Under the pieces are notes generated by a model, which was not told the DNA's origin, did not search any database, and worked only from the letters and a program-made list of their open reading frames with translations. From Spongiibacter thalassae (GTDB lineage Bacteria; Pseudomonadota; Gammaproteobacteria; Pseudomonadales; Spongiibacteraceae), in the NCBI RefSeq assembly GCF_012272835.1, contig NZ_JAAWWK010000002.1:339451-403450 (forward strand): 64,000 nucleotides of DNA, read 5' to 3'. Positions 1 through 64,000 of this stretch are shown here, piece by piece. Positions within the stretch are counted from its first letter, which is position 1; every line of letters starts with the position of its first letter. Both the position numbers and the translations under genes were made by a program.

Positions 1-161
1 CGCGTCTCGCGTCTCGCGTCTCGCGTCTCGCGTCTCGCGTCTCGCGTCTCGCGTCTCGCGTCTCGCGTCTCGCGTCTCGCGTCTCGCGTCTCGCGTCTCG
101 CGTCTCGCGTCTCGCGTCTCGCGTCTCGCGTCTAGCGTCTAGCGTCTAGCGTCTAGCGCCT
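1..161. repeat. heptamer tandem array (about 23 units)
   Basis: The window opens inside a perfect array of the 7-base unit CGCGTCT. Nineteen identical units cover 1-133, followed by three units with A in the first position (134-154) and one AGCGCCT unit (155-161). The array then ends abruptly about 90 bases before the Crp-family gene. The left edge is cut by the window, so the true copy number is unknown. The unit length is not a multiple of three and no reading frame crosses it, so it is non-coding. Variant units lie only at the right end, as expected if the array grows by slippage from the other side. Confidence 0.95.
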
Positions 162-182
162 CCCATCCCGAGAACTCCATCC

Positions 183-213
183 TAGACAGTCACTTGCGAA
201 GCTATGCTATAGT
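183..213 (+). promoter_or_regulatory. candidate sigma-70 promoter of the crp-like gene
   Basis: TAGACA at 183-188 and TATAGT at 208-213 each match five of six consensus bases. The 19-base spacer is longer than ideal. The -10 lies about 35 bases before the ATG at 249, and the only other upstream sequence is the heptamer array. Inferred from sequence only. Confidence 0.4.
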
Positions 214-248
214 GCCACTAACTTTTTTGCCCGATGTGGAGTAGCCCG

Positions 249-902
249 ATGAGCATTGAGAATGTGGACCTGTTTGACGGCCTGACGCCTGATGAACTGC
301 AGATCCTGCGCGACACCAGCATTCTCCGGGAATTCGCCAAGAACACGGTGTTGATCCACGAAGGGGATGTCGCTGATTCTCTGTATGTTGTTGAGAGCGG
401 TCGGGTGAAGGTGTATTGCAGCGACAAAAGCGGCAAGGACTTTGTGCTGAATATTCTCGAATCAGGGGATTATTTCGGTGAATTGGCGTTGCTTGACGAC
501 GATCGCCGTTCGGCCTCGGTACGGGCGATGGACGTAACCAAGGTGCGTATTATCTATAAGGAAGACTTCAAGGCCATCCTGGATATGCACCCCAATATCA
601 CCCGTATTCTGAATAAAAATCTGACGCGCCGCATTCGCAAGTTGACCAATGATGTGAAAAGTCTGGCCCTGCAAGATGTGTACGGCAGGGTAGTGAAGGT
701 ACTGACTGGCCTGGCGACCCCCGAAGGGGACGACGGGGTGATGAAAATCCGCGAAAAGCTCACCCAGCAGGAGATCGCCGATCGGGTGGGTTCCTCCCGG
801 GAAATGGTCGCGCGGATACTGAAAGACCTCACCATCGGGAATTACATCGAGGTCGAGGGGCGGCATATCATTATCAAGAAAAAGCTGCCCGAGAGCTACT
901 GA
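249..902 (+). CDS. Crp/Fnr-family transcriptional regulator
   Basis: A 217-residue cyclic-nucleotide-type transcription factor. Residues about 10-125 form the cNMP-binding beta-barrel, with a phosphate-binding cassette around 73-92 (GDYFGEL, then RRSA) that keeps the Gly-Glu and Arg-Ser pair used to hold cAMP in CRP-like proteins. Residues about 170-195 form the winged-helix recognition unit (QQEIADRVGSSREMVARI). There is no N-terminal cysteine cluster, so it is not an oxygen-sensing FNR. The ATG at 249 is preferred over one at 234 because a TGGAG ribosome site lies 7 bases ahead of it. It is followed by a hairpin and then the glutamine synthetase gene. Regulon and ligand are inferred from the family only. 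Confidence 0.9.
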   Translation: MSIENVDLFDGLTPDELQILRDTSILREFAKNTVLIHEGDVADSLYVVESGRVKVYCSDKSGKDFVLNILESGDYFGELALLDDDRRSASVRAMDVTKVRIIYKEDFKAILDMHPNITRILNKNLTRRIRKLTNDVKSLALQDVYGRVVKVLTGLATPEGDDGVMKIREKLTQQEIADRVGSSREMVARILKDLTIGNYIEVEGRHIIIKKKLPESY

Positions 903-914
903 GTTCATTTCCAG

Positions 915-935
915 GCGAACCCTGAATGGGTTCGC
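915..935 (+). terminator. hairpin after the crp-like gene
   Basis: A perfect 8-bp stem (GCGAACCC / GGGTTCGC) with a 5-base loop lies 13 bases after the stop codon. The following TTCGTCATT is only weakly T-rich, so termination may be partial. Confidence 0.55.
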
Positions 936-987
936 TTCGTCATTAAAGTGAAATATAATTCGGCGGTCACAGGTAAATCGGTGACGT

Positions 988-1003
988 TGGATCGTTTTTT
1001 GCT
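988..1003 (+). promoter_or_regulatory. sigma-54 (RpoN) type promoter for glutamine synthetase III
   Basis: TGGATCG-N4-TTGCT matches the RpoN consensus TGGCACG-N4-TTGCW at all but two of its twelve fixed positions. The essential GG (989-990) and GC (1001-1002) have the exact 10-base separation. Transcription would start near 1014, giving a leader of about 127 bases before the ATG. Nitrogen control through NtrC and RpoN is the usual regulation of glutamine synthetase genes in this class. I could not pick a convincing NtrC pair upstream; a GTCAC/GTGAC inverted repeat spans 966-986. Confidence 0.65.
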
Positions 1004-1140
1004 ATCTTTTTACCTTGATTAGAGCCCCCAAAGGGGAACTCGCTGACCCGGCTTCTTTCCAGAAACGCCCGCCAACGACCTCTTGTCAAATCAGACAGCC
1101 ATTTTCATTCGAATTATCGTTTCTTGCTCAGGAGTATCAA

Positions 1141-3315
1141 ATGAGTGTTAATGAGGGCCGTGCGGCCGCAATCTCTGCAATTACCCGCCGTCAAGCCAAG
1201 TCGGTGACCATGCCGCAGCCGCTGAATAAGGTGTGGGCCAGCGATGTGTTTAACCTTGCCAGCATGGAGGAGGCACTGTCGAAGAACGCCTTCAAGGCAA
1301 TGAAAAACACAGTGCAGACCGGTGCCGCTCTGGACCCCGCCACTGCTGATGTGGTCGCCGCCGCAATGAAAGAGTGGGCGATCAGCAAGGGCGTGAAGTT
1401 TTTCTCCCATATTTTCTACCCGATGACCAACGCCACTGCTGAAAAGCACGATGGTTTCATCGTAACCAACAGTGAAGGTGCGGCCATCACTGAATTTACC
1501 GGTAGCCTGCTGATTAAAGGCGAGCCGGACGGTTCTTCCTTCCCCAACGGCAGTCTGCGGATGACCAGTGCAGCCAGGGGCTACACCGCTTGGGATCCGA
1601 CCAGCCCGGTATATATTATGCACACTGCCAACGGCGCCACGCTGATGATTCCCAGTGTGTTTATGTCGTGGACCGGCGAGGCGCTGGACAAGAAAATCCC
1701 CCTGCTGCGCTCCAATTCTGCGCTGGATAAGGCCGGTGCACGGGTGCTGGCGCTGATGGGCGAGTCCGACGTCGCCACGATCAATTCCAGTTGTGGTGCC
1801 GAGCAGGAATACTTCCTGGTCGACGCCGAGTTTGCCAATGCCCGCCCCGACCTGTTGTTGGCGGGTCGCACATTGTTCGGTGCGGCCCCGGCCAAAGGTC
1901 AGGAGTTCGATGATCACTACTTTGGCGCGATTCCGGCGCGGGTCCAGGTCTTTATGCAAGACCTGGAAGACAAGCTCTATCGCCTGGGCATTCCCGCAAA
2001 AACCCATCACAACGAAGTTGCGCCGGGTCAATTTGAAATCGCGCCCTATTATGAGGCAGCCAATGTTGCCGCAGACCATCAGCAATTGTTAATGACGCTG
2101 ATGAAGGCCACAGCCAAAGAACATGGCTTTATGTGCTTGCTGCACGAAAAGCCGTTTTCTGGTGTGAATGGGTCGGGAAAACACGTGAACTGGTCGGTTG
2201 GTAACGCGACACAGGGGAACTTGCTTGATCCTGGCAGTACCCCCAGTGACAACCTGAACTTCCTGCTCTTTTGTGGTGCGGTAATTCGCGGCGTGCACCA
2301 ATTTGGACCTATGCTGAGGGCGGTAATTGCTTCGGCCTCAAATGACCATCGTCTGGGGGCCAATGAGGCCCCTCCGGCGATACTGTCGGTGTATCTGGGC
2401 GAGCAGCTGGAGAAGCTGTTTGTTGATATTAAAAACGGCAAGCTGGAAGCGGCCAAGGCCGGTGGCTATATGGATCTTGGTCTGTCCCAGATTCTGAAAT
2501 TCGAGCGTGATCCCGGCGACCGTAACCGGACCTCGCCCTTTGCCTTTACCGGCAACCGCTTTGAATTCCGTGCGGTAGGCTCCTCTGCTTCGGTTTCTGG
2601 TCCCTTGGTGGCGATGAACACCATGCTGGCGGATTCGTTGAACTGGGTGGCGGATCGCCTCGAAGCGGCTCTGGCGAAAAACGATACCAAAACTGCGGCG
2701 GTAATGGATGTGCTCAAGCAGTTGATGGACGCCCATGGCAACGTGGTATTCGGTGGCAATGGCTACTCCGAAGAGTGGCACCGCGCTGCGGTGGAAGAGC
2801 GGGGTCTGCGCAACCTGCCCACCACCGCCGACGCTTTGCCCTGCCTGCGTGAGCCGGAAGTGGTTGAACTGTTCAAAAGCACGGGCGTGCTGAGCCCGGT
2901 TGAGCTGGAAAGCCGCTTTGAGGTTTACTCAGAGCAGTATCTGGCATCGATTGAGGTGGAAGCCAAGTTGGTTGTCGAAATGGCGTCGACCATGATCTAC
3001 CCTGCGGCGATGGCCTACCTCTCTCAGCTGAGCGAAACCGCTTTAAGCATGAAGGAAATCGGTATTGGTATCAGCACTGGAACTGCGTCAAAGGTCGCCG
3101 GCGAGATGGAGGCGATGATGGCGGGCGTGGCCGAGTTGGGTGAGGCCCTGTCGAAGCACGATTTTTCCAGTACAGAGGAGCACATGCACTTCTTTGCCTA
3201 TGAAATTCGCGCGCTGATGGATCGGGTACGCAGCCACGCCGACACCTTGGAAACACTGGTGGCCGACGAGTACTGGCCGCTGCCGAAGTACCGGGAAATG
3301 CTGTTTATCCGTTAA
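1141..3315 (+). CDS. glnN: glutamine synthetase, type III
   Basis: Makes glutamine from glutamate, ammonia and ATP. At 724 residues it has the length of type III enzymes (about 700-730), not the roughly 470 of GlnA type I. Visible active-site elements are SSCGAEQEYFLVD (metal-binding glutamates), HHNEVAPGQFEIAP, NGSGKHVNWS (ATP/ammonium region) and GNRFEFRAVGS with the substrate-binding arginine. The long C-terminal helical region ends in ALMDRVRSHADTLETLV, typical of the type III dodecamer. The reading frame is open back to 1015, but AGGAG at 1130-1134 before ATG 1141 sets the start. The stop codon overlaps the xseA stop on the other strand by two bases. A sigma-54-type promoter precedes it, so it is probably a nitrogen-starvation enzyme beside a type I GlnA elsewhere. 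Confidence 0.95.
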   Translation: MSVNEGRAAAISAITRRQAKSVTMPQPLNKVWASDVFNLASMEEALSKNAFKAMKNTVQTGAALDPATADVVAAAMKEWAISKGVKFFSHIFYPMTNATAEKHDGFIVTNSEGAAITEFTGSLLIKGEPDGSSFPNGSLRMTSAARGYTAWDPTSPVYIMHTANGATLMIPSVFMSWTGEALDKKIPLLRSNSALDKAGARVLALMGESDVATINSSCGAEQEYFLVDAEFANARPDLLLAGRTLFGAAPAKGQEFDDHYFGAIPARVQVFMQDLEDKLYRLGIPAKTHHNEVAPGQFEIAPYYEAANVAADHQQLLMTLMKATAKEHGFMCLLHEKPFSGVNGSGKHVNWSVGNATQGNLLDPGSTPSDNLNFLLFCGAVIRGVHQFGPMLRAVIASASNDHRLGANEAPPAILSVYLGEQLEKLFVDIKNGKLEAAKAGGYMDLGLSQILKFERDPGDRNRTSPFAFTGNRFEFRAVGSSASVSGPLVAMNTMLADSLNWVADRLEAALAKNDTKTAAVMDVLKQLMDAHGNVVFGGNGYSEEWHRAAVEERGLRNLPTTADALPCLREPEVVELFKSTGVLSPVELESRFEVYSEQYLASIEVEAKLVVEMASTMIYPAAMAYLSQLSETALSMKEIGIGISTGTASKVAGEMEAMMAGVAELGEALSKHDFSSTEEHMHFFAYEIRALMDRVRSHADTLETLVADEYWPLPKYREMLFIR

Positions 3316-4700
3316 TCCCCCTGATGGGGTCTGTCCCCGGGGACAGACCCCTCGATTTGTTCTACACGTAACATCGCACGGCCCGCTGCAAAGCGGGCAT
3401 CGACGGCGTGTCCCATCGTAAGTTCCTCGCTATTGCGCACGGCTTTCCCCGTTTCAGGATTCAATACGATCGCGTAGCCGCGACTCAGGGTCTGTTCTGG
3501 CCCCAGTGCTCGCAATTGCCGTTGGCAGTGTTCAAGCTGGCGTTGCTGCTGTTGCAGTCGCTGTTCAATGCTGCGCCGCAGGCTTTTGCCCAGCTGCTGA
3601 AGCTCCAGCCGCTGTCGCTTTAATGTTTGTCGGGGATTAAGTAATACCAGGCGCTGGCGCGCCGCGTGCAGCGTCTGCTGTTTTTGCCGCAGCAGCAGCT
3701 TCTGTTGCCGTTGCAGGCGCAGTTCCAGCTCATCGAGCCGCTGGGCCTGTTCCCGTAAGCGGCTCTGAGGTGAGCGAATGCGCTTTAGCAGGCTGGCAAG
3801 GGTTTCCTGCTGTTGGCGTAAGCGGCGTTGTTGTGCGGCAGTGAGACGGCCGCGCAGCAGGTTCAGTCGCGACAGGATTTCCATTTGGTCGGGGCTGAGC
3901 AGTTCTGCTGCGGCTGAGGGGGTCGCGGCGCGAACGTCGGCGACGAAATCGGAGATGCTGAAATCGACCTCATGGCCAACGGCGCTGATCACCGGCAATT
4001 GCGAGTGGTATACCGCTGTGGCGACATTGCGCTCGTTAAAGGGCCAAAGATCTTCCAGTGAGCCGCCCCCACGGGTGAGTAGTACCGCGTCGAAATCTTC
4101 CCGGCCAGAGGCGGCGAGGTAGTTGGCCTGTTCAATGGCTCGGCTGATTTGTGCAGCTGCCTGTTCGCCCTGGACCAGCACAGGTAAGACAGTCAGTCTC
4201 ATCATTGGCCAGCGCCGCTCCAGCACCGAGCGAATATCCTGCAATGCGGCGCCGGTGGGGGAGGTGATCACTGCGAGGTGGTGTATCTGCTCAGGTAGTG
4301 GCTTTTTGTGATCGGCGTCGAACCAGCCAGCGGCCTTCAGTTCTTCTTTAAGTGCCTCAAAGGCGGCAGCGAGGGCACCCGCACCGGCGGGCTGCATGGC
4401 GTCGACGATAAGCTGATAGTCACCACGACCTTCATAGAGGCTGACTTTGCCGTGGACAATCACCTGCTGGCCCGCTTCCGGGCGAAAGTTCACTCGCATA
4501 TTGCGATTGCGGAAAAATGCGCAGCGAATTTGTGCCTGCTGGTCTTTCAGGGTGAAATACCAGTGGCCGGAGCTGGGGCGGGAGAGGGTGGAAATTTCGC
4601 CGGTTACCGCGACCTGGGCAAAACAGTCTTCCAAAAGTTGTTTGGCGAGGCGGTTTAGTTGGCTTACGCTGAGTTGTTGCTTGCTATCTGGTGTCGTCAT
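3312..4700 (-). CDS. xseA: exodeoxyribonuclease VII large subunit
   Basis: The 462-residue catalytic subunit of exonuclease VII, which degrades single-stranded DNA from both ends with the small subunit XseB. The N-terminal OB fold (about 10-105) includes GHWYFTLKD and a FRNRN segment. The catalytic domain carries SPTGAALQDI, the LTRGGGSLEDLWPFNE motif and SAVGHEVDFSI. Residues about 280-400 are a glutamine/arginine-rich coiled coil. Translation begins at the ATG complementary to 4698-4700. The last residues (GSVPGDRPHQGD) are encoded by a 26-bp palindrome, so the C-terminus looks remodelled by a repeat element. It is convergent with glnN, with overlapping stop codons, and divergent from guaB. 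Confidence 0.95.
   Translation of the reverse strand: MTTPDSKQQLSVSQLNRLAKQLLEDCFAQVAVTGEISTLSRPSSGHWYFTLKDQQAQIRCAFFRNRNMRVNFRPEAGQQVIVHGKVSLYEGRGDYQLIVDAMQPAGAGALAAAFEALKEELKAAGWFDADHKKPLPEQIHHLAVITSPTGAALQDIRSVLERRWPMMRLTVLPVLVQGEQAAAQISRAIEQANYLAASGREDFDAVLLTRGGGSLEDLWPFNERNVATAVYHSQLPVISAVGHEVDFSISDFVADVRAATPSAAAELLSPDQMEILSRLNLLRGRLTAAQQRRLRQQQETLASLLKRIRSPQSRLREQAQRLDELELRLQRQQKLLLRQKQQTLHAARQRLVLLNPRQTLKRQRLELQQLGKSLRRSIEQRLQQQQRQLEHCQRQLRALGPEQTLSRGYAIVLNPETGKAVRNSEELTMGHAVDARFAAGRAMLRVEQIEGSVPGDRPHQGD
3326..3351. repeat. 26-bp perfect palindrome, REP-like, in the 3' end of xseA
   Basis: Thirteen bases (GGGGTCTGTCCCC) are followed directly by their exact reverse complement. It lies 11 bases past the glnN stop and inside the last codons of xseA. 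It could act as a transcription barrier between the convergent genes, although no T-run follows on either side. The same 13-mer occurs once more in this window, at 49862-49874. Short GGGGACAGACC palindromes are widespread in proteobacterial genomes and are often associated with REP-type elements; that assignment is from general knowledge. Confidence 0.8.
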
Positions 4701-4713
4701 GGGCGGATTGTAG

Positions 4714-6279
<1,566 letters not shown>

Positions 6280-6313
6280 TGCCATCTTGCCCTTGGTAAG
6301 TATGCTATTCGCT

Positions 6314-6355
6314 GCCCACCCCGGTGACAAAACACTTGGGTGGGCGCTTGTTTTT
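6314..6355 (+). terminator. hairpin with T-tract between guaB and guaA
   Basis: The 8-bp stem GCCCACCC / GGGTGGGC (6314-6321 with 6338-6345) has a 16-base loop and is followed by GCTTGTTTTT. It may terminate or attenuate read-through from guaB into guaA. The wide loop makes it weaker than a classical terminator. Confidence 0.45.
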
Positions 6356-6381
6356 AAGCCGTGACAAATAGAGAGAACGCC

Positions 6382-7965
6382 GTGTCCAGCCCCGATATTC
6401 ACGCCCACCGAATCCTTATCCTCGATTTTGGATCGCAATACACCCAACTGATCGCCCGGCGCATTCGGGAAATCGGTGTGTACTGTGAAATTCGCGCCTT
6501 CGATATCGAAGAAAGTGAGCTGGACGAGTATGCGCCCTCCGGCATTATTCTCGCCGGTGGCCCTGAGTCCGTGACCGAGCTGGGTTCGCCCCGGGCGCCG
6601 GAGCGGGTGTTTACTCTGGGCGTTCCCGTGCTGGGTATTTGCTACGGCATGCAGACCATGGCCGAACAAATGGGCGGCAAGGTTGAAGGCTCGCCGGTAC
6701 ATGAATTCGGTTACGCGCAGATTCGCCTGGAAGCCGCCAGTGCGCTGACCGCCGACATTGCCGATCACCTCGATGCGGCCAGCGGCAAATCGCTGCTCGA
6801 CGTGTGGATGAGCCACGGCGACAAGGTGGTAACGTTGCCCCAGGGCTTTGAGGTACTGGCCTCAACACCGTCCTGCCCGATTGCCGCCATGCAATGTGAA
6901 GAAAAGCGTTTCTATGGTGTGCAGTTCCACCCGGAAGTGACCCACACCCTGCAGGGACAGCGTATTTTCGAACACTTTGTCCTGAACCTGTGCGGCTGTG
7001 AGGCCCTGTGGACGCCGGCCAATATTATCCAGGATGCCATCGAGCGGGTCCGTGAGCAGGTCGGTGACCAGAAGGTTTTGCTTGGCCTGTCCGGCGGAGT
7101 AGATAGCTCGGTGGTGGCGGCCCTGCTGCACAAGGCTATCGGCAGCCAGTTGACCTGCGTGTTCGTCGATAATGGTTTGCTGCGCAAGCACGAGGGCGAC
7201 CAGGTGATGGACATGTTCGCCAAAAACATGGGGGTCAAGGTGATCCGCGTCGACGCGGAAGAGCAGTTCCTGTCGAAGCTGGCGGGGGAGTCCGACCCGG
7301 AGAAAAAACGCAAGATTATCGGCAACACCTTTATCGATGTATTCGACGCCGAAGCCACCAAACTCAAGGATGTGAACTTCCTGGCTCAGGGTACTATCTA
7401 CCCCGATGTCATCGAGTCTGCAGCCTCAAAAACCGGTAAGGCCCACGTCATCAAATCCCACCACAATGTGGGTGGCTTGCCTGACGACATGGCAATGGAT
7501 CTGGTTGAGCCACTGCGCGAGCTGTTTAAAGACGAAGTACGCAAGATCGGTCTGGAGCTCGGCCTGCCCTACGACATGGTCTACCGCCACCCCTTCCCGG
7601 GGCCGGGGTTGGGCGTACGTATTCTGGGCGAAGTGAAAAAGGAATATGCCGACATCCTGCGCGAAGCCGACGCGATCTTCCTGGAAGAGCTCCACCGGGC
7701 CGACTGGTACCACAAAACCAGCCAGGCCTTTGCCGTGTTTCTGCCGGTGAAATCGGTGGGGGTTGTCGGCGATGCCCGCCGCTACGAATACGTTATTGCC
7801 CTGCGTGCGGTGGAAACCATCGACTTTATGACCGCCCGCTGGGCCCACTTGCCCTACGAGCTGTTGGAGACGGTGTCGAACCGCATTATCAACGAGATCA
7901 AGCAGGTATCGCGGGTTGCCTATGACGTGAGCAGCAAGCCACCGGCGACGATTGAGTGGGAGTAG
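6382..7965 (+). CDS. guaA: GMP synthase (glutamine-hydrolysing)
   Basis: Aminates XMP to GMP using glutamine and ATP, acting directly after GuaB. The GTG at 6382 is chosen because AGAGAG lies about 7 bases ahead and it gives 527 residues, close to the E. coli enzyme (525); an in-frame GTG at 6361 would add seven residues. The class I amidotransferase domain (about 10-200) shows [13 protein letters not shown], the GICYGMQ nucleophile elbow and FHPEVTHT. The ATP pyrophosphatase domain starts at [10 protein letters not shown]. The C-terminal dimerisation domain ends KPPATIEWE, the standard GuaA tail. A strong terminator follows. Confidence 0.97.
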
Positions 7966-8010
7966 CCGGCGCGAATATGTTACATGCTTTGCGTTAAGAG
8001 AAAGAGTCCC

Positions 8011-8040
8011 AAGCCCGGCGTAACGCTGGGCTTTTTCGTT
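8011..8040 (+). terminator. rho-independent terminator after guaA
   Basis: A 10-bp stem (AAGCCCGGCG / CGCTGGGCTT, one G-T pair) with a three-base loop is followed by TTTTCGTTT. It lies 46 bases after the guaA stop. Confidence 0.85.
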
Positions 8041-8143
8041 TATGTGGGGATGATTTATCGTAGAGCCTGGGTGAGCGGCCCTGTGAATGCTGATATTTAT
8101 TTGGTGTAAAGCCGCCGTGTCTCGATGACTATCTCTGAAACAA

Positions 8144-8198
8144 TTGACTGTAGCAGTACAGCTTGATAGCTTATGTTTGAATACTGTAACAGTACAGT
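8144..8198 (+). promoter_or_regulatory. toxin-antitoxin promoter with two operator copies
   Basis: A -35 TTGACT (8144-8149) and a weak -10 TAGCTT (8167-8172) are 17 bases apart. A 15-base element ACTGTA(G/A)CAGTACAG occurs twice, at 8147-8161 and 8183-8197, with one mismatch and a 36-base offset. Each copy contains the inverted repeat CTGTA / TACAG. The first copy overlaps the -35 and the second lies past the -10, the usual layout for autorepression by an antitoxin or toxin-antitoxin complex. The antitoxin start is 24 bases downstream. Confidence 0.7.
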
Positions 8199-8221
8199 GC
8201 CAACACAAGCAGGAGGTACTC

Positions 8222-8623
8222 ATGAGCGCTCAAGCTGAACAACTATTGCGACGTGGTCCTGCGGTTTCCGGTACGTTGCTGCCGGCGATTTTCAACATTT
8301 TCAAGCAGTGGCGCCTTACGGGTGCCCAGCAGATGACATTGTTGGGGCTCGGTAATGAGAAGACCCTTTATAACTGGAAGAGTCAGCCGGAGAAGGCCAA
8401 ACTGACGCGAGACCTGATGGAGCGGGCCAGTTATATTCTGGGGATATACAAGTCTCTGCAGATCTTGCTGCCCGATCATGTGCTGGCTGATCAGTGGCTG
8501 GCGACGCCCAACGACAATCCGCTGTTCAACGGTACGGCACCTTTGGATCGCCTGCTGGCAGGTCAGGTGACCGACTTGGCGGTGGTGAGGAATTTTCTCG
8601 ATGCAGAGCGGGGTGGGTGGTGA
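8222..8623 (+). CDS. Xre/MbcA/ParS-type antitoxin
   Basis: A 133-residue antitoxin of the family paired with RES-domain toxins. The N-terminal half (about 20-75) is a helix-turn-helix-like region containing TGAQQMTLLGLGNEKTLYNW. The C-terminal half is the conserved partner-binding domain: LGIYKSLQILLPDHVLADQW, then PN..PLFNGTAPLDRLLAG, matching the WL-x-PN-x-x-F-x-G-x-x-PL signature. AGGAGGT at 8211-8217 sets ATG 8222. Its TGA stop overlaps the toxin GTG. It is expected to neutralise the toxin and to bind the two operators upstream. Confidence 0.9.
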   Translation: MSAQAEQLLRRGPAVSGTLLPAIFNIFKQWRLTGAQQMTLLGLGNEKTLYNWKSQPEKAKLTRDLMERASYILGIYKSLQILLPDHVLADQWLATPNDNPLFNGTAPLDRLLAGQVTDLAVVRNFLDAERGGW

Positions 8624-9312
8624 TCGCGATAGATGACCTGCCTGCCAGCGAGGTTAACGCGCCGGTCTACCGGGTAATACTGTCGCGCTTTCCGCAAGTC
8701 CACCTGTTTGAGCGCGTCTCCAGCCCGGAGGATTGGGAGATTCTCTATGCTGTTGAGTCTCTGACCAATCCTCGGCTGCGAGATGAAGTGGGTGATATTC
8801 GATTGGTGCCGCTGGAAGACCGGGTTTATGGTGAGGGCGCTTCCTGGGTAATGGCTGCCTTCACTCATCCTCCAGTCGACGGGCGCGGAGGTCGTTTCAA
8901 TCGAGACTTCGGCGTCTATTACTGCGCTGCTGATGAAGCGGTGGCTATCGCCGAATCATCCCACCACCGGGCGCGTTTTCTGCGGGAATCCAGAATCGAC
9001 AAGACCACTCAGGAGCTGCGTGTTCTCCGTGCGCAGCTGGGCCCCGTCACCCTGCATGATGTAAGGCATCTGGTTGGGAATGCTATTTACCACCCGGACG
9101 ATTACGGTGAGGCCCAGCAGCTCGGTGAGAGTTTGCGACAGACCAATAGCTTTGGCGTTCATTACCGAAGTGTGCGAGCAAAGGGGGACTGTTATGGGGT
9201 AATGCGGGCGCGAGCCCTGTCCGATGCAATCCACTGGCGGTATCTGCGTTACCACTATGACCAGGGGACGATCGTCAAGGTCGAGTCCCTCGACGGTAGC
9301 GGCAGGAGGTGA
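8620..9312 (+). CDS. RES-domain toxin (NAD+-degrading family)
   Basis: The 230-residue toxin partner of the upstream antitoxin. RES-family toxins degrade NAD+ by phosphorolysis or act on related ADP-ribose chemistry. Visible family features are the N-terminal arginine in VYRVILSRFP, GGRFNRDFGVYYCAADEAVAIAE with the conserved glutamate, and a C-terminal region with the family serine. The start is taken as GTG 8620, whose GTGA overlaps the antitoxin stop; GTG 8617 is the adjacent alternative. The frame is open upstream inside the antitoxin gene, but that part is its shadow. The end of the gene carries the ribosome site of the next gene, so three genes are translationally linked. Confidence 0.88.
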   Translation: MIAIDDLPASEVNAPVYRVILSRFPQVHLFERVSSPEDWEILYAVESLTNPRLRDEVGDIRLVPLEDRVYGEGASWVMAAFTHPPVDGRGGRFNRDFGVYYCAADEAVAIAESSHHRARFLRESRIDKTTQELRVLRAQLGPVTLHDVRHLVGNAIYHPDDYGEAQQLGESLRQTNSFGVHYRSVRAKGDCYGVMRARALSDAIHWRYLRYHYDQGTIVKVESLDGSGRR

Positions 9313-9317
9313 CGGCA

Positions 9318-9914
9318 ATGGATAATGAGCTGTTGTGGGTATTCACCCAACTTCCTGATGATTACGTTGTTCTGGATACTGAAACCACCGGACTTCCTGA
9401 CGAAAATGGGCCGCCGGATATTGTGAGCGTTGGCATTACTGCGGTAAAAAATCGAGAAATTGCCGAAGCGGTCGAGTTTAAAATACGGCCGGAAAAACAC
9501 ATTTCAGAAGAAGCGCAGTCGATACATGGGATCAGCAATCAACAGGCGGCGGGATTTGCGCCCTTTGATTCCCAATGGCACCCGATAGCCGATTACCTGA
9601 AAGGTCAGCTGATTGTGATTCACAATGCGAGCTTTGACTGGCCGATACTGATGGATCACGTCTCCCGATACGGCTTGTCGCTACCGCCAATTGAAGGTGT
9701 GTTCTGCAGCCAGAAAGCCGCTATTCCCTGGGCGCAGGCAATAAAGCTTCCTTGTAGTCAGAGAGGCCCATCCCTGGATGTGCTGACGAACGTGTTGGGT
9801 GTTGAGGATCTGCGGGCCAAAAACAATGGACTTCATGGGGCGAGTATTGATAGCCAGCAAACCGTGCGCGTGGTGGAGGAAATGCGGCGACTACGGGGCG
9901 TGATGCCCAAATAA
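9318..9914 (+). CDS. DnaQ-like 3'-5' exonuclease
   Basis: A 198-residue DEDDh exonuclease. ExoI is VVLDTETTGL (Asp and Glu metal ligands), ExoII is IHNASFDWPIL (Asp), and ExoIII is LHGASIDSQQT (His and Asp), so all four metal-binding acids and the catalytic His are present. The domain stands alone without polymerase, helicase or GIY-YIG parts. AGGAGG at 9304-9309, inside the end of the toxin gene, is 8 bases before ATG 9318, so it appears to be the third gene of the toxin-antitoxin operon. Substrate unknown; it could be a DNA or small-RNA exonuclease. Confidence 0.88.
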   Translation: MDNELLWVFTQLPDDYVVLDTETTGLPDENGPPDIVSVGITAVKNREIAEAVEFKIRPEKHISEEAQSIHGISNQQAAGFAPFDSQWHPIADYLKGQLIVIHNASFDWPILMDHVSRYGLSLPPIEGVFCSQKAAIPWAQAIKLPCSQRGPSLDVLTNVLGVEDLRAKNNGLHGASIDSQQTVRVVEEMRRLRGVMPK

Positions 9915-9968
9915 GCGATTTGCAAAGCAGGTTTTGAGACGGCGCTTTCACACCACCAATGGAAATTT

Positions 9969-11048
9969 ATGAGAATTCGTAAAATTTTGTATCCAATACA
10001 CAAGTACGTCGGAGTGATCATCGGCGTTGTATTGGCGCTTATTGGATTGAGTGGCAGCTTGCTGGTGTTTGATCATGCCCTCGACGAAGCGGTGACCCCC
10101 GCTCTGCGCAACGTATCCCATCAGGCCAGTGGCGATTTGCAAGGTTTGCTGCTGGCCGCAGAGCAGGTGGTTGCCCCTGGAGTGTTGGCCAGCCGAATTG
10201 ATTTTCCGCGGCAACCGGGTTCGCCCTATATGGTGGGGTTTCGCGGCCCGGAACCTGAGCGGCGTCGCATTGAGGTGAGTGTTGACCCGCTCAACCACGA
10301 CGTACTGGCGGTACGTGAGTGGGGTGAGTACCCAATGAGTTGGCTCTATGACTTTCACTACACCCTTTTAGCAGGTGATCTCGGACGGAATATTGTCGGC
10401 TTTGTCGGTATTGGTCTGTTGTTCTTCTGCCTTAGCGGATTGTATTTGGCCTGGCCCAGGCATGGTCGCTGGCGCTATGTGATGAGGGTTGCCCGAGGTG
10501 CCGGTTCGCGCCGGGTGTTCTGGGATATTCACCGAGTGGCAGGGCTGTTGGCGCTGCCGGCGTTGTTCGTCTGCGCGCTAACGGGGATCGCTATGGTGTT
10601 CTACACCCAGACAAATGCCGTGGTGAACAGTGTCACTGAGGTGCGCGATGTACCGTCCTGTTCGGTGGTGCCGGCCGGCCGTCGCTTACCCCTTGATGAC
10701 CTTGTGCGCCGCGCGGAAGCGCACTGGCCCCAGGCGCAGATCAAGCGCGTGTTTCTGCCGCAAAAAGCCACTGACTGCGTGCGTTTGGCGGTCAATTTGC
10801 CCGATGAACGTTGGTCGAATCACGGCGCCAGCAGTCTTTGGTTAGATCCTTACCGAGGCGAAGTTGCAGAAGCATGGGCTGCGCCGCAGCAGCCTCTGGG
10901 CAATCAGGTTCTGGCGTGGATATTTCCGCTGCACAATGCCGATATTCTTGGCTTGCCGGGGCGCTGGGTGTTGTTGTTCTCCGGGTTGGCCCCGGTGTTG
11001 TTATTCGCCACGGGAAGCTATTTGTGGTGGTCGCGCCGTCTTGGCTAA
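9969..11048 (+). CDS. PepSY-associated transmembrane protein
   Basis: A 359-residue inner-membrane protein of the PepSY-TM family, often found near iron or siderophore uptake systems and in some cases acting as a reductase. Four membrane helices are visible near residues 13-33 (IGVVLALIGLSGSLLVF), 138-160, 190-213 and 330-353. The first helix is preceded by the family motif RKILYPIHKYVGV, and conserved histidines occur in DFHYTLLAG, WDIHRVAG and PLHNADILG. The protein ends shortly after the last helix. It has no iron gene beside it here and stands between the exonuclease and a convergent CbiZ-like gene. Function inferred from family only. Confidence 0.85.
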   Translation: MRIRKILYPIHKYVGVIIGVVLALIGLSGSLLVFDHALDEAVTPALRNVSHQASGDLQGLLLAAEQVVAPGVLASRIDFPRQPGSPYMVGFRGPEPERRRIEVSVDPLNHDVLAVREWGEYPMSWLYDFHYTLLAGDLGRNIVGFVGIGLLFFCLSGLYLAWPRHGRWRYVMRVARGAGSRRVFWDIHRVAGLLALPALFVCALTGIAMVFYTQTNAVVNSVTEVRDVPSCSVVPAGRRLPLDDLVRRAEAHWPQAQIKRVFLPQKATDCVRLAVNLPDERWSNHGASSLWLDPYRGEVAEAWAAPQQPLGNQVLAWIFPLHNADILGLPGRWVLLFSGLAPVLLFATGSYLWWSRRLG

Positions 11049-11072
11049 CGGTGTTTTACACCGTGTTCGCCG

Positions 11073-11762
11073 CTATTTATCCTCGCCCTGAATACTGTCG
11101 CGCAGTGCCGCCATGTATTGGTTTGCCAGGGTTTCCCCCGCTTCGGTGTGACTACCAAACCAGTGTTTTAACGGGCCGTTGCCACTGATAATGGCGATAG
11201 AATCGGTGCCGGTGCCGGTGGCAATCGCTTGAGATACCGGGCTGCGTATATCCAGCTCCTGCAACACAGCCGCTTTGGCCTCGGTGGCCAATACCAGAAT
11301 TTCCGCCATAGTGGACTGCCCCATGGCCGCGTCGCAGATAATGACGCTATTGATAGTGCCAATGCGATGGGCGTCACTCTCTGACCAGTCGGCGGGGTCG
11401 CCAGCGCGACGGGCATTGCTCAGCCCGGAACTGATGTAGACCGATGCGGCTTGTCCGTACAGAGAAAAGTGTCGGCATCGCAGGCTGTTCATTGAGGCGG
11501 CGGTCATCATGCCGATACATGCTTTCCCGGCAGGCTCAATCTTCAGCTCCCGGGCCCAATTTGCCAGTGTGACGTCAGGGCTTTCCACGGTGGCGTCGTC
11601 GGTATGCTTTGCCACTCGAAGGTTTAGCAGCGCGCTGGCCGCGTGGAAACCCCCGTGATAGATCGCGGTGCTGAGGCAGGGACGGGGGTGGGGCCAGCGC
11701 AGGGTGAAATGCTGGTCGGTATGCGCCGCCTGCCAGTCGCCGCGGGGAGTGTTCTCAAGCAT
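11073..11762 (-). CDS. adenosylcobinamide amidohydrolase (CbiZ) family protein
   Basis: A 228-residue protein resembling CbiZ, which removes the aminopropanol side chain from adenosylcobinamide so that salvaged corrinoid re-enters the pathway as cobyric acid. The diagnostic ATGTGTDSIAI segment and a glycine-rich IISGNGPLKHWFGSHTEAGE stretch lie in the C-terminal third. An N-terminal region with STAIYHGGF and a central SVYISSGLSNARRAGDP match the family. The internal ATG at 11762 is chosen; the frame upstream is open only from a TTG. No ribosome site is strong. No other cobalamin gene is in the window, so it is either an orphan salvage enzyme or serves a distant cob cluster. Confidence 0.75.
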   Translation of the reverse strand: MLENTPRGDWQAAHTDQHFTLRWPHPRPCLSTAIYHGGFHAASALLNLRVAKHTDDATVESPDVTLANWARELKIEPAGKACIGMMTAASMNSLRCRHFSLYGQAASVYISSGLSNARRAGDPADWSESDAHRIGTINSVIICDAAMGQSTMAEILVLATEAKAAVLQELDIRSPVSQAIATGTGTDSIAIISGNGPLKHWFGSHTEAGETLANQYMAALRDSIQGEDK

Positions 11763-11934
11763 CGGTAAACCCGTGTGAAATCCGCGATTATATCGTTCCT
11801 GGCGCGTTGGGGGATATTCGGGACGGCGCGCCCTGACCAAAATTGACGCAAGTGTGCTATTGGACGGCGTTTGGGTTGCGCAATGATCTCCCTTTCAAAC
11901 TCAACGATTTGACGCTGCGGTCAAGGGAGTGTTT

Positions 11935-12178
11935 ATGCGCTGCTCATCTTTAATAACTTCTCGAATGTCTGCGCTTATGGTGGTGTGCTGCGGCGTGCTG
12001 GTGGCCTCCTGTGGTGGCGGGGCCGGTACGTCGCCGATTGTAGAGTCGACAGGACGTGGAAAACCGAAAGATTTTCAATACACATCTGTATAGTCAGGGC
12101 AATCAGGGGCATGAGTTTACCGCTGTACTGACCGACGCGGAGCGACGCGCGTTGATCGAATATATGAAAACCCTTTAG
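11935..12178 (+). pseudogene. remnant of a lipoprotein c-type cytochrome gene
   Basis: A good ribosome site (AAGGGAG) precedes ATG 11935, which opens a 52-residue frame with a lipoprotein signal (lipobox LVASC followed by GGG) and ends at TAG 12091-12093. From 12068 a second frame runs to TAG 12176-12178 and reads KIFNTHLYSQGNQGHEF and LTDAERRALIEYMKTL. The GN-x-GHEF and ALIEYLKTL pattern is the usual C-terminal end of di-haem cytochrome/peroxidase-like proteins. No CXXCH haem site remains between the two ends. The locus therefore looks like the head and tail of one gene joined by a large internal deletion that also shifted the frame. The short head may still be translated. Confidence 0.65.
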
Positions 12179-12260
12179 CGCTGCGCCCGGCGGCCAGCAC
12201 GTCCGCTGTTTGCGGTATTATGTCGAGCGACAAGGCGAATATCGGCGGTGTGCAAAACAA

Positions 12261-12791
12261 ATGGTGTACGACGAGTATTGGATGGGACTTGCCCTGGAAC
12301 AGGCCCGGCAGGCGGATAATGCCGACGAAGTGCCTGTGGGGGCGGTGATAGTGCGTGATGGTGCAATTCTTGGCCAGGGATTTAATCAACCTATCTCCGC
12401 CGCTGATCCGACCGCCCATGCGGAAGTGGTGGCGCTTCGGGCCGCGGCGCAGGCAGTGAACAATTATCGCCTGCCGGGGGCGGTGCTCTACGTTACCCTT
12501 GAACCCTGTGCGATGTGCGCCGGTGCGATAATTCACTCGCGCATTGAGCGGGTCGTGTTTGCCGCATCGGAGCCCAAGGCCGGGGCAGTGTGCAGCCATC
12601 TGCGACTGTTTGAGCAGCCGCAGATGAATCATCACGTATCCTGGCAGCAGGGCGTTATGGAAACCGAATCCGCTGACTTGATACAGGGTTTTTTCGCCCG
12701 CCGACGTCAGCAGCGCCGCGAAGCGCGCAAGGCGCTCACATTGGGCCGCGTCGACGCCGGTCAGGCAGGAGAGAGCCCGCCGTTAAAATGA
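12261..12791 (+). CDS. tadA: tRNA-specific adenosine deaminase
   Basis: Deaminates adenosine to inosine at the wobble position of tRNA-Arg(ACG). The 176-residue protein has both zinc motifs: TAHAEVVAL (His ligand and catalytic Glu) and EPCAMCAGAI (two Cys ligands). The C-terminal helix ends ADLIQGFFARRRQQRRE, the typical TadA tail, with about 20 extra residues after it. ATG 12261 (MVYDEYWMGLALEQA) gives the normal N-terminus; no clear ribosome site is visible. Its last nine bases overlap the end of the convergent secreted-protein gene. Confidence 0.95.
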   Translation: MVYDEYWMGLALEQARQADNADEVPVGAVIVRDGAILGQGFNQPISAADPTAHAEVVALRAAAQAVNNYRLPGAVLYVTLEPCAMCAGAIIHSRIERVVFAASEPKAGAVCSHLRLFEQPQMNHHVSWQQGVMETESADLIQGFFARRRQQRREARKALTLGRVDAGQAGESPPLK

Positions 12792-13280
12792 TGCGCCGCC
12801 GAGTAGTACCGGTTCATCGTTCACCAGAATTGCCGGGTCGTAGATGCTTTCATCGCTGATCGGCATGATGACATCAAATTCGGCGCGGCAAACTTCACCC
12901 GCGGCCAGACAGGTTCTTACACTGACATGATCTTCTGCCAATGTGTGACGCTCGAAGAACGACGGGTTTCGGGCTTGCTCAAAAGAGCCGCTTCCCGGTG
13001 TAAACGCTTCGCCGCGGGTTTCCTGGCGTACCGTTAAGCCACCGTCAAAGCGATTGGCATTTGAGCTGCTGCTGGGTTCAACGCTGGGGGCCGACAGGCT
13101 CGCCAGACTCAATTCAGGGATTCCGCCACTTGGGGCAGACATGGCGCTGCCAACGGGCTTTGGGGCGCTGTCGAACGAGGGCAGGGCAACGGGGCCCTGT
13201 GCCATCGCCGGGGCTGCCATCAGAGCCGATAGTGTGGTGCATGCCGCGAGGGTCATTACGCGTTTGCTTGCTGGCTTCAT
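12783..13280 (-). CDS. secreted protein of unknown function
   Basis: A 165-residue protein with a clear signal peptide: a basic N-terminus (MKPASKR), a hydrophobic core and a likely cleavage site after APAMA. The mature part starts with a low-complexity Pro/Ser/Ala region (about 30-80) and then a compact region with two cysteines (RTCLAAGEVCRAEF) that could form a disulfide. The C-terminus reads ILVNDEPVLLGGASF. GAGAGG 8 bases ahead sets ATG 13280. I do not recognise the family. Gene organisation gives no clue: it is convergent with tadA, overlapping by nine bases, and a 559-base gene-free stretch lies upstream. Confidence 0.75.
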   Translation of the reverse strand: MKPASKRVMTLAACTTLSALMAAPAMAQGPVALPSFDSAPKPVGSAMSAPSGGIPELSLASLSAPSVEPSSSSNANRFDGGLTVRQETRGEAFTPGSGSFEQARNPSFFERHTLAEDHVSVRTCLAAGEVCRAEFDVIMPISDESIYDPAILVNDEPVLLGGASF

Positions 13281-13839
13281 TGCTGTTCCTCTCAAGTTGA
13301 AAGTGTCTTTGCATAATCAGTGAATGGGTCCTGGCCGGTGGGTATACATCGGCCCTGGCGCCGTCACTGTGGTGACAGCGCGCTACCGAAGGCTAGGGCA
13401 ACCCTCATGCCAGTTTTTTTATATCTTTAATATCAATAAGTTGGCGTTTGGTTGAGGGTTGGCGCCCGTATTTTTTGTGCTCAGGTGTAGCCGAAGCCCA
13501 ACAGCTCAGCGGGCGTGCGATTGGAGACTATGGGCTGTACTGTGCCGCTGTGGCGGCAATAAGACGGCGATCGAGGGCCGGCGCGTTGTGGTTTGGGGAT
13601 CCGCGGCCTTATTTTACGTATGTTGCATTTTGACCACGGTTTGCCGATGTGGAGGTAAAAAGTCGCCGTTGACCGTGGCCGGGTTGGGGGAGGTCGCCCC
13701 GAATGCGCCACCTATCTCGTTGATTTTCAGTAGCCTGCGAATCATCTTTGCGGGGTGAGCTACCGGTGAATTTGCGCGGCCGGTGGTGTTGCCAATGAGG
13801 AACACTGCCCGGAGAGCTCCTGCTTGCGAGCCGAAGCGT
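13281..13839. other. gene-free stretch upstream of the secreted-protein gene
   Basis: I see no convincing gene here. Short open frames on both strands lack ribosome sites and recognisable motifs. The stretch holds a GTCA-N6-TGAC inverted repeat with a GC-containing spacer (13363-13376), an AT-rich tract around 13410-13440, and two loosely similar 40-base segments starting near 13543 and 13642 (TGCCG-x-TGTGG-x-GG at the start of each). Promoter sequences for the secreted-protein gene must lie here but I could not choose a clear -10. Confidence 0.5.
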
Positions 13840-15315
13840 TCAGAGTGAGTCGAAGCCGCGATTCAGGTGATCCGGCAGGTAGTCCGACACGATGCGCGGG
13901 GGGGGCACCCGGTAGCGGTTGAGCTCGTCCCAGGTCAGTAGCGAGTAATAACTGCGAATGTTCTCAACATAGCGCACCGGCTCATCGCCGCGGGCATAGC
14001 CATAGCGGGTCTGTTTGTACCACTTGCGCTGGCGCAGCAAGGGGAGGTTTTCCTTTACGTCCTTCCACAGGTTCGGATTGCCACCGTTGCGCTCGGTTAA
14101 AATACGCGCGTCCTCTAGGTGGCCCAGGCCGATATTATAGGCCGCCAGGGCAAACCAGCTGCGGTCGGGGGGCTCAATGCTGATCGGTAATCGCGCCATC
14201 AGTTTCTTGTAGTAGCGAGCGCCGCCGCGCAGGCTTTGCAAGGGATCGAGGCGGTCTTCAACGCCCAGCTCGTTGGCGGTGGGGGTGGTGAGCATCATCA
14301 TGCCGCGGACCCCGGTGGGCGATTTGGCGGTCGGGTTCCAAAATGATTCCTGGTAGCTGATTGCCGCCAGAAAGCGCCAGTCCATATCGTACTCAATGGC
14401 CACCTGTTCGATCATGCCTTTGTATTCAGGCAGGCGCATTTCCTTCATCTGCAGGAAGGTTTGCGTGCGGATATACGACTGGCGCTCGTTAAAGGTGAAA
14501 AAGCGATCGATTAATCGGGCGAGCTGGCCGCTGCTGCGAATGGCGTTAAAGTAGTCATCCATCGCCGCGAGCAGTGCGGTATTTTCGCCATTTTTCCGTT
14601 TGGGGGCTGCCCAGGCGAGCTTGCCGGGCTGGCCTGCACTCAGGCCAATGCGAAAGTCCGGGTAAAAGGCGCGATTGGCGTGAAATTCGTTGGAATCGAC
14701 CATGGTGGCGTCGATCTCCCGATTGTTGAGCATTTCCAACAGGTCGATGGTTTCCTGGTCACGGCTTTCGCTCCAGCTCAATTCCGGTAGTTCCTGTTGC
14801 ATTTTGCGCAGTATTTCCGCGTGATAGCTGTGGCTGAGTACCCGCAGATTCTTGCCCACAAGTTCGCTGACGTCGCTGAAACGGACGTGTTTGCGGTTAT
14901 AGATGAACAGCTGTTTGACCGTCATATAGCTCGGGCCGAAATCGAGATATTCCACCCGTTCGGGGGTGATGCTCAGACCTGCAGCGGCAATATCGGCCCG
15001 CCCTTCAACAACACCGGCCAGTAACTCGTCGAGGCCGACGACCGGGATCATCTCCAGCTCAACCGATAAATGGTCGGCAAAACCCTTTAACAGGTGGTAT
15101 TCAAAGCCAGTGGGGCGACCCTGGGACTCGTAATAGGTCGTAGGGCCATTGCGGGTGAGGACCCGCAAGACCCCGGCATCTTTAATGCGCTCAAGGCTGT
15201 CTTCGGGCTTTTTGCAGCCGCTGGCAATGGTCAACGCGCCGAACAGGACGAGGAAAAAAAGTCGCCCGATGATGCTGTTTTTACTGACTCCCAATCCCTG
15301 TGCTCCGCATTTCAT
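13840..15315 (-). CDS. mltF: membrane-bound lytic murein transglycosylase F
   Basis: Cleaves the glycan strands of peptidoglycan, anchored to the outer membrane. The 491-residue lipoprotein has a signal ending in a lipobox (IASGC). Residues about 45-265 form a periplasmic solute-binding domain (LRVLTRNGPTTYY, GFEYHLLKGFADHL), the regulatory part of MltF. Residues about 295-420 are the SLT domain with the catalytic Glu in ISYQESFWNP, then SPTGVRGMMML and LAAYNIGLGHLEDAR. The start is the ATG complementary to 15313-15315. It is divergent from purL, the same arrangement as in E. coli and Pseudomonas. Confidence 0.95.
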   Translation of the reverse strand: MKCGAQGLGVSKNSIIGRLFFLVLFGALTIASGCKKPEDSLERIKDAGVLRVLTRNGPTTYYESQGRPTGFEYHLLKGFADHLSVELEMIPVVGLDELLAGVVEGRADIAAAGLSITPERVEYLDFGPSYMTVKQLFIYNRKHVRFSDVSELVGKNLRVLSHSYHAEILRKMQQELPELSWSESRDQETIDLLEMLNNREIDATMVDSNEFHANRAFYPDFRIGLSAGQPGKLAWAAPKRKNGENTALLAAMDDYFNAIRSSGQLARLIDRFFTFNERQSYIRTQTFLQMKEMRLPEYKGMIEQVAIEYDMDWRFLAAISYQESFWNPTAKSPTGVRGMMMLTTPTANELGVEDRLDPLQSLRGGARYYKKLMARLPISIEPPDRSWFALAAYNIGLGHLEDARILTERNGGNPNLWKDVKENLPLLRQRKWYKQTRYGYARGDEPVRYVENIRSYYSLLTWDELNRYRVPPPRIVSDYLPDHLNRGFDSL

Positions 15316-15380
15316 TCAACGCATTGTAGCTACCTTGCACTGATCGCACCAGAAGCCTGAATTTTGCCGGATTATTCCTG

Positions 15381-15386
15381 TACAAT
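15381..15386 (+). promoter_or_regulatory. candidate -10 element for purL
   Basis: TACAAT lies about 39 bases before the purL ATG in the mltF-purL divergent gap. No good -35 stands at 16-18 bases, so an activator or extended contacts may be needed. No PurR-type palindrome is seen. Confidence 0.35.
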
Positions 15387-15424
15387 AGCCGCCTTTATTC
15401 CCGTCGACCGAGGCTTTACCCTGC

Positions 15425-18400
15425 ATGCTGATCGTCCCCGGCGCTGCGGCGCTTTCCGAATTCCGAATTGAAAAGCTGTTGAACTCCCTGCAGAGCCGCG
15501 TTTCCAGCGTGCAGGCGGTGAGTGCGCGCTATGTGCATGTGGCTGAACTTGAGCGCGATCTGAACGCTGACGAGCAGTCCGTACTGGAGCAGTTGCTGCA
15601 CTATGGCCCGCGGCAGGATATTGCCAACCTGCAGGGTGTGCAGCGCTTTGTTGTGCCTCGCCCCGGTACGATATCTCCCTGGTCCAGCAAGGCCAGTGAT
15701 ATTGCCCATAATGCGGGGCTCGGGGCGGTGAAGCGCCTTGAGCGGGGTGTGCTGTATACCTTCGAGTGTGCCCAGCCTCTCAATGCCGAACAACTGGCTG
15801 CGCTGGATGCAGAAATCCATGACCGTATGGTGGAGGCAGTGCTGCCGAGTGTGGACGCAGCCGATTGCCTGTTCAGTCACGCCACACCTGCACCGCTGTC
15901 AGTAGTGGATGTGCTCGGCGGAGGTCGCGAGGCACTGAGCCAGGCCAACACCACGTTGGGGCTGGCCCTGGCCGAAGACGAGATCGATTACCTCGTCAAC
16001 AGTTTTACTGAGCTGCAGCGCAACCCCTCCGACGTAGAGCTGATGATGTTTGCCCAGGCCAACTCGGAGCACTGTCGCCACAAAATTTTCAATGCCAGCT
16101 GGACGATCGACGGAGAAGATCAGTCCCACAGTCTGTTTGGCATGATTAAAAACACCTATTCGCAGGGTGGCGAAAACGTGCTTAGCGCGTACTCCGACAA
16201 CGCGGCGGTGGTGGCTGGCCCCCAGGCCGGACGTTTTTACCCTGAGCCAGGCAGCGCCGAGTATCGCTACCACCATGAAGACATCAACCTGCTGATGAAG
16301 GTGGAAACCCACAACCACCCAACGGCCATCGCGCCGTTTTCCGGCGCGGGTACCGGAGCCGGTGGTGAAATTCGCGACGAGGGCGCGGTGGGGCGCGGCT
16401 CCAAGCCCAAGGCGGGGTTGACCGGTTTTACTGTGTCAAACTTGCAGGTGCCGGGCTTTGAACAGCCATGGGAGCAGGGGTATGGCAAGCCAGAGCGTAT
16501 TGTTACTGCCCTGGAAATTATGCTCGACGGCCCGATTGGCGGCGCGGCCTTCAATAATGAATTCGGCCGCCCGAACCTGTGTGGCTATTTCCGCAGTTAT
16601 GAGCAGAGTGTCGATACCGGTGCTGGTGAAGAGTGCCGGGGCTATCACAAGCCGATTATGATTGCCGGCGGCTACGGCAATATCAAAAGTGAACACGTCA
16701 TCAAGGAACCCTTTACTGCCGGACATAAACTGATTGCTCTGGGTGGCCCGGCCATGCTGATTGGTTTGGGTGGGGGCGCGGCCTCGTCGATGAGTTCCGG
16801 TGCCTCCGACGCAGACCTTGACTTTGCCTCGGTGCAACGCCAGAACCCGGAAATTGAGCGGCGTTGTCAGGAAGTGATCGACCGCTGTTGGGCGATGGGA
16901 GAGGACACTCCCATTGCCTTTATTCACGACGTTGGTGCAGGCGGATTGTCCAATGCCTTTCCAGAGCTGGTAAAAGACGGCGGCTGCGGCGGGCGCTTTG
17001 AGCTCCGTGAAGTGCCCAATGACGAACCGGGCATGTCGCCGCTGGAAATCTGGTGTAACGAGTCCCAGGAACGCTACGTTATCGCTATCGCGCCGGAAAA
17101 CCTCGATACCTTTGCCGAAATTTGTGCACGTGAGCGGGCACCCTATGCGGTAGTAGGCGAGTCCACTGACGAGAAAACCCTGAAAGTCGGCGACCGGTAT
17201 TTCGACAATAACCCGGTTGATCTGCCGATGTCGGTACTGTTTGGCAAGCCGCCGAAGATGCATCGCAGTGCCGAGCGCCGCAGCGTAGAACTGCCTGAAG
17301 TGGACAGTTCGACGGTCGCGCTGGACGAAGCCCTCGACCGCCTGCTTTGTCTGCCTGCGGTGGCCTCCAAAAACTTCCTGATTACCATTGGCGATCGCTC
17401 AATTACGGGCATGGTACACCGCGACCAGATGGTCGGACCGTGGCAGGTGCCGGTGGCGGATTGTGCGGTGACCACCGTTAGTTACGACAGCTTTGCCGGT
17501 GAGGCCATGTCGATGGGTGAGCGCACGCCGCTGGCACTGATCGACGCAGCGGCATCGGCGCGGATGGCGGTGGCCGAGGCGATTACCAATATCGCCGGCA
17601 GCCGAATCGGTGAGATGGCCGACATCAAATTGTCGGCCAACTGGATGTGTGCGGCGGGTCATGGTGACGAAGATGCCCGGCTGTATGACGCGGTTGCGGC
17701 GGTGGGCATGGAATTTTGCCCGGCGCTCGGCATTACAATTCCGGTGGGCAAGGACAGTATGTCCATGCGCACCGCCTGGCAGGATGATGGCCAGGACAAA
17801 GCGGTCACGTCACCGATGTCGTTAATTATTTCGGCCTTTGCTCCGGTGCTGGATGTGCGTAAAACCGTCACGCCGCAGCTGCGGGTCGAGTCCTCCGACA
17901 ATCTCTTATTAATGGTGGATATCGACGGGCCACAGCGTCGCCTCGGCGGTAGTTGCTATGCCCAGGTGACAAATCAACTGGGTTGTCGTGCGCCGGATGT
18001 GAGCAACCCCGCCAGTTTGAAGGGCTTCTTTGCCGCCGTGCAACAGCTGCTGGAGCACGGCAAATTGCTGGCCTATCACGACCGCTCGGACGGCGGTTTG
18101 CTGGTCAGTGTGTTGGAAATGGCCTTTGCCGGACACTGTGGTGTCGATCTGGATATTGCTACCGAGGAAGCCGCCGCCGCTGAGCTGTTCGCCGAGGAGG
18201 CAGGCGCCGTACTGCAAATCAGAAGCAGTGACCTGGCGGAGGTTCAAGCCGTATTTGCCGCCCAGGGACTGGCTGCCGAGCAGCTGCGGGTGATCGGTAG
18301 TGCTACCCCCGGCGCCGAGGTGAAGGTGGCGGTGAATGGAGAGGCCCTGCTCACTGCAGACCGCTTGCAATTGCACCGCCGCTGGAGCGAGTTGAGCTAC

Positions 18401-19315
18401 CGCATGCAGGCGCTGCGGGACAACCCCGAGTGCGCCGCCCAGGAGTTTGACAGCCTGCGTGAAGACGACCCCGGCTTGAGGGTGTCACTCACCTTTGATG
18501 CACAGCAAGACATTGCCGCGCCTTTTATCAGTAAAGGTGTGCGTCCGGCGATGGCCATTCTGCGCGAGCAGGGGGTGAATGGCCAAATGGAAATGGCGGC
18601 GGCCTTTGATCGTGCCGGCTTCAATGCGGTGGATGTGCATATGAGCGACATCCTCAGTGGTCGAGTCGACTTGGCTAACTTTAAAGGCTTGGCCGCCTGC
18701 GGTGGCTTCTCCTATGGCGACGTTCTCGGCGCCGGCGAGGGCTGGGCAAAAACCATTCTGTTCAATAGTCGCGCGCGGGATAATTTTGCCGCGTTTTTTG
18801 CTCGGGAAGACAGCTTTGCCCTGGGTGTTTGCAACGGCTGCCAGATGATGTCCAACCTGCATTCGTTGATTCCCGGCGCAGTGGATTGGCCGCGTTTTGT
18901 GCGCAACCGCTCAGAACAGTTCGAGGCGCGGGTGGCGATGGTTGAAATTCCGCAATCGCCCTCCATATTCTTTGCAGGCATGGCGGGTTCGCGACTGCCG
19001 GTCGCAGTGGCCCACGGTGAAGGTCGCGCGGAGTTTACGTCTGCGGCCCACCTTGAGCAGCTGCAGGGGTCGGGAAGTGTCGCAATGCGCTTTGTCGATA
19101 ACCACTTGCGTGGCACGGAAGTGTATCCCGCCAACCCCAACGGCTCGCCGCAGGGTATTACCGGGGTGAGCAGTGCCGATGGCCGTGTCACGATCATGAT
19201 GCCACACCCTGAGCGGGTGTTCCGCAGTGTGACCAACAGCTGGGCTCCTGCCGATCAGGGTGAGGATAGCGGCTGGATGCGTATGTTCCGCAATGCACGG
19301 GTATGGGTGGGCTAG
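15425..19315 (+). CDS. purL: phosphoribosylformylglycinamidine synthase
   Basis: The fourth step of purine synthesis: FGAR to FGAM using glutamine and ATP. At 1296 residues this is the fused large PurL of gammaproteobacteria (E. coli 1295). The order is an N-terminal PurS-like domain, a linker, two AIRS-type synthetase halves ([52 protein letters not shown]), and a C-terminal glutamine amidotransferase with the [10 protein letters not shown] nucleophile and the His-Glu pair in [12 protein letters not shown] 15425 matches the conserved N-terminus ([14 protein letters not shown]). No strong ribosome site is visible. A terminator follows. Confidence 0.97.
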
Positions 19316-19363
19316 ACCGCTGTTGAATCCATGCCGGTCAATGAATTCAGATAACTATGGACG

Positions 19364-19383
19364 CCGCCCCCAGGGGCGGTTTT
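19364..19383 (+). terminator. rho-independent terminator after purL
   Basis: A 7-bp GC stem (CCGCCCC / GGGGCGG) with a two-base loop is followed by TTTT. It lies just before secD, which must therefore have its own promoter or depend on read-through. Confidence 0.75.
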
Positions 19384-19394
19384 GGTGAATAACA

Positions 19395-21269
19395 ATGCTC
19401 AATAAATACCCCCTTTGGAAGAACCTGCTGATAATGGCGGTGTTGGGGATAGGTTTGCTCTATGCCTCGCCCAACCTGTACCGGCCTGATCCGGCGGTGC
19501 AGATTTCCGGGGACAGCAGCGGTATGGAAATTACCGCGGTGCAGATGAACAAGCTGTCGGCCGCGCTGGACGCCCAGGGCATCGAGCATTTCGGTGCCGA
19601 GCCTGGGGAAGATGGCCGCAGCGGTCTGGTGCGTTTGACCCATAGCGACGATCAGTTACGCGCGCAGAAAGTGATTCAGCGAGCACTGGGCGATGGCTAT
19701 GTGGTGGCGCTGAATCTGGCCTCCAATACGCCGAAATGGCTCAGCGACCTGGGTGCCGAGGCAATGAAGCTGGGCCTCGACCTGAGTGGCGGGGTGCACT
19801 TTCTGTTAGAGGTGGATACTGACTCGGCGATTGCGACCCGTCTTGAGCACTACACCACCGGTATTAAAAAGGCGCTGCGGGAAGATCGTATTCGCGGTCT
19901 GATAAATTTAAGTGAAGAGGGCGCCATTCGCGGCAAATTCCGCACCGAAGAAGCCCGTGACAAGGCCCTGGCGCTGATTCGCAAGGAGTACCGCGAACTG
20001 ACGGCACAGCGTGTAGACAGCAAGGGTGAAGACGCCGTCTTCTATATGGAAGCCATTCTGTCTGAAGCCAAGCGCAAGGAAATTGAAGACTACGCGGTGT
20101 CGCAAAACCTGACGACCCTGCGTAACCGTGTCAACGAACTGGGTGTATCTGAACCCTTGGTACAGCGTCAGGGGCGCAATCGCATCGTGGTTGAGCTGCC
20201 CGGTATTCAGGACACCGCTGAAGCGAAGCGTATTCTGGGTAAAACCGCTAATCTCGAATTCCGTCTGGAAGCGCGCTACGACGCCGATGCCTCGGATCGG
20301 GAGCAGTTTCAGTTCCGCAACCCCGGTCGCGGTGAACCCAGTGCCTGGTTGGAGCGCGATGTGGTCATCACCGGTGAGCGAGTGGCTAATGCCCAGGCCA
20401 GCTTCGATGAAAATGGTATGCCCCAGGTGAGTATCACCCTCGACAGCGAGGGTGGCACGATGATGCACCGGGTGACCCGCCACAATATCAACCGTCGTTT
20501 GGGGGTACTGTTTATTGAGCGCAAGAGCCGCACCAGTTACAGCACTGATGAAGCGGGACAGGAGCAGGTCACCCGAATTCCCTATGACGAGAAGAAGATT
20601 ATCAGCCTGGCGACCATTCGCGATGCTCTGGGTGTGCAATTCCGTATTACCGGACTGGACGCGCCCGGCGAAGCCGCTGAGCTGGCCTTGTTGCTGCGCG
20701 CCGGCGCACTGGCGGCGCCAATTGACTTCGTTGAGGAGCGCACAGTAGGTCCGTCACTGGGTGCTGAAAATATCGAAAAAGGTCTGCTGTCGGTGCAAAT
20801 CGGCCTGGGACTGGTAGCGGTATTTATGGTGATCTACTACCGGGTGTTTGGCGTGGTGTCGGTGATCGCATTGGCCTTCAATATTGTCGTAATGGTGGGT
20901 TGTATGTCGCTCCTCGGCGCGACGCTGACCCTGCCGGGTATCGCCGGTATCGTGCTGACCGTCGGTATGGCAGTCGATGCCAACGTGCTGATATTTTCCC
21001 GAATACGGGAGGAAATCGCGGCGGGACAGTCTCCTCAGCAGGCGATTAACACCGGTTACGGGCGTGCCTTTGTCACTATCATGGACGCCAATATTACCAC
21101 CTTGATTGTTGCGGTGATTCTCTATGCCGTAGGCACTGGGCCGGTGCGCGGTTTTGCCGTCACCCTGTCATTGGGGATTATCACCTCAATGTTTACCGCG
21201 ATTATGGGCACCCGCGCAGTGGTGAACCTGATCTACGGCGGCCGCCGTGTCACCAAACTGGCTATATAA
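19395..21269 (+). CDS. secD: protein translocase subunit SecD
   Basis: Inner-membrane RND-type component that uses the proton gradient to pull secreted proteins through SecYEG. The 624 residues match E. coli SecD (615). A first membrane helix at about 10-27 is followed by a large periplasmic region; the conserved LGLDLSGGVHFLLEVD and TLRNRVNELGVSEPLVQRQG segments are clear. Five more helices start near 455. The AVDANVLIFSRIREE motif of the channel and a final GTRAVVNLIYGGR are intact. The usual partner yajC is not adjacent. secF follows after 13 bases. Confidence 0.97.
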   Translation: MLNKYPLWKNLLIMAVLGIGLLYASPNLYRPDPAVQISGDSSGMEITAVQMNKLSAALDAQGIEHFGAEPGEDGRSGLVRLTHSDDQLRAQKVIQRALGDGYVVALNLASNTPKWLSDLGAEAMKLGLDLSGGVHFLLEVDTDSAIATRLEHYTTGIKKALREDRIRGLINLSEEGAIRGKFRTEEARDKALALIRKEYRELTAQRVDSKGEDAVFYMEAILSEAKRKEIEDYAVSQNLTTLRNRVNELGVSEPLVQRQGRNRIVVELPGIQDTAEAKRILGKTANLEFRLEARYDADASDREQFQFRNPGRGEPSAWLERDVVITGERVANAQASFDENGMPQVSITLDSEGGTMMHRVTRHNINRRLGVLFIERKSRTSYSTDEAGQEQVTRIPYDEKKIISLATIRDALGVQFRITGLDAPGEAAELALLLRAGALAAPIDFVEERTVGPSLGAENIEKGLLSVQIGLGLVAVFMVIYYRVFGVVSVIALAFNIVVMVGCMSLLGATLTLPGIAGIVLTVGMAVDANVLIFSRIREEIAAGQSPQQAINTGYGRAFVTIMDANITTLIVAVILYAVGTGPVRGFAVTLSLGIITSMFTAIMGTRAVVNLIYGGRRVTKLAI

Positions 21270-21282
21270 GGGAGCGCAGCAG

Positions 21283-22206
21283 ATGTCAGAGGAAAGAATC
21301 ATTATCCGTTTTATGGCCGCCCGCAAGGTTGCCTCGTTGTTGTCCGCTGCACTGGTGATCGCCTCCATCGTGCTGCTGGGCGTCAAGGGGCTGAATTTCG
21401 GCCTGGACTTTACCGGCGGCACCTTGATTGAAGTGATCTATGAGGAATCGGTGCCCCTGCAAGAGGTGCGTAACTCTCTGGCAGAGGAGGGCTTCGAGAA
21501 TGCCATTGTGGTGAACTTTGGCTCCGATACCGATGTTCTGGTGCGTCTGCCACAGGGGATGAGTCCTGAGCTGGGCGACCAGGTGTTGTCGGTGCTGGAG
21601 GCGGGTAGCCCCGGTGGCGTTGAGCTGCGGCGGATAGAATTCGTCGGCCCCCAGGTGGGTGAGGAGCTGCGCGAGCAGGGCGGTCTGGCGGTATTGTTGG
21701 CGCTGATTGTGGTGCTGATCTACGTGGCCATGCGCTTCCAGCTCAAGTTTGCCTTTGGCGCCGTGGCGGCACTGGGGCACGATGTCATTATTACCCTTGG
21801 TGTGTTTTCGCTGGTCGGTTGGGATTTTGATCTTACCGTACTGGCTGCGGTGCTGGCGGTAATCGGTTACTCACTGAACGACTCCATTGTGGTCGCCGAC
21901 CGCATTCGTGAGAACCTGCGCGGTATGCGTGGGCATACGCCGCTGGAAATTATCGATATCTCGCTGACCGATACGCTCGGACGGACATTGGTGACCTCGG
22001 GTACGACTTTGCTGGTGTTAATCGCGCTGGCACTGGTGGGCGGTGAAATGATCCACAGCTTTGCCCTGGCCCTGTTGGTGGGTATCGCCGTGGGAACCTA
22101 CTCTTCCATCTATGTTGTGGCGAGTCTGTTGGTTGCCATGAAGATCAGTCAGGAAGATTTGGTGGTGCCGGAGAAAGAGGGTGCCGAGGTGGATGAACTG
22201 CCCTAG
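21283..22206 (+). CDS. secF: protein translocase subunit SecF
   Basis: Partner of SecD in the SecDF translocation motor. The 307-residue protein has six membrane helices, the conserved GLDFTGGTLIEV segment after helix 1, and GYSLNDSIVVADRIREN in the channel region. AAGGGAG 8 bases ahead sets ATG 21283, although the frame is open from 21247. Co-transcribed with secD; a strong bidirectional terminator follows. Confidence 0.97.
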   Translation: MSEERIIIRFMAARKVASLLSAALVIASIVLLGVKGLNFGLDFTGGTLIEVIYEESVPLQEVRNSLAEEGFENAIVVNFGSDTDVLVRLPQGMSPELGDQVLSVLEAGSPGGVELRRIEFVGPQVGEELREQGGLAVLLALIVVLIYVAMRFQLKFAFGAVAALGHDVIITLGVFSLVGWDFDLTVLAAVLAVIGYSLNDSIVVADRIRENLRGMRGHTPLEIIDISLTDTLGRTLVTSGTTLLVLIALALVGGEMIHSFALALLVGIAVGTYSSIYVVASLLVAMKISQEDLVVPEKEGAEVDELP

Positions 22207-22224
22207 GCGCAGCCAGAGTGATGC

Positions 22225-22266
22225 AAAAAAAACGGCGTGTGGGCCAGGCCCACACGCCGTTTTTTT
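22225..22266. terminator. bidirectional terminator between secF and suhB
   Basis: A perfect 14-bp stem (ACGGCGTGTGGGCC and its complement) with a one-base loop is flanked by A-runs on the left and T-runs on the right. It gives a U-tail on both strands and so serves secF and the convergent suhB. Confidence 0.92.
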
Positions 22267-22283
22267 GCGCTAAAGCCAAGGGT

Positions 22284-23087
22284 TTAGCGTATATGCTCCA
22301 AGTGGGGTTTGATCGCCTGTAACAGTCCTTTCAAACATTTCGGATTGGCCGCGACGATATTGCCGGTTTCAAGGTAGCTGCCGCCACCCTGGAAATCACT
22401 GATCAGGCCACCCGCTTCCCGCACCAGTAATACCCCTGCGGCGATGTCCCATTTGCCCAGACCGATTTCCCAGAACCCGTCGAGACGACCGGCCGCGACA
22501 TAGGCCAGGTCCAGTGCCGCCGATCCGGCGCGGCGAATACCGGCGGTTTCGCTGGCTACTGCTTCGAGGCTGCGCATATACGCAGGAATATGCTGGTCGC
22601 TGCGGGCTTTGAAGGGAATGCCGGTGCCGATCAGCGCGCCGTCGAGGCTGGTTGCACTGGTCACCCGCACCCGACGACCATTGACCTGGGCGCCACGGCC
22701 GCGGCTGGCGGTGAATTCCTCCCGGCGAATCGGATCGAGTACCACCGCATGTTCAATTTGGCCGTTGTGCAGGCAGGCGATGGAAATACAAAAATGGGGG
22801 ATGCCGCGAATAAAATTGGTGGTGCCATCAATGGGGTCAATGATCCACTGGTATTCGCTGTCCGGGTTGCCGCTGATGCCGCTTTCTTCACCGAGGAAGG
22901 CGTGATCCGGATAGGCTTTTTTCAGGTGGTAGATAATTTCGCTTTCGGACTTGCGGTCGATCTCAGTGACGAAATCGTTCTCGCCCTTGGACTCGATCTG
23001 CAGGCGATCGACCTGTTCGGCGGCGCGGGCCACGAGATCCCCGGCCTTGCGGGCGGCGCGCAGGGCAATATTAAGCATTGGTTGCAT
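22284..23087 (-). CDS. suhB: inositol-1-monophosphatase / Nus-factor SuhB
   Basis: Inositol phosphatase family protein that in gammaproteobacteria also works as an rRNA antitermination factor. The start MQPMLNIALRAARKAGD at 23087 gives 267 residues, the E. coli length; the open frame from 23111 adds only eight residues without a ribosome site. Metal-binding motifs are all present: FLGEESG, WIIDPIDGTTNF and the C-terminal KWDIAAGVLLVREAGG. Monocistronic, on the opposite strand from pyrG. Confidence 0.95.
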   Translation of the reverse strand: MQPMLNIALRAARKAGDLVARAAEQVDRLQIESKGENDFVTEIDRKSESEIIYHLKKAYPDHAFLGEESGISGNPDSEYQWIIDPIDGTTNFIRGIPHFCISIACLHNGQIEHAVVLDPIRREEFTASRGRGAQVNGRRVRVTSATSLDGALIGTGIPFKARSDQHIPAYMRSLEAVASETAGIRRAGSAALDLAYVAAGRLDGFWEIGLGKWDIAAGVLLVREAGGLISDFQGGGSYLETGNIVAANPKCLKGLLQAIKPHLEHIR

Positions 23088-23166
23088 ATAACTAAGACCT
23101 TGAAAGTGCAAGCATTTAGCAGGGTAGTATAACAGAGCTCTGGCCCGGCTCAGAGAGCTAATTTCA

Positions 23167-23195
23167 TTGTCTAGGCCAGGTCATGCTGTTAAACT
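23167..23195 (+). promoter_or_regulatory. candidate sigma-70 promoter of pyrG
   Basis: TTGTCT (23167-23172) and TAAACT (23190-23195) have a 17-base spacer, each matching four of six consensus bases. The leader to the pyrG ATG is about 75 bases and includes a CCCC/GGGG hairpin near 23200-23220. Confidence 0.4.
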
Positions 23196-23197
23196 GA

Positions 23198-24898
<1,701 letters not shown>

Positions 24899-24932
24899 AG
24901 AGAGTCGGGGCGGTCAGTGATCGCGCCGATGA

Positions 24933-25811
<879 letters not shown>

Positions 25812-25877
25812 CCCGAATATAGGCTTCGGTCGCTGTGCCGGGGCAACACGTATCTAAACACATATGGAGATTGCTAA

Positions 25878-27161
<1,284 letters not shown>

Positions 27162-27209
27162 TGTGATCGGAATGGGGCGCTGCGGTGCCCCGACATCTCA
27201 GGATGAGCC

Positions 27210-27488
27210 ATGACCCGACGTCGATTATTGATCCTACTCCTGCTAATCCTGTCTGCACTGCAATATCGCTTGTGGACGGGCAATGGCAGCTGGGAGCAGA
27301 TCGTCAGTCTGCGCCGGGAAATCGCTGAACAACAACAACTGAATAATAATCAACGCAATCGCAACGAACGCCTGGTGGGTGAAGTACGCAGTTTAAAACA
27401 CGACCTCGACAGTATTGGTGAGCGGGCGCGTAGCGATATGGGTATGATCGGAGAAGGTGAAACCTTCTATCTGATTATTGAAGAGTAG
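27210..27488 (+). CDS. ftsB: cell division protein FtsB
   Basis: A small bitopic divisome protein that forms the FtsQLB complex. Its 92 residues have a basic N-terminus (MTRRR), one membrane helix (about 6-19), and a periplasmic coiled coil (about 30-65) rich in Gln, Asn and Arg. It ends with the typical FtsB tail GMIGEGETFYLIIEE. It lies between eno and ispD, as in Pseudomonas and E. coli. Confidence 0.93.
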   Translation: MTRRRLLILLLLILSALQYRLWTGNGSWEQIVSLRREIAEQQQLNNNQRNRNERLVGEVRSLKHDLDSIGERARSDMGMIGEGETFYLIIEE

Positions 27489-27493
27489 TATGG

Positions 27494-28216
27494 GTGTCTG
27501 ATTCAACTCCTCGTCTCTGGGCGGTGGTGCCCGCGGCTGGCAAAGGCAGTCGCTTTGGCGCCGACTGCCCGAAGCAATATCTCGACCTCGGCAATGCGGC
27601 GGTTATCGAGCACAGCCTGCACGCGTTGCTGGCGGAGCCTCGCATCGCTACGGTGGTGGTTGCCCTGCGGGGCGACGACAGCCATTTTCAGCAGCTGGCC
27701 GTCAGTCGCAACTCTCGAGTGCGGGCAGTGCAGGGTGGTGCAGAGCGCGCAGACTCGGTCGAGCTGGCACTGGCAAGCATCGCGCAGGACGCTGGTGAGC
27801 GGGACTGGGTACTGGTACACGATGCCGCGCGGCCCTGTCTTTCAGGCTCTGACCTGTCACGGTTGATCGAGGAGTGTCTGGCCCGGGACTGTGGCGGGAT
27901 ACTGGCGCAGCCGATGGTAGATACGGTCAAGCGAGCTAACGACCGACAGCAGGTGGTGGAGACGGTGGACCGCACGGTATTGTGGCGGGCGCAGACACCC
28001 CAGATGTTCCCGCTGGCCGACCTGTTCTCGGCGCTCGCTGACTGCCGTAAACGGGGTGTTCTGGTGACAGACGAAGCCTCGGCCATTGAAGCGACAGGTG
28101 GACATGTGGCTATTATCCAGGGCAGTCACCGGAATATTAAAATAACCCACCGTGAAGATTTGGCTTTGGCTGAGTTTTTCCTGAATGAACTGCGCGCAGA
28201 GGGCGATTCGCCATGA
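27494..28216 (+). CDS. ispD: 2-C-methyl-D-erythritol 4-phosphate cytidylyltransferase
   Basis: Third step of the MEP isoprenoid pathway: transfers CMP to methylerythritol phosphate. The 240-residue protein shows the nucleotide-binding [19 protein letters not shown] with its Arg and Lys, [15 protein letters not shown], and [10 protein letters not shown] with the metal-binding Asp. RAQTPQMF and [10 protein letters not shown] match the C-terminal half. The start is GTG 27494, five bases after the ftsB stop; a nearby ATG (27490) is out of frame. It overlaps ispF by four bases (ATGA). Confidence 0.96.
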
Positions 28217-28698
28217 TTCGTATTGGCCACGGCTATGACGTACACCGCTTTGGCGAGGGTGATCGGATCGTGCTTGCGGGGGTGACGATTCCCCATAGTC
28301 GAGGGCTGATCGCTCACTCCGATGGCGATGTAGCCTTGCACGCACTGTGCGATGCGCTGTTGGGGGCATTGGCATTGGGGGATATCGGTCAGCATTTTCC
28401 CGATACTGACGAGGCCTTTGCCGGCGCCGACAGCGGCGTGTTACTCCAGCACTGCTATGGCTTGATCACCGAGCGAGGGTTTCGCCTCGGCAACGCCGAC
28501 ATCACCATTGCCGCTCAGCGTCCCAAGCTGATGCCCCATATTCCGGCGATGCGGGGGCGTATTGCCGAGCTTATCGGGGTAGACCTGTCGCTGGTCAGTG
28601 TGAAAGCCACGACCACGGAAAAACTCGGCTTTGTCGGTCGCGAGGAGGGTATCGCGGTGGACGCGGTGGTGCTGCTGGAGAGCGTCAATGCTGGTTGA
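28213..28698 (+). CDS. ispF: 2-C-methyl-D-erythritol 2,4-cyclodiphosphate synthase
   Basis: Cyclises CDP-methylerythritol 2-phosphate, the fifth MEP step. The 161-residue trimeric enzyme begins [13 protein letters not shown] with the zinc-binding Asp and His, followed by [17 protein letters not shown] and the [10 protein letters not shown] loop. It ends with [23 protein letters not shown]. It overlaps ispD by four bases and truD by eleven, so the three are translationally coupled. Confidence 0.97.
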
Positions 28699-29728
28699 TT
28701 GGCCCCGGGCACTGGGTGGCCCCGAGGCCCACGGCGTACTGAAGCTGTCGCCGGAGGACTTCCGTGTTGACGAAGAATTCAGCGTGGACTTCAGCGATGA
28801 CGGCGAGTTTGACTGGCTGTGGGTGGTGAAGAGGGGTAATAACACCGACTATGTGGCGCGGCGAATTGCCGAGCTTGCCGGTGTGCCGGTGAAGGCGGTG
28901 ACCTACTCCGGTATGAAGGACCGCCAGGCCCTTACGCGCCAGTGGTTCTGTGTGCACCTGCCGGGCAAACACGGGCGCGACTGGGGCGGGGTGATGGAGA
29001 CGAGTGAGGGTGCCGAGGGCAGCGACTCCTCCTGGTGGCGGGTTGAACGCTTCGGGCGGCATCGTCAGAAACTCCGCTTGGGCAGTCACCGTGCCAATCG
29101 GTTTAGTCTGACCCTGCGCGAAGTCGATGGTGATACGGCGGCCTTGGACCGCCGCTTGCAAGAGCTAGCGAAGGGACTGCCCAATTATGTTGGCGACCAG
29201 CGCTTTGGTCATGATGGCGGCAATATTGAAGCCTGTTTGCAGTGGTTTGATCAAGGTGGCAAGGTGCCGCGTTTTCAAAAGGGCCTCTACCTGTCGGCGG
29301 CCCGGGCCTATATTTTTAACTCGGTGCTGGCGCGGCGGGTAGCCGACGGCAGCTGGTGCGAGCCGCTGACGGGGGAGCTGTTTTCCCTGCGTGACAGTGG
29401 CAGTGTTTTTCAGGCCGAGGTTGATGATGAAATAAGACAGCGTATGGCCGAGGGGGATATTCACCCCTCTGGCCCACTGTTTGGCGCAGAGGGGCGCAAT
29501 GGCGTTACCGCAGATGTCGCCGCTTTCGAGGCGCAGGTGTTCGCAGAGCACCGCGTCCTGTGCGATGGCTTGAAGCGTCACGGACTGAAAATGGAACGCC
29601 GCAGTCTGCGGGTAATACCCAAGGGATTGGATTGGCAGCACTTGCCAGAGCGTAGTCTGAGGGTGGAGTTTTCCCTGCCCAGGGGCTGTTTCGCCACGGC
29701 GCTTGTGCGAGAATTCATTGATGCCTAA
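28688..29728 (+). CDS. truD: tRNA pseudouridine(13) synthase
   Basis: Makes pseudouridine 13 in tRNA-Glu. The 346 residues carry the TruD catalytic motif [15 protein letters not shown] with the nucleophilic Asp, a [12 protein letters not shown] segment near the N-terminus, and [15 protein letters not shown]. The C-terminal [13 protein letters not shown] and [15 protein letters not shown] are also conserved. ATG 28688 with GGAGAG upstream is used; the frame opens earlier inside ispF. In relatives surE follows; here pcm does. Confidence 0.95.
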
Positions 29729-29781
29729 GGGCGTGACTATAAGAGAATCCTACGTTGAGCAGTAATTTTCAGGGCATCGGC

Positions 29782-30420
29782 ATGACCTCCCAACGCACCC
29801 GCGATCGTTTGATAGAGCGCTTGCGTGGGCAGGGCATCAGCGACCCCAAAATTCTGGACATCCTGCGCGCTACCCCGCGCCATATTTTTCTTGACGAAGC
29901 CCTTTCCCACCGGGCCTATGAGGACAGTTCGCTGCCCATTGGTTTTCAGCAGACCCTGTCGCAGCCCTATATCGTTGCGCGAATGACAGAGCTACTGCTT
30001 GAAAAGGGGCCGCTGGAACGTGTGCTTGAGGTGGGTACGGGGTCCGGTTACCAAACCGCCATTCTCGCTCAGCTTGTCGGTCGCGTGTTCAGTGTCGAGC
30101 GTATTCGTCCCTTGCAGGAGAAGGCGCGTGCCCGTCTGCGACAGCTGAATCTGCACAATGTCCACCTGCGACACGCCGACGGTGGTATGGGCTGGGCAGA
30201 ACGTGGGCCGTTTAACGGCATTCTGTCGGCGGCGGCGCCAGAGGTGGTACCGCCGGAGCTGCTCGAGCAGCTGGCAGTGGGTGGGCGGCTGGTGATTCCT
30301 ATCGGCAAGCAGGGGCAGCAACAACACTTATATATCTATGATCGCAGTGCTGAGGGTGTGGAAGAGCGCTGTGTTGAACCGGTTCAATTCGTCCCCCTCG
30401 TCAGCGGCATATTAGCCTAG
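29782..30420 (+). CDS. pcm: protein-L-isoaspartate O-methyltransferase
   Basis: Repairs isoaspartyl residues in aged proteins using S-adenosylmethionine. From ATG 29782 the 212 residues (MTSQRTRDRLIERL) match the length of the Pseudomonas enzyme. A TTG at 29755 with an AGAG upstream would add nine residues (MSSNFQGIG) and cannot be excluded. Visible motifs are FLDEALSHRAYEDSSLPIG, the SAM-binding LEVGTGSGYQTAIL, and the C-terminal VRFVPL-type VQFVPLVSG. It belongs to the ispD-ispF-truD-pcm-nlpD-rpoS stretch, with surE absent. Confidence 0.93.
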   Translation: MTSQRTRDRLIERLRGQGISDPKILDILRATPRHIFLDEALSHRAYEDSSLPIGFQQTLSQPYIVARMTELLLEKGPLERVLEVGTGSGYQTAILAQLVGRVFSVERIRPLQEKARARLRQLNLHNVHLRHADGGMGWAERGPFNGILSAAAPEVVPPELLEQLAVGGRLVIPIGKQGQQQHLYIYDRSAEGVEERCVEPVQFVPLVSGILA

Positions 30421-30433
30421 TTGGCGCGCAGGG

Positions 30434-31366
30434 ATGCACAAGGGAGACAAGGGCTTGAAATTCAGGTTGGCCATATTTTTACGTGGCGTTGCCATGGGCG
30501 CGGCAGACGTTGTGCCGGGGGTGTCCGGTGGCACCATCGCATTTATCACCGGAATTTACGACCAGCTTATCGATAGCCTGAAAAACTGCGACCTGACCGC
30601 GTTGCGGCTGCTGTTCTCGGCCGGGCCAGCGGAAATGTGGCGTCACATCAATGGCAATTTCCTGCTCAGCCTGATGCTGGGTATCTGTTTCAGTGTGCTG
30701 TCTTTGGCTCGAGGGATTTCCTGGGCGCTGGAAACCCATCCGGTGCCGTTGTCGGCGTTTTTCTTTGGTTTGATTCTCGCCTCGGCGCTGCTGGTCTACC
30801 GGCAGGCGCCCCGCAGCCGCCTTCAGCCGGTCTATCTCCTGCTGGGTGTGGCATTGGCCCTGCTAATTGCCGTCGTTCGTCCCGGGGAGGTGCCGGTAAC
30901 CGGGTTGACGGTTTTTGCCGCGGGGGCGCTTGCCATCTGCGCAATGATTCTGCCGGGGATTTCCGGCAGCTTTATACTGTTGCTGTTAGGCATGTACGAA
31001 CCGGTCATCAATGCCATTAAAGCGATGGATCTGGCGATGCTGGCGGTATTTGTCGCGGGCTGTGCAACGGGTTTATTACTGTTTGTGCGCCTGTTGAGCT
31101 ATATGCTCCATCATTTCCGCGGTCCGCTTCTGGCGTGGCTTACCGGAGTGTTACTGGGTTCTCTCGCGATTATATGGCCGTGGAAGCTTGGCGCCGCCGG
31201 AGGCGTGGCCAGCAGCGACCACAACCTGGATTGGCACAATGTGCTACCAGGCCACTACGGGGAATACGCTGACCCCCAGCTCCTGTTATGCTTCTCAGTG
31301 ATGGCCTTTGGTATTGTCGTGGTCGTATCACTGGAAAAAATTGCTGAAAAATTTGCAGCATCTTAA
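30434..31366 (+). CDS. DUF368 membrane protein, probable polyprenyl-phosphate transporter
   Basis: A 310-residue polytopic inner-membrane protein of the DUF368 family. Members (PopT type) were recently shown to recycle undecaprenyl phosphate across the membrane, the lipid carrier for peptidoglycan and lipopolysaccharide synthesis. The family signature GAADVVPGVSGGTIAFITGIYDQ is at about 21-43 and its internal repeat AMILPGISGSFILLLLGMYEP at about 171-191, showing the inverted-repeat fold. About eight hydrophobic segments are visible. It lies 13 bases after pcm, inside a stretch that in relatives holds only surE, pcm, nlpD and rpoS. The assignment rests on family knowledge. Confidence 0.88.
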   Translation: MHKGDKGLKFRLAIFLRGVAMGAADVVPGVSGGTIAFITGIYDQLIDSLKNCDLTALRLLFSAGPAEMWRHINGNFLLSLMLGICFSVLSLARGISWALETHPVPLSAFFFGLILASALLVYRQAPRSRLQPVYLLLGVALALLIAVVRPGEVPVTGLTVFAAGALAICAMILPGISGSFILLLLGMYEPVINAIKAMDLAMLAVFVAGCATGLLLFVRLLSYMLHHFRGPLLAWLTGVLLGSLAIIWPWKLGAAGGVASSDHNLDWHNVLPGHYGEYADPQLLLCFSVMAFGIVVVVSLEKIAEKFAAS

Positions 31367-31521
31367 GATTTTTTTTTCATTAAAAAATGATTTTAGAGAA
31401 TTTTTTGAAGCTAAGGTGAGACTAAGACAAAAGCGCCCGTCGGCCCTGCACAGGGTGACAAATTGAGCGTGAAAACGTAACAAGGTGGGGAGGGAAGCGA
31501 TTTGCAGGTGGCGTCGGGATA

Positions 31522-32310
31522 ATGGAAATCAGGCTGCGTGTCCTTATCACTGCGCTGCTGATTAGCCTGACAGCCTGTGCGGGCAATCATCAGCGCGCGC
31601 CTGTTTACGATCGCTATAATCCAGCAGAAAAGCCTCCCCCCTATTACATTGTCAGTCGAGGGGATACCCTGTTTGCCATCGCCTGGCGCTATGGCTTCGA
31701 TGTTCAAAGGTTAGCGGCTGCTAACGACATTGGTAAACCTTACACCATTTATCCTGGTCAGGCGATTCAGCTTACCGAGCGCAGTGCGGTTGCCAAAAAG
31801 CCACCCGTCACAGTATCAGCGCCCCCTCCGGCACCGGCTAAACCCGCTGTTGCCGTTCCGCCTCCCCCGGCCAAGCCCAAAGCCAAACCCCGTGAAAAAA
31901 CTGTTACCGCCAAACCTGCGGTAAAGCAGCATGACGCCGAGAGTGGCTGGTTGTGGCCAGCCCCCGGTGGAGTGGTAAGGCGATTTATTGCTTCAGGACA
32001 AGCACATAAGGGTATTGATATAAAAGGCAAAATGGGTGAGCCTGTAAGGGCTTCCCGAAGTGGTGTTGTGGTTTACGCGGGGAGTGGCTTGGTGGGGTAC
32101 GGCAATTTGCTGATTCTGAAGCATTCCGACCGATACCTCAGTGCTTATGGGCACAATAGAAAACTATTGGTCAGAGAGGGAGAAAGCGTTATATCAGGGC
32201 AAAAAATCGCCGAGCTGGGGGACAGTGGTACAGATTCGGCCAAACTACATTTTGAAGTTCGCATAGATGGTAAGCCAGTTGATCCTTTGGGATTGCTACC
32301 GAAACGCTGA
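31522..32310 (+). CDS. nlpD: LysM/M23 lipoprotein NlpD (amidase activator)
   Basis: Outer-membrane lipoprotein that activates the AmiC peptidoglycan amidase at division. The 262 residues have a lipobox (SLTAC), a LysM domain at about 41-86 (YYIVSRGDTLFAIAWRYG), a Pro/Ala/Lys-rich linker, and an M23 domain at about 150-258. The zinc site is degenerate: the HxH of active M23 enzymes is KLHFEV here, as expected for a non-catalytic NlpD. ATG 31522 follows a 155-base gap with an AT-rich tract (31368-31410). rpoS is next, and in relatives an rpoS promoter lies inside nlpD. Confidence 0.94.
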   Translation: MEIRLRVLITALLISLTACAGNHQRAPVYDRYNPAEKPPPYYIVSRGDTLFAIAWRYGFDVQRLAAANDIGKPYTIYPGQAIQLTERSAVAKKPPVTVSAPPPAPAKPAVAVPPPPAKPKAKPREKTVTAKPAVKQHDAESGWLWPAPGGVVRRFIASGQAHKGIDIKGKMGEPVRASRSGVVVYAGSGLVGYGNLLILKHSDRYLSAYGHNRKLLVREGESVISGQKIAELGDSGTDSAKLHFEVRIDGKPVDPLGLLPKR

Positions 32311-32441
32311 GTGCGGGACATCATCAGGTTGATGTCCAACAAGGTGTTCACGCTACAGATAGTGAATATAATAATCAGGGTAGCAACCTGAAGCATTACA
32401 GAAGTCGAAAATAACAAACAATTTCCGATAAGGATTCGACG

Positions 32442-33413
32442 ATGCGGGTATATGAAACAAACGAAGAGCGGTCCGGCAAGTTTGATGGCCTGGCCAGTAA
32501 AGACATTCAGGGCAGCGGCGACAAACCTGAAAAAGGCATCAGCCGTCTGGGGCGGAGCAAGCGGCTGAGTAGCGAAGTCGATGTGACTCAGCTTTACCTT
32601 AGTGAAATTGGTTTCTCACCACTTTTAACCCCCGAAGAGGAAGTGCACTTTGCTCGCCTGGCCCGAAAGGGTGACGAGGCCGGGCGAAAGCGCATGATTG
32701 AGAGTAATCTGCGGCTGGTGGTAAAAATTGCCCGGCGCTACCTGAACCGTGGTCTTACCCTGCTCGATCTGGTCGAAGAGGGTAATCTTGGGCTGATCCG
32801 GGCAGTAGAGAAATTTGACCCCGAGCGCGGTTTTCGCTTTTCCACCTACGCAACCTGGTGGATCAGGCAGACGATAGAGCGGGCGATTATGAACCAGACC
32901 CGGACTATCCGCCTGCCCATTCATGTGGTGAAAGAACTGAATGGCTACCTGCGCGCCGAGCGTGAATTAAGCCAAAAGCTCGATCACATGCCTTCGCCGG
33001 AGGAAATGGCGCGGGCAATGGATCGGCCTGTTGCCGAGGCGAAACGGCTGTGTAGTCTGAAAGAGCGGGTTGGCTCGGTGGATGTGCCCACGGCGCAGGA
33101 TACCGATCAGGTGCTGCTGGATACGATTGCCGACACCAATGCCCTCAACCCCAGCGAAATTCTGCAGAACCAGGATTTGTCCGCAAGCATCGATCACTGG
33201 CTGGACGAACTGAACGAGAAACAGCGGGAGGTTGTGGTACGCCGCTTTGGCCTTCGTGGCCACGAAGCGGCAACCCTTGAGGAAGTGGGGCGGGAAATTG
33301 GCCTGACCCGCGAGCGGGTGCGGCAAATCCAGGTTGAGGCGTTAAAGGCGATGCGTCATTTGTTTGAAAGCAATGGTCTCAACGCCGGGGCGCTGTTTTC
33401 CGAGGCGCCGTAG
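32442..33413 (+). CDS. rpoS: RNA polymerase sigma factor RpoS
   Basis: Stationary-phase and general stress sigma factor. The 323 residues contain region 1.2 ([21 protein letters not shown]), region 2 ([55 protein letters not shown]), region 3, and region 4 with the helix-turn-helix [25 protein letters not shown] 9 bases before ATG 32442 sets the start. The 131-base gap after nlpD provides the leader. The N-terminal 45 residues are divergent. A terminator follows. Confidence 0.96.
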
Positions 33414-33442
33414 ACCACCGCTCAGCCTCAGCCCCCTTTCGC

Positions 33443-33464
33443 AGCGGCCCATTGGGCCGCTTTT
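33443..33464 (+). terminator. rho-independent terminator after rpoS
   Basis: An 8-bp stem AGCGGCCC / GGGCCGCT with a three-base loop is followed by TTT. It abuts the stop codon of the convergent oxidoreductase gene. Confidence 0.8.
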
Positions 33465-34105
33465 CAGTTAAAAATCTCGTCGAGTGAAAACCGTTCTATC
33501 GCAGGCCCCTGCGCCAGGCTTCTGGCGATCATCTTGGTTGCAACCTCGCTGCCGCTAATCGGTCGGTAGCGTTTCAGCCCCGGTAGCTTGCACAGCGCGG
33601 GCATTAATTTACCCGCCAGGTACTCGCCGGTCCGGCGATGTTCCCGTTCACCCAGCAGCAGCGATGGTTGAAACAGGCTCAGGCGCTCAAAGCAGAGGGC
33701 CTTTACCCCATCTTCGAGTTGTCCCTTCATACGCAGGTAGGCGCTGCGACTGCGGCTGTCGGCCGACATCGACGACACCAGTAGCAGGTGCTTGACGCCT
33801 CGGGCCTTGGCCAGGGTCGCAGCGTGCAGTGGGTAGTCCACATCGACTTTGTATTGTGCTGCCAGAGAGCCCGCCTGCTTACGTGTGGTCCCCATACAGC
33901 AAAACAGATAGTCGCCGCTAAAGGCATCGGCGACCGTGTCGAGCTGGTCAAAGTCCACTACGATATTGTGTACGCGGGGTGTCGACGAGATCGGGCGGCG
34001 GGTGATGGCCGTGATTCGAGTAAAAGCACTGTTGCTGGCAAGTTGGCTGAGCAGTGCGCTACCGATCAATCCGGTAGCGCCAATGACGATGGCGTGGCGT
34101 TCCAT
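33464..34105 (-). CDS. NAD(P)H-binding oxidoreductase (atypical SDR, HTATIP2-like)
   Basis: A 213-residue Rossmann-fold protein starting with the dinucleotide-binding motif AIVIGATGLIGSALL. It continues DYLFCCMGTTRKQAG, LLLVSSMSADSRSRSAYLRMKGQLE and SLFQPSLLLGEREHRR, which match the small NAD(P)-dependent epimerase/HTATIP2 group. The usual YxxxK is replaced by Y-L-R-M-K-G, also typical of that group. Substrate unknown. It is convergent with rpoS and reads away from the mdh terminator. Confidence 0.85.
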   Translation of the reverse strand: MERHAIVIGATGLIGSALLSQLASNSAFTRITAITRRPISSTPRVHNIVVDFDQLDTVADAFSGDYLFCCMGTTRKQAGSLAAQYKVDVDYPLHAATLAKARGVKHLLLVSSMSADSRSRSAYLRMKGQLEDGVKALCFERLSLFQPSLLLGEREHRRTGEYLAGKLMPALCKLPGLKRYRPISGSEVATKMIARSLAQGPAIERFSLDEIFN

Positions 34106-34186
34106 ATTCTTCCGCTTGTTGTTCGACTTAGGGGTGTTGATTGGGAGGGCTGGCTAGGTACATGACAGCCCAGGGGCGGCCAGACG

Positions 34187-34214
34187 AAAAAAGGCGACCC
34201 GTAGGTCGCCTTTT
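34187..34214 (-). terminator. terminator after mdh (also symmetric on the plus strand)
   Basis: The 7-bp stem GGCGACC / GGTCGCC with a four-base loop is flanked by six A on the left and four T on the right, so the minus-strand transcript from mdh gets a U-run. Confidence 0.88.
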
Positions 34215-34252
34215 CAGCAAGCAGCGCGGGCTTGCTTATCGTACCGGGTTGC

Positions 34253-35233
34253 TTAGGGCAGCAGGTGCTTCACACCGTCACGCTCTTCGGCAAGTTCCTG
34301 CTCGGTGGCTTGCATTTTCGCGCGGCTGAAGTCGTTGACCTCAACGCCTTGTACAATTTCCCACTCGCCGTCTTTGCAGCGGCAGGGGAAGGAGTAAATC
34401 AGGCCTTCCTGAATGCCGTAGCTGCCGTCGCTGTAAACGCCCATGGAAACCCAGTCGTCACCGTCTGTGCCCAGAGCCCAGCTGCGCATATGGTCGATGG
34501 CCGCGTTGGCTGCAGAGGCTGCAGAGGAGGCGCCGCGAGCTTTGATAATTGCCGCGCCGCGCTGCTGAACAGTCGGAATAAAGTCGTTTTCCAGCCATTC
34601 CTGATCTACCAGGTCAGCGGCAGTCTGGCCGGCAACCTTGGCGTTGAACAGGTCCGGGTACTGGGTCGCAGAGTGGTTGCCCCAGATGGTCATATTGGTT
34701 ACGTCATTGACGGTCTTGCCGGTTTTCTGGGCAATCTGTGTCATCGCGCGGTTGTGGTCCAGGCGAGTCATGGCCGTGAAGTTACGCGGGCTGATTGACG
34801 GCGCGTTGCGCTGGGTAATCAGTGCGTTGGTGTTGGCGGGGTTGCCGACAACCAAAACCTTGATGTTTTTGCTGGCATTCTCGTCAATGGCTTTGCCTTG
34901 TACCGAGAAGATTGCCGCGTTGGCTTCCAGCAGGTCTTTACGCTCCATGCCGGGGCCGCGTGGGCGGGCACCGACCAGCAGGGCGTAGTCAGTGTCCTTA
35001 AAGCCGACGTTGGGGTCGTCAGTGCAAATGACGTCAGCCAGCAGGGGGAATGCGCAATCTTCCAGCTCCATTTTTACGCCTTGCAGGGCGTCCAGTGCGG
35101 GGGTAATGTCCAGCAGCTGCAGGATGACTGGCTGGTCTTCGCCCAGCATGGCGCCGGAGGCGACGCGGAAAAGCAGTGCATAGCCGATCTGGCCTGCTGC
35201 ACCGGTAACGGTGACTCGAACTGGTTGTTTCAT
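34253..35233 (-). CDS. mdh: malate dehydrogenase
   Basis: TCA-cycle enzyme converting malate and oxaloacetate with NAD. The 326-residue protein starts [20 protein letters not shown] at 35233, with AAGGGA upstream; the frame is open to 35317 without a second start signal. The catalytic region has [39 protein letters not shown] and [12 protein letters not shown] with the proton-relay His. This is the cytosolic-type Mdh common in non-enteric proteobacteria, not the E. coli type. It stands alone with its own terminator. Confidence 0.96.
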
Positions 35234-35480
35234 GGAGCGGTCCCTTTCTGGTGATTGATCTGGTCTAAAACCGGTTTTGAGCGGGTGCGACCGGACGTGG
35301 ATTACACAGTCCGGCATGCACCCGTGCCGGGGTCTGGCCGTGTATGACTACACCTCGTGCCAGCTAATTTTGGCGCCGTAATGATAGTCATCTCGCCTGA
35401 GGAATACCAGCGAGACGCCGTTTTTCGATGGATTTCCTTGTAATTTAGGTGTCTGAGTGGCTGATATTTAGGCAACTCTA

Positions 35481-35486
35481 TATAAT
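35481..35486 (+). promoter_or_regulatory. -10 element for ttcA
   Basis: A perfect TATAAT lies 41 bases before the ttcA ATG in the 293-base divergent gap between mdh and ttcA. The base run at the -35 distance is poor. The same gap holds a TAATGATAGTCAT sequence (35379-35391) that only weakly resembles a Fur box. Confidence 0.5.
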
Positions 35487-35526
35487 GCGGCCTCGATTTT
35501 TTGCTCCAGACCCCGATAGGCCTGCT

Positions 35527-36435
35527 ATGTCCTTAACCCTTGATATGCCGCAAATCTCCAAGCTGGAATTCAACAAGCTGCAAAAGCGCTTACGTCGCCA
35601 TACGGGACAGGCCATTGAGGACTACCGCATGATCGAGGAAGGCGACCGGGTTATGGTGTGCCTGTCCGGCGGCAAGGACAGCTATGCCATGCTGGACATT
35701 CTGATGAACCTGCAAAAAAGCGCGCCGGTGAAATTTGAGCTGGTTGCGGTGAATATGGATCAGAAGCAGCCGGGTTTTCCGGAGCATATTCTGCCCGAGT
35801 ACCTCGACCAGTTGGGCATCGAGTATTACATTGTCAACAAGGACACCTACTCCATTGTTAAAGAAAAGGTGCCTGAAGGGAAAACGACCTGCGGGCTGTG
35901 TTCGCGTTTGCGCCGTGGCACCCTGTACGGCTTTGCCGAGGATATCGGGGCGAACAAAATAGCCCTGGGTCACCACAAGGATGACATCGTACAGACGCTG
36001 TTCCTCAATATGTTCTACGGTTCCCGAATGGCTGCCATGCCGCCAAAATTGCTGTCGGACGACAAGCGCAATGTAATTATTCGACCCTTGGCATACTGCC
36101 GCGAGGCCGATATCGAAAAGTTTGCGGCGTATAAAGAGTTTCCCATTATTCCCTGCAACCTGTGCGGCTCGCAGGAAAATTTGCAGCGGCAGAATATCCG
36201 CAAAATGCTGTTGGATTGGGAGAAGCAGGACGGTAGTCGTATCGAGAAAATATTCTCCTCCATGCAGAATATAGCGCCCTCGCAAATGGCTGACACCACG
36301 CTGTTTAATTTTACCGACCTGCAGATAGACCGCAGCGGTGAGCGTGCGGCCTACCCCTTCGACGCCAGCCAGAGCGTTCAGGGTGGCGGTATCGCGACGG
36401 ATGTCACGCCGGTACCCTTTATCGAACTGCGCTAG
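35527..36435 (+). CDS. ttcA: tRNA 2-thiocytidine(32) synthetase
   Basis: Thiolates cytidine 32 of certain tRNAs. The 302-residue PP-loop protein has [17 protein letters not shown] (ATP-binding) and two iron-sulfur CXXC motifs, [12 protein letters not shown] and [32 protein letters not shown] matches the family. ATG 35527 gives the expected N-terminus ([19 protein letters not shown]). The frame opens at 35449 but those residues are not conserved in TtcA. The sigma-54-type promoter of the switch cluster starts 38 bases after its stop. Confidence 0.95.
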
Positions 36436-36472
36436 TCCTGTCTGCAACTTCCTCCGCGCGCCAGCGTGTCGC

Positions 36473-36488
36473 TGGCTTGATTCCTGCT
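36473..36488 (+). promoter_or_regulatory. sigma-54 type promoter for the switch cluster
   Basis: TGGCTTG-N4-CTGCT has the GG (36474-36475) and GC (36486-36487) of an RpoN promoter at the exact spacing and matches nine of twelve fixed positions. Transcription would start near 36499, leaving a leader of about 160 bases that contains two FleQ-like boxes. Confidence 0.5.
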
Positions 36489-36556
36489 ACAGCCAGAATA
36501 ACCCCCAACTGTCGAGGCGTATTCGTCGCCTTGTAGGTGGGGTAGTTCGGTTTTGT

Positions 36557-36570
36557 GTCAAAATAATGAC
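36557..36570. promoter_or_regulatory. FleQ-like box 1
   Basis: GTCAAAATAATGAC is a 14-base inverted repeat with GTCA / TGAC arms and an AT-only centre. It has the length and arms of the FleQ site known from Pseudomonas (GTCAnTAAATTGAC). It lies about 58 bases past the predicted start of transcription; leader-located FleQ sites are known for some Pseudomonas flagellar promoters. Confidence 0.6.
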
Positions 36571-36595
36571 GATTGATGGTGTGTTTGTCGCGGCT

Positions 36596-36609
36596 GTCAA
36601 AAAAATGAC
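36596..36609. promoter_or_regulatory. FleQ-like box 2
   Basis: GTCAAAAAAATGAC has the same arms and length as box 1, starting 39 bases after it. The pair sits between the sigma-54-type promoter and the ATG of the FliG-like gene. Confidence 0.6.
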
Positions 36610-36658
36610 GTCGCAGCTGCGGGCGGGTGCCTGTGGGTACCCCTGTCGGGAATAGTGA

Positions 36659-37990
36659 ATGGCGCTTTTTAAAAGTGGGAATTACGGTCCGTCCAGATTG
36701 TTGCTGTTTAGTCAGTTAGCGGTTGTGCTGCTGCTATTGCTGGCGATGTCGGCGCAGTTGTGGTTGAGCTGGCCGCTTCTTGCAGTGGCCCTGGTCAGCG
36801 CAGGGCTAGTGCTGTTGCTCGCGGTTATCGCGGGTCAGGCGGCGCCGGCCAGATTCGCTGAATCGCGCCCCGGCCCGACGGCAAACAGCTCTGCTTATGC
36901 GCTGTTGTCCAAGGCGCTGCGGCGGGCGGCTGCCGACGAGCCAGTAAGGGTGGCGGCAGTGCTCAGCCATTGGTTGCGGGACGAGGCTTTGGAGCCGACG
37001 GCAGAAAGTATTGAGCTGGAGCTGGCTCCCGAAGATCAAGTGGCAGCAGTGTTGATGCTGCTGGAAAAAGCCGATGCGGCCCGGGTTTTGCGGGAGCTAT
37101 CGCCGACCGAAATCCAGAGGGTCGCCCAGGCTATGGCGGGCCTGGAGGCGCCGTCAGCGCCGCAGATGGCTGAGCTTTTGCAGCGCTTCAGCGACGACGT
37201 TACCCACTTCTCAGCGATTAAGTCCGGTGTGACCGAAGACGTTTGTGGCCTGCTGGAGCAGGCGCTGGGTCCGGAAAAGGCGCGGCTGATTAACGACCAA
37301 CTGGCGGTGAGCGGTCAATCCCGGCAGCTCGGCAAATTAAAATGGCTTGATGCAAGTGTGATTGCAGCGATGTTGCATCGAGAGCACCCGCAAATACAGG
37401 CAGTGTTGATTGCCAGTCTGGCGCCAAAGCAGGCGAGTGACGTGCTGTTGGCGCTGCCAGAGGAGCGGCGCTTGGACCTGTTGAGCCGTATGTCAGCGCT
37501 GGAAACCCTGTCATCCGCCGCTCTCCAGGAGCTGGATTGGCTGGTGGAGGATTACCTGAATAACGCGGGTCGAGGTATGGGTCGTGCCCTCACCGGAGAG
37601 GCTATTGCAGCGTCCTTGCTGAATGAGCTCGATGTTGCTACCGAGGCTGAACTGCTCAACGGTTTGCGGCGAATGCGTCCCGGCAGTGCTGAAAGCGTGG
37701 AAGACCTGATGTTTGGTTTCGAACAACTCGAACGGCTCAGTGATGCCGACCTGGATCTGTTGCTCAAACAGTTGAATCCCGCAATGGTCAGGATTGCCCT
37801 GCGCGGCGCACCGAGAAACCTCGCGCGGAGGGTTGTTGCACTGCGTCCGGAGGTTGGCCGAGACAGCGACGACACTCGGGTTACCCAGGCCGAGGTTCGA
37901 GTGGCGAGAAATGAGATTGTCACCGTGGCTAAACGCATGGCGGCGGTAGGGGAGGTTGTGCTGGATGCGCGCAAGCTCGATGTTTTCTAA
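36659..37990 (+). CDS. membrane-anchored FliG with a FliF-tail-like segment
   Basis: A 443-residue homologue of the flagellar switch protein FliG (normally about 330-340). Residues 1-60 form a membrane hairpin: helices at about 13-33 and 38-59 joined by LSWP, so both ends face the cytoplasm. Residues about 85-110 (RRAAADEPVRVAAVLSHWLRDE) match the C-terminal FliG-binding tail of FliF, which in enterics reads DNDPRVVALVIRQWM. A FliG N-domain follows at 122-215 (VLRELSPTEIQRVAQAMAGL), then the middle domain with the EHPQ motif at 242-245, and the C-domain at about 325-443 (MFGFEQLERL, ALRGA, and the final RNEIVTVAKRMAAVGEVVLD). The charged torque helix is altered: DDR of enterics becomes SDA. 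First gene of the cluster. Read as a natural FliF-tail-FliG fusion; the FliG domain itself is certain. Confidence 0.88.
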   Translation: MALFKSGNYGPSRLLLFSQLAVVLLLLLAMSAQLWLSWPLLAVALVSAGLVLLLAVIAGQAAPARFAESRPGPTANSSAYALLSKALRRAAADEPVRVAAVLSHWLRDEALEPTAESIELELAPEDQVAAVLMLLEKADAARVLRELSPTEIQRVAQAMAGLEAPSAPQMAELLQRFSDDVTHFSAIKSGVTEDVCGLLEQALGPEKARLINDQLAVSGQSRQLGKLKWLDASVIAAMLHREHPQIQAVLIASLAPKQASDVLLALPEERRLDLLSRMSALETLSSAALQELDWLVEDYLNNAGRGMGRALTGEAIAASLLNELDVATEAELLNGLRRMRPGSAESVEDLMFGFEQLERLSDADLDLLLKQLNPAMVRIALRGAPRNLARRVVALRPEVGRDSDDTRVTQAEVRVARNEIVTVAKRMAAVGEVVLDARKLDVF

Positions 37991-38132
37991 GGTGAAAAAA
38001 TCGGCTCGGGAGAGTGTGAGGTTTTTCTGTTCTGAGGGCTAAAAACGGTTATGCTAAGTGGTGTTCCTGCGCGGTGTGTTTTTTTACTCGGCGTCGATAT
38101 ATGGCTCAGGCATGACTCTACAGGGAAGAATT

Positions 38133-38510
38133 ATGAACGCTATTGATGGCTCAGTATTGGAGGAGTTGCTCCAGGTGATGGGCGAGGATCTCGCCGGTCT
38201 GGTAGTGGCTTTTGAAAAGGATTCGCTGCAGCGTCTGTCGCTGATTGAAGCGGCTGCCGCGCGGGGAGAGGCTGACACGGTGCGCAGCTTGGCCCACACC
38301 TTGAAGGGCGGTGCACTGGGCATGGGGGCAAACAGCTTTGCCCGCTATTGTCGAGGGATTGAGTTGTGTGGGCGCGAAGCGGCATTGGCCAATGTCGACA
38401 CCGAGCTGGCCAATGCGCGGCGCAGCTTGCGCGAGGCGCTGTCAGCGATAAATGGCTGGTTGTCAGTGCAGGGTTGTCAAAAAAATGACAGCCTGAGGTT
38501 CTCTAAGTAA
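38133..38510 (+). CDS. Hpt phosphotransfer domain protein
   Basis: A 125-residue stand-alone histidine phosphotransfer protein. The motif RSLAHTLKGGALGMGA carries the phospho-accepting His55 and the flanking Lys-Gly. The rest is the four-helix bundle and no other domain is present. AGGGAAG before ATG 38133 sets the start; the frame upstream (from 38058) lacks such a site. It follows the FliG-like gene by 142 bases. A third FleQ-like box lies in its last codons. It probably relays phosphate between a kinase elsewhere and a receiver, perhaps the CheY in this cluster. Confidence 0.88.
   Translation: MNAIDGSVLEELLQVMGEDLAGLVVAFEKDSLQRLSLIEAAAARGEADTVRSLAHTLKGGALGMGANSFARYCRGIELCGREAALANVDTELANARRSLREALSAINGWLSVQGCQKNDSLRFSK
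38476..38489. promoter_or_regulatory. FleQ-like box 3
   Basis: GTCAAAAAAATGAC is identical to box 2 and is located in the 3' end of the Hpt gene. It lies about 53 bases upstream of the -24 of the second sigma-54-type promoter, a normal enhancer distance. Confidence 0.6.
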
Positions 38511-38541
38511 TTGATACTAATAATAAACATTGCCGGCCGGT

Positions 38542-38557
38542 TGGTGTGATTATTGCT
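38542..38557 (+). promoter_or_regulatory. sigma-54 type promoter for fliM
   Basis: TGGTGTG-N4-TTGCT matches nine of the twelve fixed RpoN positions, including GG at 38543-38544, GC at 38555-38556 and TTGCT complete. The start would be near 38567, about 93 bases before the fliM ATG. Confidence 0.6.
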
Positions 38558-38659
38558 GTAACAGCAGGTAGTCAGCGCAAAATCAGGATAGTTTCACCAT
38601 GGCGAGTAAGTGTATTGAAGGCCCGGCGAGGGCGGTTGTGATAATGCCGGGGCGGGGCA

Positions 38660-39622
38660 ATGACTAACCTGTTGTCACAGGCTGAAGTCGATGCGCTGCT
38701 GGCGGCGGTGCAGGACGATGTGCCGCTGACGCCCTCAGCGGCAAGGCCGACGACTCCGACGAGCGCGAAATTCGACCTGGCCAGTCGCCGGCAGGTGAAA
38801 TCGCGGCGGCTGCCGGGCCTCGAGCATTTGTGCAAGCGCTTTTCAGAGCATTTCCGCTACAGCCTGTCGGAGGTGTTGACCCAGGATATTGATGTGGGCT
38901 TGCTGGAGCTGCAGTTTCTGCCTTATGCCGAATACCTGCACTCGTTATATTTGCCAACCAGCCTCAATATGATGCGCATGGAGCCCTTGCAAGGGCGGGC
39001 GATGATGGTCTTCGATGCCAGGCTGGTATTCCGGCTGGTGGAAATTTTCTTTGGCGGAACCACCGTCCAGGGCGCGCCCGATGGGCGTGATTTCAGCCCG
39101 GCAGAACGGCGCTTGCTGGGCAAATTGCTCAGTCGTGCTCACGCCGACATCGAAGAGAGTTGGCGGCCGGTGCTTGAGCTGCAATGCCAGCCGCTGGGCA
39201 CCGAGGTGAATCCGTCGATGGCAAATATTGTTGGTGCCGCAGACAGCGTGGTGGTCTGCCGCTTTCAGGTCGATGCTGAAGGCGGCGGCGGCGGTGAGTT
39301 CCATATCTGTTTTCCATTGGCCATGCTGGAGCCTCTGCGTGAAGCGCTGTCGCGCAGTGATGCCGCTGAGCGCCGTTCACCTGACCCATTATGGGAGGAA
39401 GCCATGCGCCGAGCTGTGCTGGATACCTGTTTGCCAACCCGATGCCGTTTGGCGGAGAAAACCATGAGTTTGCGCGAAATAGCCGGATTGCAGGTCGGCG
39501 ATGTGATCGCTATGGGCCGCAGCGACCAGGTTGAAATTCATACTGAGGGGCAGCCGCTGTTGCGGGCCAGAATCGACCCCACCCGCGACGATTTGACCCT
39601 GGTGATCACCGGGCGTGCCTGA
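38660..39622 (+). CDS. fliM: flagellar motor switch protein FliM
   Basis: Middle ring of the flagellar C-ring and docking site for phospho-CheY. The 320 residues (E. coli 334) open with LLSQAEVDALLAA, the CheY-binding peptide (consensus LSQxEIDALL). The CheC-like middle domain has RFSEHFRYSLSEVL, MVFDARLVFRLVEIFFGG and SPAERRLLGKLLSRA. The SpoA domain occupies about 240-318 (CRLAEKTMSLREIAGLQVGDVIAM). All parts needed to join FliG, FliN and CheY are therefore present. A second sigma-54-type promoter lies upstream. It is followed by fliN after 21 bases. Confidence 0.93.
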   Translation: MTNLLSQAEVDALLAAVQDDVPLTPSAARPTTPTSAKFDLASRRQVKSRRLPGLEHLCKRFSEHFRYSLSEVLTQDIDVGLLELQFLPYAEYLHSLYLPTSLNMMRMEPLQGRAMMVFDARLVFRLVEIFFGGTTVQGAPDGRDFSPAERRLLGKLLSRAHADIEESWRPVLELQCQPLGTEVNPSMANIVGAADSVVVCRFQVDAEGGGGGEFHICFPLAMLEPLREALSRSDAAERRSPDPLWEEAMRRAVLDTCLPTRCRLAEKTMSLREIAGLQVGDVIAMGRSDQVEIHTEGQPLLRARIDPTRDDLTLVITGRA

Positions 39623-39643
39623 GTAGAGGCAACAGGAGAGAAG

Positions 39644-40030
39644 ATGAGTAATTCAGACGACCTTCGGCGCGAGCGGCAGGCCCTGCGCGAAGAAATAGAG
39701 TCCGCCGAAGCGAGTTTGTTTGGCGGAACCTCCGGGCAGCAGGCGCGCTTGCGAGACCGCAGCCCCTCCGCTCCGGACCTCGATATGGTGCTGGATATTC
39801 CGGTAAGGGTGACCCTTGAGGTCGGTGGCACCAATATGCCCATACGGGATTTGCTGCAATTGCAGCAGGGTGCGATTGTCGAGTTGGAGCGTCACGCGGG
39901 GGAGCCTCTGGACGTGCTGGTAAACGGTGCGCTCATCGCTCGTGGCGAAGTGGTAGTGGTTGAAGACAAGTTGGGCATTCGTCTCACCGAAGTGGTCAGC
40001 GCAAGCGAGCGTTTGCAGTCGTTGCGTTGA
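39644..40030 (+). CDS. fliN: flagellar motor switch protein FliN
   Basis: Base of the C-ring. The 128-residue protein (E. coli 137) has a variable helical N-terminus and a SpoA domain at about 46-128. LDIPVRVTLEVGGTNMPIRD, LLQLQQGAIVEL and NGALIARGEVVVVEDKLGIR lie very close to enteric FliN (the same register with few changes). It is thus a true flagellar FliN rather than a distant SpoA protein. AGGAGAG precedes ATG 39644. Confidence 0.94.
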   Translation: MSNSDDLRRERQALREEIESAEASLFGGTSGQQARLRDRSPSAPDLDMVLDIPVRVTLEVGGTNMPIRDLLQLQQGAIVELERHAGEPLDVLVNGALIARGEVVVVEDKLGIRLTEVVSASERLQSLR

Positions 40031-40058
40031 GTCACCCGCGCCCACACAAGGAGTGGAT

Positions 40059-40604
40059 ATGAAGCGGCTGGTGTACAAGGTGGAGGATGTCGCAACTCTT
40101 AAAGAAGTGGGGGCGATGGTCAACCAGCCCCATTTGCTGGGCTGGCGTATCTCGGTGGTTAGCGACAGACCGGCGGATGTCGCGGCCGCCAATATGCGCA
40201 ATATGTCGCTGTTGCGGCGCAGCGATGTGCTTTCCTTCGGCTGGCGTGGGGGCTTATGGGGCGGCGTATCAAGCGTGTTGGCGATATTGTTGATTGGCGG
40301 CCTTTACGGCAACGGTGACGGTTTTGCTCAACAAGTACTGCTGGTGGCATTGCCGCTGTGCTGTGTTTTTTTTGGTGCCTGGGAGGGGGGCTTTCTTGGC
40401 TTGACGAAGGTTAATCCGGGGTTGCGGCCCTTTATGGCGCAGGTCGAGGCAGGAGCGTTTATTGTGATTGTCGATGTGAGGCCGGAGGACGAACGTCTGG
40501 TTAAGAAACTGATGGGCCTCTGCGGGTCGGAACAGCTCGCCGAGTATTGCAGTCGAATATGGACGCTGCGCGGGCCGACCCGCCCCCGGCGAGGTGCGTC
40601 GTGA
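40059..40604 (+). CDS. membrane protein of unknown function in the switch operon
   Basis: A 181-residue protein with a small N-terminal domain (about 1-55, KRLVYKVEDVATLKEVGAM), two membrane helices at about 64-83 and 90-115 (glycine-rich, separated by a short GNGDG loop), and a C-terminal domain (VEAGAFIVIVDVRPEDERLVKKLM). The split domain around a glycine-rich hairpin resembles DUF1269-like stress proteins, but the match is weak and I give it no function. AAGGAG sets ATG 40059. Its TGA stop overlaps the GTG of fleN, so the two are translationally coupled. It is not part of known flagellar operons. Confidence 0.8.
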   Translation: MKRLVYKVEDVATLKEVGAMVNQPHLLGWRISVVSDRPADVAAANMRNMSLLRRSDVLSFGWRGGLWGGVSSVLAILLIGGLYGNGDGFAQQVLLVALPLCCVFFGAWEGGFLGLTKVNPGLRPFMAQVEAGAFIVIVDVRPEDERLVKKLMGLCGSEQLAEYCSRIWTLRGPTRPRRGAS

Positions 40605-41443
40605 AGCCGGTTCAGGTAGTCGCGGTCACCGGGGGGAAGGGGGGCGTTGGCAAAACCAATATCGCGATTAACCTGGCGGTGGCATTAGCCCAATCCGGTC
40701 AGCGTGCCGCCGTACTCGATGCTGATTTCAGTCTGGCCAATGTCGATGTGCTGCTGGGATTACATGCGGACAAAACCATCGAGCATGTGTTTCGCGGTGA
40801 GTGCAGTCTTAGCGACATTATTCTGACCGGCCCCGCAGGGATACGCATTATCCCTGCATCCTCGGGGGCGCGGGCGTTGACCAGGCTTACCAGTCTGGAG
40901 CAGGCGGGGCTGATTCGCGCGTTCAGCGACCTCGGTGAGCAGCTCGATGTACTGGTGGTCGATACTGCCGCGGGGATTTCCGACGGGGTGCTGACTTTTG
41001 TCAATGCCGCCCGTGAGGTACTATTGGTGCTGTGGAACGAGCCTTCTTCGTTCACCGATGTTTACGCGTTGATCAAGCTACTGAATCGCGATTTTGGCCG
41101 ACGGCGGTTTAGAATAATGACCAATATGCTTGACAGCGATGCCGAGGGGCGAGAGTTGTTTCGGCGACTTGTCGTTGTCTGTGAGCAATTTCTTGACGTC
41201 AGCCTGCTGTACGCCGGAGCGATTCCCTTTGACCCGGCGCTGGCACGCGCGGTGAAAAAACAGGTGCCAGTCATTTTGTCGGAGCCCAGTGCGCCGTCGT
41301 CGCGGGCAATTCGTTTGCTCGCACAGGAGGTGGCGTCGTGGCCTCTGTCCGGCAAGGCAACAGGCAGCCTGGAGTTTTTTGTCGAATCGTTGTTTAGTGT
41401 GCCGGCCGCGCCGCAGTGTAAGGAGCGACAAGTCGATGAGTAA
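40601..41443 (+). CDS. fleN: FleN/FlhG-type MinD-like ATPase
   Basis: ParA/MinD-family ATPase that sets flagellar number and, in polar flagellates, binds FliM/FliN and antagonises FleQ. The 280 residues have the deviant Walker A GGKGGVGKTNIAINLA at 11-26, LDADFSLANVDVLLGL, DTAAGISDGVLTFV and the family-specific C-terminus WPLSGKATGSLEFFVESLF, very close to Pseudomonas FleN (WPLPANPRGHLEFFVERLV). GTG 40601 overlaps the preceding stop (GTGA). In Pseudomonas fleN is followed by fliA; here cheY follows directly. Confidence 0.93.
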   Translation: MKPVQVVAVTGGKGGVGKTNIAINLAVALAQSGQRAAVLDADFSLANVDVLLGLHADKTIEHVFRGECSLSDIILTGPAGIRIIPASSGARALTRLTSLEQAGLIRAFSDLGEQLDVLVVDTAAGISDGVLTFVNAAREVLLVLWNEPSSFTDVYALIKLLNRDFGRRRFRIMTNMLDSDAEGRELFRRLVVVCEQFLDVSLLYAGAIPFDPALARAVKKQVPVILSEPSAPSSRAIRLLAQEVASWPLSGKATGSLEFFVESLFSVPAAPQCKERQVDE

Positions 41444-41921
41444 GGACAAGCCGGAACTCTCGGTAGAGTCGTCGCCAGACCCCTTTGGCAACTATGATGA
41501 GCTTCCCACTTTTCACAGTGCCGGCCCGAGCGGTGACAAGCTGGATATGCGCATTCTTCTGGTTGAGGATTTTGCGACGATACGACGAATTATTCGCAAC
41601 CTGCTCGCCGATTTGGGGTATACCAATGTCAGTGAGGCCGAAGATGGTATGGCGGCCCTGCCCATGTTGCATAACCAGCGCTTTGATTTGCTGATTACCG
41701 ATATCGTGATGCCGGAAATGTCGGGGATGGAGCTGCTGAAGGCGGTGCGCGCCGATCATCAGCTTGAGAATTTGCCGGTATTGATGCTGACCTCCGACGC
41801 CAATCGCGACAAAATTATCGAGGCAGCCAAGGCCGGCGTCAGCGCCTATATTGTCAAACCCTTCACGGCAGCGATGCTGGAAAGCAAGATCAAGCAGATT
41901 TTTCAGCGCTTGAATAGTTAA
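41436..41921 (+). CDS. cheY: CheY-like response regulator
   Basis: A single-domain receiver of 161 residues with a 37-residue N-terminal extension not found in ordinary CheY (about 125). The domain begins MRILLVEDFATIRRIIRNLL, the chemotaxis-type CheY sequence. Phosphorylation site Asp89 is in LLITDIVMPEMSG, with acidic residues Glu44 and Asp45, Thr119 in VLMLTSDAN and Lys141 in YIVKPF, so all switch residues are present. AAGGAG precedes the ATG, which overlaps the fleN end by eight bases. It would be expected to bind the FliM N-terminal peptide when phosphorylated. Confidence 0.92.
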   Translation: MSKDKPELSVESSPDPFGNYDELPTFHSAGPSGDKLDMRILLVEDFATIRRIIRNLLADLGYTNVSEAEDGMAALPMLHNQRFDLLITDIVMPEMSGMELLKAVRADHQLENLPVLMLTSDANRDKIIEAAKAGVSAYIVKPFTAAMLESKIKQIFQRLNS

Positions 41922-41942
41922 AAATTCCTTATTTTTCAGTTT

Positions 41943-41960
41943 TTATGCGCGTGTGCATAA
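41943..41960. repeat. 18-base palindrome in the cheY to cheA-like gap
   Basis: TTATGC and GCATAA flank a six-base centre (GCGTGT). It lies 21 bases past the cheY stop, in a 199-base gap. Having no T-run after it, it looks more like a protein-binding site than a terminator. A second, weaker inverted repeat (CCCAGCC / GGCTGGG) is at 42000-42032. No clear promoter was found in the gap. Confidence 0.5.
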
Positions 41961-42120
41961 TTTCGCTGCTCTGTCCCCCGGATTTTGTTCGCTTTGTGAC
42001 CCAGCCATTACTGCCCAACTCATGGGGCTGGGATAATTGCCGGTGGCTGTTCCGGCTTTCCGTATTCGTGTCTGTTGCGGCGGGATATCGCCGTAGTTTC
42101 ACGAGGCAAAGAGAGTGGAT

Positions 42121-42924
42121 GTGAGCGAACACGAAGGCATTCTGGCAATTTTCTTATCCGAGGCTGAGGGCATCGTCCACAGCCTGTTTGCGCAGCTGGA
42201 AGAGTTGCAGTATGGCTATGACGGCCAGCGCATTCTGGATGATATTCACCGGGGCTTCCATACCTTGTATGGCGGCTCTGCGGTGTTGCAGCTGGAGGAA
42301 TTGGCGGAGTGCGCGCAGCTCGCCGAGCGGGTGCTTGATCGCCTGCGTATGCGGCGTATTTCTCTGAGTCCCAGTCTGGTGTCCTTGATTATTGGCGCAA
42401 CCAGCGCCATCGAGGCGATGTTGTCGAGATTGATTGAACATCAGACTGTGCGCCCGATACCGGAAGAGCTGAAGACGCGTTTGTTGCGTGCCGCCGGCCA
42501 GGAGAGAGAGTCTGTCGCCCCGCCGCGGCCACCGGTGGTCGACTGTGATCCGCTCAGCCATTTCTTTTCACCGAGCCAGCCGCCCAGCGAACAGAGGCTT
42601 AAGCCTGCTGGCGCAACCTTTGGCAAGGGCGCGTTGGAGCAGCTCTTGACGGGCTATGCCGCCACATCTATAGCCGCAAAAACAGCGTCACCCTCGGCGT
42701 CGGCTGCCCGAGTGAACGATGCCGTCGCAGTGCGGGAGCGTGACGGGGAGCCGGCCACTGATGCGCCGCATATCATTGACCTGATCCGTGAGCTGGCCTG
42801 GGTCAGAAATCGTTTGATGGGATTCAAGCGGGAAGAGGGCGGCGACAAACTGAATAAATCCCTTGCCTATCTTGATCTGGTCACCCGCGACATGGAGCAA
42901 TGGCTCGAGCGGAACCGCCTCTAA
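42121..42924 (+). CDS. kinase-less CheA-like phosphotransfer protein
   Basis: A 267-residue protein corresponding to the first part of CheA only. Residues 1-125 are the P1 (Hpt) domain: IHRGFHTLYGGSAVLQLEEL keeps the phospho-accepting His47 but has Tyr where CheA has Lys (IFRGFHTVKGGAGF in Pseudomonas). A disordered Pro/Ala-rich linker follows. Residues about 222-267 (DLIRELAWVRNRLMGF, KSLAYLDLVTRDMEQWL) match the beginning of the P3 dimerisation helices. The ATPase and CheW-like domains are absent and the gene ends cleanly at TAA 42922-42924. GTG 42121 is preferred to GTG 42115 because of GAGAG upstream. Either a relic of cheA or a retained phosphate relay. ccmA follows 185 bases later. Confidence 0.8.
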   Translation: MSEHEGILAIFLSEAEGIVHSLFAQLEELQYGYDGQRILDDIHRGFHTLYGGSAVLQLEELAECAQLAERVLDRLRMRRISLSPSLVSLIIGATSAIEAMLSRLIEHQTVRPIPEELKTRLLRAAGQERESVAPPRPPVVDCDPLSHFFSPSQPPSEQRLKPAGATFGKGALEQLLTGYAATSIAAKTASPSASAARVNDAVAVRERDGEPATDAPHIIDLIRELAWVRNRLMGFKREEGGDKLNKSLAYLDLVTRDMEQWLERNRL

Positions 42925-43109
42925 CGCCAAGTTACCACGTGCAGTCCTCTGTTCTTATTCCCCGCAAACCACACCATTAACACTGGCGGCGCCGCATCGG
43001 GGCAAAAGCTGGCGGCTGCGGGCAGCGAAGCCGCCGCTATTTCGTATATACTTGGCCGCGTTTTAGGCGCACTGATATCGGGTGCGCAGCTTTGAACGGA
43101 GAGGTGCGG

Positions 43110-43742
43110 TTGGCTACGGCGTTGGAAATTCGGCATTTGTACAGTGAACGCGACGAGCGTGTGCTGTTTGCCGACTTGTCTATCAATCTGCGCCCGGGTG
43201 AAATACTCCAGCTTGCAGGGCCCAATGGCAGTGGCAAGACCAGTTTGTTGCGTATTCTCGCGGGGCTGTCGTCCCGCTATGAGGGCGATATTGACTGGTG
43301 TGGTCAACCCCTGCGCCACCAGTGGGTGGATTATCGCCAGCGTATGCTGTATTTCAGCCATGGCAGCGGCATCAAACCCCAGTTGACCGCCGTGGAAAAC
43401 CTGCGTTGGTCCTGCGCGATGCGTGGACAGGCAGTGACTGACGGAGAAATTTACGCTGCCCTGGACAGAGTGGGCCTCGGCGGCTTTGGCCAACAGGCTT
43501 GCTATACCCTGTCTGCGGGGCAGCAAAGGCGGGTGAACCTGGCCAGACTATTTTGCATCGACGCCTGTTTCTGGTTGTTGGATGAACCCTTTACCGCTAT
43601 CGATCTGGCCGGTGTCGCCGAAATTGAACACTGGATTGCCGAATTTGCCGAGGGTGGCGGTATGGTGATGTTGACGACCCACCACCCACTGGCGATTGAT
43701 CGTCCGGTGATTCGGGTTGACCTCGGCGGTGGCATATCATGA
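43110..43742 (+). CDS. ccmA: haem exporter ATPase CcmA
   Basis: ATPase of the CcmABCD complex that releases holo-CcmE during cytochrome c maturation. The 210-residue ABC protein has Walker A GPNGSGKTSLLR, the signature LSAGQQRRVNLARL, Walker B CFWLLDEPFTAID and the switch TTHHPL. GGAGAGG 5 bases ahead supports the TTG at 43110; a TTG at 43092 would add six residues. First gene of a complete ccm operon. It overlaps ccmB by four bases. Confidence 0.94.
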   Translation: MATALEIRHLYSERDERVLFADLSINLRPGEILQLAGPNGSGKTSLLRILAGLSSRYEGDIDWCGQPLRHQWVDYRQRMLYFSHGSGIKPQLTAVENLRWSCAMRGQAVTDGEIYAALDRVGLGGFGQQACYTLSAGQQRRVNLARLFCIDACFWLLDEPFTAIDLAGVAEIEHWIAEFAEGGGMVMLTTHHPLAIDRPVIRVDLGGGIS

Positions 43743-44425
43743 AGCGTATGGGCGTGTCCGCGGTGTTTGTTGCGATTCTACGCCGGGATCTGCGCAGCGC
43801 CCTGCGCAGTGGCAGCGAATGGGCCAACCCCTTATTGTTTTTCGCCATTGTCTGTACCCTGTTTCCCCTTGGCATCGGGCCGGATGCCAGACAGCTGGCG
43901 CTATTGGCACCAGGCATTCTCTGGGTAGTGGCGCTGTTGGCGTCGATGATGGCCACCGACAGCCTGTTTCGCAGCGACTACGATGACGGGACTCTGGAGC
44001 AGATGCTGCTTAGCCCGATGCCAATGTATCCTTTGGTACTGGCGAAAATTCTGGCCCACTGGCTGACCAGTGGTCTGCCGTTGTGCCTGATGTCGCCCCT
44101 GTTGGCCGTCATCTTGCAAATGCCAATGTCAGGGGTTCCGGTGCTGGTCGTCAGCTTGCTGATTGGTAGCGCTATTTTGAGTTTCATTGGTGCCATTGGC
44201 GCGGCGTTGACGGTGGGCTTGCGCAAGGGGGGGCTGTTGCTGTCGCTGATCGTGCTGCCCCTGTATATTCCCGTACTCATCTTTGGCAGTGCGGCGGTCA
44301 AATCGGCCATCGACGGCGTGGTGTATTTACCTACGCTGGCGTTACTGGGGGCCTTGTTTATGCTCGCCGTCGCCCTGGCGCCATTGGCGGTGGCCGGGGC
44401 ACTGCGGATCAGTGTAGACCAATAA
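43739..44425 (+). CDS. ccmB: haem exporter membrane protein CcmB
   Basis: Membrane partner of CcmA. The 228 residues form six hydrophobic helices. Family segments such as LLFFAIVCTLFPLGIGPD, GTLEQMLLSPMP and LPLYIPVLIFGSAAV are present. The ATG overlaps the ccmA stop (ATGA). Confidence 0.95.
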   Translation: MKRMGVSAVFVAILRRDLRSALRSGSEWANPLLFFAIVCTLFPLGIGPDARQLALLAPGILWVVALLASMMATDSLFRSDYDDGTLEQMLLSPMPMYPLVLAKILAHWLTSGLPLCLMSPLLAVILQMPMSGVPVLVVSLLIGSAILSFIGAIGAALTVGLRKGGLLLSLIVLPLYIPVLIFGSAAVKSAIDGVVYLPTLALLGALFMLAVALAPLAVAGALRISVDQ

Positions 44426-44503
44426 TGTCGAGCAATAATGTGGGCAGGTAGTCTGGTTCGAATGGAACGAGTGTTCCCGAATGTGGTGATATAGGACAAT
44501 AGA

Positions 44504-45277
44504 GTGGCAAATTGGGCTTGGTTTCATAAATGGGGTTCTCCGCGCTGGTTTTACCAATTCAGCGGACGGCTGTTGCCGTGGCTGGCGGTGCCCGGCCTGT
44601 TGCTGTTTATCGGCGGCTGTGTGTGGGGGCTGTTGTTTGTGCCCCCCGATTTCAAACAGGGCAACAGCTTCCGTATTATTTATGTGCATGTTCCCGCCGC
44701 CGCCGTAGCGATGGGGGCCTATATGTTTATGGCGACCGCCGCGGCGGTACACCTGATCTGGCGAATGAAGCTGGCGGCCATGGTGATGAAGGTGGTCGCG
44801 CCGATAGGTGCCTCACTCACCTTTTTGTCGCTGGTCACCGGTGCCGTGTGGGGTAAGCCCACCTGGGGAACCTGGTGGGTGTGGGATGCGCGCATTACTT
44901 CGGTGTTGATCCTGTTCTTTCTCTATTTGGGGATTATCGCCCTGCACCAGGCCTTTGAAAATCGTGAGGCCGCCGCCAAGGCCTGCGCCGTGCTGGCGAT
45001 CGTCGGCGCAGTGAATATCCCCATCATCTATTGGTCGGTGGAGTGGTGGTACAGCTTGCATCAACCCGCCAGCATAAAGTTTATTGGTGAGTCGACCATT
45101 CACCCGACGATGCTGCGGCCCTTAATGGCTACGCTGTCCGGCATGTATTTGTTGTTTGGTTGGCTGGTGCTGCTGTATACCCGAGCTGAAATTATCGATC
45201 GCGAGCGCAACACCCGTTGGTTACAGGATATGTTGTTGACTGATCGCCCCGCCGATTCAGCAGAAAGGGGTGCGTAA
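44504..45277 (+). CDS. ccmC: haem delivery protein CcmC
   Basis: Transfers haem to CcmE at the periplasmic face. The 257-residue protein has six membrane helices, the tryptophan-rich WWVWDARITS motif (within TWGTWWVWD) and the flanking periplasmic histidines in YVHVPAA and ESTIHPTML. GTG 44504 has AGGA upstream. A 78-base gap separates it from ccmB, the largest inside the operon. Confidence 0.95.
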   Translation: MANWAWFHKWGSPRWFYQFSGRLLPWLAVPGLLLFIGGCVWGLLFVPPDFKQGNSFRIIYVHVPAAAVAMGAYMFMATAAAVHLIWRMKLAAMVMKVVAPIGASLTFLSLVTGAVWGKPTWGTWWVWDARITSVLILFFLYLGIIALHQAFENREAAAKACAVLAIVGAVNIPIIYWSVEWWYSLHQPASIKFIGESTIHPTMLRPLMATLSGMYLLFGWLVLLYTRAEIIDRERNTRWLQDMLLTDRPADSAERGA

Positions 45278-45468
45278 TGTATTTTGAAAGTGTTGAAGCG
45301 CTGCTGTACATGGATGGCCACGGCAGCTATGTCTGGTTTTGTTTTGCGCTGACCTTCGCGGTACTGGTCGGGCTGATTGTCCAGGCGCGGCGTCGGAATA
45401 GAACCGCGCGCCAACTACTGGCGTCGGCTGCCCGTCGCCGCCGCGCAGAGCAGCGTTCACCCCAGTGA
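45277..45468 (+). CDS. ccmD: haem exporter protein CcmD
   Basis: Small membrane subunit needed to release holo-CcmE. The 63 residues have one helix (about 19-36) preceded by [11 protein letters not shown] and followed by a strongly basic tail ([15 protein letters not shown]), the standard CcmD layout. Its ATG overlaps the ccmC stop by one base (TAATG). Confidence 0.92.
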
Positions 45469-45487
45469 TAATTGGATAGAGGTAATA

Positions 45488-45958
45488 ATGGCAATGCACC
45501 CCCTGCGCAAGCAGCGACTCGCCATCGTCGTGTTTATTTTATTGGCCGCCGCCGCGGCAGCGGCCTTTCTGGGCTATGCCCTGAGGGAAAACATCAACCT
45601 GTTTTACCCCCCTGCGGATATCGCAGCGGGCAAGGCGCCCCTGGACCGCAAAATTCGCGCGGGCGGCATGGTGGCAGAGGGCAGTGTTCAGCGTGCGACC
45701 GACAGCCTTAAGGTGCGCTTCGTCGTCACCGACTACAGCGCCAGCGTACCGGTGCAGTACGAGGGGATTCTTCCGGATCTCTTTGCCGAGGGCGAAGGTG
45801 TGGTGGTGACGGGGCAGCTTGCCGCCGATGGCGTATTTTACGCCGATGATGTGCTGGCTAAACACGATGAAAACTATATGCCCCCCGAGGTCAGCGACGC
45901 CCTGGAAAAATCGGGTAAATCGGCCCCCTATTCCGGACAGGAGAGCACAGGCTTGTGA
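45488..45958 (+). CDS. ccmE: haem chaperone CcmE
   Basis: Periplasmic haem chaperone that binds haem covalently. The 156-residue protein has a membrane anchor (about 8-29), an OB-fold domain, and the haem-binding HxxxY motif in [12 protein letters not shown] near the C-terminus. AGAGGT before ATG 45488 sets the start. It overlaps ccmF by GTGA. Confidence 0.95.
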
Positions 45959-47943
45959 TAGTTGAACTGGGGCATTTTGCGTTAATTCTCGGCCTGTGTT
46001 TTTCCCTCGCACTGGCGGTGCTGCCGATGTATGGCGTCGTGCGCGGCGACGTGCGCTGTATGAATGCCGGTGGCCCGCTGGCGGTGGCGCAGTGCCTGTT
46101 TGTTACCCTCGCAACGGCGGCGTTGCTCTACGCCTTTCTCAGCGACGATTTCTCGGTAGATATCGTTGCCGCCCAGTCCAATACCCGTTTGCCCACTCCC
46201 TATAAATTCAGCGCACTGTGGGGCGGTCACGAGGGCTCGCTGCTGCTTTGGCTGGAGATTCTGTGCCTGTGGACATTGGCGGTGGCGATATTCTCCCGGC
46301 AATTACCCCGGGACATCCTCGCCCGGGTGCTGTCGGTAATGGGCATGATTGCGGTGGGCTTTTTCAGCTTTTCGCTGTTCACTTCCAACCCTTTTGCGCG
46401 ACATCTGCACAATATTCCCGCCGATGGTCAGGATTTGAATCCACTGCTGCAAGACCCGGGAATGGTGATTCATCCGCCGATGCTCTATGTCGGCTATGTC
46501 GGGTTTTCCGTGGCCTTTGCCTTTGCCATTGCCGCGCTGTTAAGTGGCCGCATGGACGCCAGCTGGGCGCGCTGGTCACGGCCCTGGACCAACGTCGCCT
46601 GGCTGTTTCTTACCGTGGGCATCACCCTTGGTAGCTGGTGGGCCTACTATGAGCTGGGTTGGGGTGGTTGGTGGTTCTGGGACCCGGTAGAAAACGCGTC
46701 CTTCCTGCCGTGGTTGGTGGGCACCGCACTGATCCATTCGCTCGCCGTCACCGAAAAACGCGGGGCATTCAAAAGCTGGACACTGCTGTTGGCGATTTTT
46801 GCCTTTTCACTGAGCCTGCTGGGAACCTTTTTGGTACGTTCGGGGGTGTTGACCTCGGTACACGCCTTTGCCGCCGACCCGACCCGGGGCATGTTTATTC
46901 TCGGCTTCCTGTTTATTGTGGTGGGCGGCTCACTGACCCTTTACGCCTTGAAAGCACCTGCTCAAGCCCGTAGTCATGGATTTGGCTTGCTGTCGCGGGA
47001 GGCGCTGTTGCTGGCCAATAACATCCTGCTGATTGTCGCAGCGATGACGGTATTGCTGGGCACCCTGTTTCCGCTGGTGATGGACTTTGCGGGCCTGGGT
47101 AAATACTCCGTCGGCCCTCCCTACTTCAATGCTGTGTTCGTGCCAATTTGCTGTGTGTTAGCGGTATTGATTGGCATTGGGCCAAGCACCCAATGGAAGC
47201 GCAGCAGTACGACGAGCTGGCTGCGGGCGATGGTGGTCGCCGCCATTGCGTCGTTTATTCTTTCGCTTATTCTGCCCACCCTGTTCGGCGGTGAGTTTTA
47301 CCTTGGTGCAACCCTAGGAGCTCTGCTGTTTTTCTGGATTGTGTGCAGTTCACTGGTCAGCGTGCGCCACAAGGTGCGCAATGCCTCGTCGCTGCTAACG
47401 GGCTTGAAGCGTCTGACGCCGTCCTATTACGGTATGTTGCTGGCCCATCTGGGCTTTGCCTGTGCGGTATTGGGTGTGGCGATGATCAGCAGCTTTCACG
47501 ACGAACGCGATTTGCGCATGACGGTGGGCGAGCGCGCTGAAAGCGCGTTTTCCTACGAAGTTCGCTTTGATGGCATAGAGGCGATCACCGGGGCAAATTA
47601 TCAAGGCCAGCGGGGCAATTTCAGCCTGTATAAAAACGGCGAGTATCTGCGTGACCTCCACCCGGAAAAGCGCCGTTATCATGCCCGTGCCAGCCAGGTG
47701 ATGACCGAGGCGGCGATCGACGCCGGACTGTTCCGCGATATCTATATTGCCCTCGGTGAGCCGGTTGGTGAGGATGCCTGGGCGGTGCGTATTCACGTAA
47801 AGCCCTTTGTGCGCTGGATCTGGTTGGGCGGCGTATTAATGGCACTGGGTGGATTGCTGGCGATTGGTGACAAACGCTACCGCAGCAGTGCAGGGCGGTC
47901 GCGGAGCGAGCTGCCCAAAGGGGAGAGCTATGCAAAGACTTAA
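45955..47943 (+). CDS. ccmF: cytochrome c haem lyase subunit CcmF
   Basis: Core of the haem ligation complex. The 662 residues contain about 15 membrane helices, the WWD motif [19 protein letters not shown], haem-ligand histidines in [11 protein letters not shown] and [12 protein letters not shown] [12 protein letters not shown], and a large C-terminal periplasmic segment. GTG 45955 overlaps the ccmE stop. It overlaps ccmG by 14 bases. Confidence 0.96.
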
Positions 47944-48493
47944 GTTGTTTTTACCGCTGATTATATTCGTCATTATGGCGGCGATATTCTTTGGCGTGGA
48001 GCGGCGGGTGCAGACGGGCGACTACGATCCCATGGCTCTGCCATCTGCGCTGGTTGATCGCCCGCTGCCGTCTTTCTCATTGCCGACCCTCGACGGTGGG
48101 CAGTTGAGCAATGCCGAGTTACCCGACACCTGGTTTCTGGTGAATGTTTGGGCAACATGGTGCCCGAGCTGCCATTTTGAACACCCCTTTCTGGTTGAAC
48201 TGAAGGAGGAGGGCGTGGCGATTCTCGGCGTCGATTACAAGGACAAACTCGTTCCCGCCCAACGCTGGCTGGACGAAAAGGGCGACCCCTATTTCGCGAC
48301 CCTGTTCGATAAGGTGGGTACCTTCGGGCTGGACCTGGGTGTTACCGGTGCCCCGGAAACCTATCTGGTCGATGCCGAGGGCATCGTGCGCTTCCGCTAC
48401 CAGGGTGCGCTGGACCGGCAAATCTGGGACAAGGTCTTTGCGCCGCGCATCGCGGCGCTGCAAGGAACTGTCGAGGGAGGTGACAGCCAATGA
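47930..48493 (+). CDS. ccmG: thiol:disulfide interchange protein CcmG (DsbE)
   Basis: Membrane-anchored thioredoxin that reduces the apocytochrome CXXCH motif. The 187-residue protein has an N-terminal helix (about 5-23) and the active site WATWCPSCHFE. GVDYKDK and the cis-Pro loop VTGAPETYLVD are also in place. GGGGAGAG sets ATG 47930 inside the end of ccmF. Confidence 0.95.
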   Translation: MQRLKLFLPLIIFVIMAAIFFGVERRVQTGDYDPMALPSALVDRPLPSFSLPTLDGGQLSNAELPDTWFLVNVWATWCPSCHFEHPFLVELKEEGVAILGVDYKDKLVPAQRWLDEKGDPYFATLFDKVGTFGLDLGVTGAPETYLVDAEGIVRFRYQGALDRQIWDKVFAPRIAALQGTVEGGDSQ

Positions 48494-48969
48494 GACTGCT
48501 CTGGCTGCTTGTTGTTACCCTGTTGAGTGTCAGCGCTTATGGGGTGATCGAAACCTACGAATTCGACACGGATTTACAGCGACAGCGCTACAACGCCTTT
48601 GTTGAGGAGTTGCGTTGTCCGAAATGTCAGAACCAGAATCTGTCCGGGTCGGACTCCGCCATTGCTGTTGATCTGCGTCGTCAGGTCCACAGCATGATTA
48701 TGGATGGCAAGTCCGATATGGAAATTACCCAATATATGGTGGATCGCTACGGTGACTTTATCCTTTATAAACCCCGTTTTAGCGGCGCATCTCTGGCCCT
48801 GTGGCTGACACCGCTGGTGCTTCTGGGTATTGGCGTGGGGGTGTGGCTGACGATGTCGGTGAGACGCAATGTTAGCCAGCCGGCGCCGACAACCCTGGAC
48901 GACGCCCAGCGGGCGAGGCTGGAGTCCCTGCTCGAAGACGATAAATCAGCCAACGGCGAGGGGCGGTAG
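48490..48969 (+). CDS. ccmH: cytochrome c maturation protein CcmH
   Basis: Thiol-redox component of the ligation complex. The 159 residues have a signal/anchor, the LRCPKCQNQNLSGSDS motif with its CXXC pair, and a C-terminal membrane helix (about 105-125). It corresponds to the N-terminal half of E. coli CcmH; the other half is the next gene, as in Pseudomonas. ATGA overlap with ccmG. Confidence 0.95.
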   Translation: MRLLWLLVVTLLSVSAYGVIETYEFDTDLQRQRYNAFVEELRCPKCQNQNLSGSDSAIAVDLRRQVHSMIMDGKSDMEITQYMVDRYGDFILYKPRFSGASLALWLTPLVLLGIGVGVWLTMSVRRNVSQPAPTTLDDAQRARLESLLEDDKSANGEGR

Positions 48970-48974
48970 ACGCA

Positions 48975-50168
48975 GTGGAAATTTATTTTGGTATAGGCGC
49001 ATTGTCGCTGCTGGCTATAGGCTTTTGCGCGCTGGCCCTGCGTCAGCCTCCGCAGCACAACGACACCCAGCTGCGCCGCGGCGCTCAGCGAACATTTTAT
49101 CAACAGCGGGTGGCGGAGCTGCAGGCCGAGCGGGATGCCGCCACAATCACCGCAGAGCAATTCGACGAGTTGCGCGGGGAGCTGGATTTGCAATTGCTGG
49201 CGGAGAACAGTGATACCAGCAGTGCCGCCGAACGCGCTGCCCGCGGCCCTATTATCGCGACCCTGGTACTGGTGCCGGTGCTGGCCTGGTTGCTCTATGA
49301 CTATCTCGGTTACCAGCGGGACCTGGCACTGCGTGATATGCAAAAGGCGCTGATCACCAAGGCCGAGCCCACTCGGGAAGATCTGGCAGAGTTTGAAAAT
49401 CTGGTGACCGAGATTCTCGAGCGCCGTCCCGACAATGCCCAGTTGTTGATTATGATGGCGGGGATTCGCCGCCAGCAGGGTAATTACGTCGAGGCAGTGC
49501 CCTACTACCGCGAGTTGCAGCGCCTGTATCCCAAAGATGCCGACGTGCTCGCCCAGCTGGCTCAGGCCCGTTATTTGGCCCAGAACCGGCAGCTTGATAA
49601 GGAATCGGCGGAATTGCTGAGCCAGGCGCTGGCCATCAACCCCGATCAAGGCACCGCGTTGGGCGTGCTGGGTATTGACGCCTTTGGCCGTGGTGATTTC
49701 GCCAGCGCACTGAATTATTGGCAGCGTCTGTTGCCGCAACTGCCCGCCAATTCTTCCGAAGCCAGGGTGATTGCCTCCGGCGTTGCCGCAGCCAAAGAGA
49801 AGGCCATCGCGGCGGGGACGCTGGAGGGAATTAGCGTTGACCTGAATATCGACACGTCGCTGGGGTCTGTCCCCGCCTCGGTATTGTTTGTCGTTGCCAA
49901 AAGCAACGACGGCAATCCGATGCCGGTGGCGGCGCTGCGGATTCCGCTGGCGGCGGGTGAGTCGCCACCGTCGACGGTACACCTTACCGACGGCGATGTG
50001 ATTCGCCAGGGGCAGACGCTGAAGGACTTCGAAGCACTGTCACTCGCCGCGCATCTGAGTATGTCCGGTACGGCAATTCGGCGTGCGGGCGACTGGGTGT
50101 CGACACCAGTGACCGTTAATACTGCCGACAAGGCCGCTGCACAGCTGAGCATTGACCGACAGTTGTGA
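48975..50168 (+). CDS. ccmI: cytochrome c maturation TPR protein CcmI
   Basis: Apocytochrome c chaperone. The 397-residue protein has two membrane helices (about 4-22 and 92-110) around a cytoplasmic coiled segment and a periplasmic TPR region (about 140-280, with PDNAQLLIMMAGIRRQQGNY and similar units). A C-terminal beta domain (about 285-397) follows. GTG 48975 lies five bases after the ccmH stop. The segment encoding LGSVPAS contains a 13-mer shared with the xseA palindrome. It closes the operon. Confidence 0.93.
   Translation: MEIYFGIGALSLLAIGFCALALRQPPQHNDTQLRRGAQRTFYQQRVAELQAERDAATITAEQFDELRGELDLQLLAENSDTSSAAERAARGPIIATLVLVPVLAWLLYDYLGYQRDLALRDMQKALITKAEPTREDLAEFENLVTEILERRPDNAQLLIMMAGIRRQQGNYVEAVPYYRELQRLYPKDADVLAQLAQARYLAQNRQLDKESAELLSQALAINPDQGTALGVLGIDAFGRGDFASALNYWQRLLPQLPANSSEARVIASGVAAAKEKAIAAGTLEGISVDLNIDTSLGSVPASVLFVVAKSNDGNPMPVAALRIPLAAGESPPSTVHLTDGDVIRQGQTLKDFEALSLAAHLSMSGTAIRRAGDWVSTPVTVNTADKAAAQLSIDRQL
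49862..49874. repeat. second copy of the GGGGTCTGTCCCC 13-mer
   Basis: This stretch inside ccmI is identical to the left arm of the palindrome at 3326-3351 but lacks the right arm. The 13-mer itself is nearly self-complementary at its ends (GGGG/CCCC). A chance repeat of an exact 13-mer in 64 kb is unlikely though possible. Confidence 0.5.
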
Positions 50169-50204
50169 TGTCGGTATCCCATTGCCGGTATCGCGCGTAA
50201 TCAG

Positions 50205-50233
50205 CTGTCATCGGCGGCATCTACCGCTATAAT
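50205..50233 (+). promoter_or_regulatory. sigma-70 promoter of smc
   Basis: CTGTCA (50205-50210) and a perfect TATAAT (50228-50233) are separated by 17 bases. The start would be near 50240, about 69 bases before the smc ATG. Confidence 0.65.
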
Positions 50234-50308
50234 CGCGCTTTTGTGCGAACCGCCGTGGCGTCGGCGGCTGCTGTCTTCGCCCATCCAGACAGGCTTGGTT
50301 ATCTTCGT

Positions 50309-53300
50309 ATGCGTTTGAAAAGTATAAAATTGGCGGGTTTCAAATCCTTCGTCGATCCGACCACGGCTCATTTCCCCACCAATTTGTCGGCAGTGCTCGG
50401 CCCAAACGGCTGTGGAAAATCCAACATCATCGATGCTGTGCGCTGGGTAATGGGGGAAAGTTCGGCGAAAAACCTTCGTGGCGAGTCCATGACCGATGTC
50501 ATCTTCAACGGTTCGGTCAATCGCAAGCCAGTCGGGCAGGCGTCGATTGAGTTGGTTTTCGACAACTCGGCGGGCAAACTCGGCGGCGAATATGCCCGCT
50601 ACGCGGAAATTGCCATTCGCCGCAAGGTCACCCGCGAGGGTACATCGGAATACTTCCTCAATGGCACCAAGTGCCGCCGTCGGGATATTACCGATATCTT
50701 TTTGGGCACCGGTCTCGGCCCGCGCAGCTACGCGATTATCGAACAGGGCATGATCTCCCGGTTAATTGAGTCGAAACCCGAAGAATTGCGGGTGTTTATC
50801 GAGGAAGCGGCGGGTATCTCCAAGTACAAGGAGCGCCGTCGGGAAACCGAAAATCGTATGCGGCGCACCCAGGAAAACCTCGAGCGGCTGACAGACCTGC
50901 GCGACGAGCTGGAGCGACAGCTGCAGCACCTCCAGCGCCAGGCCGCCTCGGCAGAGAAATACACCGAATTTAAAAAGGAAGAGCGGCTGCTCAAGGCTCA
51001 GCTGCAGGTATTGCAGTGGAAGGAGCTGGACGGAAAAGTAAGCGAGAAAGAAGCGCGGATACGCGAGCTGGAACTTGAACGCGAGGCGATTGTAACCGAG
51101 CAGGTGTCAGTGGGCACCGGTATCGAAGTCGCGCGGGATCAGCACAGCCAGCTCAACGACACCTTTAACGAAGTGCAAGGGCGGTTTTACAGCGTGGGTG
51201 CAGATATTGCCCGGGCGGAACAGGCGATACAGCATCATAGCGAGCGCCGCCGTCAGTTGGACAGCGATCTGCAGCGGCTGGAGGTCAATATTCAGGAAAC
51301 CACCCGTTTGCTGTCCGGCGACCGGGAAAAAATCGATCTGTGGCAGGACGAGATCAGCGGCATCGAGCCAGAGCTGGAAATTTCCCAGGAAGAAGAGGAG
51401 CTGGCGGGCGAGGCGCTGATTACTGCCGAAGAGGCGATGCAAAATTGGCAGCAGGCCTGGGACGAATTCAACCATTCGGCCGCGGGGCCACGCCAGCGGG
51501 CCGAGGTTGAGCAGTCGCGGATTCAGCATCTCGAGCTGAGTATGCAGCGCTTGCAGGAGCGTATGCAAAAGGCGCAAGCGGAAAGGAGCGGCCTGCCTGC
51601 ACAGGATGTTGATGAGGACATCGAATTACTGCGACAGCAGGCCGCGGAGCTGGAGCTGGAAGGCGAAGCACTCCAGGAGCGACAAGAGGCTCTGCTGCCA
51701 GCGATAGCAGAAAGCCGCGATGCTATTCGCGCGGCCAGTGACGAACTCGACCGCCAGCGCAGCGATATGCAGCGCTGGCGGGGGCGTATGGCCTCCCTTG
51801 AGGCCCTGCAGCAGGCGGCCCTTGGTCAGGGCGACAAGACCCTTGGCGCCTGGCTCGACAAGCATGGCCTGGCTGATGCAGCGAGGCTGGCGGAGGGGCT
51901 TCAGGTTGATGAGAAATGGCAGCGGGCGGTGGAAACCGTGCTCGGCGACCAGCTTCAGGCAATCCGGGTAGATTCCCTCGACAGCCTGTCGGGAATCCTC
52001 GCCGAGCTGGACGAGGGGCAGCTCGGTTTTGTAGAGGACGCGACTGGCAGCCCGGGCTCGGCGAGTGGCTCGACCCTTGCCGACAAGGTTCAGGGCGGTG
52101 GTCCGCTGACCACACTGATGAGTCGTGTTCGTCTGGCGGAAGATTTACCCGCTGCCCTGGCCATGCGCAGTGGGCTAGCCGAGGGCGAATCAGTGGTCAC
52201 TCCTGACGGCCTGTGGCTGGGTCAGCACTGGCTTCGAGTTAGCCAGGGCGACAATCCGCAAAGCGGTATCCTGCAACGCCAGGAAGAATTGGCGGAGCTG
52301 AAACTCAGTATCGAGCAGGGTGAAGCCCGGGTCGACAGCCTTGAACGAGAACTCGAGCAGCGCCGGGAAACCTTGAAACAGCAAGAAGCGGAGCGGGATA
52401 CCTTGCAGCGGGATCTGCAAAGTCACGGTCGTCAGCAAAGTGAATTGCGCGCGCAGCTCAGTGCCCAGCAAGCGCGAATTGAACAAATCGGTGTGCGTCG
52501 CCAGCGGCTTGATGCCGATATTCAGGACCTTAGCGAACAATTTGAGGTCGAGCAGGAGGCGCTGGCCGAGGCGAGAATGACCCTGCAAGAGGCCATCGAT
52601 GCCATGGAGCAGGATACCGGCAAGCGGGAACAGCTGCTCAGCCAGCGCGACAATAACCGCGCGGCATTGGATGCAGCGCGACAAAAAGCGCGGCAGAGCA
52701 AGGACCACGCTCACCAGCTGGCAATGCGCCTGCAGTCCTTGCAAACCCAGCGAGACGCGGCGCTGCAGAATATTGCCCGCACCGAGGAGCAGTTGGAGCA
52801 GCTGCGTGAGCGCAAGGAGCAACTGGTGGAGTCGATGGATGACAGCGACTCGCCGGTAGAAGAATTGCAAATGGAGCTAGAGGCGCGTTTGGAGCAGCGT
52901 CTGCGGGTGGAAGAGGAATTGAGTGAGGCGCGGCGAGCGCTGGAAGAAGTGGATCAGCAATTGCGCGCCCACGAACAACGTCGTCACACGATCGAACAGG
53001 GGCTGCACGCGATTGCGTCGAAGCTGGAGGGTGCGCGGGTAGAAAGTCAGGGCTTGCAGGTGCGGCGCAAGGGCTTGCAAGACCAGTTGCACGAAGCCCA
53101 GTTTGATTTGAACGCCGTGCTGGAAAGCCTGCCTGCGGAAGCCAACGAAGCCGAATGGCAGGAGCAGCTGGAAGGCGTCGGGCGGCGAATTGCCCGACTC
53201 GGGCCGATCAATCTGGCGGCCATCGAGGAATACAAGCAACAGTCTGAACGAAAGAATTACCTCGACTCACAGAACGACGATCTGGTCGAAGCGCTGGAAA

Positions 53301-53812
53301 CTCTGGAAGCGGCCATACGCCGAATCGACAAGGAGACCCGCAATCGCTTCAAGGAGACCTTCGACAAGGTGAATAGCGGTTTGCAAACCCTGTTTCCCAA
53401 GGTGTTCGGTGGCGGCAGTGCCTACCTTGAGATGACCGGTGACGACCTGTTGAATACCGGTATCTCGATTATGGCGCGCCCACCGGGTAAGCGAAATGCG
53501 ACGATCCATCTGTTGTCCGGTGGAGAAAAAGCCCTCACCGCTATTGCATTGGTCTTTTCCATCTTCCAGCTGAACCCCGCGCCATTTTGTATGCTCGACG
53601 AGGTGGATGCGCCGCTGGATGACGCCAATGTAGGCCGCTATTCTCGTCTGGTGAAGGAAATGTCCAGCGACGTGCAGTTTATCTACATCAGCCACAACAA
53701 AATCGCGATGGAGATGGCGGACCAGTTGATGGGGGTCACCATGCACGAGCCGGGGGTGTCGCGCTTGGTATCGGTGGATCTGGAAAAAGCGACGGAGATG
53801 ATCGCTTCCTAG
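50309..53812 (+). CDS. smc: chromosome segregation protein SMC
   Basis: Condensin ATPase that compacts and segregates chromosomes. The 1167 residues follow the SMC plan: an N-terminal head with Walker A LGPNGCGKSNIIDAVRWVMGE, a long coiled coil (about 165-500), a hinge (about 510-660, LGAWLDKHGLADAARLAEGL onward), the returning coiled coil, and a C-terminal head with the LLSGGEKALTAIALVF signature and Walker B FCMLDEVDAPLDDANV. ATG 50309 (MRLKSIKLAGFKSFVDPT) is the conserved start; no strong ribosome site precedes it. This SMC type rather than MukB is usual for the Pseudomonas side of the class. zipA follows, as in Pseudomonas. Confidence 0.97.
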   Translation: MRLKSIKLAGFKSFVDPTTAHFPTNLSAVLGPNGCGKSNIIDAVRWVMGESSAKNLRGESMTDVIFNGSVNRKPVGQASIELVFDNSAGKLGGEYARYAEIAIRRKVTREGTSEYFLNGTKCRRRDITDIFLGTGLGPRSYAIIEQGMISRLIESKPEELRVFIEEAAGISKYKERRRETENRMRRTQENLERLTDLRDELERQLQHLQRQAASAEKYTEFKKEERLLKAQLQVLQWKELDGKVSEKEARIRELELEREAIVTEQVSVGTGIEVARDQHSQLNDTFNEVQGRFYSVGADIARAEQAIQHHSERRRQLDSDLQRLEVNIQETTRLLSGDREKIDLWQDEISGIEPELEISQEEEELAGEALITAEEAMQNWQQAWDEFNHSAAGPRQRAEVEQSRIQHLELSMQRLQERMQKAQAERSGLPAQDVDEDIELLRQQAAELELEGEALQERQEALLPAIAESRDAIRAASDELDRQRSDMQRWRGRMASLEALQQAALGQGDKTLGAWLDKHGLADAARLAEGLQVDEKWQRAVETVLGDQLQAIRVDSLDSLSGILAELDEGQLGFVEDATGSPGSASGSTLADKVQGGGPLTTLMSRVRLAEDLPAALAMRSGLAEGESVVTPDGLWLGQHWLRVSQGDNPQSGILQRQEELAELKLSIEQGEARVDSLERELEQRRETLKQQEAERDTLQRDLQSHGRQQSELRAQLSAQQARIEQIGVRRQRLDADIQDLSEQFEVEQEALAEARMTLQEAIDAMEQDTGKREQLLSQRDNNRAALDAARQKARQSKDHAHQLAMRLQSLQTQRDAALQNIARTEEQLEQLRERKEQLVESMDDSDSPVEELQMELEARLEQRLRVEEELSEARRALEEVDQQLRAHEQRRHTIEQGLHAIASKLEGARVESQGLQVRRKGLQDQLHEAQFDLNAVLESLPAEANEAEWQEQLEGVGRRIARLGPINLAAIEEYKQQSERKNYLDSQNDDLVEALETLEAAIRRIDKETRNRFKETFDKVNSGLQTLFPKVFGGGSAYLEMTGDDLLNTGISIMARPPGKRNATIHLLSGGEKALTAIALVFSIFQLNPAPFCMLDEVDAPLDDANVGRYSRLVKEMSSDVQFIYISHNKIAMEMADQLMGVTMHEPGVSRLVSVDLEKATEMIAS

Positions 53813-53956
53813 GGCCTGATAGACCGGCGTAGCGGAAGCGCCGATCAATTGTGGAAATTTTCCAGACCGCGTGGAACAATAGCGCCGGTAGGTGCTCTAA
53901 GACCGATGTACGTAAATTATTGAATCAAATCATAAAAGGCGGGTAAGGGCCGGGTA

Positions 53957-57568
<3,612 letters not shown>

Positions 57569-57580
57569 GTTATTCAGCGC

Positions 57581-58021
57581 CTACCATTCGCCGGTGTTGG
57601 CCATCGAAAGCCAAGGCTCCTGTGCAGGCAGGGGTTCACCTGCCTGCAGTAGCTCAATCGAAATATTATCCGGCGAGCGCACGAAGGCCATATAGCCGTC
57701 CCGTGGTGGCCGGTTGATGGTGATTCCCGCGGCCTGTAGTTGCTCGCAGGTGTCGTAGATATTGTCCACCTGAAATGCCAGGTGGCCGAAGTTGCGTCCT
57801 CCCTGATATTCCTCCGGGTCCCAGTTGTAGGTCAGTTCGATACAGGGGGTCTTTTCCCTGTCGGCGCGCTCGCGGTCGCCGGGGGCGGCGAGGAAAATAA
57901 GGGTAAAGCGGCCCTGCTCACTGTCCTTGCGCGATACCTCGTATAGCCCGAGATAATCGCAGTAAAACCGCAGCGATGCGTCCAGATCGCTGACGCGAAC
58001 CATGGTGTGAAGATATTTCAT
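57581..58021 (-). CDS. lactoylglutathione lyase / glyoxalase-family protein
   Basis: A 146-residue vicinal-oxygen-chelate enzyme close to GloA, which converts the methylglyoxal-glutathione adduct to S-lactoylglutathione. The four metal ligands can be placed: His in [10 protein letters not shown], Glu in PCIELTYNW, His in FGHLAFQVD and Glu in [11 protein letters not shown] 58021 has AGGAC upstream. The frame is open to 58150, but those residues lie outside the family. Gene order is convergent with the lipoprotein, with stops 13 bases apart. Confidence 0.88.
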
Positions 58022-58136
58022 AGCGTGTCCTGCTAGACTTTGCCGTGGAAGTTTTGCCGTAGGGTAGCGAAAAGTGAGAGACGCGACAAAGGGAAAATGG
58101 GGGACGGGAGAGGCAAGGTGCGAGACGAGGTGTGAA

Positions 58137-58610
58137 TTGACGCAGGACAATACAGAGTCAAAAAAACTGCTGGTGGTGTATCACAGTCAATCCGGTCGCA
58201 ATGAGCGTTTGGCCTATGCTGCCGCGGCAGCGGCAACCGAGGAGGGGGTTCAGATACGTTTACTCCGGGCAATGGAGGCGTCCTGCAAGGATCTGATCTG
58301 GTGTGACGGTGTGCTGCTGTGCACGCCGGAGAATTTTGGCGCCCTGTCCGGCGGTATCAAGGACTTCCTTGATCGCTGCTTTTATCCCGCTATCGACCGC
58401 AACCTCGTGCGCCCCTATGCGCTGATGGTCTGCAGCGGCAATGACGGCAGCAATGCGGTACGGCAGTTGGAAAAAATTGCAAAGGGCATGGGGCTGAAAC
58501 CGGTGGCGGAGCCCTATGTGTGTCATGGCAGACCCAATGACGCGCATTTGGCTGCCGCTCGGGAGCTGGGGCAGGCTTTGGCAGCGGGGCTTGAACTGGG
58601 CGTGTTTTGA
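58137..58610 (+). CDS. flavodoxin-like / NAD(P)H-dependent FMN reductase-type protein
   Basis: A 157-residue flavodoxin-fold protein. [20 protein letters not shown] is the FMN phosphate loop, [25 protein letters not shown] the second FMN contact region, and [20 protein letters not shown] the third. The start is unsure: TTG 58137 has GAGGTG ahead, while GTG 58074 would add 21 residues ([15 protein letters not shown]...) with no family character. It is divergent from the glyoxalase gene. Physiological role unknown; could be a quinone or flavin reductase. Confidence 0.83.
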
Positions 58611-58798
58611 CCGCGAACCCTTTCCTGAAGCGTGTGCGGCGCTGAGTCAGCTTTCTTACGCGGGTTGTTGTTTTTGCACAAAATTTTCTTTGCTGGAAAT
58701 TAGACAAGCGGATAATTCGGGCTAGACTCAGAGTGTCCAGGGCGAGGGCTGTCATCGCGGAGTCCTCTCGGTAAAAAAATAAAAGTGAGATCCAGCAT

Positions 58799-61162
58799 AT
58801 GAAGTCCAAATCGCGTTATTCCATGCCTGTTATTGCTGCCAGTGTGCTTTTGGCGCCCGGTGGGGTGGTAGCCGCCCCGGTGCTCGAAGAGGTGCTGGTG
58901 ACCGCCACGCTGCGTACGGAGAGTTTGCAGGATGTTCCGGTGTCGGTGAACGCGGTGAGTGGCGAAAAAATGCAGGAGGCGGGGATCGATAAAATAGAAG
59001 ATCTCCAGGCCTATGTGCCCAATCTGTCGATGTCGGAAACCGGTATCGGCACCAATATTTATATTCGCGGTATCGGCTCGGGGATCAACCCCGGCTTTGA
59101 GCAGTCGGTGGGAATGTACTTCGACGGGGTGGCCTATTCCCGTGCTCAGCTGACCCGCGCGCCGTTTTTGGATCTGGCTCGAGTGGAAGTGCTGCGTGGC
59201 CCGCAGAATATTCTATACGGCAAAAACAGTATCGCCGGTGCGCTCAGCCTGATTTCTGCCAAGCCCAGCGATGAGCAAGAGGGCATGGCCTCGGTGTTGT
59301 ATGAGCCCGATCACGGCGAAAAAATTGTCGACCTGGTGCTGTCGGGGCCGCTGACAGACAATCTCGGCGCGCGCATGGCACTGCGCAAAAGAGAGATGGA
59401 TGGCTATATCGAAAACACCACTATGAACCGCGACGAGCCCTCCCGCAATGAGACTACGGTGCGCGCGATTCTCGACTGGGATGCCACACCGGATCTGTCG
59501 GCGATGTTGAAATTTGAAATAGGCAAATTCAATGTGGATGGTCGCCAGATCGAAATTGTGAACGACCAGCCCTCCACCAATCCCAATTTTGGTGGCTTGA
59601 GCTACACCCAGATTCTGGTGGCGAGTTTCGGTGCCGATCCATCAACATTGGATAACACCCTGAACTACAAGCGCTCCTCCAACGGCGACTACAGCGATAA
59701 CCGCACCCGCAATATCACGCTGAACGTTGATTACGCCCTCGGTGAAGGCACCCTGACCTTTATTACCGGTATCCTCGAATACGAATTCTCCGAACTGTGT
59801 GACTGTGACTTTACCGGTGCCAATGTATTCAGCGTGCCCTTTGAAGAAGACTACAAACAATATAGTCAGGAAATTCGCTGGGCATCGCCCGTTGGCGGCA
59901 CTCTTGAGCATATCGGCGGGCTTTACCTGCAAGCGAGCAGACTGGACTTCTTCGATACCATCGTGATCGACAGCGATATTCTGCCGCGAGCTGTTGCCGC
60001 GCGCACTGGCTCGCAGGCTGCGGGTGACTCTATCGCCAACACCACCACGCCGCGCCACTTCGCCTCTGACGCGGATCTGTGGTCGGTATTCTGGCAGACC
60101 ACCTGGCATGTGAGTGAACGATTCAGAACCAATTTCGGTCTGCGTTACTCCCAGGAAGATAAAGAAGGTAGTCGCAGCCTGACCGTGGCCGACCTCGAGG
60201 GCAACGAGCGTCCTTTGGGCACGGTCGATGGCGTGCTGGCGGGTGTGTTTAAAATTGAGCGCCACGATCTGGCGGACAAGCAGAGCACCGATCAATTTGC
60301 GCCTTCCATAAACGTACAGTGGGATGCTACGGACAACGCCATGGCCTACGCTACGGTGAGCCGGGGCTATAAATCCGGCGGCTTTGATGCCCGCTCCAAT
60401 GGTTCTCCCAGCCCCGCACCAAACGCCGGTGGCACCAGTATTGTCGGCTCCTTTGAATACGACGAAGAGCAGGCCACCAGTTTTGAAGTGGGGCTCAAGA
60501 CCAGCCTGCTTGACGGCCGGGCAGAGCTTAACGTTGCTGCCTTCCTGACCGAATACGACGATCTGCAAGTCAGTATATTTGACGGCACCCTTGGCTTTAA
60601 TGTCGGCAACGCCGGTGCCGCCGAGACCATGGGCCTGGAATTTGATGGCCGTTTGGCGATCACCGAAGAGTTGTCCATGACGGCGGCTCTGGCCTTCCTT
60701 GACTTTGAATTCACCGAGTTCGAAAACGGCCAGTGCTACCAGGGACAGACCCCGACCCGTACGGTTAATGGTGTCAATTTCTGCGACTACGAGGGCAAAT
60801 CCAACCAGTACGTTGCTGATTATTCCGGTAATGTCGCCTTTAACTACGTGTCGAGCTTTGGTGACGGTATGGAATTCCGCGCTGCCACCGACTTTGTCTT
60901 CACTGACAGCTATAACTCCTCGCAGAACCTGGATCCGAGTCAGGAGCAGGATGGCTACGTGAAGGTGAATATGCGTCTTGGGCTGGCTGATGTGAAGGAC
61001 GGTTGGGAAGTTGCCCTGGTCGGTAAAAACCTCACCGACGAGGAGGTGGTGAGCTACTCCAATGATACACCGCTCGCCAATAGCAGCTTCCAGAGTATCG
61101 GCCACTATGCCTTTGTCGAAAGACCTCGTAGCGTCGCTTTGCAAATGAGTGTGCGTTGGTAG
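58799..61162 (+). CDS. TonB-dependent receptor 1
   Basis: A 787-residue outer-membrane receptor. A signal peptide ends near VVAAP. The TonB box is LEEVLVTATLRTESLQDVPV. The plug domain (about 40-155) shows NIYIRGIGSGINPGFEQSV and VEVLRGPQNILYGKNSIAGAL. The barrel ends in aromatic ALQMSVRW, the outer-membrane insertion signal. Two cysteine-bearing extracellular loops, ELCDCDFTGANVF and NGQCYQGQ...NFCDYEGK, are unusual. Ligand unknown; the general type is common for iron-complex, vitamin or aromatic/lipid uptake in marine bacteria. The gene downstream is a close paralogue. No exbB/exbD/tonB is in the window. Confidence 0.93.
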   Translation: MKSKSRYSMPVIAASVLLAPGGVVAAPVLEEVLVTATLRTESLQDVPVSVNAVSGEKMQEAGIDKIEDLQAYVPNLSMSETGIGTNIYIRGIGSGINPGFEQSVGMYFDGVAYSRAQLTRAPFLDLARVEVLRGPQNILYGKNSIAGALSLISAKPSDEQEGMASVLYEPDHGEKIVDLVLSGPLTDNLGARMALRKREMDGYIENTTMNRDEPSRNETTVRAILDWDATPDLSAMLKFEIGKFNVDGRQIEIVNDQPSTNPNFGGLSYTQILVASFGADPSTLDNTLNYKRSSNGDYSDNRTRNITLNVDYALGEGTLTFITGILEYEFSELCDCDFTGANVFSVPFEEDYKQYSQEIRWASPVGGTLEHIGGLYLQASRLDFFDTIVIDSDILPRAVAARTGSQAAGDSIANTTTPRHFASDADLWSVFWQTTWHVSERFRTNFGLRYSQEDKEGSRSLTVADLEGNERPLGTVDGVLAGVFKIERHDLADKQSTDQFAPSINVQWDATDNAMAYATVSRGYKSGGFDARSNGSPSPAPNAGGTSIVGSFEYDEEQATSFEVGLKTSLLDGRAELNVAAFLTEYDDLQVSIFDGTLGFNVGNAGAAETMGLEFDGRLAITEELSMTAALAFLDFEFTEFENGQCYQGQTPTRTVNGVNFCDYEGKSNQYVADYSGNVAFNYVSSFGDGMEFRAATDFVFTDSYNSSQNLDPSQEQDGYVKVNMRLGLADVKDGWEVALVGKNLTDEEVVSYSNDTPLANSSFQSIGHYAFVERPRSVALQMSVRW

Positions 61163-61189
61163 GTACCAGGTCTCAGTCTTAACAAGGAG

Positions 61190-61212
61190 CGCCCCAATGC
61201 GGGGCGTTTTTT
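61190..61212 (+). terminator. terminator after TonB receptor 1
   Basis: A 6-bp stem CGCCCC / GGGGCG with a five-base loop is followed by six T. The two receptors are therefore probably transcribed separately. Confidence 0.88.
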
Positions 61213-61401
61213 GCAATAATTGACGTGGAGAAAAACGGCGTATACGTAATTCGAGCCATTGCGCACATTACCAATTTGTTATATGTTGTCGGCGATTACA
61301 TACAAAAGCCTCGGTCATGCCAATGGGTGAGGTGATATCTAGAGGGTGGTTTTGGCAATGCCGAAGCTGGCCATAACAAAAACAAGGCATCTGGAGGTCA
61401 C

Positions 61402-63927
61402 ATGACCTTGAAAAGTTCTATTTCACGTTTCCGTCATTCCGCGCTTGCTGCTGCAGTTTCGGTTGCCGCGTCGCAGTCTATTGCTGCGCCGATGCTCGAA
61501 GAGGTTGTGGTTACGGCCACCGTGCGCGCGACCAGCCTGATGGACGTTCCTGTCTCCGTTAACGCCGTGAGCGGCGATAAAATGGCTGAGGCGGGTATCG
61601 GTAAGGTAGAGGATCTACAGGCCTATGTGCCCAACCTCACCATGTCGGAAACGGGTATCGGTACCAATATCTATATCCGCGGTATCGGCTCCGGTATTAA
61701 CCCCGGCTTCGAACAGTCGGTGGGTATGTATTTCGACGGTATCAGCTATGGGCGTGCCCAGTTGACCCGTGCGCCCTTCCTCGATTTGGCCCGGGTAGAG
61801 GTGTTGCGCGGCCCGCAGAACATTCTTTTTGGTAAAAACAGTATTGCAGGTGCCTTGAGCCTGATTTCGGCGCGCCCCGGCGCGGAATTTGAAGGTCAGG
61901 TTTCTGCGACCTATGAACCCGATTTTAACGAACAGATTCTCGACGTTATTCTTTCTGGCCCCCTTAACGACTCAGTCGGCGCTCGCCTTGCCATTCGCAA
62001 GCGCGATATCGATGGCCATCTGGAAAACCTGACGCTGAACCGCGACGAGCCAATACGCGATGAAGCGACGATCCGCGCCATTTTTGAGTGGGATGTCAAT
62101 GCCGATCTGGTTGCCGCACTGAAACTGGAAGCGGGTAAATTCGACGTAAATGGTCGCCAGATTGAGATTATCAACGATAACCCCTCTACCTCAGATACCG
62201 ACGCCTTTAACGGTCGTACCTATGGTGAGATCCTTGATCGCACCCAGATCACGGTAGGCCCTGCGGTAATTGTGGACGTTGATGCCGACTCCTCGGTGTT
62301 GAACAATTTCCAGGATTACAAACGCTCCTCTAACGGTGACTACAGCTACAACGACACCTACAACATGACCCTGAACGTGGATTGGTATCGCGAAGGTCAC
62401 CAGTTCACCTTTATTACCGGCATTTTGGGGTATGACACTGCTGAGCTGTGTGACTGTGACTTTACCGGCGCCTCGGTATTCAGTGTTGCTGCAGAAGAAA
62501 ACTACGAGCAATTCAGCCAGGAATTCCGCTGGGTATCGCCCGCCGGGGAAGAGTTTGAATTTATCGGCGGCGGCTTTGTGCAGTTGAGCGACCTTGAGTT
62601 CTTCGACAGTATTCGCGTTGAAAGCGATATACTTCCTCAGCTGTTGAACGCCGCTGACTTGCAGGAAGGTGGTGCGCGAGGCGAGCGGCCTCCGTTTGAT
62701 ACCCAAGGTGGCCCAACCATCAGTGGTATTCCTCTGGTTGCCGGTGGTGTTGGTGACGCGGGTGATGAAATCATCAACCTGGGGACGCCGCGGAACTTTA
62801 GTACAGAGACACAGCTGTTCTCTGTCTTCCTGCAAACGACCTGGAATTTTGCTGACGACATGCGCGGTACCCTTGGTCTGCGTTATGCCTATGAGCAAAA
62901 GGATGGTAGCCGTAGCCTGGACTTCTCCGATATCTCCACCGGTCAGCGCCGGGACGAGGGGGAAATCGATACGGTTGTGGCTAAGAACTTCTCTGCAGAG
63001 CGCCATGACCTGAGCGGATCGCGCACCGAGCAAAATGTGTCGCCGTCGCTGAATATCCAGTGGGATTACGACGACGAAATGATGATCTACTCTACTCTGG
63101 CGCGGGGCTTCAAGTCCGGTGGTTACGATGCGCGTTCCAACGCCTCGCCCGAAGCTAACCAGATTCGTGCCTTGCAGAATCCCGATAGCGAGCCGCTGAT
63201 TCTGGTGGGTAGCTTCGAGTATGAAGAAGAGCAGGCGACCAGTCTGGAAGTGGGCGCAAAATCAACGCTGCTTGATGGTGCTGCCGAGTTGAATATCGCC
63301 GCTTTCTACACCGAGTATGACGATCTTCAGGTCAGCGTATTTGACGGCACCCTGGGCTTCAACGTGGGTAATGCGGGTGCAGCGCGCACTATGGGTATCG
63401 AGCTTGATGGCCGAATGGCTATCACTGAAAAGCTGATGATGACCGGTGCTCTGGCGGTACTGGACTTCGAATTTACCGAATTCGATACCGGCCAGTGCTA
63501 CCAGGGGCAGCAGGCTGACACGGTTGTTGACGGCACCGAATACTGTGACTACAAAGGTAAAACTAACCAGTACGTTGCGGATTACTCCGGTAACCTGACC
63601 TTTGTCTACACCACCATGGTGAGTGACGACCTGGAATTCCGTGGCGGGGCTGATATTGTCTTCACCGGTGCCTACAACTCCTCGCAAAACCTCGACCCGA
63701 GCCAGGAGCAGGATGCTTACCAGAAGCTGAACCTGCGTATGGCGCTGTCGAATGTTGAGCAGGGCTGGGATGTTGCACTGTTGGTGAAAAACGCTACCGA
63801 CGAAACCGTGATTTCCTACTCCAACGACACCCCGTTGGCGAGCAATATCTTCGGTTCGATTGGTCACTATGGCTTCATCGAAGCACCGCGTTCATTTGCC
63901 CTTCAGGGTACCTACCGCTGGTACTAA
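61402..63927 (+). CDS. TonB-dependent receptor 2 (paralogue of receptor 1)
   Basis: An 841-residue receptor closely related to its upstream neighbour. The plug region is nearly identical (for example DLQAYVPNL, NIYIRGIGSGINPGFEQSVG, DLARVEVLRGPQNIL), as are the strands around YDDLQVSVFDGTLGFNVGNAGAA and the C-terminal SYSNDTPLA. It keeps both cysteine loops (ELCDCDFTGASVF and GQCYQGQ with YCDYKGK). It is about 54 residues longer, mainly through an insert near residues 415-455 and loop insertions near 270-290. The signal peptide ends near SIAAP and the TonB box is LEEVVVTAT. A 239-base gap with no obvious promoter and the terminator of receptor 1 lies upstream. Confidence 0.93.
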   Translation: MTLKSSISRFRHSALAAAVSVAASQSIAAPMLEEVVVTATVRATSLMDVPVSVNAVSGDKMAEAGIGKVEDLQAYVPNLTMSETGIGTNIYIRGIGSGINPGFEQSVGMYFDGISYGRAQLTRAPFLDLARVEVLRGPQNILFGKNSIAGALSLISARPGAEFEGQVSATYEPDFNEQILDVILSGPLNDSVGARLAIRKRDIDGHLENLTLNRDEPIRDEATIRAIFEWDVNADLVAALKLEAGKFDVNGRQIEIINDNPSTSDTDAFNGRTYGEILDRTQITVGPAVIVDVDADSSVLNNFQDYKRSSNGDYSYNDTYNMTLNVDWYREGHQFTFITGILGYDTAELCDCDFTGASVFSVAAEENYEQFSQEFRWVSPAGEEFEFIGGGFVQLSDLEFFDSIRVESDILPQLLNAADLQEGGARGERPPFDTQGGPTISGIPLVAGGVGDAGDEIINLGTPRNFSTETQLFSVFLQTTWNFADDMRGTLGLRYAYEQKDGSRSLDFSDISTGQRRDEGEIDTVVAKNFSAERHDLSGSRTEQNVSPSLNIQWDYDDEMMIYSTLARGFKSGGYDARSNASPEANQIRALQNPDSEPLILVGSFEYEEEQATSLEVGAKSTLLDGAAELNIAAFYTEYDDLQVSVFDGTLGFNVGNAGAARTMGIELDGRMAITEKLMMTGALAVLDFEFTEFDTGQCYQGQQADTVVDGTEYCDYKGKTNQYVADYSGNLTFVYTTMVSDDLEFRGGADIVFTGAYNSSQNLDPSQEQDAYQKLNLRMALSNVEQGWDVALLVKNATDETVISYSNDTPLASNIFGSIGHYGFIEAPRSFALQGTYRWY

Positions 63928-63954
63928 GCTGAAACGAACGCCCTTGATATGATA

Positions 63955-63977
63955 ACGCCGCTTTATGCGGCGTTTTT
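63955..63977 (+). terminator. terminator after TonB receptor 2
   Basis: The 7-bp stem ACGCCGC / GCGGCGT with a five-base loop ends in a run of five T. It lies 28 bases after the stop codon. Confidence 0.88.
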
Positions 63978-64000
63978 CGTTATTGGGGAAGGGATCGTTT

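Follow-up and report, generated by a model that had tools for sequence, protein, structure and literature searches.

A conserved flagellar switch-and-signalling module standing apart from the flagellar gene cluster in Spongiibacter thalassae

Spongiibacter thalassae carries a compact set of flagellar switch and chemotaxis genes between ttcA and ccmA, in the 64,000-nucleotide stretch of DNA analyzed here (the window), and the genome encodes a separate flagellar cluster elsewhere. On balance, and with a little over even confidence, we read this module as a torque-less ring gated by phospho-CheY, which would serve signalling or scaffolding and be loaded by a FleN-type ATPase. The analysis supports the earlier sequence-only reading of a conserved, stand-alone, reduced and apparently repurposed switch-and-signalling module. 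The locus contains the following features:

35449..36435, + strand: ttcA, upstream flank, outside the module; the upstream neighbor in 20/20 module loci.
36659..37990, + strand: FliG2, FliG-like (Pfam FliG_N 1.3e-21, FliG_M 7.7e-21, FliG_C 1.3e-10).
38058..38510, + strand: HptA, a single Hpt phosphotransfer domain (Pfam Hpt 3.5e-10).
38660..39622, + strand: FliM2 (NCBIfam TIGR01397, 234.5 bits, above cut-off).
39644..40030, + strand: FliN2 (NCBIfam TIGR02480, 110.5 bits, above cut-off).
about 40053..40604, + strand: 183-aa membrane protein with two TM helices (BLAST match in 18/20 module loci).
about 40559..41443, + strand: FleN2, a FleN/FlhG-type MinD-like ATPase (MinD/ParA matches).
41436..41921, + strand: CheY2 response regulator (top NCBIfam model CheY, 155.5 bits, under the cut-off of 189).
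42115..42924, + strand: HptB, a kinase-less CheA with P1 (Hpt) and P3 (dimerization) (BLAST and hhalign; Pfam: Hpt).
43092..45277, + strand: ccmABC, outside the module; ccmA follows hptB in 20/20 loci and marks the ancestral flagellar/chemotaxis locus.

Position and strand are confirmed for every gene first claimed here (FliG, FliM, FliN, FleN, CheY, Hpt, a CheA fragment, and the ttcA and ccmA flanks). The accompanying statement that genes for filament, hook, rod, export and stator are missing nearby holds among the ORFs of window positions 32442–47943, and neither the window nor the 19 other loci carry export gate, rod, hook or filament genes in the interval from ttcA to ccmA. Two features had been overlooked, the two-helix 183-aa protein at about 40053–40604 and the two TM helices and FliF-type C-terminal tail within FliG2. 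The true start of HptA probably lies 3' of the first GTG at 38058. A promoter and terminator scan gave no excess over shuffled sequence. We rejected a non-flagellar type III sorting platform (SctQ, export ATPase, and export gate), since FliM2 and FliN2 match flagellar models best and no secretion genes are found at the module locus.

The module is present in 20 of the 21 family genomes searched, and the sole miss is a genome 70% complete. A survey of related genomes, proposed with the first reading, finds the gene order recurring in these 20 genomes, which span two genera; an order shared so widely is beyond chance. All 20 loci co-encode fliG, fliM, and fliN, and HptA, FleN2, and the 183-aa protein each lack a match in two module genomes.

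Comparison with relatives indicates that the module is an ancestral polar flagellum/chemotaxis cluster trimmed in situ. Two relatives have intact clusters which, read whole, run fliF-G...M-N...fleN-cheY-cheZ-cheA...ccmABC, and the module is collinear with them but keeps only part of the genes, ending in the kinase-less CheA. In 12 of 22 relatives tested, ccmB sits 23–57 kb beyond fliG on the same strand. The ancestral cluster beside ccmA would have lost genes in place until a self-contained C ring remained, outside any flagellum. The module FliMs form one group (support 100/99) among gammaproteobacterial FliMs in the tree. Recent gain by transfer is not favored, given this grouping and the position of the module at the ancestral locus.

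The FliF part of the module is eroded to different degrees. A mini-FliF occurs in 15 of the 20 genomes and consists of an RBM3-like ring motif, two membrane helices, and a FliG-binding tail; the RBM3-like domain was recognized by alignment and modelled in one case. RBM3 is missing from the other five, and what the module holds falls short of a full FliF (RBM1-RBM2-RBM3). Because Pfam recognizes FliF_C in no more than 5 of the 16 mini-FliF rows (best 0.001), we used profile tests, and hhalign relates mini-FliF to FliF at 95–97% (E 2.7e-8 and 1.6e-10). A fold search returned FliF MS-/S-ring entries as its first 16 PDB matches (best E 7e-4), though the match is modest, with a pTM of 0.40, a global TM of about 0.3, and three matches at E <= 0.001; from rank 17 the matches are unrelated OsmC/Ohr folds. 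In the window, FliG2 is a natural fusion, in which a TM hairpin (helices at residues 14–32 and 40–58) and a FliF-type FliG-binding tail (together about residues 1–115) precede FliG_N/M/C. This tail aligns with the mini-FliF set, with R/A/V columns invariant in 16 rows. Across the family, the FliF tail is in cis with FliG2 in 8/20 genomes and in an adjacent gene in 12/20. The claim that the locus has no MS-ring gene is therefore wrong for the family, with mini-FliF in 15/20, and the window protein retains the membrane hairpin and the FliF tail. The anchor is thus eroding, with RBM3 lost in 5/20 and neither a membrane helix nor the 183-aa protein left in genome G272, and this speaks against membrane anchoring being strictly required.

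FliG2 scores under the NCBIfam FliG cut-off (133 versus 226.7 bits). Its FliM-FliG contact motif EHPQ is kept in 20/20, whereas the stator-contact columns R281, D288, and D289 (numbering from PMC6079164) are kept in 0/20 FliG2 versus 46/46 other FliGs, and 14/20 carry a deletion of 3–6 residues at this region. Because these columns are changed in all 20, torque generation by the module with an ordinary stator appears unlikely. The suggestion that the C-ring parts look functional thus stands for the FliM, FliN, and CheY side and is limited by the changed stator-contact columns of FliG.

The phospho-relay components are largely conserved. The N-terminal CheY/FlhG-binding peptide of the window FliM2 reads LSQAEVDALL, and its residues S, Q, E, D, A, L, and L are invariant in 20/20, which bears out the claim that FliM keeps its CheY-binding peptide. 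CheY2 is 55–62% identical to the flagellar CheY of two relatives. Its phospho-Asp (Asp57) is present in 18/20, including the window, and lost in G192 and G232, while the second acidic metal-binding position holds Asp in just 10/20, suggesting that phosphorylation capacity is uneven across the family. HptA retains its phospho-His in all 18 genomes that have the protein. Because Pfam sees only Hpt and no P3 in HptB (18 rows), we relied on pairwise and profile tests. By BLAST, HptB matches residues 9–136 (2.8e-18) and 308–357 (1.5e-6) of CheA from relative G177, and hhalign of its C-terminus gives 95%. HptB therefore comprises only CheA P1 and P3, without the kinase domains P4/P5, in agreement with the CheA fragment first proposed. 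The HptB His is kept in 19/20; genome G192 has lost both this His and the CheY2 Asp, as expected from a coupled relay.

A flagellar cluster with its own FliF, FliG, FliM, and FliN lies ~190 kb from the module. The sequence-only reading had allowed that the module might be a dispersed part of a flagellum without its own fliG/fliM/fliN; the complete switch set of the flagellar cluster rules this out. Its phrase “without a flagellum” is right for the module locus and wrong for the genome. The module is an extra switch alongside the flagellar one. It could nevertheless serve the cell's own flagellum. FliM2/FliN2 would then join the C ring of the motor, or the module would buffer CheY-P or FleN, and a flagellum without a chemotaxis kinase to itself would thereby gain some control over direction or number. 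A search of the genome detected no CheA of the flagellar type; the sole CheW-domain kinase found is ChpA-like and adjoins pilT/pilU-like genes. A second FliM is present in all 20 module genomes, and the flagellar FliM1 is divergent, scoring 180.4 bits at full length versus a cut-off of 219.6, with a tree branch of 5.56 and the peptide [IV]LDPEELEALM where the FliM2 type has LSQAEIDALL (11 rows read). These points keep the explanation alive, but we consider it unlikely: FliG2 has its own FliF tail, in cis or from the adjacent gene, and should not need the flagellar FliF; its changed stator-contact columns would probably stall the motor; and FliM1 and FliM2 share only about 24% identity.

Less probable still is a slowly decaying relic without a ring, whose proteins play single minor roles or whose locus simply drifts. 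Such decay would fit the stepwise erosion of the FliF part, the phospho-sites lost in some species, and the very long FliM2 branches of G272 (2.47) and G192 (2.1). It is at odds with the retained FliM-FliG contact motif and CheY peptide, with fliG2, fliM2, fliN2, cheY2, and hptB frames that are open in 20/20, and with purifying selection in three species pairs, where dN/dS stays within 0.02–0.12 (about 0.03 for FliM2, 0.05 for FliN2, 0.04–0.10 for FliG2, 0.04 for FleN2, and 0.02–0.12 for CheY2). Mini-FliF, at 0.20–0.33 in two pairs, evolves faster than the other module proteins.

The MinD-like ATPase raises another explanation, a pole or division-site determinant in which ring and FleN2 together place FleN2 or mark the pole, as FlhG and the C ring do in Campylobacter. 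FleN2 is 52–53% identical to FleN of the two relatives' intact flagellar clusters, and the genome's other FleN is equally near. It is co-conserved in 18/20 module genomes with intact catalytic Lys/Asp residues in 18/18. Excerpts of PMC3228812 and PMC6946799 describe C. jejuni MS/C-ring proteins that help place FlhG at the pole and restrain polar division, and G272, with FleN2 and no MinE match, gives usable support. A regular MinE is nonetheless found in 17/21 family genomes, S. thalassae among them, so that a substitute for Min would be superfluous there and is not favored, and the two g2 module genomes have neither a MinE match nor FleN2. We regard this role as improbable. The 183-aa neighbor has two TM helices that split a predicted bab-bab domain (AF2 pLDDT 88.7); its best PDB match, to an Alternative Complex III subunit, has E 0.022 and so misses the threshold of 0.001. 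Relatives occur in 77/369 class genomes, its own counted, in a family without a Pfam name, and BLAST of 19 of their loci with 1.5 kb flanks gave no flagellar or module neighbors; the protein looks like a recruit from a widespread family.

Least probable is that the module is still a rotor, driven by an unrecognized stator such as an ExbB-like pair that would act on a new surface of FliG2 or on shifted charged residues: eight MotA/ExbB-family stretches occur in the genome, MotAB accompanies a FliF-FliG fusion in another family of the same order, and a basic residue lies within three positions of the R281 column in 17/20, but an acidic pair lies within about four positions of D288-D289 in only 3/20 (window FliG2 included) and nowhere nearby in 17/20, no stator gene lies between ttcA and ccmA in 20/20 loci, the periplasmic part is lost in 5/20, and the column changes and deletion described above point the same way. 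How far the stator residues are lost depends in part on the alignment, which slightly weakens the torque-less reading, together with its bolder form as a new class of machine, and slightly strengthens that of an unrecognized stator.

For the torque-less ring that we favor, the following mechanism can be proposed. Mini-FliF, or the leftover membrane hairpin and tail, would hold FliG2, which in turn would hold FliM2 and FliN2; RBM3 alone can form rings, according to part of PMC8786727. The FleN-type ATPase may load FliM/FliN onto FliG in the manner of flagellar FlhG, which interacts with FliM through the FliM N-terminus (PMC12826062, in excerpt). The 183-aa membrane protein would be a later addition. 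Kinases elsewhere could pass phosphoryl groups via HptA/HptB to CheY2, and CheY2-P would bind the FliM2 peptide and alter the ring state. Dependence of two-component kinases on the MS ring/rotor is described for V. cholerae and P. aeruginosa (PMC7064773). With no stator contacts, export gate, rod, or filament, the ring should neither rotate nor secrete. Its output would be the change of ring state, sensed by FleN2, by the membrane protein, or by further partners in the cytoplasm, and the ring would act as a signalling hub or scaffold that probably sits at a cell pole.

The flagellar switch, a textbook example of a cooperative machine, is familiar as a component of a rotating motor. In the module, evolution seems to have split the switch from the motor: the module no longer has the contacts with export gate and rod (RBM1/RBM2/collar), the kinase, or the residues that usually contact the stator, and the ring contacts and CheY site have remained under selection. 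We tentatively go further, at somewhat below even confidence, and suggest a free-standing C ring as a new class of machine exapted from the flagellum, whose cooperative two-state change would work without rotation as a cytoplasmic phospho-CheY-gated amplifier, the torque, export, and kinase parts having been deleted from an intact cluster. If true, this would be another machine derived from the flagellar parts list, besides the injectisome. If the ring forms, the module would offer a minimal system for studying how a C ring assembles and switches in the absence of torque, and the series of mini-FliF, fused hairpin, and tail only would be a stepwise record of a complex organelle dismantled and reused.

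Several known systems resemble the module in part. It shares with the polar gammaproteobacterial MS/C ring (FliF-FliG-FliM-FliN) homologous parts, gene order, the FliM-FliG contact motif, the FliM CheY peptide, and a FleN-type ATPase; it differs in a locus without export gate, rod, hook, or filament, in a FliF reduced to RBM3 or less, in the changed FliG columns, and in the separate flagellar cluster of its genome. C. jejuni, in the excerpts of PMC3228812 and PMC6946799, likewise combines MS/C-ring proteins with a MinD-like FlhG in a role apart from motility, but its C ring also drives the flagellum, whereas the module is a separate set in a family with MinE in 17/21 genomes. Engineered FliF-FliG fusion rings, as presented in part of PMC6079021, also join both proteins in one chain; the module fusion is natural and lacks RBM1/RBM2, and in the window RBM3 as well. 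Flagellar remnants in non-flagellated bacteria such as Lysobacter similarly show a partial gene set outliving the rest, but passages of PMC9927559 place fliG and fliM among the genes lost there, whereas the module keeps the switch, and its host has a flagellar cluster besides. Caulobacter FssF, in the portion of PMC11580411 concerned, is a FliN homologue that requires the C ring for localization and affects chemotaxis and adhesion; unlike the module, it is tied to a working flagellum, and its adhesion effect runs via a stator-dependent pathway.

A literature search found no system of this kind. Our sample of the order comprised 293 genomes, and outside the family we followed up the 13 with at least two FliG matches. 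Four second FliGs of 353–357 aa occur in other families (G094, G170, G266, and G271). A FliM2 profile search of named genomes returned at least 80 loci in other gammaproteobacteria at 34–39% identity, which we take for flagellar FliMs.

The genome (4.40 Mb, 13 contigs, 100% complete) contains the window as C6:339451-403450. The module genes all lie on the + strand, flanked by ttcA and ccmA; suffix 2 marks their products and suffix 1 those of the genome's flagellar cluster.

Module genes in the window
36659-37990, +, FliG-like protein (FliG2)
38058-38510, +, Hpt protein (HptA)
38660-39622, +, FliM (FliM2)
39644-40030, +, FliN (FliN2)
about 40053-40604, +, 183-aa membrane protein
about 40559-41443, +, MinD/FleN-like ATPase (FleN2)
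41436-41921, +, CheY (CheY2)
42115-42924, +, CheA-like Hpt protein (HptB)

The genes from fliM to cheY are consecutive, overlapping or separated by gaps of at most 22 bp. The 183-aa membrane protein (40053-40604) has an AF2-predicted bab-TM-TM-bab fold with weak likeness to an Alternative Complex III subunit. Its family is widespread, carries no Pfam name and occurs in 77 of 369 genomes of the class; a second copy lies at C12:148014-148472 of the same genome.

A genome search returned two FliGs and four FliM/FliN-type domains, the second set belonging to a cluster at C6:147786-186859, ~190 kb from the module (ORFs named by eye). Among ten cluster proteins scanned against curated NCBIfam cut-offs, FliF, FliG, FliN, FlhA, FlgE, FlhF and FliI score above them. 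The flagellin just clears the cut-off of one flagellin model (333.1 vs 332) but falls short of that of its best-scoring model, FliM1 is recognised at full length but sub-cut-off (180.4 vs 219.6), and the FleN-like protein is recognised as MinD-like only. FliM1 (C6:177144-178082; L005:17144-18082 in the fetched locus) is strongly divergent, with an N-terminal peptide [IV]LDPEELEALM versus LSQAEIDALL in this genome and 10 other family loci. Contig C7 carries at least one PomAB-like stator pair. Because this second cluster has its own set, the module is an additional switch. The sequence-only reading had raised the case of a complete flagellum devoid of its own fliG, fliM and fliN, for which the module would be a dispersed part; the cluster instead carries FliF, FliG, FliM and FliN. 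The module might nonetheless work in the service of this flagellum, a reading we consider unlikely. Between the FlgL-like and flagellin genes (by eye), C6:158678-161404 encodes a protein of 908 aa whose N-terminal part is repeat-like, possibly a flagellin-modifying enzyme.

FliM2 was found in 20 of 21 genomes of the family Spongiibacteraceae, the sole miss being a 70% complete genome (G294) with zero FliM matches of any kind. Every module genome (20/20) holds a second FliM, 22-27% identical to FliM2, and the 10 of these placed in a tree group with FliM1. Across 20 module loci (19 fetched plus the window), fliG2, fliM2, fliN2, cheY2 and hptB keep one common order between ttcA and ccmA in all 20, and hptA, the membrane gene and fleN2 were each detected in 18. 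In a 293-genome sample of the order, all 13 family genomes have two FliG matches. Another 13 genomes, from other families, had at least two; on re-search, 4 gave a second FliG of flagellar length and 5 a different FliG fusion, the rest fragments or a single match. As a separate observation, three family genomes of two genera share ~5.7-5.8 kb at 97.5-98% identity (L072, reverse strand, 378-6212; L087:1-5816; L089:1-5732). This stretch contains a cytochrome P450-like gene (by eye) and ends inside ttcA, just upstream of the module, which itself has no comparable match among these genomes; this suggests a recent transfer or replacement, or else contaminating sequence.

Gene order points to an origin from an ancestral flagellar and chemotaxis locus. 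We looked at 22 relatives of the order, hand-picked because their assemblies comprise one or two contigs and have a listed FliG: in 12 of them ccmB follows fliG on the same strand at a distance of 23-57 kb, and the other 10 lack this arrangement. Two of them, G177 and G224, show the whole stretch, fliE-F-G-H-I-J-K-L-M-N-O-P-Q-R-flhB-flhA-flhF-fleN-fliA-cheY-cheZ-cheA-cheB-parA-like and onwards to ccmABC (genes named by BLAST, or by eye where there was no hit); only parts were recognised in a third, G094, where the simple ORF caller is unreliable. The module is a collinear subset of the G177/G224 cluster: (fliF)-fliG-[hpt]-fliM-fliN-[membrane gene]-fleN-cheY-cheA'-ccmABC. The FliMs of these two relatives share 36-37% identity with FliM2 versus 25% with FliM1, and their CheYs 55-62% with CheY2. 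FleN2 (52-53%) and FleN1 (51-52%) are equally near the relatives' FleNs, so FleN is uninformative for telling the two loci apart. By score, named gammaproteobacterial FliMs and FliNs are nearer the module proteins than FliM1 and FliN1 (median 234 vs 126 bits and 118 vs 94 bits, respectively). FliG shows the opposite, with FliGs of the order nearer FliG1 than FliG2 (median 267 vs 167 bits), because FliG2 changed most. In an 87-row FliM tree, the 20 module rows form one group (100/99) among gammaproteobacterial FliMs, and FliM1 has a branch length of 5.56. Because the tool warned of long branches being joined and of a bootstrap that had not settled, the ancestry argument rests on synteny first.

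Twelve of the 20 genomes carry, ahead of fliG2, a separate gene for a 216-340 aa protein with two transmembrane helices, mini-FliF. Its periplasmic part and tail match 14 flagellar FliFs by hhalign (95%, E 2.7e-8 with 10 rows; 97%, E 1.6e-10 with 16 rows) over RBM3, the second membrane helix and the C-terminal tail, minus a long insertion taken for the collar; Pfam alone detects FliF in 5 of 16 rows. The C-terminal tail of FliF binds FliG. An AF2 model of the L078 mini-FliF (10-row alignment; pLDDT 72, pTM 0.40) has the order helix-aBBaB-helix-tail. The top 16 places among its PDB matches go to FliF MS- or S-ring structures (best E 7e-4, probability 1.00), with 3 matches at E <= 0.001, a global TM of about 0.3 and unrelated OsmC/Ohr folds from rank 17. 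Mini-FliF and FliG2 are fused in three genomes (G192, G293, G095). Four others (the window, G148, G063, G212) have a fusion with two membrane helices and the tail, without RBM3. In G272 the tail alone remains on FliG2, without a membrane helix; neither the 183-aa membrane gene nor a MinE match was found there. Since these five RBM3-less genomes form one FliM-tree group (moderate support, 92/85), RBM3 was probably lost once.

The module keeps phosphotransfer parts without a kinase domain of its own. HptB aligns with CheA at P1 (9-136) and P3 (308-357) alone, lacking P2, P5 and the kinase domain (P4); the two g2 proteins retain just P1, and Pfam detected no P3. Two CheW-domain proteins turned up in the genome search: a CheW-like protein and a ChpA-like kinase of 1821 aa, which lies in a type IV pilus-type chemosensory cluster (C9:85552-94657; L241:7552-16657) with pilT/pilU-like genes and a receptor next to it. 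The only CheW-domain kinase recovered being ChpA-like, this search found no flagellar-type CheA, the flagellar cluster notwithstanding. The phospho-His is kept in 18/18 HptA and 19/20 HptB, the CheY-binding peptide in 20/20 FliM2 and the catalytic residues in 18/18 FleN2. CheY2 keeps Asp57 in 18/20, with the second metal-binding acid an Asp in only 10/20; the phospho-Asp is lost in G192 (L086) and G232 (L088), G192 having also lost the HptB His.

Nei-Gojobori dN/dS over three species pairs (two for mini-FliF) is 0.025-0.035 for FliM2, 0.034-0.038 for FleN2, 0.047-0.056 for FliN2, 0.039-0.10 for FliG2, 0.018-0.12 for CheY2, 0.013-0.19 for HptA, 0.12-0.28 for HptB, 0.06-0.29 for the 183-aa protein and 0.20-0.33 for mini-FliF. 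The module core is strongly constrained, the membrane part looser. Decay of the module, to which the domain losses and the lost phospho-sites might speak, is improbable beside this constraint.

The module is thus conserved and selected, keeping the FliG-FliM contact motif, the CheY peptide, a FleN-type ATPase and, in most species, the Hpt/CheY phospho-sites, with the stator contacts of FliG2 changed and export and filament genes absent. We lean towards a torque-less C ring whose state would be set by CheY2-P and read out on the cytoplasmic side. Five genomes have lost the periplasmic part and one all membrane helices, which speaks for the cytoplasmic side as the one in use. Published work describes rings formed by RBM3 alone (PMC8786727) and two-component kinases that depend on the MS ring and rotor (PMC7064773). 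In C. jejuni, MS/C-ring proteins cooperate with FlhG in division, and polar placement of FlhG depends on them (PMC3228812, PMC6946799). With FleN2 intact, the module could likewise mark a pole or division site, although we rate this as quite improbable. Among the open-licence PMC papers listed in our searches, none concerns a stand-alone C ring of this kind. The parts are flagellar; demonstration of a ring with a non-motor output would make the module a new kind of machine.

FliG2 was compared with 46 other FliGs (FliG1, 19 order loci and 26 named loci). The FliM-binding EHPQ motif is present in 20/20 FliG2, and the MFxF positions in 18-19/20. Columns R281, D288 and D289, of primary importance for the stator according to PMC6079164, are kept in 0/20 FliG2 versus 46/46 other FliGs; the K264 column holds Lys in 0/20 and Arg in 3/20, and the R297 column Arg in 1/20. 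This loss is only partly firm because 3-6 residues are deleted around these columns in 14/20, making the alignment uncertain. Within 3 positions of the R281 column, 17/20 have a basic residue, and an acidic pair occurs near D288-D289 in three (the window, G148, G063) and in none of the other 17. Such nearby charges could suit an unrecognised stator driving the module, which we regard as the least probable of these readings.

A different reduction seems to have taken place in another family of the order: in five genomes (G104, G132, G178, G199, G259) a FliG-like match falls within a long frame of 650-663 codons. In three of these fusion proteins (643, 645 and 659 aa) the FliG part comes after a FliF/RBM3-like region and a membrane helix, and that of G104 matches FliF_C (3.9e-5), FliG_M (1.2e-13) and FliG_C (3.7e-19) in Pfam. 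The G132 frame holds one stop. MotA- and MotB-like genes directly follow the fusion in 4/4 genomes read (G104, G199, G259, G132), and no fliM, fliN or cheY was found near it in three 20-kb regions read.

FliF(RBM3-like)-FliG fusions with MotA/MotB-like genes
L236:7711-11180, - strand
L237:8376-11792, + strand
L239:8357-11820, - strand

By gene content, these loci resemble a minimal rotor-plus-stator cassette. They appear to have arisen by a reduction of their own that kept rotor and stator but dropped the switch, which would make them the mirror image of the module.
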